DNA of 37,964 nucleotides from Prevotella sp. (GTDB lineage: Bacteria; Bacteroidota; Bacteroidia; Bacteroidales; Bacteroidaceae): NCBI GenBank assembly GCA_017460515.1, contig JAFUAY010000034.1, positions 1-37,964 on the forward strand, given 5' to 3'. Made by a program: the position numbers and the translations under genes. Shown in pieces: positions 1 to 37,964 of this stretch; the stretch's first letter is position 1, and each line of letters opens with the position of its first letter. Under the pieces are notes generated by a model, which was not told where the DNA came from, searched no databases, and saw only the letters and a list, made by a program, of their open reading frames with translations.

Positions 1-186
1 CGTGATAAGGCTAAGTCACTCGAGGTGATCGAGAGCGCACTGGCAGGTTTCAATCACAGCAAGTATCCTTGGATTGAGTGGGACGAGCAGCAGAAGGCAG
101 GCAAGTTCCTGCATAAGCCCGAGCGTGCCGACATTCCTGAGAATATTAAGGAGCAGTTAATCGTTGAGTTATACTCTAAGAACTAA
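1..186 (+). CDS. rpsD: 30S ribosomal protein S4, C-terminal part (partial)
   Basis: The window opens inside this gene; 61 codons remain, ending in TAA at 184-186. The visible tail contains [24 protein letters not shown] and a final LIVELYSKN, which I recognise as the end of Bacteroidetes ribosomal protein S4. S4 is a primary 16S rRNA-binding protein of the small subunit. It lies 14 bp before rpoA, the usual rpsD-rpoA-rplQ order at the end of the large ribosomal protein operon. The start is outside the window, so nothing can be said about the N-terminal domain. Confidence 0.93.
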
Positions 187-200
187 AAATCATTAAATTA

Positions 201-1193
201 ATGGCGATATTAGCATTTCAAAAACCCGATAAAGTGGTAATGTTGGAAGCCAGCGACAAGTTCGGTAAGTTCGAATTTCGTCCGTTGGAGCCGGGCTTTG
301 GTGTAACCATCGGTAACGCCCTGCGCCGCATACTCCTTTCATCGCTTGAGGGCTATGCTATCAACACCATCCGAATCTCAGGTGTTGAGCATGAGTTCTC
401 ATCCGTTCCTGGTGTAAAGGAAGATGTAACCAATATTATCCTGAACCTGAAGCAAGTTCGCTTCAAGCAAATAGTTGAAGAATTCGAGAACGAGAAAGTC
501 AGCATCACCGTTGAGAATTCAACCGAGTTCAAGGCTGGTGACATAGGCAAGTATCTGACTGGATTTGAAGTGTTAAATCCCGATTTGGTGATTTGTCATC
601 TCGACTCAAAAGCTTCTATGCAGATTGATCTCACCATTAACAAAGGTCGTGGCTATGTTCCCTCTGACGAGAACCGTGAGTTCTGTACCGATGTTAACGT
701 GATAGCAATCGACTCAATTTACACACCTATCCGTAACGTGAAGTTCTCAGTAGAGCCCTATCGTGTTGAGCAGAAGACCGACTACGACAAGCTCGTGCTG
801 GAAGTAACGACGGACGGTTCCATCCACCCGAAGGATGCACTGAAAGAGGCTGCAAAGATCCTCAGCTATCACTTCATGCTCTTCTCAGACGAGAAGATTA
901 CTCTCGAAAACAATGATGTAGAGGGCAACCAGGAGTTCGATGAGGAAGTGCTGCACATGCGTCAGCTGTTGAAGACTAAGCTCGTAGACATGAACCTCTC
1001 GGTTCGCGCACTGAATTGTCTGAAGGCCGCTGATGTGGAGACCCTTGGTGATCTCGTACAGTACAACAAGACCGACCTCCTCAAGTTCCGCAACTTTGGT
1101 AAGAAATCGCTCACTGAGCTTGATGATTTGCTCGAGAGTCTGAATCTGTCGTTTGGAACCGATATTTCAAAGTATAAACTGGACAAGGAGTAA
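201..1193 (+). CDS. rpoA: DNA-directed RNA polymerase subunit alpha
   Basis: This 330-residue protein has the normal length for bacterial RNA polymerase alpha. The N-terminal domain (about residues 1-235) contains the assembly signature [20 protein letters not shown], which nucleates the alpha dimer and then beta and beta'. The C-terminal domain (about 255-325) carries [20 protein letters not shown] and the helix-hairpin-helix [13 protein letters not shown], the surface that contacts UP elements and activators. The ATG at 201 follows rpsD by 14 bp with no strong Shine-Dalgarno, normal for this phylum. It sits between rpsD and rplQ and is presumably co-transcribed with them. The gene appears intact. 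Confidence 0.98.
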
Positions 1194-1204
1194 TCTCTGA
1201 TTGT

Positions 1205-1235
1205 GAACTGAAAGTTGACAATTGATAATTACCGA
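1205..1235 (+). repeat. Short degenerate heptamer repeat in the rpoA-rplQ gap
   Basis: The 68-bp gap between rpoA and rplQ contains AGTTGAC, AATTGAT and AATTACC head to tail, an imperfect 7-nt periodicity. Similar AT-rich heptamer strings occur in other operon gaps of this window (about 21445-21467 and 22250-22278). Function is unknown; it could be slippage-derived spacer DNA. Confidence 0.45.
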
Positions 1236-1261
1236 TTGCCCAATAAAAGTAAAAAACAAAA

Positions 1262-1774
1262 ATGAGACATAATAAGAAATTCAACCATCTCGGTCGTACT
1301 GCATCGCATCGCGCTTCCATGCTTGCCAACATGGCCATCTCGCTGATCATGCACAAAAGAATCACTACGACCGTGGCAAAGGCTAAGGCTCTGAAGAAGT
1401 ATGTAGAGCCCCTGATTACAAAGGCAAAGGAAGACTCTACCAATTCTCGCCGCGTAGTGTTCAGCTACCTGCAGAACAAGGATGCCATCAAGGCTCTCTT
1501 CGGTGAAGTAGCACAGGCTGTTGGCGACCGTCCCGGTGGCTACACCCGTATCATCAAGCTCGGTACCCGTCAGGGTGACGCTGCTCAGATTTGCTTCATC
1601 GAGCTTGTCGACTTCGATCCCGATATGGCTAAGACCACTGAGAAGAAGAAGGCTACCCGCCGTTCTCGTAAGTCTACTAAGGCAGAGACTCCTGCTCAGG
1701 AGGCTGCTGAGACAGCCGAGGCCGTTGCTGAAGAGGCTCCTGCTGCTGAGGCAGAGGCTCCCAAGGCTGAATAA
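1262..1774 (+). CDS. rplQ: 50S ribosomal protein L17 with Ala/Glu-rich tail
   Basis: This 170-residue protein begins [17 protein letters not shown] and contains [14 protein letters not shown], both diagnostic of L17, a large-subunit protein near the exit tunnel. The conserved core covers about residues 1-120 and includes [17 protein letters not shown]. Residues about 125-170 form a low-complexity tail, first Lys/Arg-rich and then Ala/Glu-rich. E. coli L17 has about 127 residues, so the extra 40 or so are an extension, which is common in Bacteroidetes homologues. It is the last gene of the plus-strand ribosomal operon and is followed directly by an intrinsic terminator. Confidence 0.97.
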
Positions 1775-1808
1775 GTTTCAGAGAGATCAAATCACTCTTA
1801 ATAAAAAG

Positions 1809-1843
1809 AAGATGCTCGTCATTGTTGGCGAGCATCTTTTTTA
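1809..1843 (+). terminator. Intrinsic terminator of the rpsD-rpoA-rplQ operon
   Basis: A perfect 10-bp inverted repeat, AAGATGCTCG (1809-1818) and CGAGCATCTT (1829-1838), encloses a 10-nt loop and runs into a T-rich tract. It starts 34 bp after the rplQ stop and is a textbook Rho-independent terminator. Confidence 0.92.
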
Positions 1844-1969
1844 TTCCCTATTCTAGGATTGTTGTTTCCTAATCATATTGATTGCAGGGTCTAAACACCA
1901 TGTTTAGCTATTGTAATCAATAGAGTTATAGGAGCTAAGTCTATTGTTTACAAGTCATATCCTATAGAG

Positions 1970-3019
1970 TTATAAGAGGGATGCAAGTGTTTCAAGTTCT
2001 TCCTCGGTTGTTGCCCATGAGGTGACGAAGCGACAGATGGTGTGACGCAGGTCGGCCTTGCCCCAATGGGTGAACTCTATATACTTGGACAGTTCGTCAA
2101 CCTTCTCATTTGGTAGGATGATGAACTGCTGGTTGGTGGGCGAGTCCAGATAGAACGTATAGTTCTTCTGTTGGAACATTTCTTTCATGTGCATGGCCAT
2201 CTCGTTGGCGTGACGGGCCAGTTTGAAATAGAGTATGGTGCTGCTATCCTGATTGCTGGCAGGACTGAACAAAGCATCGAACTGTAGGCCTATCAGCGCT
2301 CCTTTGGCAATAACGGCTCCATGCTGTTTCTGAATGCTGAAGAAGTGCTTGTGGGCCTGACGGTTGGTGAACACTACAGCCTCACCGCAGAGGGCACCTA
2401 TCTTCGTTCCACCAATATAGAACACATCACAGTGGCGGGCTAGATAGGGTAGAGTCATGTCGCACTCAGAGGAGGTGAGTCCATAACCCAGTCGGGCACC
2501 ATCGATATACAGCGGTATGTCGAAACGCCGGCACACCTGATAGATATTGTCCAGTTCCTTGGCTGTATAGAGCGTGCCCAGTTCGGTGGGGAAGGTGATA
2601 TACACCAGTCCCGGATGAACGGCATGATCACGATTGCCATCGGCAATAAAGTCTTCCAGGTATTTCTCAAGTGTCTTGGCACTCATCTTACCATTCTCGC
2701 CAGGCAATGTGATAATCTTATGCTCCGTGAACTCTACCGCACCAGCTTCATGAACGTTTATATGGCCTGAATCTACGCTAATCACGCCTTCATACTGATA
2801 GAGCATCGAGTCGATAGTGGTGGCATTGGTCTGTGTACCTCCAGTAAGGAAGAATATCTGTGCGTCGGGCATGCCTACGGCCTTGCGTATCTTCTGCTTG
2901 GCACTTTCTGAGAACTCGTCGAAGCCATAGGGCGTAGGACGGGCATTGTTCCATCTGATTAGGTTGTCTAAAACTTCCTGACAGGCACCGTTGTTATAGT
3001 CACATTCAAAGGAAATCAT
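1970..3019 (-). CDS. ltaE: Low-specificity L-threonine aldolase
   Basis: This 349-residue fold-type I PLP enzyme probably cleaves L-threonine and L-allo-threonine to glycine and acetaldehyde. Evidence includes an N-terminal FECDYNNGACQEVLD, the cofactor-region motifs FLTGGTQTNATTID and DSGHINVHEAGAVE, the YIDGARLGYGL aspartate strand, and GGTKIGALCGEAVV, whose lysine (about residue 206) should form the PLP Schiff base. Length matches the family. The ATG is 40 bp downstream of the argF' stop, so it is probably the last gene of a proA-argF'-ltaE transcript. The pathway link to arginine and proline is only by position. Another beta-eliminating aldolase specificity is possible. Confidence 0.85.
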   Translation of the reverse strand: MISFECDYNNGACQEVLDNLIRWNNARPTPYGFDEFSESAKQKIRKAVGMPDAQIFFLTGGTQTNATTIDSMLYQYEGVISVDSGHINVHEAGAVEFTEHKIITLPGENGKMSAKTLEKYLEDFIADGNRDHAVHPGLVYITFPTELGTLYTAKELDNIYQVCRRFDIPLYIDGARLGYGLTSSECDMTLPYLARHCDVFYIGGTKIGALCGEAVVFTNRQAHKHFFSIQKQHGAVIAKGALIGLQFDALFSPASNQDSSTILYFKLARHANEMAMHMKEMFQQKNYTFYLDSPTNQQFIILPNEKVDELSKYIEFTHWGKADLRHTICRFVTSWATTEEELETLASLL

Positions 3020-3059
3020 TGTATTCAGTTTTTGTATGTTTTAGCGTAAGCTTGAAGCC

Positions 3060-4055
3060 TTAGAGGGCTTCAAGCATACGTTTCAGTACTACAGAGCATG
3101 AGATCTCGCGATTGGCAGCCTCTGGAATGACGAGACTGTTGGGACTCTCAATCACATCGTCGGTCACGATGAGGTTGCGGCGTACGGGCAGACAGTGCAT
3201 GAACTTACCATTGTTCGTCCACGACATGTGCTCCGTATCGACTGTCCACGAACGATCCTCGCACGTAATCTTACCATAGTCGGCTGGATTGGTCACGCCA
3301 GGGTTACTCCAGTTCTTGGCGTAGATGAAGTCGGCACCTTCGAAAGCCTTCTTCTGATCATACTCTACACGAGCGTTGCCCACGAACTTCGGGTCGAGTT
3401 CGTAACCTTTGGGATGTGTGATTACCAAGTCAACATCTTCGGCAGCATTCATCCATTCAGCGAACGAATTGGGCACTGCCTGAGGTAAAGCACGGCAATG
3501 GGGGGCCCAGGTAAGGACGACCTTTGGTCGTTTGTTTGTTGCGGCTGAGTTGCAACATACGGTATGTTTCCATGATTCCTTGATGGTGATGAGGTCTGCA
3601 AAGGCCTGCAGAGGGTGTACGGTAGCTGTCTCCATAGCGAAGACAGGCTTGCCGCTGTATTTGATAAACTGTTGGAGCACTGTTTCGGCATAGTCGTACT
3701 CGCGGTCGGTGAGTCCTGCAAACGAACGAACACCGATGATGTCGCAGTAGCAACCCATCACGGGAATAGCCTCCAACAGGTGCTCACTCTTGTCGCCATC
3801 CATGATGACACCACGCTCGGTCTCCAGTTTCCAGGCGCCTGCGTTCACGTCGAGCACAATGACGTTCATGCCCAAGTTCATCGCTGCTTTCTGTGTAGAG
3901 AGACGTGTGCGTAATGAGTTGTTGAAGAATATCATCATGAGGGTCTTGTTCTTGCCCAGATGCTGATATTTATAACGGTCGTTTTTAATCTCGAATGCCT
4001 CGGCCATTGCCTTGTCCAGTGGGCCCAGGTCTTGTACGTTTATGAAGCTTTTCAT
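3060..4055 (-). CDS. argF': N-succinylornithine carbamoyltransferase (SOTCase type)
   Basis: This 331-residue transcarbamylase transfers a carbamoyl group from carbamoyl phosphate to the free amino group of an N-acylated ornithine, giving N-acylcitrulline. It has the phosphate-binding SLRTRLSTQ loop (residues about 47-55), WAPHCRALPQAVPNSF, and the HCLPVRRN motif near the C-terminus. It closely resembles, from memory, the Bacteroides fragilis N-succinylornithine enzyme rather than classical ArgF. Residue 90 is Ser, where B. fragilis has Pro90 and acetylornithine enzymes have Glu; loss of the Glu points to succinylornithine as substrate. Compared with my recollection of that enzyme, about residues 161-171 hold an insertion that includes CCNSAATNKR. 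The gene lies 32 bp after proA and upstream of ltaE. Confidence 0.9.
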   Translation of the reverse strand: MKSFINVQDLGPLDKAMAEAFEIKNDRYKYQHLGKNKTLMMIFFNNSLRTRLSTQKAAMNLGMNVIVLDVNAGAWKLETERGVIMDGDKSEHLLEAIPVMGCYCDIIGVRSFAGLTDREYDYAETVLQQFIKYSGKPVFAMETATVHPLQAFADLITIKESWKHTVCCNSAATNKRPKVVLTWAPHCRALPQAVPNSFAEWMNAAEDVDLVITHPKGYELDPKFVGNARVEYDQKKAFEGADFIYAKNWSNPGVTNPADYGKITCEDRSWTVDTEHMSWTNNGKFMHCLPVRRNLIVTDDVIESPNSLVIPEAANREISCSVVLKRMLEAL

Positions 4056-4090
4056 TGTCGTTATATCGTTATTTCGTTATTACGTTGTTA
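4056..4090 (-). repeat. Four-copy octamer repeat between proA and argF'
   Basis: On the plus strand the gap reads CGTTATAT, CGTTATTT, CGTTATTA, CGTTGTTA in tandem (about 4059-4090), four imperfect 8-nt units filling the whole proA-argF' spacer and touching the proA stop. Function is unknown. Confidence 0.6.
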
Positions 4091-5275
4091 GGGTCTTGTT
4101 TGGCCATTTCCTTCAATGAGCCATTTGTAGGTGCAAATCTCCTCGAGCGCCATGGGACCTCGTGGGCCAAGCTTTTGCGTGGAGATGCCAATCTCAGCAC
4201 CCAATCCGAACTGCGCACCATCAGTAAATGAGGTAGGCGCGTTCCAATAGACGCAGGCAGCATCCACCATCTGTTGGAACTTGCGGGCGGCAACTTCGTT
4301 CTCGGTGACGATAGCCTCGCTGTGTCCGCTGCCGTGACGGTCGATATGGTCGATAGCCTCTTCCAGCGAACTGACGGTTACCACATTCATCTTGTAGTCC
4401 ATAAACTCAGTGTCGTAGCGGTTCTCATCGTTGAAGAAAAGCTCAACCTTTCCTTTCATCGGAGCCAGCAGCTCGTTGAGGTCGCCCTCCCTGTCTTTGT
4501 GGATGAGGAGTGTGTCGAGTGCATTGCATACACTGACGCGGCGAGTCTTGGCATTGTTGATGATGGCACGACCTTTCTCCAGGTCTCCATCTTTGTCGAA
4601 ATAGACGTGCACCACGCCAGCTCCTGTCTCTATGACTGGTACACGGGCAGTATCGCGCACGAAATCGATGAGCTTGCGCCCGCCACGGGGTATGCAAAGG
4701 TCGATATAACCTACGGCATTTAGCATCTCGCCAGTAGCCTCGTGGGTAGCGGGGAGCAGTGCCACGACATCTTTAGAGATGTTGTATTTCTCAAGCACCT
4801 CGTGAATCAATGCCACCTCTTCGCGATTCGAGCAGTCGGCATCTTTGCCACCTTTCAGCACGCAGGCATTACCGCTCTTGAAACAGAGCGAGAAAACATC
4901 GAAGGTCACGTTGGGACGAGCCTCGTAGATCATACCGATAACGCCGAATGGTACGCTCACACGACAGAGTCGAAGACCGTTCGGCAGTGTCTTTTGCTTG
5001 GTGATATGACCAAGTGGTGAGGGTAGGGTGGCAACGTTGCGCATGTCGCCAGCGATACCTTCCAGTCGACTGTCGGTTAGTTGCAGTCGGTCGTACAGCG
5101 GATTAGCCTTGTCCATCTTGGCCAAGTCTTCGCCATTGGCTTTCAGTATGCGCTCCTTGTTGTTGATGATGGCATCTGCCACCGCCAGCAGTATCTCGTT
5201 GCGCTGACTGTCGCTGAGCAGTCCCAGACTCTTGCTGGCACGTTTCACTTGTTTGAAAGTTTCCTCTAGTTGCAT
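4088..5275 (-). CDS. proA: Gamma-glutamyl phosphate reductase (glutamate-5-semialdehyde dehydrogenase)
   Basis: This enzyme performs the second step of proline synthesis, reducing gamma-glutamyl phosphate to glutamate-5-semialdehyde with NADPH. Family motifs include [33 protein letters not shown], quoted here as [13 protein letters not shown] then ACVLKGG, the IPRGGRKLI segment, and the catalytic-cysteine region [13 protein letters not shown] (Cys about 249). I chose the ATG at 5275 ([11 protein letters not shown], 395 residues), which matches the usual N-terminus. An in-frame ATG at 5299 adds eight residues and would overlap the upstream HTH gene. Its partner proB lies 13 kb away, across the surface-protein module. 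The start is 4 bp after the regulator gene, so it may be co-transcribed with it. Confidence 0.95.
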
Positions 5276-5279
5276 TGCT

Positions 5280-5624
5280 TTATTCTGTTTTATTGGCATA
5301 TTGTGCCGGTGTCATTCCTGTCTGTTTACGGAACACGTTTTGGAAATAGCTTCGACTGCTGAAACCGCACATCTGTGCAATTGTGTCGTTCGACCAGTCG
5401 GGGTGTTGGTTCAGTAGTCGTTTTGCTTCTTCTATTCTCAGGTTGGTTAGCCAGGGGTTAAACAGTTCCTGTTCAGTTGTCTTGAGCCAGCTTGTTAGCT
5501 GATGTCGGGATATATGTATTTCCTCAGCGGCTGTCTGGATGGTGATACCGCTTTGCTTGTATCTCCCTTTATCCACCCATGTCATGACTGCCTGTTCTAT
5601 TCGTTTCCGCTCCTCTTCATTCAT
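5280..5624 (-). CDS. AraC-family DNA-binding domain protein (3' half of a split 7-TM regulator)
   Basis: This 114-residue protein consists almost entirely of an AraC/XylS double helix-turn-helix. The first HTH includes [21 protein letters not shown] (residues about 27-47); the second includes [33 protein letters not shown] (about 77-109), with the canonical G-F-S-S-x-S-Y-F-x-x-x-F-x-x-x-x-G-x-T-P-x-x-Y pattern. There is no sensor domain of its own. Its ATG overlaps the stop of the upstream membrane protein as ATGA. Adding one base to the A7 tract just before the junction fuses both into one 371-residue protein. It could be translationally coupled, expressed by slippage, or a frameshift mutant. 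Confidence 0.8.
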
Positions 5625-6394
5625 GTTTTTTTCTCTCTCTCTTCCATTACGACATTCTGATCATCGTTATCCTCGGCAATCGTTATTTGCTGTTGGTCAT
5701 TGCTTACCCCGTAGCATATAAAACTGAAGATGCAATAATACATGCTGAGGAAGATAAACAGTGAATAGCAGGTCAGTAACGGACCAGAGGCAAAAATCGT
5801 AAACGGAACGAACAGTCCCGACAGCGAAAGCAGGCCTACACTATGTTCCATCCACTTCAACAAGTCGCTCTTATCGTGGTCGTAAAAGTTGTTCAGAGCC
5901 CGATGAATTCGACGAAATTCGTGAAAATTCAGTCCACAGTAGTAAAACTGCATGAGGGAATAGATGGTGGCCGCAGCGTACTCTCCCATTCTCATTTGCG
6001 GGGTATCATCGAGTGGTGTGTGTCCGTTCATAAGTCCTCCGATGAGTAGTACGGCAACCATCACGATATAGCCGACAATGCCGATTGTCCATTCTTGTCT
6101 TGATATTTTGCCGTTTCGCAAGAGGTAGAGCACACCTAATGACATTTGCCAAGCGCATGGCACGAAGAAAAGCAGATTGACAAATACACCCTGTGTGACC
6201 CCCATTGCCCGGAAATGAAGTGTATATTGCAGGAGAAACTGTACGAAGAGCAGACTGGTGGCTCCGGCCATGAGCCAGCGTGCACGGCTGAACACCGTGC
6301 CCATAGCTGTTCGCATGGGTAAGAGGAATGCTAGGGTGAGCGTGAGCAGTGCCATCGTTAGCATTCCGCCATATTGTGTCTCTTCTATATTCAT
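5621..6394 (-). CDS. Seven-TM-like membrane sensor (5' half of a split AraC-type regulator)
   Basis: From the ATG at 6394 (MNIEETQYGG) this gives 257 residues with about seven hydrophobic segments. Landmarks are VFSRARWLMAG after TM1, HFRAMG after TM2, a charged loop with FHEFRRIHRALNNFYDHDKSDLLKWMEH (split here: FHEFRRIHRALNN, then LLKWMEH) before the last two helices, and a charged cytoplasmic tail ending EEREKKT. An upstream in-frame ATG at 6481 adds 29 atypical residues and would run through the operator repeats, so I reject it. The fold is unnamed to me. Position and the one-base fusion with the HTH gene suggest the input half of a membrane-bound AraC-type one-component regulator. It resembles the protein at 17689-18444. 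Confidence 0.72.
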   Translation of the reverse strand: MNIEETQYGGMLTMALLTLTLAFLLPMRTAMGTVFSRARWLMAGATSLLFVQFLLQYTLHFRAMGVTQGVFVNLLFFVPCAWQMSLGVLYLLRNGKISRQEWTIGIVGYIVMVAVLLIGGLMNGHTPLDDTPQMRMGEYAAATIYSLMQFYYCGLNFHEFRRIHRALNNFYDHDKSDLLKWMEHSVGLLSLSGLFVPFTIFASGPLLTCYSLFIFLSMYYCIFSFICYGVSNDQQQITIAEDNDDQNVVMEEREKKT

Positions 6395-6401
6395 ATGGGT
6401 G

Positions 6402-6409
6402 CAAAGGTA
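6402..6409 (-). promoter_or_regulatory. Candidate -7 box for the split regulator
   Basis: On the minus strand this reads TACCTTTG, a full match to the Bacteroidetes -7 consensus TAnnTTTG. It is only 7 bp from the ATG at 6394, so the transcript would be leaderless or nearly so, unless translation begins at a later in-frame ATG (6364, MLTMALL). I see no clear -33 TTTG. Confidence 0.5.
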
Positions 6410-6439
6410 AGTATTTTTCTGAAAAAATGATGAAAAAGG

Positions 6440-6518
6440 GTGTGTAAAAATGTAGTAATTGACGATTTTTACACACATCATTTCTTCATTTTACACACCA
6501 TTGCGTGTTTTTTTACAC
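6440..6518. promoter_or_regulatory. Operator array: four TTTTACAC boxes in the divergent promoter region
   Basis: TTTTACAC occurs on the plus strand at 6467-6474, 6489-6496 and 6511-6518, each start exactly 22 bp from the last. A fourth copy in the opposite orientation (GTGTAAAA, 6442-6449) makes a perfect 12-bp inverted repeat with the first (6440-6451 and 6465-6476, 13-bp spacer). Direct repeats about two helical turns apart are what AraC-family proteins typically bind. The array lies between the minus-strand regulator and the plus-strand surface-protein operon, with the last box about 20 bp upstream of the operon's -7 box. That the neighbouring HTH protein binds here is inference. Confidence 0.7.
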
Positions 6519-6538
6519 TTTTGTTAGTGCTTTCTTTC

Positions 6539-6546
6539 TAGTTTTG
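6539..6546 (+). promoter_or_regulatory. -7 box of the surface-protein operon
   Basis: TAGTTTTG matches TAnnTTTG exactly and is followed by CATCG. A TTTG at 6520-6523 is only 15 bp upstream, closer than the usual 19-21 bp for a -33 element. A poor -33 spacing plus an upstream direct-repeat array fits an activator-dependent promoter. The leader to the first ATG at 6632 would be roughly 80 nt. Confidence 0.6.
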
Positions 6547-6631
6547 CATCGCAAACAAGGACCATAGCCACTTTCAGGATAGGGAACAGAGTGTTTCCAA
6601 GAGTATTGATCATAAACATAAACCATTATAA

Positions 6632-7852
6632 ATGACAACAAAAACATTATCTATTAGTATGCTGCTTGCCAGTATGCTATTGTTGATGGGCACGAACCAA
6701 GCTCTTGCCTGGGACAGTACACCTGATGACAGTGGCCTGTACGACGGACTGTACGACCGTCCTACTTATTTCCCCAATTGGGAGCAGCCTTCTACATGGC
6801 CCAACGCCATGTACTATCTGTGTGATGTACGTTTGGCTGATGCCACTGGCCCTCAATTAACTAGTTATGAGATTGCCGTCTATGATTAAAACGATGTGTT
6901 GCGTCATTGTAGTCGTAGTATTCCTAAGGATGACAACCGTTGTGTGCTCACTATCCGTGGTGTAGAGGGCGACAAGTTTCATTTTAAGGTCGTCTATGGT
7001 GATGACTTCATGAACCCAGTGATTGTAGACATTCCAGAGAAGACGGTTCCGTTTCTGACAAACGATTTGGTTGGAACACCTGATGATCCGTTCCTGCTCA
7101 TCATCCCAAGCCGAACTGTTCTTGACGAGAAGTCGACAGCGTTACCTGTAAGTAAACAGGATGTAGACGTCACGGTCTTGCGTACTATTAAAGGAGGCGA
7201 ATGGAGTACAATCTGCCTCCCCTTTGCCATTCCTGCTGATAAGATGGAGACCACCTTCGGAGCCGGAGTGGAGTTGGCTGACTTCATGGGCTGTGAGACT
7301 ACCTATGAAACAGATGGAGAAACAGTCAAGAGTATCAATGTGAAATTCAGCTCTGTTACAGCTATCGAAGCTAATCATCCTTATATTATAAAGGTACGCG
7401 AGAACCTAACGCGACTTGATGTTGACCATGTAGATATCATTGCCTTAGGGCAGGACGTGGAGGCTGCAGTAGAGTGTGACGAGTATACTGAGAAGATAAA
7501 AAACAAGACTTATTATTTTTACAACCGTTTTGTAGGCAACTATGCGAATGGCTTCACTGTTCCCAATCAGACCCTTTTCCTCTGTGGTGGAAAATTCTGG
7601 TATTCAGTTGGTCAGACACATATGATGGCCTTCCGTGCCTACTTCGACTTCTACGATATGTTGCCAGAGCCCAGTTTCAATGATGCGAATTCCCGAATCA
7701 TGATTGTTATTGACGATGTACCTACTGATATTAACAGTGTGAACCAGATAATAAAGTGTGACCACCGCTATTATGACTTGCAGGGACGTATGACCACAAA
7801 TCCCTCTAAAGGTCTTTTTATCTGTAGTGGTCGTAAATATTTAATCAAGTAA
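6632..7852 (+). pseudogene. Secreted surface protein with YDLQGR tail, interrupted by an in-frame TAA
   Basis: One reading frame runs 6632-7852 and is broken only by TAA at 6887-6889; the flanking segments (85 and 318 residues from the next ATG) are in the same frame. The context reads EIAVYD-stop-NDVLRHCSRS, so a single C-to-T change from CAA (Gln) would explain it. Read through, the product has 406 residues: a signal peptide (hydrophobic core SMLLASMLLLMG, cleavage near ALA/WD), a central domain with GGEWSTICLPFAIPADKM, and a C-terminal YYDLQGRMTTNPSKGLF ending in SGRKYLIK. That tail is typical of secreted Prevotella proteins and may be a sorting signal. Function is unknown. It is the first gene of the operon. 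It could be a true pseudogene, a readthrough gene or a base error. Confidence 0.75.
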
Positions 7853-7859
7853 GAAAGAG

Positions 7860-8057
7860 ATGACAAAGAAAAAATATATTTCTCCGGCAGTTAGAATTAC
7901 AGCTGTCCAGACTGTGGGATTCATTTGCCAATCCGGTGTAGGATCCATGTATCATGACATTCCCTATGCAGGTGTTGATGAGAACGGTACACTGACGCCA
8001 AGCGGTCGTCGACATGAAGATCTTTGGGAAGACACTGAAGAGGAAGAAGACTATTAA
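7860..8057 (+). CDS. Small protein with basic N-terminus and acidic tail
   Basis: A 65-residue ORF lies 7 bp after the interrupted gene and 52 bp before the giant gene, so it is very likely co-transcribed. The first part, MTKKKYISPAVRITAVQTVG followed by FICQSG, resembles small Prevotella and Bacteroides proteins that begin KKYI.P...... and then diverge. The tail is extremely acidic (WEDTEEEEDY). There is one cysteine (in FICQSG) and no membrane helix or classical signal peptide. A role as a processed peptide, a chaperone-like partner of its neighbours or a secreted factor is speculative. Its conserved-looking start and tight placement argue that it is real. Confidence 0.65.
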   Translation: MTKKKYISPAVRITAVQTVGFICQSGVGSMYHDIPYAGVDENGTLTPSGRRHEDLWEDTEEEEDY

Positions 8058-8109
8058 GAAAATATTCTATACATCAGTTTAAATTTTAACCATTAAACAA
8101 ACCATTTTT

Positions 8110-11100
8110 ATGGAACAACGAAAATTTTTACTCAACTGGCGGCACGTGCCAATAGCGGTGCGGCTGCATGAACGACTAAAGGCGTTTAGTCTGCTACGGC
8201 TATGCCTGCTGGTCATGCTTCTTGGCTGGTCGTCAAGCACTTTTGCTTGGTACGAACCTGAGTTCAAGGACAAAGAGACTTCTGTCGACATTAGCGGACG
8301 TCTCCATTACAAGTTCGTGTTCAAGTTCTTTAATTTGGACGGCGACAACTACGAATGGGGCCAGTCAACTTATCTGAAGGTCGATGGCTACAGTGTTTGT
8401 AAGCTGAATGATCTCACCAGCGTCATTGGTAGCAATAATGAAAAAACGGTCAAGAAATTTACCGACGACAATTGCGGTAAGGTTGTAGCCACTAAGCAGT
8501 GTAATATTTCTGGTGTGACAAACATCTATGTGAGCATTGGCAATCCTTACAGATCAGGTAAAGACTTCTTTATGGAGTGCGATGTCTGCATTGAGCGTAA
8601 TTACACGGGCAAGACCTGGACAATTGGCTTCAGTGGCTACTGGCATTATAACAATGGCGGCGGTCACTCAGTCAATGAGACAGTCTTCACTAGTAGCGCA
8701 CCATCGGTGTCAATGCCTTCTATTAACAGCAACAACTTCAAGCGCAGCAACAAGAAGATTAATTTCACCTATCCCAGCATTTCAAGCACCTACTCGGGAT
8801 GGTCCAACCAGGCCATTTTGTACAAGGAGGACAATAAGAACAAGTGGAAAGATCCTGCCTATGCTTTCGGCACCTATACCTCAAATGGGTCGTTCGACGT
8901 GAGCGATAACTACACCCCTGTGACCATCTATCCACGCTTTGAGTACTATAAGAACAATGCCACCGTCTCTGCTTGGGGGCACTCGAATGTCGTACGCTTC
9001 GACAAGGATGTCGATGCCATTACTATTCAGGGACAACCCAAGCCGAAGAACCTGCAGGTGTCGGGCTCAAACAGTTACAGCAAGCATGTAACCCTTTCGT
9101 GGGAGCGTGATGCTTACGACTCGAATTCGGCTACCAACGGTAAATGGATTATCTATCGTAAGGTGACAGGAAACGCCTCTTCACAGATTAAGTTAGGAGA
9201 TGTGCCCAACAATACCTACTCCTATACTGACACGAAGGCCGACCTGACATATGAGACCTCCTATACCTACACCGTGTGCTATCAGCCTAACGGATGGTCA
9301 ATCAATAGTGAGGCAGATGCTGACGGTCTGAGTGCTTTCAAGAGACATACACTGAAACGTGACTTCGCCTTCACCAAGGTGAATGCCGAGGTGCAGGATG
9401 GCAAGATTACGTTCTCTTGGACCCACAACTCCATTCAGGATGCCAGCAACTCGAAGACTTATAAGCTCTATGTGCAGCGCAGTGCTGACGAAGGCAAGAC
9501 GTGGTCCGACCTGCGTACTGACAACATTACCAGTACTTCGACAACCAGCGGTAGTTATACCGATGCTGACCTGCAAACTCATAGGCCCTACCAGTATCGT
9601 CTGAAAATCAATGTGCAGGATCAGGATGTCTATAGTACCGTGAAGAGCGCAACCGTTAGCAATGGCTCGTCGCTGACAGGCTTCTCAGCTTCTCGTGGTA
9701 ACTACAGCACATCTGTGAAACTATCGTGGACAGTTAATCAGGTAGGTACAGAACCTGCCTACTTCACCTTGCAGCGTCGTCCCTTGGGCAGCACCAACGA
9801 GAGTCTTTGGGCCGACATCTACACCACTTCTGGTACGTCTAGCAACTATAGCTACGATGACAATACGGCTCAGCCCGGCTCGTTCAACGAATATCGTCTG
9901 AAAATTTTCGATATTTACAATGGTAAGCGCTACGAAGGCACTGCCAAGGAAACTGACGGTTTCTGTCTGGCAACGGGTGTAGTAAGCGGTCGTATTACCT
10001 ACGGCTCTGGTACAGCAGTCGAAGGGGCCAAGATCACTCTGGGCTCAACCAATGCCGATGGTGAGGCCATCAAGAGCAATCGCTCATTGAAGTTCGATGC
10101 CACTCCCGGACAGGGCTTGAAGTGCTATTTGGGCCGTGATGAAATGAAGAACCTGTTTGGCGGCGACTTCACCCTGCAGATGTGGGTGAACCCCGACACG
10201 CTGAACAACATGAATAGTGGAGCAAACAAGATCCTGTTCGATGTGAAAAACACGTTTACAGTTAGTTTGATCAAGTCGGGCGATGGACAGTTCCTCATCA
10301 AAAACTATATTAACGGCAACAACCGTTGGTTTAATAGTAATGTGATACCTGGTGGCAAATGGACACACCTGACGTTTGTCTATTCTAACAAAAGCCTGAA
10401 AATCAGAGTGCGTCAGAACGACCAAGGCTGGAAATATGCAGCTACGCTCAATCATGCTGTTGATACCACCAAATTGGCAGGTAGCGATGGCTTCGTCATT
10501 GCCAATTCTGTAGATATGAACTGGAGTGAACTCTATGCAGGATGGGTTGATGAAGTCCGCCTGTTCAACCGTGCGTTGACCGATGCAGAGATTGTCAAGA
10601 ACTTCAACCACACCCTGAATGGTTCAGAGGAAGGGTTGCTGGCCTATTACCCGTTAGATGAAGGATTGGCTAACCAGACCATTGCCTACGACTTCAGCAG
10701 GCAGAATGGTGTGAGCAACGCTCACCACGCCATTGCCAACATAGCTGCTCATTCTGATAAAGATGTTGTACCCAGCGATGCGCAGCTGAGCTTGATGACT
10801 TATACTGACAAGGATGGTAACTACATGTTGCGCGGCATTCCCTTCTCGGGCGAAGGCACCAACTACACCATCACGCCAACCTTAGGCATACACAAGTTCA
10901 ATCCCGGCAACGAGAGTCGCTTCTTCAACCTGAACTCACTGTCTTATTCTGGTGTGAACTTTGAAGACGTGTCATCGTTCCCAGTGAGCGGTGTAGTCTA
11001 TTTCGATGGTACTACGATTCCTGTGCAGGATGCTATGATATACGTCGACGGCAACCTGGCCGCCAAGGACGGTGAGGCAGTGAAGACCAATGCCAGTGGC

Positions 11101-14100
11101 GAATTCAAGGTCGATGTCCCCATCGGCGACCACTTCATCCAGGTGAAGAAGAACGGCCATACCTTTGTCAACAATGGTCGCTATCCTGAAGACCCTGACA
11201 GCGTGGGCACCCGCTTTACCTTTGAGGCTGAGAAGCCCGGTCTGACTTTCTACGACAACACTCGCGTAACAGTGGCTGGTCGTGTGGCTTGTGGTGATGT
11301 TGAATATAATAAGCCTCTCGGCCTACATGCAGGTAACGCCAATATCGGTAAGGCCGTGCTGACATTGACCTACGCCAACGACGACAAGAGCTATATCAAC
11401 GCCTTGGAAACTAAGGTGGGAACTTTGGTCAAATACAGTCAGAGCACAAAGCAACGTGACTTCGATGCCACGACATCAAATGTGAACAGTAAGGCATACG
11501 TTACGGGTGGTAAGAACAAGATTACCATTGAGACCGACCCTGAAACGGGTGAATGGGCTGCCGAGCTGCTACCACTGAAATATACGGTGGAGAGCGTGAG
11601 AATTCCCGCTCAGGAGAATGATATTACCTTCACTAATCTGCCCGACATTGACGCTACGAACCCGCAACGTCAGAGCACTGACTCGCTGGATGATGAAGAG
11701 TTTAAGTATGTTGCAAGTGCTAAGATTGAGTATAAGACCAAGAGCACTATTGACCTGATTGAGAATGAGGATGGCTCATTTGGAGAAAAGAGCATCAAGG
11801 TGACTGGTCTTGACGGAAACACGGAAGTAGTGCCCCTCTATACCGTTAGTGGTAAGACTGTCAGCTATAAGTTCGGTTATCCTGTCTATCAGGAGATGGG
11901 TTCCTATACCTATTATCTGCATGCCTATGAGCGTTATTTGAACAAGGACGACAAAAACAATGTGGTTGAGGATATTGTTCCTCTGGGCAACAAGACGGTG
12001 AAGATTGAGAACCAGTATGCTACAGGCGTGAGCGTCAATCTTGAAAACGGTACAGTTGTCGAGGGCAACGAGAAGGAATTCGAGCTTGACTCACTGGGTT
12101 GTCTTACCTATACGTTCACTGCTGGTCTGCCCAACATCCAGGCGCCTTACACGCGTGGCATCTCAATTGCCTACGAAGATAACGGCACGATGATTCAATG
12201 GGATGGCAACGAGACCTTCAAGACTATTGTACTTGGCGCTATCTCTACCGGAAATAACTTTACCACTCAGGCCCCCGACCAGGTGCTGATGGTGCTGCGT
12301 GACCCCCCAGGAACAGGTTCAAGCACTACCTTCTCAAAGGGTACTACCCATACGGAAGAGGGTACGCTGAATGTTACTGCCAAGTTGGGTGGTAAGCTGG
12401 AGGCTTTTGTCAATGCTGCTATGCAGATTAAGACAGCCAACGGTGTAGGTGTAGCTGTCATCACTGAAACGAACCTTAGCGGACAGACAGGCGGTAGCTT
12501 CGAGGCAAGTACTTCTGTAGGTACAAACAACTCTTGGAGTCATACCACCACACTGACCGAGGATATAACAACCAGCACCGAAGGCGACTTCGTAGGCGCT
12601 CCTGGTGACTTGTTTATCGGTGTATCGAAGAATACCATCTTCGGAACCTGCCACATCGTGAAGGTGAAGAAGGATGAGGCTAATTCTACAGACCAGAACC
12701 CCATCTACAACCTCGTGATGGAAGACGGATTCTCTACAGGCGACCAGTTCGGTACTACGTTTATCCATTCGCAGAACTATATTGAGGGTGTGCTGATTCC
12801 CAACTTCGAGAAACTGCGCGACAGCCTCCTCGTCGTTGTTGCTGATCCAAGCAAGGTGGCTCATCCTGCTGCTGGCAAGGATCCCGTCTATGTGACAACA
12901 CTGAGCAAGGACGATCCCAAGTTCGGTACAAACAATGCCGATAAGACTGTTTGGGGCATGAATGCTAAGAGCATGGCGCTGGGTACCGATGAAAACGGTA
13001 TTTTCCGTGGTCCTTCCTACTGGATTATCCTGCCCGCCGACTGGAAGACTTCCGGCAAGGCTTATCAGGATATGGTGCAGTTCTACAATGAGCAGATCAA
13101 AGGCTGGAAGAAACAACTGGCCCGCAACGAGGAGGCTAAAGTGTTGGCTATCACCAATCGTGATGAATACCTCATCGACAACTACTCATTTGATGCAGGC
13201 GGCTCGCTGACCCGCACCACTGAGGATATACATTCCGACTCTCACTCTTTTGAGTTCAGTGAGGAGACACAGGTGCTCTTCTCTGATGGTGCCAAGATGG
13301 ATCAGGATGGTAATGGATTCGAGATGAAATACGAGATCTACTCGAACCAGAACGCTACGACAACCTATGTGAACAGCGACGAGAAGACCACTGGCTTCAG
13401 CTTCACTTTGGCAGAGAGCGGTGACGATGACTACCTGTCAGTCGATGTGTTCGAGGCTCCTGACGATTTCGGTCCTATCTTCTATACCCGTGGAGGCGCT
13501 ACGTCTTGTCCTTACGAGGATGAGGTAAAGACTCAGTACTATGAGCCGGGAAAAATCATCTCTGAGAAGACTGTACAGATAGAGAAGCCTGAGATTGAGG
13601 CCAATACACAGATTCTAACAGGTATTCCTGCTGGCGGCAAGGGTACGTTCCAGGTATACATCCGCAATAACTCGGATACTTCTGAGGACGGTATGTATAA
13701 TATTAATGTGGTGCCCACTTCTAACCCCGACGGTCTGGTGGTGAAGATGGATGGTTTGAACATCACTACCGGTCGTGCCATCATGGTTCCTGCCGGTTCG
13801 CCCATGCTGAAGACGTTCACTGTGGAACAGTCGAACCCCGATGTGTTGAACTATGAGGATATCAAGATTCGCATCTCTTCACAGTGTCAGCCAGACAATA
13901 CCGGTGTGTTCCCTGAGATTGCAGACACAACTACAATCAGTGTCTACTTCCAGCCTACATGTTCTGATGTGAAGCTTGCTTCATCACATAGCCTGGTCAA
14001 TACTGACACTGAGACTGCACAGACACTGAGCATCAGCGGCTATAATTACTCGATGGCTTCACTGACAGGCATTCGCCTGCAGTACAAGGGCCTGAACGAT

Positions 14101-17100
14101 GCAGACTTCAAGACTCTGCAGGAATACTCTAAGGATGAGAAGAAGGTGGCTGCCGATGAGAACCTGAAACTACTGCCTGCACTGTCAGGAACCGATAAGT
14201 TGAACTTCATCATCGACCTGCGTAAGGAGGAATTCAGTGACCAGACCTACGTGTTCCGTGCCATCACAGTATGCATGCAAGGTGGCGTTGAGGTCAACAA
14301 TGAGAGCGAGGAAATTGAGGTTGTTCGTGATATGACGCGCCCGATGCTGATTGCTACCCCGACACCGACGAGCGGTATCCTGACCAGCGGAGGTGATATG
14401 ACCATCACCTTCAACGAGGATATCAAGAGCGGTAGCCTCTCGAAGCCTAACAACTTCGATGTGGTAGGTGTGATGAACGAGACTGAAGTTGTTCATGAGG
14501 TTGCACTGAGCCTGACAGGTGAGAATACCGTCAAGACCCAGAATACCGTTGACCTGACAGACAAGTCGTTCTCAACCAGCATGTGGCTGAACTACGCTAA
14601 TGACGGTACGCTGCTGCAGCATGGCACCAGCACCAACAACTTCACCGTGGCTATTGAGGGCGGCAAGCTCGCTGTCACCGTGGCCGGACAGAAGGTTACT
14701 TCTACTGAGACACTTCCCGTGGGTAAGTGGATGTATCTGAACGTAAGCTACGATGCTTCAACCAAGACCGTCAGTGCCGACTATCTAAAAGATGCTGCAG
14801 AAGTATCGCTGATCAGCAATGCCGACGTGCCCGCTTATGAGGGTAATGGTCCTGTCAGCCTGGGTGGTAACAATCTCAACGCCAAGGTTCAGGAGTTGGC
14901 CATCTGGAACAGTGCACGTTCCGTAGCTGAGGCGCAGGCAGACATGTACACTACCAAGAGTCAGTACACCAACGGTCTGTTAGGCTACTGGCAGTTTAAT
15001 GAGGGTCATGGTGACGTAGCTACCGATAAGGCTCGCAGTCGCAATATGACGCTGCCTTCTGAGAATGCCTGGTGGATTGCCGGAGATAACTATGCACTCG
15101 TACTTGATGGTACTAAGGCTGCTGCTGCCAGTATCGGTGCACTGAACACCACCGATTCTGAGGACTACCTCGTTGAGGCTTGGTTCAAGGCCGATAAGGA
15201 GCAGAATGGTGTGGCTTCTGTGCTGAGCACACAGGTGATGGACCTTCGCTTGAATGCTGAAGGCAAGATGGAAATCGCACTCGGTGGTTCTACTGCTGAG
15301 GTTATGAATGCTGACCTGCGCGACGGACAGTGGCACCATGTGGCCGTGAATGTTCTGAAGGGCACCAACGGCTCAGGTATCATCTATGTTGACGGACAGC
15401 AGCGCAAGCAGATGGCAGCTTCGGCTATGCCCGCCCTCTATGGTGAGAAGCTGATGCTGGGTAGCCATCGCAACAGTGTTGATGGTCAGGGCCTCTACAG
15501 TTATGACCAGATGCTGAAGGGTGCTATCGATGAGGTGCGTATCTGGAAGGCTCGCCGCACAGCCGATGTCATCAAGAATAATATGTTTAACCGCGTGAAG
15601 GCTGATGAGTCGGGTCTGGTAGGCTACTATCCGATGGAGCGTCTGGGACTTGACCAGTACAATCAGGTAGTGACCACGTCTAACATGACTGATGCTACCA
15701 AGAAGGATGCAGGCGAACTGGTGTTCTTCACAGCAGGTGCTGCTGCGACGACAGGTACTACAAGCAGTGCAAACACAGCCGCTCTGAAGACGGCTCCAAG
15801 CATGACTAACGTTCAGTTCGACTTCGTGGCCAGCGAGCGTCAGATCAAGGTGAATCTGACTGAACAGCCCTACAAACTGGAAGGTAGCAATATCTATATC
15901 ACTGCCAAGAGCGTGAAGGATATCCACGGCAACTCGGCTAATCCTATCACATGGGGTGTCTATGTACAGCAGAACAACCTGAAGTGGCAGGAGTCTGAGT
16001 TGGCAGTCGAGAAGGCTGGCTCTGAAGAGATGACCTTCACCGCAGTGATTGAGAACCGTGGTTCTGAGAGCGAGTCCTGGAGCCTGAGTGGTATGCCATC
16101 ATGGTTGAATGCCGATACAGAGGCCGGTGTGCTGATGCCGCTCACCAAGCAGACACTGACCTTCACCGTGGCAGAGAGCTTGCCTATCGGTAACTATGAG
16201 ACCACCGTTTACCTGACTGGTTCACAGAATATTGGTGCTCCGCTGAACATCACTGTGGAGAGCGAGGGTGATGCTCCCGACTGGACAGCTACACCTGGCG
16301 AGAATACCATGACCGTGATTGGACAGTTGAAGATTGACAACGTGTTGAGCAATGATACAAAGGATATGGTAGCTGCCTTCCGTGGCACCGAGTGCGTGGG
16401 TGTGGCTCATCCTAAGTATTTCGCTCGCTACGATGCCTATATGGTGATGATGAACATCTACGGTAAGGAGAATGCCGACCTGACCTATAAGGCTTATGAT
16501 GCCAGCACAGGTACTGTTTATCCTTCAGTAAGTGTGAACAACGAAAGCGCTTATGCATTTGTAGCCGATAAGTCTATCGGTTCGTTTGGCCAGCCTGTGA
16601 CCTTCACTCCGCTGAACGAGATTGAACAGGATCTGTCAATGAACCGCAGTGGATGGAAATGGTTCTCACTGTATGCTAAGCCCAAGGTGAACAGTCCCAG
16701 CGTAGTGTTTAAGGACGCCCTGAGTGCCATCCAGATGATGACCGACGGTGCCAATACTCTGATCAACTGGAATGGTGGTCTGACAGCCTTTGCTTACGAC
16801 AAGATGTATAAGTTGAACAGCACCTCTGCATTTGTAGAGAATATGGTTGGTGAACCAACTCAAGTAGCTGATATCACCATCACTCTGAACAGCGGTTGGA
16901 GTTGGATTGGTTATCCTTGTCAGTCAAGCAACTCACTGGATGCAGCCTTTGCCAGTGCCGAACCGAAGGAGGGCGATATGGTTAAGAACCAGTCAAGCTT
17001 TGCCGTTTATACAGATGGCGAATGGGTTGGAACGCTGACCTCACTGCAACCAGGCGATGGTTATATGTATAGCAATACGGTAGCCAAGAAGACGTTCAGC

Positions 17101-17595
17101 TTCCCGAAGCCTGTCGTGAGTGGTAAGAAGAGGGTAGGCAAGGCCCGTGTTGCCGAGCTACTGCCCCTTGCCTCTGAGAGCAACATGACCATGATTGCTG
17201 TGGTGATGAATGGCGATGAGGTTGTTGAGGATGCCGAAATAAGCGTGTATGCAGGCACTGAACTGTGTGGTTGTTCGACTGAGGCCGTACGCAACGGTCA
17301 GCACTTCATTACCATTGGCGGTAAGAAGGACGAGGCCAGTGTGCTGAACTTCGTTGTTCGTACGGAGAATGGTGAGTTCTACCTGCAGCAGCAAGACCTG
17401 TTTGAGGCCGATGCCGTTCGTGGAACCGTGGCTCAGCCCTACGTATTGCGGTTGAGTGATGAGCTGGGTATTGACCTTCATACTGCCGATGCAGCTGGTC
17501 AGAAACTTTATGACCTGCAGGGACGTAAGGTGAACAGTGCTCAGGTGAAGAAGGGCGTTTATGTCAGCAAAGGCCAAAAAGTCGTTGTGAAGTAA
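8110..17595 (+). CDS. Giant secreted LamG/FN3 surface protein (3161 residues)
   Basis: The N-terminus is a signal peptide with an unusually long basic stretch before LLRLCLLVMLLGW and likely cleavage after STFA (about residue 46). Domains by rough position: three FN3-like modules (about 305-396, 419-518, 521-617); a carboxypeptidase-regulatory-like segment (621-657); a LamG/concanavalin-like domain (658-848, with WVDEVRLFNRALTDAEI); another regulatory-like segment (956-1020); a central region with RDPPGTGS (about 1397) and SxT-rich strands; a CARDB-like part (1839-1950); an Ig-like part (2077-2133); two further LamG domains (2134-2321 and 2326-2511, the latter with GAIDEVRIWKARRTADVI); a late Ig/BACON-like stretch (2630-2737); and a C-terminal LYDLQGRKVNS...VVVK tail. 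It probably acts outside the cell in adhesion or glycan binding; no catalytic motif is visible. It appears intact and is followed by a terminator. Confidence 0.85.
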   Translation: MEQRKFLLNWRHVPIAVRLHERLKAFSLLRLCLLVMLLGWSSSTFAWYEPEFKDKETSVDISGRLHYKFVFKFFNLDGDNYEWGQSTYLKVDGYSVCKLNDLTSVIGSNNEKTVKKFTDDNCGKVVATKQCNISGVTNIYVSIGNPYRSGKDFFMECDVCIERNYTGKTWTIGFSGYWHYNNGGGHSVNETVFTSSAPSVSMPSINSNNFKRSNKKINFTYPSISSTYSGWSNQAILYKEDNKNKWKDPAYAFGTYTSNGSFDVSDNYTPVTIYPRFEYYKNNATVSAWGHSNVVRFDKDVDAITIQGQPKPKNLQVSGSNSYSKHVTLSWERDAYDSNSATNGKWIIYRKVTGNASSQIKLGDVPNNTYSYTDTKADLTYETSYTYTVCYQPNGWSINSEADADGLSAFKRHTLKRDFAFTKVNAEVQDGKITFSWTHNSIQDASNSKTYKLYVQRSADEGKTWSDLRTDNITSTSTTSGSYTDADLQTHRPYQYRLKINVQDQDVYSTVKSATVSNGSSLTGFSASRGNYSTSVKLSWTVNQVGTEPAYFTLQRRPLGSTNESLWADIYTTSGTSSNYSYDDNTAQPGSFNEYRLKIFDIYNGKRYEGTAKETDGFCLATGVVSGRITYGSGTAVEGAKITLGSTNADGEAIKSNRSLKFDATPGQGLKCYLGRDEMKNLFGGDFTLQMWVNPDTLNNMNSGANKILFDVKNTFTVSLIKSGDGQFLIKNYINGNNRWFNSNVIPGGKWTHLTFVYSNKSLKIRVRQNDQGWKYAATLNHAVDTTKLAGSDGFVIANSVDMNWSELYAGWVDEVRLFNRALTDAEIVKNFNHTLNGSEEGLLAYYPLDEGLANQTIAYDFSRQNGVSNAHHAIANIAAHSDKDVVPSDAQLSLMTYTDKDGNYMLRGIPFSGEGTNYTITPTLGIHKFNPGNESRFFNLNSLSYSGVNFEDVSSFPVSGVVYFDGTTIPVQDAMIYVDGNLAAKDGEAVKTNASGEFKVDVPIGDHFIQVKKNGHTFVNNGRYPEDPDSVGTRFTFEAEKPGLTFYDNTRVTVAGRVACGDVEYNKPLGLHAGNANIGKAVLTLTYANDDKSYINALETKVGTLVKYSQSTKQRDFDATTSNVNSKAYVTGGKNKITIETDPETGEWAAELLPLKYTVESVRIPAQENDITFTNLPDIDATNPQRQSTDSLDDEEFKYVASAKIEYKTKSTIDLIENEDGSFGEKSIKVTGLDGNTEVVPLYTVSGKTVSYKFGYPVYQEMGSYTYYLHAYERYLNKDDKNNVVEDIVPLGNKTVKIENQYATGVSVNLENGTVVEGNEKEFELDSLGCLTYTFTAGLPNIQAPYTRGISIAYEDNGTMIQWDGNETFKTIVLGAISTGNNFTTQAPDQVLMVLRDPPGTGSSTTFSKGTTHTEEGTLNVTAKLGGKLEAFVNAAMQIKTANGVGVAVITETNLSGQTGGSFEASTSVGTNNSWSHTTTLTEDITTSTEGDFVGAPGDLFIGVSKNTIFGTCHIVKVKKDEANSTDQNPIYNLVMEDGFSTGDQFGTTFIHSQNYIEGVLIPNFEKLRDSLLVVVADPSKVAHPAAGKDPVYVTTLSKDDPKFGTNNADKTVWGMNAKSMALGTDENGIFRGPSYWIILPADWKTSGKAYQDMVQFYNEQIKGWKKQLARNEEAKVLAITNRDEYLIDNYSFDAGGSLTRTTEDIHSDSHSFEFSEETQVLFSDGAKMDQDGNGFEMKYEIYSNQNATTTYVNSDEKTTGFSFTLAESGDDDYLSVDVFEAPDDFGPIFYTRGGATSCPYEDEVKTQYYEPGKIISEKTVQIEKPEIEANTQILTGIPAGGKGTFQVYIRNNSDTSEDGMYNINVVPTSNPDGLVVKMDGLNITTGRAIMVPAGSPMLKTFTVEQSNPDVLNYEDIKIRISSQCQPDNTGVFPEIADTTTISVYFQPTCSDVKLASSHSLVNTDTETAQTLSISGYNYSMASLTGIRLQYKGLNDADFKTLQEYSKDEKKVAADENLKLLPALSGTDKLNFIIDLRKEEFSDQTYVFRAITVCMQGGVEVNNESEEIEVVRDMTRPMLIATPTPTSGILTSGGDMTITFNEDIKSGSLSKPNNFDVVGVMNETEVVHEVALSLTGENTVKTQNTVDLTDKSFSTSMWLNYANDGTLLQHGTSTNNFTVAIEGGKLAVTVAGQKVTSTETLPVGKWMYLNVSYDASTKTVSADYLKDAAEVSLISNADVPAYEGNGPVSLGGNNLNAKVQELAIWNSARSVAEAQADMYTTKSQYTNGLLGYWQFNEGHGDVATDKARSRNMTLPSENAWWIAGDNYALVLDGTKAAAASIGALNTTDSEDYLVEAWFKADKEQNGVASVLSTQVMDLRLNAEGKMEIALGGSTAEVMNADLRDGQWHHVAVNVLKGTNGSGIIYVDGQQRKQMAASAMPALYGEKLMLGSHRNSVDGQGLYSYDQMLKGAIDEVRIWKARRTADVIKNNMFNRVKADESGLVGYYPMERLGLDQYNQVVTTSNMTDATKKDAGELVFFTAGAAATTGTTSSANTAALKTAPSMTNVQFDFVASERQIKVNLTEQPYKLEGSNIYITAKSVKDIHGNSANPITWGVYVQQNNLKWQESELAVEKAGSEEMTFTAVIENRGSESESWSLSGMPSWLNADTEAGVLMPLTKQTLTFTVAESLPIGNYETTVYLTGSQNIGAPLNITVESEGDAPDWTATPGENTMTVIGQLKIDNVLSNDTKDMVAAFRGTECVGVAHPKYFARYDAYMVMMNIYGKENADLTYKAYDASTGTVYPSVSVNNESAYAFVADKSIGSFGQPVTFTPLNEIEQDLSMNRSGWKWFSLYAKPKVNSPSVVFKDALSAIQMMTDGANTLINWNGGLTAFAYDKMYKLNSTSAFVENMVGEPTQVADITITLNSGWSWIGYPCQSSNSLDAAFASAEPKEGDMVKNQSSFAVYTDGEWVGTLTSLQPGDGYMYSNTVAKKTFSFPKPVVSGKKRVGKARVAELLPLASESNMTMIAVVMNGDEVVEDAEISVYAGTELCGCSTEAVRNGQHFITIGGKKDEASVLNFVVRTENGEFYLQQQDLFEADAVRGTVAQPYVLRLSDELGIDLHTADAAGQKLYDLQGRKVNSAQVKKGVYVSKGQKVVVK

Positions 17596-17617
17596 TGATG
17601 CCCAGATAATCTCTATA

Positions 17618-17677
17618 GAAGCAAGGTGTGTAAGATAGGAATGCCTGTGTTTTCACACCTTGCTTCTTTCTTTTTAA
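17618..17677 (+). terminator. Strong intrinsic terminator after the giant gene
   Basis: A perfect 13-bp inverted repeat, GAAGCAAGGTGTG (17618-17630) and CACACCTTGCTTC (17654-17666), encloses a 23-nt loop and is followed by TTTCTTTTT. It begins 23 bp after the stop of the giant gene. The next gene's longest possible start (17626) lies inside the first arm, an argument against that start. Confidence 0.9.
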
Positions 17678-17688
17678 AACAACGAATC

Positions 17689-18444
17689 ATGGAGAATGAA
17701 CTATACCATTCAGTACTTGTGTTGGGAGGAATTGCAAATCTTTCCATGACCCTTGTGTTACTGCATGGTAACTTGGCTTACAGTGAGTATACGGTTTATC
17801 GCAGAGCCCGTCGCCTGGTAGCACTGTGTTTTGCTGTCTTTGCCGTTGGCTTCCTGATCCATGCTCATTTCCAATGGCGCTATTCATGGCCCGCTGCTGC
17901 ATCAGCCTTGTCGGTTGGCTATTTCCATATTGGCGGTGTACTCTTTGGATGGAGCCACACATCGTTGCTCAATCCTGGTTATCTTTCCAGAAAAGTCGTT
18001 GTGCGCGACCTCTCCATATTGGCTATCGGCTTAATCTGTTATGGGCTTAGTGCTTTTGGGGTATTAGGTCTCGGTAGCTCTGTCTTTGCTGTTTTCTTTG
18101 CTCACGCCCTGTTTATCACGTATTGGTTCTATCACACTTATTACAGGGTGAAACACCGTCTTCTGGAAATGTCGTTAGGCTCTATTGAGCATTTCGTCCA
18201 CTGGATGCTGCTTTCTTGCCACCTGATTATCGGTTTTGGTATTGGCAGCATTGTGATTACCGCCAGTCTTCCTACGCTCGTCTGGCCTTATACGGTCCTG
18301 CTTTCAGTAGGTATTCTGGTGTTTGTCTATATTTTCTTCTCTCTGAACGACTTCGGAAACTTTATCGATTCAGCTACGAACGCTACTGAGGATGTTGAAA
18401 GACAGTGTGAGGCGTTGTCTCTGGGTGATCGATCAAGTCAATGA
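17689..18444 (+). CDS. Seven-TM membrane protein, sensor-only paralogue of the split regulator
   Basis: From ATG 17689 (MENELYHSVL) this is a 251-residue protein with about seven hydrophobic helices. It lines up by eye with the membrane protein at 5621-6394: VYRRARRLVAL against VFSRARWLMAG after TM1, then VHWMLLSCHLI against LKWMEHSVGLL before the last helices, and a final VFVYIFFSL helix. No HTH domain follows, and the tail ends SLGDRSSQ. A longer start at 17626 is rejected because it lies in the terminator. I see no TAnnTTTG promoter between terminator and ATG, so expression may rely on readthrough. Its last 62 bp overlap the end of proB convergently. Possible roles are a decoy or accessory sensor, or a decayed regulator that lost its output domain. 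Confidence 0.65.
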   Translation: MENELYHSVLVLGGIANLSMTLVLLHGNLAYSEYTVYRRARRLVALCFAVFAVGFLIHAHFQWRYSWPAAASALSVGYFHIGGVLFGWSHTSLLNPGYLSRKVVVRDLSILAIGLICYGLSAFGVLGLGSSVFAVFFAHALFITYWFYHTYYRVKHRLLEMSLGSIEHFVHWMLLSCHLIIGFGIGSIVITASLPTLVWPYTVLLSVGILVFVYIFFSLNDFGNFIDSATNATEDVERQCEALSLGDRSSQ

Positions 18445-19156
18445 GGATGTTTTCGCGTTTGCCGTTGGCAATAATCACACGGATGCCTGCAGCCTGAATC
18501 TTCGAGGCTGTAGCATATTTCGACTGCATGCCACCTCGTCCTGCTGAACTCTTTTCTGTCTGTATGTATTGTGACAAGTCGGTGCCAGGTGCAACCTCAC
18601 TGATGAGTTGTGAGGCAGGGTCGGCAGGATTGCCCGTGTAGATGCCGTCAATGTTGGATAGAAGTACGAGCGTGTCGGCCTTCATCATCTGTGCGATGAG
18701 GCCGCTCAGCTCGTCGTTATCTGTAAACATCAGCTCGGTGACGCTGACCGTATCGTTCTCGTTGACGATGGGCAAAACGCCGTTCTCCAACATCACCCGC
18801 ATGCAGGCCTGTTGATTACTGTACTGTTCGCCGGGTTGGAAGTTCTCTTTCATGGTGAGCACCTGACCCACATGGATGTGATACTCGCGAAACAGGTCGT
18901 AGTAGAGACCGATGAGCTTGGCCTGTCCTAATGCAGAGAACAGCTGTCGCTGCTCTACAGAGTCAAGCTCGTGTTCAACCTTCAGCTCACGGCGCCCGCA
19001 GGCCACGGCACCTGATGATACCAGGATGACTTCATAGTCCTTGGCGCGAAGCCAGGCTATCTGGTCGACCAAAGCCGACATGCGCGTCACATCGAGTCGT
19101 CCGTCAGGACGTGTCAATGCGTTGGAACCTATCTTTACTACGATTCTTTTCTTCAT
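18383..19156 (-). CDS. proB: Glutamate 5-kinase without PUA domain
   Basis: First enzyme of proline synthesis, phosphorylating glutamate with ATP to gamma-glutamyl phosphate. This 257-residue protein starts KKRIVVKIGSNALTRPDGRL and contains VILVSSGAVACG, PIVNENDTVSVTEL, TDNDELSG and NIDGIYTGNPA, all standard for the amino-acid kinase fold of ProB. The E. coli enzyme (about 367 residues) carries a C-terminal PUA domain that is absent here. ProB is usually feedback-inhibited by proline, and loss of PUA need not remove that. It follows the acyl-CoA ligase by 50 bp on the same strand. Its natural partner proA lies beyond the surface-protein module. The 3' end overlaps the convergent membrane-protein gene by 62 bp. 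Confidence 0.95.
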   Translation of the reverse strand: MKKRIVVKIGSNALTRPDGRLDVTRMSALVDQIAWLRAKDYEVILVSSGAVACGRRELKVEHELDSVEQRQLFSALGQAKLIGLYYDLFREYHIHVGQVLTMKENFQPGEQYSNQQACMRVMLENGVLPIVNENDTVSVTELMFTDNDELSGLIAQMMKADTLVLLSNIDGIYTGNPADPASQLISEVAPGTDLSQYIQTEKSSAGRGGMQSKYATASKIQAAGIRVIIANGKRENILIDLIDHPETTPHTVFQHPQ

Positions 19157-19206
19157 GTTGAAATACTTATTTCTGGCAACCGGTAATTGCGGAAATGACC
19201 ATTTGG

Positions 19207-20877
19207 CTAATTCTTCTTGCTGTCTTTCTGACGAATCTCTACGCGACGAATCTTGCCGCTGATGGTCTTTGGCAGTTCATCGACAAACTCGATGATACGT
19301 GGGTATTTGTATGGAGCGGTCACGCGTTTCACGTGCTCCTGCAACTCTTTGATGAGCGCATCGCCAGCCTTGTCCTTCCACTCCTTGCCGAGTACCACGG
19401 TAGCTTTCACCACCATGCCGCGGATATCATCGGGCACACCGGTAATGGCGCACTCCACCACAGCGGGGTGAGTCATTAACGCACTCTCAACCTCGAACGG
19501 GCCGATGCGGTAGCCCGATGACTTGATCACGTCATCAATACGTCCCTCGAACCAATAATAGCCGTCTTCATCGCGCCAAGCCATGTCGCCGGTATGATAG
19601 ATACCGTCGTGCCAAGCCTCGCGTGTTTTCTCTTCGTCACGATAGTAGCCCTTGAACAGACCTACAGGCTTCTTGTCGCCTACGCGAACCACAATCTCGC
19701 CCTTCTCACCATCTTCGCACGAGGTGCCATCGGCACGAAGCAGGTCGATGTCGTATTGTGCATTGGGAATACCCATTGAGCCGGGTTTGGGCGTCATCCA
19801 GGGGAAGGTGCCAAGGGTCATGGTCGTTTCCGTCTGTCCGAAGCCTTCCATCATGCGGATACCTGTCTTTTCCAGGAACTTATCGTAGACAGCGGGGTTC
19901 AGAGCCTCGCCAGCGGTAGTGCAGTATTGCAGCGATGAGAGGTCATATTTCGACAGATCCTCGCGTATCATAAAGCGGTAGATGGTGGGTGGTGCGCAGA
20001 AGCTGGTCACCTTGTATTTCTCCATCTGGCGCAGCAGCGTGTCGGCATTGAACTTCTCATGGTCGAAGACGAAGACTGTAGCACCAGCGAACCACTGTCC
20101 GTAGAACTTACCCCAAACGGCTTTGCCCCAACCCGTATCGGCTACGGTGAGGTGGAGTGAATCTTCGTGCAGGTTGTGCCAGAAGACGCCAGTGGTCAGA
20201 TGGCCCATGGCATAGAGGTAATCGTGAGCCACCATCTTCGGTTCGCCGCTGGTACCGCTGGTGAAGTACATAATCATCGTGTCCTCGTTGTTATTGACGA
20301 AGGCGGGCTTCTTGAACTGAGGTGCCTTTACTACCTCCGACTGATAATCGCGGAAGCCTTCAGGAATGGGCTTGCCATGATCAGTAATGGTAATGTATTG
20401 CTTTACGGTAGGACTCTCTGGCATAGCCAGACGGATCTGCTCGCAGACATAGGTGTCGTCAACACAGATGATGGCCTTGATTGAAGCACGGGTATTACGG
20501 TAGATAATATCTTTCTTCGTCAGCATGTGGGTGGCAGGAATGACGATGGCGCCAATCTTGCATAGTGCGAGCATGACAATCCACCACTCATAGCGGCGCT
20601 TCAGGATGAGCATCACGGGATCGCCTTTGCCGATACCCAGTGACTGCAGGTATGCTGCAGCCTGGTCGCTCTGCTCCTTCAGCTGTTTGTAGGTGGCACG
20701 AATCTCCTCGCCTTGGTCGTTGGTCCAAAGCAATGCCAGTTTTTCGGGTGCCTCTTCTGCCCATGCGTCCATTACGTCGTAGGCGAAGTTGAAGTGTTCG
20801 GGGATGATAAACTCCAGGTTCTTATTGTAATCCTCTACAGACTCGAAATGCGTCTGTTTTAAAAATCTTTCTACCAT
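19207..20877 (-). CDS. AMP-forming acyl-CoA synthetase (acetyl/medium-chain type)
   Basis: This 556-residue ANL-superfamily enzyme activates a carboxylic acid to an acyl-AMP and then an acyl-CoA. The P-loop-like motif YFTSGTSGEPKM is at about residues 204-215; GFGQTETTMT follows at about 345; YHTGDMAWRDEDGYYWFEGR and DDVIKSSGYRIGPFEVESA cover the hinge (about 420-462); and SGKIRR holds the C-terminal catalytic lysine. Length and motifs suit the medium-chain/acetyl-CoA synthetase subgroup; substrate cannot be read from sequence. It starts 6 bp after the XRE-cupin gene and forms a tight pair with it, suggesting that the regulator controls it or senses a related metabolite. No direct link to proline is evident. 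Confidence 0.85.
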   Translation of the reverse strand: MVERFLKQTHFESVEDYNKNLEFIIPEHFNFAYDVMDAWAEEAPEKLALLWTNDQGEEIRATYKQLKEQSDQAAAYLQSLGIGKGDPVMLILKRRYEWWIVMLALCKIGAIVIPATHMLTKKDIIYRNTRASIKAIICVDDTYVCEQIRLAMPESPTVKQYITITDHGKPIPEGFRDYQSEVVKAPQFKKPAFVNNNEDTMIMYFTSGTSGEPKMVAHDYLYAMGHLTTGVFWHNLHEDSLHLTVADTGWGKAVWGKFYGQWFAGATVFVFDHEKFNADTLLRQMEKYKVTSFCAPPTIYRFMIREDLSKYDLSSLQYCTTAGEALNPAVYDKFLEKTGIRMMEGFGQTETTMTLGTFPWMTPKPGSMGIPNAQYDIDLLRADGTSCEDGEKGEIVVRVGDKKPVGLFKGYYRDEEKTREAWHDGIYHTGDMAWRDEDGYYWFEGRIDDVIKSSGYRIGPFEVESALMTHPAVVECAITGVPDDIRGMVVKATVVLGKEWKDKAGDALIKELQEHVKRVTAPYKYPRIIEFVDELPKTISGKIRRVEIRQKDSKKN

Positions 20878-20883
20878 AATTCT

Positions 20884-21441
20884 TTATTCTACTGTAAATG
20901 CCAGGAATTTCACTGCCTTGTCGCCTATGGCCAGCATGCCGTGGGGCTTGGTGGAGTCGAAATAGATGCTGTCGCCCTCTTCCAAAACGATGGTCTTGCC
21001 TGCAATATAGAGTTCCATCTTACCTTCAAGCACGAGGTTGAACTCCTGCCCAGGGTGTGAGTTTTTATAGACCACGTGGGCTTCGGGCTTCGGCTCTACG
21101 GTAACGATAAACACGTCGGCCTTGTGACCTACGAACCCGCCTACCAGACTTTGGTACTTATACGCTTTCGTACGCTCGATGCTCATGCCCTGACCTTTAC
21201 GCGTCACGTAGTATGACTTCATGTGTGGTGCCTCGGCAAAGATGAGCTCTTCGGTCGATACACCGTACTTGCGGGCAATCTTCATCAGGTTCGAGATGGT
21301 GATATCCGACTCACCTGCCTCAATCTTTTCATATTTCTCTGATGAGATGCCAATAGTCTCAGCCATCTCACTCACGGGGATGTCGAGCACATCGCGAAGT
21401 CCGCGCAGGCGCTCGCCTATTTGTTTCAGTTGCTCTTCCAT
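20884..21441 (-). CDS. XRE-family regulator with C-terminal cupin domain
   Basis: This 185-residue protein has an N-terminal Cro/CI-type helix-turn-helix (about residues 8-65; VSEMAETIGISSEKYEKIEA then TISNLMKIARKYGVS) and a C-terminal cupin_2 barrel (about 105-180). The cupin contains HPGQEFNLVLEGKMEL and EEGDSIYFDSTKPHGM, with the usual His/Glu positions for metal or ligand binding. Such HTH-cupin proteins are generally repressors or activators responding to small metabolites. It sits 24 bp after proC and 6 bp before the acyl-CoA ligase gene, which is its most likely target or effector source. Ligand and operator are unknown. Confidence 0.9.
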   Translation of the reverse strand: MEEQLKQIGERLRGLRDVLDIPVSEMAETIGISSEKYEKIEAGESDITISNLMKIARKYGVSTEELIFAEAPHMKSYYVTRKGQGMSIERTKAYKYQSLVGGFVGHKADVFIVTVEPKPEAHVVYKNSHPGQEFNLVLEGKMELYIAGKTIVLEEGDSIYFDSTKPHGMLAIGDKAVKFLAFTVE

Positions 21442-21444
21442 ATC

Positions 21445-21467
21445 TCTTAACTCTTAACTTTTAACTC
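21445..21467 (-). repeat. Heptamer repeat between proC and the XRE-cupin gene
   Basis: The plus strand reads TCTTAAC, TCTTAAC, TTTTAAC in tandem, three near-identical 7-nt units that fill the 24-bp gap upstream of the XRE-cupin start. It is AT-rich and of unknown function. Confidence 0.6.
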
Positions 21468-22248
21468 ACTTCGCTCCCGCTTTCAGGCCACGGATAACTG
21501 CCGATGTGAATCCGGCATGCTCCATTTCGTTGAGGCCTTTGATGGTCACTCCACCTGGCGTGGTCACCAAGTCGATGGCTGCTTCAGGATGCAGTCCGCT
21601 GGCTTCCAATAGCTTTACGGCTCCGAGCACGGTCTGCATCACAATCTGTTTGGCATCGTCGGCCTTGAAGCCCAGTTCCACACCGCCCTCAGAGGCAGCA
21701 CGGATGTAGCGCATGGCGTAGGCAATGCCACAAGAAGCAAGTGTCGTTCCTGCAGCCAGATGCTGTTCGTCGGTAATGATGGTGCTACCCATCTCGTCGA
21801 AAATTGCTTTCACCAGTTCCGTATGCTGCGGCTTCGTGGCAATACTCGGTACGAGGAATGTCATTGAAGCCATCTGAGCAATAGCAATATTGGGAATGCA
21901 GAGGAAGAGGGGAGGGCACTTTTCGCCCAACCATTCCTTGATGCTGGCCGACTTCACACCAGCAGCTACTACAATGAGAATCTGCTTCTCAGGCTGAAGT
22001 GATTCCTTGATACCTTTCAGTACCTGCTCAACCAGCCAGGGCTTTACCACGACGCAAACAATGTCGGCACCGTCGGCAGCTACCTGGTTATCGGTAGTCA
22101 CGCTGACGCCCATCTTGGTAAACTTGTCTACTACTGCCTGCGAGGGGTCGCTCACAGTAATATCTTCATTGCGGAAGGTGCTGCCCTTTACCAGTCCTTC
22201 TACGGTGGCACCACCCATGGCGCCTGCTCCGATAATTGATATTTTCAT
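21466..22248 (-). CDS. proC: Pyrroline-5-carboxylate reductase
   Basis: Last enzyme of proline synthesis, reducing 1-pyrroline-5-carboxylate to L-proline with NAD(P)H. The N-terminal Rossmann signature is MKISIIGAGAMGGATVEGLV. Later parts include VVKPWLVEQVL, CIPNIAIAQMASMTFLVP and the C-terminal LVTTPGGVTIKGLNEMEHAGF, the family's dimerisation and active-site signature. I start it at the ATG at 22248 (260 residues); an in-frame TTG at 22254 would add two residues and is unlikely. It lies 23 bp after the argD stop and 24 bp before the XRE-cupin gene, in one apparent argD-proC-xre-ligase-proB transcript. Confidence 0.96.
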   Translation of the reverse strand: MKISIIGAGAMGGATVEGLVKGSTFRNEDITVSDPSQAVVDKFTKMGVSVTTDNQVAADGADIVCVVVKPWLVEQVLKGIKESLQPEKQILIVVAAGVKSASIKEWLGEKCPPLFLCIPNIAIAQMASMTFLVPSIATKPQHTELVKAIFDEMGSTIITDEQHLAAGTTLASCGIAYAMRYIRAASEGGVELGFKADDAKQIVMQTVLGAVKLLEASGLHPEAAIDLVTTPGGVTIKGLNEMEHAGFTSAVIRGLKAGAK

Positions 22249-22278
22249 GCTCAAATCTTAATTCTCAATTCTCAAATC
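22249..22278 (-). repeat. Heptamer repeat at the argD-proC junction
   Basis: The plus strand reads TCAAATC, TTAATTC, TCAATTC, TCAAATC in tandem: four degenerate 7-nt units between the proC start and the argD stop, running a few bases into argD. It belongs to the same class of operon-gap repeat as 21445-21467. Confidence 0.6.
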
Positions 22279-23414
22279 TCTTCGGGCTTCACTCTGATCA
22301 GTCTCTCTATAAAGTCGTCAGCCTCTGCTTTCGTGAGACAGAGGGGCGGCAACAGGCGCAGAATATTCTGACCAGCACAACCGGTGAAGCAGTGTTCATG
22401 CTTGATGAGCGGCTTACGCACCATGGCGTGAGGCATGTCGAGTTCAATGCCAATCATGAGACCGCGACCGCGCACATCCTTGATATGTGAGCTGCCAATA
22501 TTGCGGATGCCCTCCATCAGGTAGTCGCCTACAACGCGGGCATTCTCTACCAACCCCTCGTCTTCAAAGACGTCGAGAACGGCAAGAGCTGCAGCACAAG
22601 CCAGATGGTTGCCACCAAACGTGGTACCCAGTTGTCCGTAGACGGGTTCAAACTCAGGCGAAATCAGTACACCGCTCATCGGGAAGCCGTTGGCAATGCC
22701 CTTGGCCACGGTGATAATGTCGGGCTTGATGCCCAGCCACTGGTGAGCAAAGAACTTACCGCTACGACCATATCCGCACTGAATCTCATCACAGATAAGC
22801 GTGGCATGATAGCGCTTGCAGGCGTAAGCCAGCTTCTGGGCAAATTCGGGAGTTGCCATCTGGACACCGCCGACACCCTGAATGCACTCCAGGATGACAG
22901 CCGATACGCCGCCGCGAGAGAGCTCGCGAATCCAAGGCTCCACATCGTTCAGCGGCAGGAAGCGCACGTGGTGATTATCGTTGATGGGGGCAACGATCTT
23001 CGGATTGTGGGTCACCTCTACGGCCAATGATGTACGACCGTGGAAGGCTTTCTCACATGACAGTATTCGCGTAGCAGAGGGATTCTTGAACGAAGCGAGT
23101 TTCAGCGCATTCTCGTTGGCCTCTGCACCACTGTTAACCAGAAACAGCTGATAGTCGTCGTAGCCGCTAATCTTGCCTAGTCGCTCTGCCAACTCCACCT
23201 GCAGTTTGTTAATAACGGAGTTGGAGTAGAATCCAATCTTGTTAAGCTGTTCGGTCACCTTCTCTATATAATGAGGGTGAGAATGACCGATACTGATGAC
23301 GGCATGTCCACCATAGAGGTCCAGGTATTCCTGACCTTTGTCGTCCCAAACTTTACAGCCTTTGCCTTTGACGATGTTTACGTCGAACAGCGGGTATACG
23401 TCGAATAGTTTCAT
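22272..23414 (-). CDS. argD: N-acylornithine aminotransferase (probably succinylornithine-forming)
   Basis: This 380-residue class III PLP aminotransferase interconverts N-acylglutamate semialdehyde and N-acylornithine, using glutamate as amino donor. It shows VNSGAEANENALKLASF for cofactor phosphate binding, CDEIQCGYGRSGKFFAHQ with the PLP-contacting Asp, and ITVAKGIANGFPMSG with the Schiff-base lysine. Because the downstream carbamoyltransferase is of the succinylornithine type, the natural substrate is probably the succinylated intermediate; this is inference. It has its own TAnnTTTG promoter and is the first gene of the second metabolic block, separated from argC by 10.5 kb of surface-protein genes. 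Confidence 0.94.
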   Translation of the reverse strand: MKLFDVYPLFDVNIVKGKGCKVWDDKGQEYLDLYGGHAVISIGHSHPHYIEKVTEQLNKIGFYSNSVINKLQVELAERLGKISGYDDYQLFLVNSGAEANENALKLASFKNPSATRILSCEKAFHGRTSLAVEVTHNPKIVAPINDNHHVRFLPLNDVEPWIRELSRGGVSAVILECIQGVGGVQMATPEFAQKLAYACKRYHATLICDEIQCGYGRSGKFFAHQWLGIKPDIITVAKGIANGFPMSGVLISPEFEPVYGQLGTTFGGNHLACAAALAVLDVFEDEGLVENARVVGDYLMEGIRNIGSSHIKDVRGRGLMIGIELDMPHAMVRKPLIKHEHCFTGCAGQNILRLLPPLCLTKAEADDFIERLIRVKPEEI

Positions 23415-23440
23415 TGTGCTTGATTGCTTTTAATCCGTTG

Positions 23441-23448
23441 CAAAGGTA
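23441..23448 (-). promoter_or_regulatory. -7 box for the argD-proB operon
   Basis: The minus strand reads TACCTTTG, a full TAnnTTTG match, 27 bp upstream of the argD ATG. A weak TTG at 23468-23470 could serve as the -33 element. It supports independent transcription of argD-proC-xre-ligase-proB. Confidence 0.6.
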
Positions 23449-23571
23449 CAGCAAATAACTGATAAATCAACATTTTCTTCAGTCTTTTTGTGCAAAACCG
23501 TTATTTCTTGATATTCTTTTGCTTTTTTCTTGGTCACTTCGCGCATAAATATGGAGGTTTACCCCTTGGCA

Positions 23572-23681
23572 AAACTAGGGATTGCCCATAGCGAAACTAG
23601 GCTTTGCCCTTAGCGAAACTAGGGATTGCCCATAGCGAAACTAGGCTTTGCCCTTAGCGAAACTAGGCTTTGCTCATAGCA
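23572..23681. repeat. Tandem array A: five 22-bp units
   Basis: Five head-to-tail units start at 23572, 23594, 23616, 23638 and 23660. Each is AAACTAGG + a 9-nt core + TAGCG. The core is GATTGCCCA in units 1 and 3, CTTTGCCCT in units 2 and 4, and CTTTGCTCA in unit 5, so the first four alternate and form two 44-bp copies. The 10 bases before unit 1 look like the end of a decayed unit. There are no unique spacers, so it is not CRISPR. It sits in the 480-bp gap between argD and the 2068-residue surface-protein gene. Confidence 0.9.
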
Positions 23682-23777
23682 AATGCTTTGCTCCAAAAAT
23701 AGGTGTTCGTCAAATAGATGCTACCATATGCCGTAATACCACATTTTTCGAAAAGCTTTGATATTACGATGCAATTA

Positions 23778-23909
23778 CTAAGAAATTAGACCGTAATCAC
23801 TTAGTTATTGGAGTACAGTTGCTAAGTGATTACGGTCTAAGTACTAAGTAATTGAAGTCTGATTGCTTAGTAATTGGAGGATAAATGCTCAGCTATTACC
23901 TAATAACGA
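23778..23909. repeat. Tandem array B: about six degenerate 22-bp units
   Basis: Units begin at 23778, 23800, 23822, 23844, 23866 and 23888. Each opens with CTAAG, CTTAG or CTCAG followed by an ATT-centred stretch (for example CTAAGTAATTG or CTTAGTAATTG); the remainder is variable. The period is exactly 22 bp, as in array A, but the sequence is unrelated. The last unit contains the stop codon (23896-23898) of the 2068-residue gene. Confidence 0.8.
23787..23839. repeat. Perfect 18-bp inverted repeat (hairpin) within array B
   Basis: TAGACCGTAATCACTTAG at 23787-23804 is the exact reverse complement of 23822-23839, with a 17-nt loop. It lies about 60 bp beyond the stop of the 2068-residue gene and could stabilise or terminate that transcript, although no U-run follows on the minus strand. 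Confidence 0.85.
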
Positions 23910-26900
23910 CTTTCTTGCCATTATTTATATAGATGTCTTTCTGAGTGGGATTCACTATGCGTACACCTTCAATTGTATAGACAGGGCCTGACTGTCCATC
24001 GGTCGTTATTGAGTAGATACACTCAGGATCAATCCAAACCTTGTAGACAAAGGTTGCCACATCGCTCTCAGCATAACCTGGGGCAATAGCTACTGCCTTC
24101 AGGACAACGTCGTTGATGATGCTGATGGGGCCGTCGTAGCGTATGCGGTTGGCCTCGTCGCAGGGGCATGAACCGTCGAGCGTATAGTAAATGACGGCTC
24201 CTGGAGTCTGACACTGCAGTTTGACGGTTGATCCGTATGTTACCTCTGTGCCGCTGATGCGCGATGCCGTCGGCATCTGAGTCATCATGTTGTCATTGTC
24301 ACGTACTCCCACAATAGTGTAGGCCTCCATGTCTTTGTCGTCAGCCAATACGAAACGTAGTGCTGTGGTGCCAAAGCCCTTGCCGTAGACGGTGATGTTG
24401 GTCTTGCCTTCTTGATTGAATGTCAGCTCAAGTTCTTCTGAAGCCTTGTCGTCAATGGCGGCAATGTCGGGATTAAGTGTACTGACTATTACTTTCTTTC
24501 CTGCGGCAATGGCAGCAGGCTGCGCGCTTACTGTAATCGTGTTCTGCTCGTTGTAGAGGATGCCTATAATGCTGTCTGTTATCAATTGTGTGACATGCTG
24601 CTCAATATCGAACTCCTGCGTGAAGTCCTGCACCATGGCCACGTCGGCATAGCTCTCAACGCCAGCCTTCACCGTGAGGCGCACTTTCTCGTTGAGCTTC
24701 AAAGGCTGCACGGGTTGGAAGAGCACGCGGCGGGCGTATGTCTGCAATGAGTCGGGGGTGCGCTCGGCATCTTGCAGCAGGACAGTACCGTCAAGCTTTT
24801 GTCCTCCCTTTGTCAGGAAGATGTTGTCGGTGGTGAGGTGTTTCAGCTTCATATACTTGTCAAAGGTCAGCTCCACGCCTTCCTCGGTAGCCACCACACG
24901 TTCCACCACAGGTGCAGAGGGCTGCGTCATGGCCAGGTTGACATCGAGTTGTGGCGGCGGTACGGGCAGCCACTCGCTATAGGTGTCGACGAAGCCGCCC
25001 TTCACCACGCGCACCTGCCACATGCCTGCAGGCACATCCCATCCGTATTCGCCGTTCTTGTCGGTGAGCATGGGGTTCACCTGGTCGAACTCGGCAGCAT
25101 CCCAAAGCACCGTGCGCTCGTGTTCGTCGCCATACATGTCCTCGTAGGTCTCCTTATAGTAGACGCTGGCCAAGGCATCGGCCACGCGGTTGCTGCCCAC
25201 AGCCTCGTAGACATAACCCGACGGGTCGAGGATAGCCGACACGCCTCCTATAGGAGCGTTAGGACCAGGACATCCGCCAGGGGCATCGCCCTTCTTGGCG
25301 TTTCTTGACTTCTGACAGCTGTCACCGCATTTGCCATTATCTGAAAGGTCTTTCTCATTATCAAATTGCAGTCTCTTCATCTTACAGGGCAGATCGTCGC
25401 ATTGCAGTTCGTCGATCCGTTTTTCCCACTCTTGGGTCCATTTGCTCCAGTACCGGTCGCTGAGCTTGTTACCAACGAAGTTGACTAAACTGATTCCTAT
25501 CGAGACGGCCAGTCCGGCTACAGTTCCGACACCTCCGGTACCAGCTCCCGTAGCCACGCCGGCTATGGCAGCAGCTACTGAGAGAGCGTCATTGGTAAAT
25601 GCGTAGGCTTTCTGTGCCACTCGTGCCAGTCCATACGTGTTGAACTCAAACATGATCTGGTCTGCTTTCTCCTTGTCATTCTCGCAAGGATCAGGTATGG
25701 TGTAAGCGAGTTCGAGGAGTTTCGAACATGCGTCGATGAGGTCGTTACCGTCGCTGATGAGTGATACGACATTAAGCACCTTGCCCAGGTTGCCTAACCA
25801 TTTAGCAGCGTTCTGAAGGTATTGCTGAGCCTTGCGCAGATCACGCATCTTCATGGCAGCCACTGCTCCCTTGGCCTGCATAATCTTGAATTTGTCGTTG
25901 TTGACCCATTTGGAGTTCGTGGCCCAGAATTGTTCCCATCCCTCCTTGGTGGATTTGTAAAGATCGTCTACATGTCCGTCGATCATAATCTGGAAGCCGT
26001 CTCGTGTGCGATCCATATAATCTTTCAGGAGGCTCAGTTCCGTCGACACTTTCGACATGGCTTCGCCAATCTTATCCATGATGGAAGCCAACTTGTCCAA
26101 CAACTCTTCACCCATGCTGCGGAAAGGTATCTGTTGCTGCTGCATATCAGACAACCTTGCCAGATTCAGGTTCAATTCGCGAACAGCGGCAAGCAACTCG
26201 GTATCCATGTTGGCGTAATTGAGGGTCACCTGCAGGTCTTCAGCAGGAATAGTCAGCGTGTAGCCGTTGTCGCTGATGCGGTAATAGATGAACGAACCGT
26301 TCTCAAGCTGCATCTCATACTCATACTCGTTGGGACTGGCTGCCCTGTATAGGGCTGGATGTTCTCCTCGTGCCCGCGCCTCGTAGTAGGCTCTTGCGTT
26401 AGCGGGGATGGTAGAGAAGGTGTAGCCGCCCATCACCGTGCCCAGTTGGTTGAACGGAGTGTTGTTGGCATCAAGATAGCCATCGTCCTTCATCTGGTCG
26501 TAGCCTGCCAAGGCAGCGTCAATCTTGGCGATGGCAGCATCCATATCAGCCTCCCACTGGCTTAGTGCCTCAGGTGTGTCAGGCAGGGTGACGGCATTGC
26601 TGATCATTTCGTCAGGGTTGATACCGCTGAGCGTCATAATCTGGCGGATAGCCTCTGTGTGCTCTTCACTGCCGGCAGTACTGTTCTCTATGATTGCCGT
26701 AAGCCGTTGCATGACGGTGTCCTCAGCAACATATTCATTGTAGAGACTGTCAAGGAAGTGGATGCGGTCAGAGAAAAGACGCTCGCTGAGTACTCTTGAG
26801 GCATGATCCTCTACATAGACACGCACATTCGATGGCAAGCCGTCGGCTTTGAATACATCGGTGGCTATCCATTTACCGTTCTTCGGGTTGTACTTGGGGA

Positions 26901-29900
26901 AGAGCAATCGCTTCTGATTGTTGCTCATATAGACATAGAGCAGAACGTTGTCAATATCAGTCGAGTCGAGGGTGTTCAGAGTTACTTCAAAGGTGAATTC
27001 TGCCTCATGGTAGAACATGTAGCTGTTAGGGGTACATGTGTTGTCACTTAGGTCAAAGACAACTACCTGTTGTGACTTAGTCCATTCATTGAAGTGGGAC
27101 ATGCGTACTTTGAGCGGACGAATGGCTTGGCGGTTGATTAAGACGATCTTCTCAGGCGTGTTCACTTTGTAGCCATCGTTGCCGGTATACTGTGCATAGA
27201 TAGAGTTCACTGCACCATTATAGGTGGTAACGAGTGGAACCCGTAGCTTCCATTCACCGTAGATGTTGCTGGTAGTAGTAGCAGTCTCCTGATTATTGAC
27301 AAAAATAGTGACGGGAGATGAGGCTGTAGCTGTACCGCTGACCACAACAATATCGCTAGCGCTCTCTTCAGTCACATTTATCTCAGCATCCTTCACAGTA
27401 AATGTTGCTGCCGGCAGTGGCTGCTCGCATTTCACGCCGTCGAGAAGGAAGGTGATTTTGGCGCTAAGACTCTGGTTGCCTGCCGTATGGGGCACCACAC
27501 AGAAACGCATGAGGCGATTCTCGAAGACAGGCACTGTGAGCTGTGAATTGTTGGCGGTATAGCTGGCCGTGGAATTGTCAATGATGACAGAGCCTTGTAC
27601 GAAGCTCAAAATGTTGTCAGCGGGAAGGTTAAACACCACCTGAAGGTTGCTGACGTGTCCCTTGTATTCCGGCAGGAAGGAAACCATTGTAGAAACGGTC
27701 TGGACGACACCAACAGTGAGTTGTGTACGTTTGGGCGTGATGCGGGTTGTGGCATCGTCAGTATACAGGTGGACATCATTGCCTAATGAAGGAACCTTGA
27801 CCAGATTGACCGATGAGGTCTGACCAGAAGTGACAGTTACTTCCTGTGACACATAGTCGGTGCCACGACGCAGGAACTTCTCTACATCGGTCATGGAGTT
27901 CATGGCGTTGGCCATGGTGCCGCCTTCCATCAAGACTACCGTGTATTGGCCATCTTTCAACGAGGTGAATGTCTTGTTGACAGAAACAGCATTACCGGCG
28001 TCGATGAGCTGTCCTTTACCATCGTAGATGCGCACTGACACACGGCTACACTCGGTAGCAGTGAAGCTGACGTTAAGCGTTCCGTAGTCGCGGGTGATGG
28101 CCTCATAGCTTAGGTTGCCATCAGCATCAGCTTTGGCGCGTAATACAGCCGGGGCATATTGCTTGCTGGCGATGTTGCCCAAGGTGAGTACCACCTCAGT
28201 GCCAGGTTCAAGCAGCTCTTTCAGACGTAGTTTGCCAGCAGGGGTAATGGTGAAGTCAATCAGGTCACGCCCATTGGTGACATCGTATAGGGTGATGGGG
28301 GCTTCGCCGGCACTCATTTCGGTATAGTTGGCTTCATTGGCGTCAACTCCTTCTGCCGCCACACCATAGTGTTTCCACTTGATACTCACGGAACTGCCGC
28401 GTGGCTCTATCATACTGAAGGTCAGTGTCTGATCACTGTGCAGTGACAGATGCTGTTTGGCATTGTTCAGGTTACTGCCGTCTACACTAACCGTGATGTC
28501 GTATTCGCCTTCGGGTAATGGCTCTTGTTCACCGCTGCTCAAGGCACCGTCGGGAGTGAGCTTGCCAAACGACAGTTGGCGCACCAGCTCACCGCTGCCG
28601 GTATGGTAGATATTGGAATGGGCTGTCTCATTGCTAAAGAAACTGCCATCGGCACGTTTTACAAGGGTGGTAAGCCGGAACGTGGGAATAGGCTTCAGCT
28701 GATAGTTTACTATAGAACCTGCATAATGGCCTGGCTGACTGATGAAGAGAGTGTCGCGCTGGCGGTAGACGGTTTTCAGTGAAGCATCGTTCAGTGTGAT
28801 GATGGCCTGCACGTTCTCGTCCTCCAGAATGCCGTCAATGCTGTTGTTGCGTGAAAGGATATTGCCATTGCCGTCGAACCACAGACAAAGATAGCGTTGT
28901 GCATCGACAGGAGCCGTTCCGTCGCTGACATTCAGCTGTAGTGAACAAGGACGGCGCAGGCCAGTGAGCGTAGCGTTAGCATCTTCAGTGCCAATGCGCA
29001 CGTTCTTGGCCTCGGCGACAACGGCACCCGTGCGGCTGAGCAGCCGGATGTCGTAGCTGGTCTGCTTGGGCAGTGTGTTGAAGGTGTAGTCCTGACGGTT
29101 TCCGATAAGCATGACACGTTTATAGAGGCTCTTCACATTGAGCAACTCCAGCGTCATGCCGTAGTAGGGCTTGATGTTACCATCAGGTGCCTGGATGCTG
29201 ACATTCAGGTTGGCAGCATCTTCAACAATGGGATATATATCTAAGTCTTTCCATCCTTCAGCAGCTTTGTAGAGCGGCAGTGACTCTTCAGGAACGTAGA
29301 TGACAACATTCTCGGGGAGCGAGTTTTGTTTCTTAATGTCGTTTCCTTGTTCATCTTTCGCCTGTTCAAAGGAAAGGGAAGGCGGGGTGGTGGCATAGAT
29401 GGTCAACTCTTCCAGGTTAGTGCCCTTAAAAGCTTCTTTGCTGAAGCCTCTTACTCCGTCAGGAAGGATCAGTTTCTGCCAAGGAAGATTCTGTAGGCCC
29501 CAGACATTGTCGTGGTAGTCGGTGCGACTGATGTCTACATGCCTCAGACTGGGGAATCTGCTAGCAGTCATCTCTCTTAAAATATCTTGCGACCAGTCAA
29601 GGGTTCCACAAACAATGATGGTGCTTACCAATTCTTTGTCTTCTTTAGTAGGAACAAGTGTGTTTGCCAATGTGTAGAAACTAGTGCCATTGACATAGTC
29701 AAGCACCAGTTTCCCCTCATCGGGATACCAGGCATTGGGCATGGGGTTATCGGGGGTGTCGGGGTCGTACTCCATGAAAGCAGTGACGGTGGCATCTTCA
29801 TTGGGCATGGTAATAAAACAACGATCATTATATTTCGAAGTAAATTCGCCATTTCCCTCTGTGAAGCGCCATTCCTTTATTTTCCATCCAGTAATAATTT

Positions 29901-30102
29901 GGGTGGTAAAGATTTCGACACGGTCGCCTGCAGGCAGTTGGTGTACGGAACCGTTTTTGATGCCATACGAACTGCGGGGAATGATATAGTAATTGACCAT
30001 GCCCTGGGGCGATGTCTTCAGGGTGAGCGTATGTAGCTGCTGTGCAAAGAGTGTTGTCTGTGTAAGCAGACACAGGAGAAGGGTGCTCAGTAGTCGTTTC
30101 AT
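23896..30102 (-). CDS. Giant secreted surface protein with a helical, Gly-rich and Cys-rich insert (2068 residues)
   Basis: It starts with a clear signal peptide (MKRLLSTLLLCLLTQTTLFAQ). By rough position: an LRR-like patch (165-238); many beta-rich modules (about 300-1000), including an Ig-like VVVSGTATASSPVTIFVNN (about 915); an alpha-helical region (about 1180-1600) with MQQQQIPFRSMGEELLDKLA near 1325; a Gly/Ala-rich hydrophobic run VATGAGTGGVGTVAGLAVSI (within 1510-1545); a Cys-rich link (CDDLPCKM, CGDSCQ, GGCPG; about 1570-1615); a DPSGYVYEAV module (about 1625-1720) with WDAAEFDQVNPML and WLPVPPPQLDVN; a chitobiase C-terminal-like module with VIYYTLDGSCPC (about 1955-2031); and a diverged tail YTIEGVRI...KKVVIR. 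It is probably extracellular; function is unknown. The hydrophobic insert is unusual for a pure adhesin. It follows the BspA-like gene by 42 bp. Confidence 0.85.
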   Translation of the reverse strand: MKRLLSTLLLCLLTQTTLFAQQLHTLTLKTSPQGMVNYYIIPRSSYGIKNGSVHQLPAGDRVEIFTTQIITGWKIKEWRFTEGNGEFTSKYNDRCFITMPNEDATVTAFMEYDPDTPDNPMPNAWYPDEGKLVLDYVNGTSFYTLANTLVPTKEDKELVSTIIVCGTLDWSQDILREMTASRFPSLRHVDISRTDYHDNVWGLQNLPWQKLILPDGVRGFSKEAFKGTNLEELTIYATTPPSLSFEQAKDEQGNDIKKQNSLPENVVIYVPEESLPLYKAAEGWKDLDIYPIVEDAANLNVSIQAPDGNIKPYYGMTLELLNVKSLYKRVMLIGNRQDYTFNTLPKQTSYDIRLLSRTGAVVAEAKNVRIGTEDANATLTGLRRPCSLQLNVSDGTAPVDAQRYLCLWFDGNGNILSRNNSIDGILEDENVQAIITLNDASLKTVYRQRDTLFISQPGHYAGSIVNYQLKPIPTFRLTTLVKRADGSFFSNETAHSNIYHTGSGELVRQLSFGKLTPDGALSSGEQEPLPEGEYDITVSVDGSNLNNAKQHLSLHSDQTLTFSMIEPRGSSVSIKWKHYGVAAEGVDANEANYTEMSAGEAPITLYDVTNGRDLIDFTITPAGKLRLKELLEPGTEVVLTLGNIASKQYAPAVLRAKADADGNLSYEAITRDYGTLNVSFTATECSRVSVRIYDGKGQLIDAGNAVSVNKTFTSLKDGQYTVVLMEGGTMANAMNSMTDVEKFLRRGTDYVSQEVTVTSGQTSSVNLVKVPSLGNDVHLYTDDATTRITPKRTQLTVGVVQTVSTMVSFLPEYKGHVSNLQVVFNLPADNILSFVQGSVIIDNSTASYTANNSQLTVPVFENRLMRFCVVPHTAGNQSLSAKITFLLDGVKCEQPLPAATFTVKDAEINVTEESASDIVVVSGTATASSPVTIFVNNQETATTTSNIYGEWKLRVPLVTTYNGAVNSIYAQYTGNDGYKVNTPEKIVLINRQAIRPLKVRMSHFNEWTKSQQVVVFDLSDNTCTPNSYMFYHEAEFTFEVTLNTLDSTDIDNVLLYVYMSNNQKRLLFPKYNPKNGKWIATDVFKADGLPSNVRVYVEDHASRVLSERLFSDRIHFLDSLYNEYVAEDTVMQRLTAIIENSTAGSEEHTEAIRQIMTLSGINPDEMISNAVTLPDTPEALSQWEADMDAAIAKIDAALAGYDQMKDDGYLDANNTPFNQLGTVMGGYTFSTIPANARAYYEARARGEHPALYRAASPNEYEYEMQLENGSFIYYRISDNGYTLTIPAEDLQVTLNYANMDTELLAAVRELNLNLARLSDMQQQQIPFRSMGEELLDKLASIMDKIGEAMSKVSTELSLLKDYMDRTRDGFQIMIDGHVDDLYKSTKEGWEQFWATNSKWVNNDKFKIMQAKGAVAAMKMRDLRKAQQYLQNAAKWLGNLGKVLNVVSLISDGNDLIDACSKLLELAYTIPDPCENDKEKADQIMFEFNTYGLARVAQKAYAFTNDALSVAAAIAGVATGAGTGGVGTVAGLAVSIGISLVNFVGNKLSDRYWSKWTQEWEKRIDELQCDDLPCKMKRLQFDNEKDLSDNGKCGDSCQKSRNAKKGDAPGGCPGPNAPIGGVSAILDPSGYVYEAVGSNRVADALASVYYKETYEDMYGDEHERTVLWDAAEFDQVNPMLTDKNGEYGWDVPAGMWQVRVVKGGFVDTYSEWLPVPPPQLDVNLAMTQPSAPVVERVVATEEGVELTFDKYMKLKHLTTDNIFLTKGGQKLDGTVLLQDAERTPDSLQTYARRVLFQPVQPLKLNEKVRLTVKAGVESYADVAMVQDFTQEFDIEQHVTQLITDSIIGILYNEQNTITVSAQPAAIAAGKKVIVSTLNPDIAAIDDKASEELELTFNQEGKTNITVYGKGFGTTALRFVLADDKDMEAYTIVGVRDNDNMMTQMPTASRISGTEVTYGSTVKLQCQTPGAVIYYTLDGSCPCDEANRIRYDGPISIINDVVLKAVAIAPGYAESDVATFVYKVWIDPECIYSITTDGQSGPVYTIEGVRIVNPTQKDIYINNGKKVVIR

Positions 30103-30144
30103 AGTCTATCGTTTTTAATTGGTTGAACTGATGAATGATGGGGC

Positions 30145-33100
30145 TTACTTGACGTATTTCCTATGGCCCTTGATATAGAATCCCTTGGCAGGTGTGTCAA
30201 TGCGACGGCCCTGCAGGTCGTAGAGACGGTCAGACTGTTGAGGAGACGCCTCAATACACGGGATGGCGTTTACACCGTCGCTGAGCTGGAGCACAAAGCG
30301 GCTGTTGAGCGTACAGGGTTCGCTCACGGTGAAGGTATAGCTGTCGGTGAGCAGGTCGGTCTGGGAACCTGTCTCGCTGTCGGTCAGCCAGAGGTGGCTT
30401 GGAATATCAGAGAGGCTTGCGCCACGTGTACGGACATTCATGCTAAGCGTGTAACTGCCTGCTTCTGCCAGATGGGTGCCAAGCTCGACAGTGGCAGTGG
30501 TTGGAGGTAGCTCGTTGAAGCTATATCGCAGACCTGCCGTGCGGCTGTAGAGGGCTGTTGCATTGTCGTCAAGGCTGATGAAGGGAGCATCCTGACCACG
30601 GTCGTACTGCTCGGTGGCACGAGGGGTCACTATGATACGGGTGCTGGCAAGTTGAACGTCAGCTTGTTGCTCAGTGTGACGCTGCAGCGCAACGTCATAC
30701 ACAATACGCTGAAGTCGAAGCTGTTGGCGGCGTAGGGCGCGGCTGTTGTTAGTAAAGCTGAAGTTGTCGTCTGATTGACGTCCTTCTGGGTGGAAAGTGA
30801 CGGAACTCTGTGTAACACCACGCTGAATGAGGAAGGCATTCAGGGGAGAGAGGATGAACTTGTCATCAATCGGACTGACGGCTTCAAAAGTTTTATATGG
30901 CGCAGACTTAGATATGAGGATGGGATTGTCGGTGTCGAGATGTTCTATGTCGAAATATACCATATAGGGGTTGGCAATGAAATTCCATCCGGCATTGTGT
31001 GGGGAACTCACTCTTGTAGTCAGTCAAGGGGATGGTGACTTCGCCAGTAGAGAACGCTTCAGTGGTGATGGGGATTGAAGGCTGCATGTTGAAACTCACT
31101 TCTTCATCATGAACTTTCCATGTGTTGTCGCCTGTCTGCTGTGAATATGCACCATACTGAAGAATATATCCTTTGCCAGCCTTTAGCGTACTGTTGACAT
31201 CGACTTTCGCCCATACAAGGTCGTGGTTGCCTGCGGCTCGTTGGGCTCCATCGAAGGTGCGTAGCGTATAGGGAGTGCGCGTGTTACTGCACAGCAGACT
31301 GCTTGCCTTCATGTCGAAAGCGGGTGTGAAAAACAGCCACTCATTAGGCTTGAAACTCAGGTTCGCCTCCATCGACTGTACTGACAGATTCCCTTCTTTG
31401 AAGAGGGTGGTAGCAAGATTACTCTCATTGCCTCTATAATCGTAGCACAGGTGGTTGACAGTCCAGTTGGTGCCTTTCCCTACATGCAGGTGCCCACTAT
31501 GGTAGCCATCATTATAATTCGGGTTATAAGTGATGGTGAGATCGGCATTCGGGATAGCAGGGAACCAAAGAGAGTCGGTACTGTAGGCATCAGTCACTAT
31601 GATATGGTTGTTGGTGTAGTCTGTAAGCGGTTTGATGCTGGTAAAACAGTTCGTGAAATTCTCGTTCTGCCGATAGGCATCGATAGTAGCTGCCGGTACA
31701 TAGAGCGTGCCTTCGAGCCAGTTACTGTAGAGCGCTCCGGTAGTGCGTGGTGGCAATGCTGCATGCAGGACGATGCTGTCGCATGCCGGTCCATTGCCTT
31801 GGAAAGCGTATTCGCCGAGTACCGAGACGGTACTGGGGAAATCGACATAACGAAGATTGTCGGAAGAAAATGCATAGGAACCGATATTCTCAACACCTTC
31901 GGGCACTACTACCCGCTTGTATAACCCCTCGGAAAATGCTTCACTGCCGATGTAACGTACTGAAGAGGGGATGTCGAATTCCGTGAGTGCGCTTCTTCTG
32001 AATGCGTTGTCACCAATGACCTGCAATCCTTGTGGAAAATCAACATGTGACAGCTGATAACAGAGTCTAAAAGCAGAGGAACCTATCTCAGTTACGCGCT
32101 TGTGCAGGGTGATGCTCTCAAGACTGTCACATCCCACACATATGGAATTTGGTACGACGTTGATGAGCGGTGGCTGCGTGTAGCTTCTCTTCTGCTTGTT
32201 GTTCCAGAATACACCTTCGCCCATGATGCGCAGTGAGGAGGGCAAGGCCACGTCTTCCAGGATGGGGCAATCTGCGAAAGCGTAATTTTTCAGATAGAGA
32301 AGTCCGTCTGAAAGGGTGACGCGGCTGAGGCTGTCACAGTTGGCAAAGGCATAATCGCCAATCTCAATGACGCCCTCGGGGATGTCAACGCTACGCAGGC
32401 TGCTATAGATGAAACATTCCTCGCCGATGTACTGCAACGACTTGGGCAGTGTGATGTGATGGATACCTGACTCATAGAAGACTTGTTTGCCAAGACGAGT
32501 CAACCCTTCCTGCAGGACGAGCGAAGACAAATGGGAACAACGTGTGAAGGCACCGTCGCCAATGCTCGTGATGCGATACGGAATGTTGATATCCTCCAGC
32601 AAGTCGCAGCCACGGAATGCGTAATTAGGGATGGAGGTGAGCTGACGGCTCAGGTGGACACGTTTCAGATAGTGGCAGCTTGCGAAAACTTCCTCTCCCA
32701 ACTCAGTCACGCCATCAGGCATGTCTATCTGCTCCAGACCGCTCTGAAAGAAAGCGGATGAACGGATAGAAACAAGGCCGGCAGGCAAAACAGCCTGTTT
32801 CAGAGACCGGCAATCAATGAAAGCCTGTGAGCCGACAGAGGTCACACTATCGGGAATCACGATACCCTCCAGACTGGTGCACTCAGCAAAGGTACGTTCG
32901 CCTATGGTTTTCAGTTGTTGGGGCAGTTCGATACTCTTCAGTTGAGTACACTCTTCGAAAGCCCTCGCACCAATCTTAGTGACCGTCGACGGCAGACTGA
33001 CCTCCTTGAGGGCTCTACAATAAATGAAGCAATTATCGTCAATGTTCATGGCACCCTCGGGAATCGTAATCTGCTCTAACGACGAACAGCTTTCGAATGC

Positions 33101-33748
33101 CCCTCTACCGATGCCCACGGAAGGTAGCTTAACGCTCTTCAATGCCGTACAATCATCGAAGCATCGTTCGGGGACTCCGTCAAGACTATCGGGCAGTTCC
33201 ATTTGTTCCAACGACGTGCAAGCACTGAACATACAATAGGCCAAGTGAAACACCTTGTCGGGCCATGTCACCTGCTTCAACTGCTTACAGCCAGCCATGC
33301 TATCCGAGAAACGTGTAGCGGCTTTGGGAAACAGAAAATGCTCAAGCGAGTCACATTCGGACCAATAGACAATTGAATAAAGACGGCGGGGACCTGGATA
33401 ATTGGCTTCAAAGTCGTAGTAGTTCTTCTTGTAATACTCGATGGACTCTTCGTCGTCCGTCACCTGCGACAGGTCAACGACCTTTGCTTTCTTCAACAGT
33501 GCCTGTAAGGCTTTCTTGCCATCGCTATCGCTGTCAAGACAGTAAAAGTCGGTGCCCGTAAAACGTACGTGGGTCAGTTCGTACTTCTCAGGCAACTCTT
33601 CATAGGTACAGCCAAAGCGGTCTTGTACCAGCAGGGGCATGTCGGCCACCTTGGCAGGCAGTTCGATGACTGTCCATTCCTGAGCGGATGCCGTTACTCC
33701 GAACAACATCAACAACAGGGCGCTCAATAGTCGTCTTGGTCTTTTCAT
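30145..33748 (-). pseudogene. BspA-like leucine-rich repeat surface protein, frameshifted near its 3' end
   Basis: The first frame (33748-30908) encodes a signal peptide (LLSALLLMLFGVTASAQ), then about 20 LRR_5/BspA repeats (about residues 131-690; for example LPSTVTKIGARAFEECTQLK), and then a beta-rich region. At TDYKSEF it leaves frame; the other frame continues PHNAGWNFIANPYMVYFDI through to a YDLQGRRIDTPAKGFY tail ending RKYVK. Removing one base from the G4 tract at 31001-31004 joins them as EFPHNAGW and gives a single 1200-residue protein. BspA proteins are Bacteroidetes adhesins for host matrix or other bacteria. As it stands, the tail that may be needed for sorting is lost. It could be a real mutation, a phase-variation state or a sequencing error. 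Confidence 0.82.
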
Positions 33749-33795
33749 ATAGGTTCGTGTTTTAAGTTGTAGCTATGATATGTCAGTTGAAAGTG

Positions 33796-33828
33796 CAAAT
33801 ATAAAGAAAAGAGAATATAAAACACAAA
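33796..33828 (-). promoter_or_regulatory. Promoter of the BspA-like / 2068-residue surface operon
   Basis: The minus strand carries TTTG (33828-33825), then 21 bp, then TATATTTG (33803-33796), matching the Bacteroidetes -33 and -7 consensus. The leader to the ATG at 33748 is about 40 nt. The -33 box lies inside the stem of the argC terminator. Confidence 0.65.
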
Positions 33829-33864
33829 AAAGGCACTAAAAAATGATGTTTTAGTACCTTTTTT
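33826..33864 (-). terminator. Intrinsic terminator after argC (near-symmetric)
   Basis: Arms at 33826-33841 and 33849-33864 pair over 16 positions with one C/A mismatch around a 7-nt loop. The stem is flanked by A and T runs on both sides, so it could work in either direction. It lies 50 bp after the argC stop and marks the end of the argR-argC transcript. Confidence 0.85.
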
Positions 33865-33913
33865 TGTGAATATGAATGATTTTAACCTATATTTTTGCAA
33901 ATATGAAATGTGG

Positions 33914-34879
33914 TTAGAATGCTGAGGCTTTTAGTTGGAGTCCTGCTTTCTCCTCAATTCCGAACATGATGTTCATGTTTTGTACAGCCTGACCAACGGC
34001 TCCCTTCAAGAGATTGTCGATGCAGGAGGTGATGAGCAGCTTGTTGCCGAACTTCTCGCAGTGTACCAGTGCCTTGTTGGTGTTCACCACCTGCTTCAGG
34101 TCGATGGCCTTGTCGCTATAGTGGGTGAAGGCGGCATCGGCGTAGAAATCTTTATAGGTCTCGACGATATCCTCGATGGGGGCGGGTGTCTTAACCACTG
34201 CGGTACAGAAGATACCACGGGCAAAGTTACCACGATAGGGAATGAAGTCAATATCGGCGTCCAGATAACCCTGCACTTGCTTCAGACTCTGGCGAATCTC
34301 AGCAATATGCTGATGCTGGAAGGGCTTATAGATGCTCAGGTTGTCTGTACGCCAAGAGAAATGTGTCGTGGCGCCAGGCTTCTGACCAGCACCAGTAGAT
34401 CCCGTGATGGCATTGACGCTGACATCCTCCTTCAACAGATTCAGATGGGCGGCAGGTAGCAATGCCAGCTGGATGGCTGTTGCGAAACAACCGGGGTTCG
34501 CTACGTGCTGAGCCATAATGATCTCGTCTTTGTTGATCTCAGGCAGACCATAAACATAATCATGATTGCCCTCGATGCGGAAGTCCTGTGCCAGGTCGAT
34601 AATCTTCACGTTCTCAGGGATGGTGTGCTCCTTGAGGAATGCCTCGCTCTTGCCGTGACCAAAGCAGAAGAATACAACGTCGACCTTGTCAAAAGGCATC
34701 TCGTCGGTAAACTTTAAGTCGGTTTCACCGATGAGACCCTCATGTACGTCGCTGACGGGATTGCCTGCATTACTCTCGCTATTTGCAAACACAATTTCTG
34801 CCTCCGGGTGGTTGAGCAGTACGCGGATGAGTTCGCCGCCAGTATATCCGGCAGCGCCAAGAATACCTACTTTTACCAT
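33914..34879 (-). CDS. argC: N-acyl-gamma-glutamyl-phosphate reductase
   Basis: This 321-residue enzyme reduces N-acylglutamyl phosphate to the semialdehyde with NADPH, the third step of arginine synthesis. It begins with the dinucleotide-binding MVKVGILGAAGYTGGELIRV, and the catalytic cysteine lies in HVANPGCFATAIQLA (Cys131). Later it has TGSTGAGQKPGATTHFSWR and the PYRGNFARGIFCTAVV segment. By pathway context the acyl group may be succinyl. Its ATG overlaps the 3' end of the PspC gene by 7 bp, implying translational coupling. It ends the first metabolic block; a terminator follows. Confidence 0.95.
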   Translation of the reverse strand: MVKVGILGAAGYTGGELIRVLLNHPEAEIVFANSESNAGNPVSDVHEGLIGETDLKFTDEMPFDKVDVVFFCFGHGKSEAFLKEHTIPENVKIIDLAQDFRIEGNHDYVYGLPEINKDEIIMAQHVANPGCFATAIQLALLPAAHLNLLKEDVSVNAITGSTGAGQKPGATTHFSWRTDNLSIYKPFQHQHIAEIRQSLKQVQGYLDADIDFIPYRGNFARGIFCTAVVKTPAPIEDIVETYKDFYADAAFTHYSDKAIDLKQVVNTNKALVHCEKFGNKLLITSCIDNLLKGAVGQAVQNMNIMFGIEEKAGLQLKASAF

Positions 34880-35070
34880 GCTGAGGGTCTTTTAGGAGCC
34901 AATATCCACAGGAGCAGGTAGAACAGCAGACCCGTGCCCATTCCGAAAAAGAGGAACAGGAATCCGATTCTGACTAGCAGGGGGTCGATGTTGAAATATT
35001 CAGCAATGCCTCCGCATACACCGCCAATCTTCTTGTCTTTGTCTGACAGATAGAACTTTCTTTCTTCCAT
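34873..35070 (-). CDS. Small PspC-domain membrane protein
   Basis: A 65-residue protein that is almost only a PspC domain: KKIGGVCGGIAEYFNIDPLLVRI followed by one transmembrane helix (FLFLFFGMGTGLLFYLLLW) and a short basic tail. PspC proteins act at the inner membrane in envelope-stress responses in proteobacteria; small stand-alone versions are common in Bacteroidetes and their role is unclear. Here it is embedded between argG (15 bp upstream) and argC (7-bp overlap), so it must share the arginine transcript. No functional link to arginine synthesis is obvious. Confidence 0.88.
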   Translation of the reverse strand: MEERKFYLSDKDKKIGGVCGGIAEYFNIDPLLVRIGFLFLFFGMGTGLLFYLLLWILAPKRPSAW

Positions 35071-35085
35071 AGTCTAAAAACTTTT

Positions 35086-36291
35086 TTATCTTTTCTCGTC
35101 CTTGTGAATGCCGTAGTAAACACGGAGTGGGGTAGAACTGACCTTGATGAATCCCTTTGCCTCGTCAGCTGTCCAGCCTGTCTGCGTCTCGCCATACTCG
35201 CCAAGCTTAGACTTGGTGAGGTCATTGGCAGAGTCAATGCCTACAGTCTCGAAGCCATAGGGACGGAGTTTCAGGATGGCAGTACCGGTCACGTTGCGCT
35301 GAGAAGAGGTGAGCATAGCCTCAATATCAGGCATCACGGGCTCCAGATACTGACTCTCATGGAGGAACATACCATACCAGTTGGCCACCTGGTCCTTCCA
35401 GTACTGCTGCCACTTGGAGAGAGTTGATTTCTCCAGCAGACGGTGTGCCTCGATAATCAGTTTGGGAGCTGCGGCCTCAAAGCCTACACGGCCCTTGATG
35501 CCGATGATGGTGTCGCCCACGTTGGCATCACGACCGATGGCATAGCTGGCGCCAATCTCCTCGATTTTCTGGATAGCATTGATTCTATCGTCAAACTTCT
35601 CACCGTTGACGGCAACAATCTCACCCTTTTCAAACTGAATCTTCAGCAGCGACTCCTTCTCAGGGTTAGTCACGTGCTTCAGATAAGCCTCTTCGGGCAG
35701 TCCCTGAGTGGGATCCAGAAGCTCGCCACCACAGATAGAGGTGCCCCAGATGCCTACGTTGTATGAGTATTTCAACTTGGTGAAATCGGCAAAGTATCCA
35801 TTAGCATTCAGATAGTCTACCTCTTCCTTGCGGGTCAGGTTGCGGTCGCGTGTCAAAGTGATAATCTCTACGCCAGGAGCCATCACGAGGAAGGTCATGT
35901 CCAAACGGATCTGGTCATTACCGGCTCCCGTGCTGCCGTGAGCAATTGCATCGGCGCCAATCTCCTTGGCATAGCGGGCGATGGCAATAGCCTGGAAGAT
36001 TCGTTCGCTCGACACTGAGATGGGGTAGCAGTTGTTGCGCAGTACGTTGCCAAAGATCATGTATTTCAGCGACTTAGCGTAATACTCCTGCGTCACATCG
36101 AGTGTCACATATTTGACTGCTCCCAGCTTGTAGGCGTTCTCTTCATTCCGCTTCAGTTGCTCTGCTGAGAATCCGCCTGTGTTAGCACAAGCAGCATACA
36201 CTTCGTAACCTAACTCTTTTGTCAGATACATCACATTGTATGACGTGTCTAGTCCGCCGCTGAAGGCGACCACTACTTTCTTTTTTGCCAT
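35086..36291 (-). CDS. argG: Argininosuccinate synthase
   Basis: This 401-residue enzyme condenses citrulline and aspartate with ATP to argininosuccinate. The ATP-pyrophosphatase P-loop is at the N-terminus (VVVAFSGGLDTSYNVMYL, residues 6-23). Other family segments are AIAHGSTGAGNDQIRLDMTF, GIWGTSICGGELLDP and IGIKGRVGFEAAAPKLI. The length is normal. Residue 9 onward and the start at ATG 36291 match the family. It follows the GNAT gene by 41 bp in the argR-led operon. In the acylated Bacteroidetes pathway it acts after deacylation of N-acylcitrulline. Confidence 0.96.
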   Translation of the reverse strand: MAKKKVVVAFSGGLDTSYNVMYLTKELGYEVYAACANTGGFSAEQLKRNEENAYKLGAVKYVTLDVTQEYYAKSLKYMIFGNVLRNNCYPISVSSERIFQAIAIARYAKEIGADAIAHGSTGAGNDQIRLDMTFLVMAPGVEIITLTRDRNLTRKEEVDYLNANGYFADFTKLKYSYNVGIWGTSICGGELLDPTQGLPEEAYLKHVTNPEKESLLKIQFEKGEIVAVNGEKFDDRINAIQKIEEIGASYAIGRDANVGDTIIGIKGRVGFEAAAPKLIIEAHRLLEKSTLSKWQQYWKDQVANWYGMFLHESQYLEPVMPDIEAMLTSSQRNVTGTAILKLRPYGFETVGIDSANDLTKSKLGEYGETQTGWTADEAKGFIKVSSTPLRVYYGIHKDEKR

Positions 36292-36332
36292 TTTCTGTTA
36301 TCGTTTGTTTGTCTTTAACTTGATTAATCTTT

Positions 36333-36947
36333 TTATTCAGCCTCGATTTCTTCCAAATGACGGATGCGGGCCAGCACATCCTCAGGAATCTTTGCAGGCA
36401 AGTGCTCTTCAGGGTCGAACAGCATTCCGGTGCAAATACAATACTTGCGACCTGTTCGGTGAAGCACATCGACATTGATGCAGCCCTCACATCCCCGCCA
36501 GAATGTCTCGTCGTCAGTAAGCTCGGCAAAGGTCACGGGCTTATAGCCTAACTCGGTATTCATTTTCATCACTGCTGCACCACTCGTCAGTGAGAAAATC
36601 TTAGCGTGTGGCCAACGGGTACGGGCTAATGTGAAAGTCATATCCTTGATACGCTTCGCCAGACCTAAACCACGGAAATCCGGGTGAACTATAAGTCCAC
36701 TTGTGGTGACGTATTTCTTGTTGCCCCAGGTCTCAATATAGCTGAATCCTGCAAAGCGTCCGTCACTCTTTGATAAAGCAATGACGGCCTTGGCCTCCAT
36801 CATCTTCGTGGCCAGATATTCGTGAGTGCGTTTGGCAATACCGGTTCCGCGCACTTTAGCTGCCTCAGCAATGGTGTCGAGAATGGTGTCAACATACTTC
36901 TCGTGCTCCGGGCCGGCAACGACTACCTCTATTGTGTCCTTTTCCAT
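36333..36947 (-). CDS. GNAT-family acyltransferase, candidate N-acylglutamate synthase
   Basis: This 204-residue protein has a GNAT fold, with the acyl-CoA pyrophosphate-binding motif in HPDFRGLGLAKRI (about residues 93-105), preceded by YVTTSGLIV. The C-terminal part is cysteine-rich (CEGCINVD and KYCICTGMLFDPEEHLP), unlike typical GNATs. It sits 4 bp after argR and 41 bp before argG. No classical ArgA, ArgJ or ArgB is in this window, so it is the best candidate for the first pathway step, acylation of glutamate, perhaps with succinyl-CoA. From memory, the equivalent gene in the Bacteroides thetaiotaomicron arginine cluster has been proposed for that role. Substrate is inference. Confidence 0.75.
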   Translation of the reverse strand: MEKDTIEVVVAGPEHEKYVDTILDTIAEAAKVRGTGIAKRTHEYLATKMMEAKAVIALSKSDGRFAGFSYIETWGNKKYVTTSGLIVHPDFRGLGLAKRIKDMTFTLARTRWPHAKIFSLTSGAAVMKMNTELGYKPVTFAELTDDETFWRGCEGCINVDVLHRTGRKYCICTGMLFDPEEHLPAKIPEDVLARIRHLEEIEAE

Positions 36948-36951
36948 CTCT

Positions 36952-37428
36952 TTATTTCATGTTTGGTATGACGGTGCTTAAAGCATCAGTGGCCTCCTGT
37001 TTGCTGATTCCCTCTTTCAGCGCAACAAAAATGGTGTCAGCGCCGGCAATAGTGCCAAGAAGCTGGGGCAGGGCACTGTTGTCAATATTCCAGGCTATCG
37101 AACTGGCATAACCTGGACGCGTCTTGATGATTGCCATGTTTCCAGAGAAATTGATACTCACAAAGCCTGGCATCTGCATCATCTCACGAACAGTTGATGG
37201 GGTAGAAACGCGCTTGTACATCGACTCATTCGGCAGTACATAGACATAATTACCGCCCATAGTGGCGGCTTTTGCGACCTTTAGCTGCTTCAGGTCGCGG
37301 CTCAGCGTAGCTTGAGTTAGCCTGAACCCTTCCTTCTGAAGGGCCATGAGCAACTCTTCCTGACTGCCCAATTGCTGACTGGATATAATCAGACGTAGGG
37401 CTTCTAATCTGCTGTTTTTAATTTTCAT
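36952..37428 (-). CDS. argR: Arginine repressor
   Basis: This 158-residue protein has the ArgR/AhrC layout: an N-terminal winged helix (residues about 5-70; QEELLMALQKEGFRLTQATL then SRDLKQLKVAK) and a C-terminal oligomerisation and arginine-binding domain ending LLGTIAGADTIFVALKE. With bound arginine the family forms hexamers that repress arginine genes. It is the first gene of the cluster. A candidate ARG box lies between its promoter and its ATG, as expected for autoregulation together with the downstream GNAT, argG, pspC and argC genes. Confidence 0.95.
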   Translation of the reverse strand: MKIKNSRLEALRLIISSQQLGSQEELLMALQKEGFRLTQATLSRDLKQLKVAKAATMGGNYVYVLPNESMYKRVSTPSTVREMMQMPGFVSINFSGNMAIIKTRPGYASSIAWNIDNSALPQLLGTIAGADTIFVALKEGISKQEATDALSTVIPNMK

Positions 37429-37450
37429 CGGTTCTCTTTTTACCTTAAAG

Positions 37451-37466
37451 AAGAATATTTATACGA
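37451..37466 (-). promoter_or_regulatory. Candidate ARG box (ArgR operator)
   Basis: On the minus strand the core reads GTATAAATATTC (37464-37453), an AT-rich near-palindrome resembling the GAAT-(A/T)4-ATTC ARG-box pattern of other bacteria. It lies 11-27 bp downstream of the -7 box of the argR promoter, a good place to block transcription. The match is by eye. Confidence 0.5.
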
Positions 37467-37476
37467 GTTTTGCGTG

Positions 37477-37508
37477 CAAAATTACATTTTATTCTCTTTT
37501 CTGCCAAA
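37477..37508 (-). promoter_or_regulatory. Promoter of the argR-GNAT-argG-pspC-argC operon
   Basis: The minus strand carries TTTG (37508-37505), a 20-bp spacer and TAATTTTG (37484-37477), a full match to the Bacteroidetes TTTG / TAnnTTTG promoter. The predicted leader before argR is about 45 nt. Confidence 0.72.
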
Positions 37509-37781
37509 TATTTCTGTATATTTTAAGCAAAAAGATGTTGTATAACACATTTTGCTGTTTGTTTGTGTTTGTTGGGATACTTTTCGATCCTGCTTTTGCA
37601 TAACTCATCTGGGGGTGTCGGTTCGTTTTTTTTCTGGCTTAAAGAAAGATTTATACGTCTTAACTATGTTCGAAACGCATACGCGCGCGTAATTTAAATA
37701 AGGTATAGCCATTTTTCTGCCTTGACCTATGTCAACAGTGCGAATATTTTCTGTAATTTTTAAAATTTTTCCTTGAAAAGT
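37509..37781. other. AT-rich intergenic region without genes
   Basis: About 270 bp between the divergent argR and rRNA-type promoters. It contains a GATTTATACGTC motif (about 37649-37660) that is faintly similar to the candidate ARG box and a short alternating CG-rich stretch (ACGCGCGCGT, about 37681-37690). I see no ORF, terminator or further promoter I can support. Confidence 0.5.
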
Positions 37782-37812
37782 TTTGGTGTTTCAGAAAATA
37801 GTCGTACCTTTG
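37782..37812 (+). promoter_or_regulatory. Strong promoter of the rRNA-type leader
   Basis: TTTG (37782-37785), a 19-bp spacer and TACCTTTG (37805-37812) give an exact Bacteroidetes -33/-7 promoter. The upstream 40 bp is very A/T-rich (TTTTTAAAATTTTTCC), resembling an UP element. The leader that follows looks like a 16S rRNA leader. Confidence 0.75.
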
Positions 37813-37964
37813 CATCCGCTTTCAGGGAGCAACCCCTGGTGAGCGCTAAAGAAAGAGTTCTTTGAAAGATTTACATAGACTGAAGTAGTACAAGAAGCGA
37901 GAGCAATTTTGCTCTTGGGTAATTTGAACAAACCGTTTGATTTCTTGAATTTGGATAGTCGTTC
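37813..37964 (+). other. Probable leader of a 16S rRNA operon (truncated by the window edge)
   Basis: Transcription from the promoter just upstream would enter a leader with a 5-bp hairpin (CAGGG 37823-37827 with CCCTG 37834-37838), a boxA-like GTTCTTTGAAAG (about 37857-37868) and a perfect AGAGCAA/TTGCTCT hairpin (37900-37906 and 37909-37915). No ORF is present. The boxA-like element and GAAGTAGTACAAGAAGCGAG resemble sequences I remember upstream of Prevotella 16S rRNA genes. The mature 16S 5' end is not reached, so this is an inference. Confidence 0.6.

Follow-up and report, generated by a model that had tools for sequence, protein, structure and literature searches.

Regulators of the CadC/ToxR type are described as crossing the membrane once (bitopic), with the winged HTH at the N terminus and the sensor in the periplasm (PMC5936718). 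The regulator described here has in common with them that sensor, membrane part and DNA-binding domain lie in one chain (in its relatives) and, we propose, that it acts on the neighbouring operon. It differs in its seven helices, as seen in an AF2 model, and in its C-terminal AraC-type HTH, and these features rule out membership of the ToxR/CadC family. In the co-component systems VtrA/VtrC and ToxR/ToxS (PMC9214523), too, the transcription factor is tethered to the membrane and the same locus encodes another membrane protein. Unlike those pairs, the proteins here have no periplasmic domains, and the second membrane protein (memB) is a homologue of the membrane domain of the regulator; its gene lies within the target operon, and many loci lack it.

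An AraC-type HTH encoded next to a surface protein is a feature shared with adjacent_YSIRK (NCBIfam) and with S. pyogenes Spy1337, the subject, with R28, of PMC7098570. Membership of the YSIRK-adjacent regulators (TIGR04094) was rejected at 41.1 bits against a cut-off of 200. Spy1337 is an AraC-type, divergent regulator, and we know of no 7TM domain in regulators of this Gram-positive type. E. coli AraC has direct-repeat half-sites upstream of araBAD; they are spaced by about two helical turns, and the last adjoins the -35 region. Direct repeats with this spacing, the last near the -35 region, are also found here, but AraC is a soluble arabinose sensor, whereas this cassette has three direct repeats plus one inverted repeat and a membrane sensor. 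A literature search, with most subscription papers outside its scope, found no paper on or name for a 7TM-AraC fusion in Bacteroidales.

The cassette and its regulator

The window, the whole stretch of Prevotella sp. DNA analysed (37,964 nucleotides), contains a cassette of about 13 kb in which a regulator is divergent from a giant surface-protein operon, with a shared operator array between them (Table 1). The cassette separates proB and proA, which are adjacent in 26 of 28 relatives; these and all other tallies come from related genomes that are not mutually independent. The divergent layout was already recognized in the first-pass annotation and is borne out by ORFs and domain profile matches, and the neighbourhood is conserved in relatives. 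That observation was mostly real but missed two interrupted genes and a second 7TM protein. The locus had been given as 5280..17595; its genes and array are present, but it ends too early, as memB is part of the set.

Table 1. Features of the cassette, in window positions
Feature	Position	Strand	Remarks
AraC-type DNA-binding domain ORF, 114 aa	5280..5624	-	HTH_18 E 1.7e-19, HTH_AraC E 3e-13
memA, seven-helix membrane domain of regulator	5621..6394	-	reading frame open as far as 6481; start placed by comparison with relatives
memA/HTH junction	5622..5632	-	4-nt ORF overlap and seven-T run (5626-5632, plus strand)
-7-like box of regulator promoter	6402..6409	-	TACCTTTG
Operator repeat R4, inverted	6439..6448	+	GGTGTGTAAA
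Operator repeat R3	6468..6477	-	
Operator repeat R2	6490..6499	-	GGTGTGTAAA
Operator repeat R1	6510..6519	-	AGTGTAAAAA; closest to target promoter
-7-like box of target operon	6539..6546	+	TAGTTTTG
sec1, secreted-type gene, 406 codons	6632..7852	+	in-frame TAA 6887-6889; uninterrupted in L034, L051, L062
65-aa peptide ORF	7860..8057	+	relatives in L034 (49%), L051 (41%)
3161-aa LamG/FN3 giant	8110..17595	+	Laminin_G_3 E 1.9e-36
memB, seven-helix, without HTH	17626..18444	+	likely start 17689; hhalign to memA, AF2 model

The membrane-AraC regulator of the first-pass annotation is a real 7TM-AraC fusion in relatives; in the window a frameshift in the linker divides it into two ORFs. Of 42 ORFs (relatives plus window), 38 have membrane part and HTH in one chain, and the isolate P. 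ruminicola KHT3 is among the carriers of the fused form. The AraC-type double HTH domain places the regulator in the AraC/XylS family, HTH_18 is present in all 26 fused relatives scanned, and the AF2 model of one fused relative (L074) has seven helices in the memA domain. Based on the relatives and the nearby -7-like box, the regulator probably starts at 6394 instead of 6481. Its C terminus would be cytoplasmic because the DNA-binding domain sits there; loop-charge counts gave no decision on membrane topology. Among the 25 of 48 Pfam families listed, no known membrane-sensor family matches more than 8 of the 26 fused members, and the most widespread membrane match within that limit is YfhO (best E 0.039). 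Single fused members match DUF3290 (E 5.2e-4) and SID-1 (E 6.2e-4).

The second interruption at the locus is the in-frame stop in the first target gene, sec1. There is a real possibility, though somewhat short of even, that this is a decaying copy and that the switch in this genome has stopped working in the way it does in relatives. The HTH domain would be free as a result of the frameshift, and expression of the giant could be constitutive or absent. Two genes are broken at one locus, and the other copy in the same genome (2.27 Mb, 65% complete) also has an in-frame stop. However, the array and the 3161-codon giant are intact, and draft-assembly errors could account for the breaks. Decay would be limited to the window copy rather than the family and is compatible with an activator switch.

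We consider it very unlikely that the linker breaks are functional, the split freeing a small activator like SoxS and MarA. That activator would lock the operon in the on state, and the homopolymer might make the change reversible. The HTH ORF does have its own start, overlapping the membrane ORF, and in L049 an independent stop in the same linker is followed by an HTH ORF, but the breaks in L042, L053 and L083 lie outside the linker, two cases in the linker are no more than chance could give, and the homopolymer run is just seven bases. A programmed frameshift at the linker was considered, with nothing in its favour.

Cargo and the second seven-helix protein

ORFs 6632-6889 and 6896-7852 are a single reading frame (sec1) broken by the TAA. 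The small peptide reported earlier is present and best assigned to the 65-aa ORF. The 3161-residue LamG/FN3 protein stands as first described, with Laminin_G_3 in three stretches, fn3 in two, and blastp homologues in L034 (45%), L051 (53%) and L062 (53%). No NCBIfam family, T9SS sorting-domain models included, matches the giant at E <= 1; of 30 genomes searched, 28 carry SprA_N, as does the host genome, and therefore the giant could still be exported by a T9SS route.

Regulator loci came from two overlapping collections that were pooled, with only exact duplicates over the last 300 residues removed (69 to 58). At least 17 of 59 regulators face a giant homologue and at least 26 of 59 face either such a homologue or a protein whose C-terminal tail is of the same type, both counts being lower bounds as contigs end. 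Other cargo facing the regulators includes a histidine kinase (L038), an alkyl-sulfatase operon and BspA-type repeats. Across the genus, the giant is on the contig of a memA match in at least 5 of 51 genomes with a giant match (compared by hand, at most three candidates scored per genome). The earlier suggestion of a regulator dedicated to one giant adhesin is not supported, given this varied cargo and the giant matches that have no memA match on their contig.

memB is a distant homologue of the memA membrane domain (hhalign probability 91.5, E 8.6e-7). It occurs in 24 of 59 loci, a count in which L061 appears twice because its stretch holds two regulators; many of the stretches compared have no memB, some of them ending at contig ends. 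Genomes with memB carry memA in 19 of 25 cases, compared with 26 of 175 other genomes. In 14 memB members the best Pfam match is no better than E 0.061, and Foldseek returned no microbial rhodopsin or GPCR at E <= 0.001; no sequence relationship to these proteins emerged. A retinal rhodopsin was rejected, as the TM7 lysine needed for the Schiff base is present in 0 of 14 memB and 1 of 26 memA, there at the first residue of the helix.

Elsewhere, memB is fused to or adjoins histidine kinases (identified by scans in L112 and L119, and in L113-L115 and L122 by the resemblance of their C termini to those two). This, and the memA loci that face a histidine kinase (L038), would fit a membrane part that is a mere anchor or chaperone partner while a classical two-component pair senses the signal. 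We find this highly doubtful, since the window cassette encodes no kinase and memA itself carries the HTH in relatives.

Operator array, promoters and operator words

The operator array noted in the shared promoter region is real and spans 6439-6519, with TTTACAC at 6512-6518, 6490-6496 and 6468-6474 and inverted GTGTAAA at 6442-6448. It scores 54, and eight shuffles of the same region reach at most 39. Three direct repeats plus one inverted repeat scoring at least 44, a threshold chosen after the shuffles had been inspected, are found upstream of 46 of 59 non-redundant regulators (13 fall below), in 2 of 336 dinucleotide shuffles and in 12 of 288 genuine upstream regions belonging to other genes (window and L034-L073). 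Repeat steps of 20/22 bp occur in 37 of the 46 arrays; for the window the script gives 22/22, and 20/22 is an alternative register by eye. Later searches at family and order level added 13 loci, and 6 of these also have arrays. In the 65%-complete host genome the two-word pattern is found at this array (three overlapping matches), at one coding site and nowhere else, so the array also holds as near-unique and locus-specific.

The -7 box consensus is TANNTTTG. The distance between R1 and the -7-like box of the target is exactly 19 bp in 32 of 45 loci and 17-20 bp in 39 of 45. Neither of the two intergenic promoters in the window has a TTTG-N18-21-TANNTTTG pair, which fits a target promoter that has no -33 of its own. 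Direct repeats that end at the -33 position, with no normally spaced -33 box, are like AraC-type activator sites. This resemblance counts against a repressor, which would act from R1 and the -33 region to block the divergent operon until a signal arrives and from R4 to repress its own gene; we think it unlikely, although the array is flanked by the two divergent promoters and R1 occupies the expected binding place of the polymerase. A sigma-70 consensus scan of the intergenic region gave four matches against 1.0 expected and was left unused.

Operator words vary among loci. P. ruminicola KHT3 (L076), with a fused regulator and a full array, has GGTGTTAAAA, compared with GGTGTGTAAA or GGTGTATCTA in other members. 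Covariation was analysed for loci with an array score of at least 43 and a register score of at least 3.5 (46 of 59), reduced to 36 by dropping sensors more than 80% identical. The core word correlates with recognition helix 2 (Mantel r 0.495), also when sensor and remaining HTH are controlled for (partial Mantel r 0.42, p 0.0005); the remaining HTH adds only 0.026 (p 0.38), and a weak residual correlation with the sensor is left after removal of the helix (partial r 0.158, p 0.027). A manual shift was applied to five registers, and the result stands when these are omitted (r 0.50, n = 31). The nearest helix predicts N1 in 30 of 36 cases and the nearest sensor in 15 of 36, but for N2 the helix (10 of 36) is worse than the remaining HTH (19 of 36). 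Seven of the 18 strongest residue associations fall outside recognition helix 2. The covariation of word and helix is indirect evidence suggesting that each regulator binds its own array.

A proposed membrane-to-promoter switch

We propose that the cassette is probably a switch from membrane to promoter that is complete in itself, its regulator being a one-component activator that is tethered to the membrane and has a private operator. The 7TM-AraC protein would be anchored in the inner membrane and expose its HTH to the cytoplasm, and would meet a signal in or at the membrane, perhaps with the related memB. The helical linker after TM7 would then let HTH domains occupy the three direct repeats, which are about two helical turns apart. 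Since R1 is where a -33 element would lie, its occupancy would activate the divergent operon (sec1, peptide, LamG giant and memB), and the inverted R4, which adjoins the regulator's own promoter, may serve autoregulation. The operator word would be matched to the second recognition helix, and with such private pairs several cassettes could therefore coexist without cross-talk. We infer these steps (binding, activation rather than repression, topology, autoregulation and insulation of cassettes) from sequence.

This looks like a reusable membrane-to-gene switch family, because it recurs with other cargo and other operator words. More tentatively, and with less confidence than we give to decay of the window copy, GPCR/rhodopsin-fold receptors may have been fused to AraC, partnered by the kinase-fusing memB and spread as insertable cassettes in which operator word and recognition helix diverge in step, which would let many private switches coexist.

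The fixed distance from array to -7-like box makes the target promoter readable, and the natural pairs of operator word and recognition helix offer a way to test AraC-type DNA specificity directly. The 7TM domain, a candidate sensor with no assigned family, occurs with either of two output types, AraC or histidine kinase. For a major rumen and gut genus, the cassette would represent a one-protein route from membrane to promoter.

Gene content and setting of the window locus

Contig C29 of a draft genome (2.27 Mb, 65% complete) makes up the window, whose cassette is placed between proB and proA. Four reading frames on the plus strand (sec1, the first gene of the operon; a 65-aa ORF; the LamG/FN3 giant; and memB, a second seven-helix membrane protein without an HTH) are divergent from the minus-strand HTH and hydrophobic ORFs. 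The 3161-residue giant divergent from the regulator is as the first-pass annotation described it. The annotation also described a single membrane-AraC regulator. In the window this is not one ORF, because the HTH ORF and the hydrophobic ORF, which holds the membrane sensor domain (memA), are separate and overlap by 4 nt; the description stands for relatives, as the HTH is in the same frame in 38 of 42 memA ORFs longer than 150 aa (window plus 40 fetched stretches).

Features of the window and small ORFs of related loci
Feature	Coordinates	Strand	Note
proA	4088-5299		NCBIfam
AraC-type HTH ORF	5280-5624	-	HTH_18, E 1.7e-19
Hydrophobic ORF (memA)	5621-6481	-	
sec1	6632-7852	+	406-codon reading frame, in-frame stop inside
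65-aa ORF	7860-8057	+	small MxKKxY..P ORF
Giant	8110-17595	+	3161 aa, LamG and FN3 domains
memB	17626-18444	+	251-aa form, 17689-18444
proB	18383-19156		NCBIfam
Aminotransferase gene	22272-23414	-	
Large protein	23896-30102		2068 aa, Big_5 and chitobiase C-terminal-like domains
Large protein	30908-33748		946 aa, BspA-type LRR_5 repeats
Small MxKKxY..P ORF	L034:5782-5964		
Small MxKKxY..P ORF	L091:9481-9687		
Small MxKKxY..P ORF	L098:7063-7257		

With its linker frameshift and the stop in sec1, the window copy may work otherwise than the copies of relatives, or the breaks may come from errors in the draft assembly. Uninterrupted copies are present among relatives, and the paralogue in the same genome has an in-frame stop as well. 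Regulator copies at L042, L049, L053, and L083 are also broken by a stop or frameshift, at L049 in the same linker. Small ORFs that start MxKKxY..P and have an acidic end recur next to large secreted genes.

The cassette looks inserted, to judge from gene order, because in 26 of 28 other proA loci of the genus the two genes are neighbours with a shared strand (25 at less than 400 bp, one at 486 bp); in the remaining two, proB is not within the flank. No integration gene was noticed among the genes of the cassette. The region seems to gather large surface-type genes, as two more large proteins are encoded among arginine and proline synthesis genes.

Distribution of the regulator and its cargo

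The 7TM-AraC family is centred on Prevotella and sporadic elsewhere. memA was matched at E <= 1e-10 in 45 of 200 genus genomes, own genome counted, and a sensor profile (E <= 1e-8) matched 11 of 201 family and 5 of 247 order genomes, own genome included in both. Named genomes scanned with an alignment of the sensor alone gave 34 loci, all from Prevotella, Prevotellaceae, Bacteroidaceae, or Bacteroidales records; P. ruminicola KHT3 and Prevotella sp. khp7, both isolates, are among the carriers.

The earlier idea that the regulator is dedicated to one giant is not supported. A giant homologue was found opposite the regulator by BLAST in 17 of 59 loci (some matches short or cut), and a giant homologue or a protein with a KGxYIxxGxK-type tail in 26 of 59, both counts being lower bounds. 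At L038 the regulator faces a histidine kinase, at L040 an alkyl-sulfatase operon, at L057 and L065 DUF4114/DUF4842 proteins, at L048 a TPR-AraC protein, and at L107 BspA-type repeats; the cargo of the own-genome paralogue is a GH2 enzyme. Upstream of other giants, BLAST found an AraC-type gene of different build in 5 of 13 stretches, three confirmed by Pfam. These genes (L141, L143-L146) encode proteins of 597-855 aa; some are divergent from the giant and others co-directional.

Operator array and recognition helix

A set of 42 upstream regions contains 46 copies of TTTACAC or its complement, versus 2.6 expected from base shuffles. A motif-free search for three direct 10-mers (R1-R3), 19-23 bp apart, and one inverted repeat (R4, on the regulator side) reached the array call of >=44 in 34 of the 42, versus 2 of 336 dinucleotide shuffles. 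In the enlarged set 46 of 59 loci reached it, with steps of 20/22 in 37 of those 46, versus 12 of 288 upstreams of other genes (window and L034-L073), which bears out the array first noted in the shared promoter region. One control array (score 48, three-plus-one repeats), upstream of the aminotransferase gene, may be chance or another operator. Among 13 extra loci from the family and order searches, six arrays score 45-56 (L127-L131, L135), five score 35-42, and two loci lack upstream sequence. In the own genome, GTGTNNAA-N13-16-GTGTNNAA matches the window array three overlapping times; its sole other match falls inside the GH2 gene at the paralogous locus.

The divergent-side TANNTTTG box lies exactly 19 bp from R1, the repeat nearest that promoter, in 32 of 45 loci and 17-20 bp away in 39. 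Of the remainder, three have the nearest box at 9-11 bp and three have none within 60 bp of R1. On the regulator side, 21 of the 45 loci have a TANNTTT[GC] box at a distance of 27-29 bp from R4.

The bases 3' of GGTGT (N1, N2, N3) vary from locus to locus. Among 36 loci, N1 is G where the second recognition helix reads YFQ[RK]KF (14/14) and A or T where it reads YFQT[VIT]F (9/9); THF, AYF, TTL, and TVL types go with N3 = C (6/6), N3 being A in all 30 others. An exception, L077 (YFQTIF with G), was left out of the 36 as a near-duplicate. Distances between operator words (cores) correlate with helix distances (Mantel r 0.495; partial 0.42, p 0.0005, 2000 permutations, with sensor and rest of HTH controlled). 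Helix 1 contributes nothing, and the contribution of the rest of the HTH is 0.026 (p 0.38). In stricter subsets the values are 0.33 (n=27), 0.38 (n=18), and 0.50 (n=31, without hand-shifted registers), all p <= 0.0025. However, the sensor retains a small partial correlation with the core (0.158, p 0.027), the 18 strongest residue associations include 7 that fall outside the second recognition helix, and N2 is predicted by the helix in 10/36 loci versus 19/36 by the rest of the HTH. The covariation supports a model in which each array would be recognised by its neighbouring regulator.

The second membrane protein and a proposed switch

memB and the memA membrane domain are homologues (profile comparison: probability 91.5, E 8.6e-7). 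memB is present in 24 of 59 loci, and memA occurs in 19 of 25 memB-matching genus genomes (two of the 25 being weak or partial matches) versus 26 of the remaining 175, counted by hand. In L105:1-9568 and L080:1-4498 memB and a LamG giant form one reading frame, separated by a signal-like stretch; in L081 and L088 memB continues in frame into a different protein with a KGxY-type tail. Away from memA, memB-type 7TM domains are fused to or beside TPR/HisKA histidine kinases (L112-L115, L119, L122): L112 is a fusion (HisKA, HATPase_c), L113-L115 have a similar appearance, and at L119 the kinase follows memB. Five memB histidines, numbered 58, 80, 90, 139, and 178 in the 251-aa form, are conserved without exception across 14 members; metal or heme binding by these residues is conceivable.

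The first-pass observation is confirmed in part, and its interpretation, a one-component switch, is likewise partly supported. The literature searches made for this analysis found no name for such a switch. The regulator would be a membrane-tethered, locally acting AraC-type activator that uses a private operator, possibly with memB as a partner, and we propose that the cassette represents a novel form of membrane one-component regulation.
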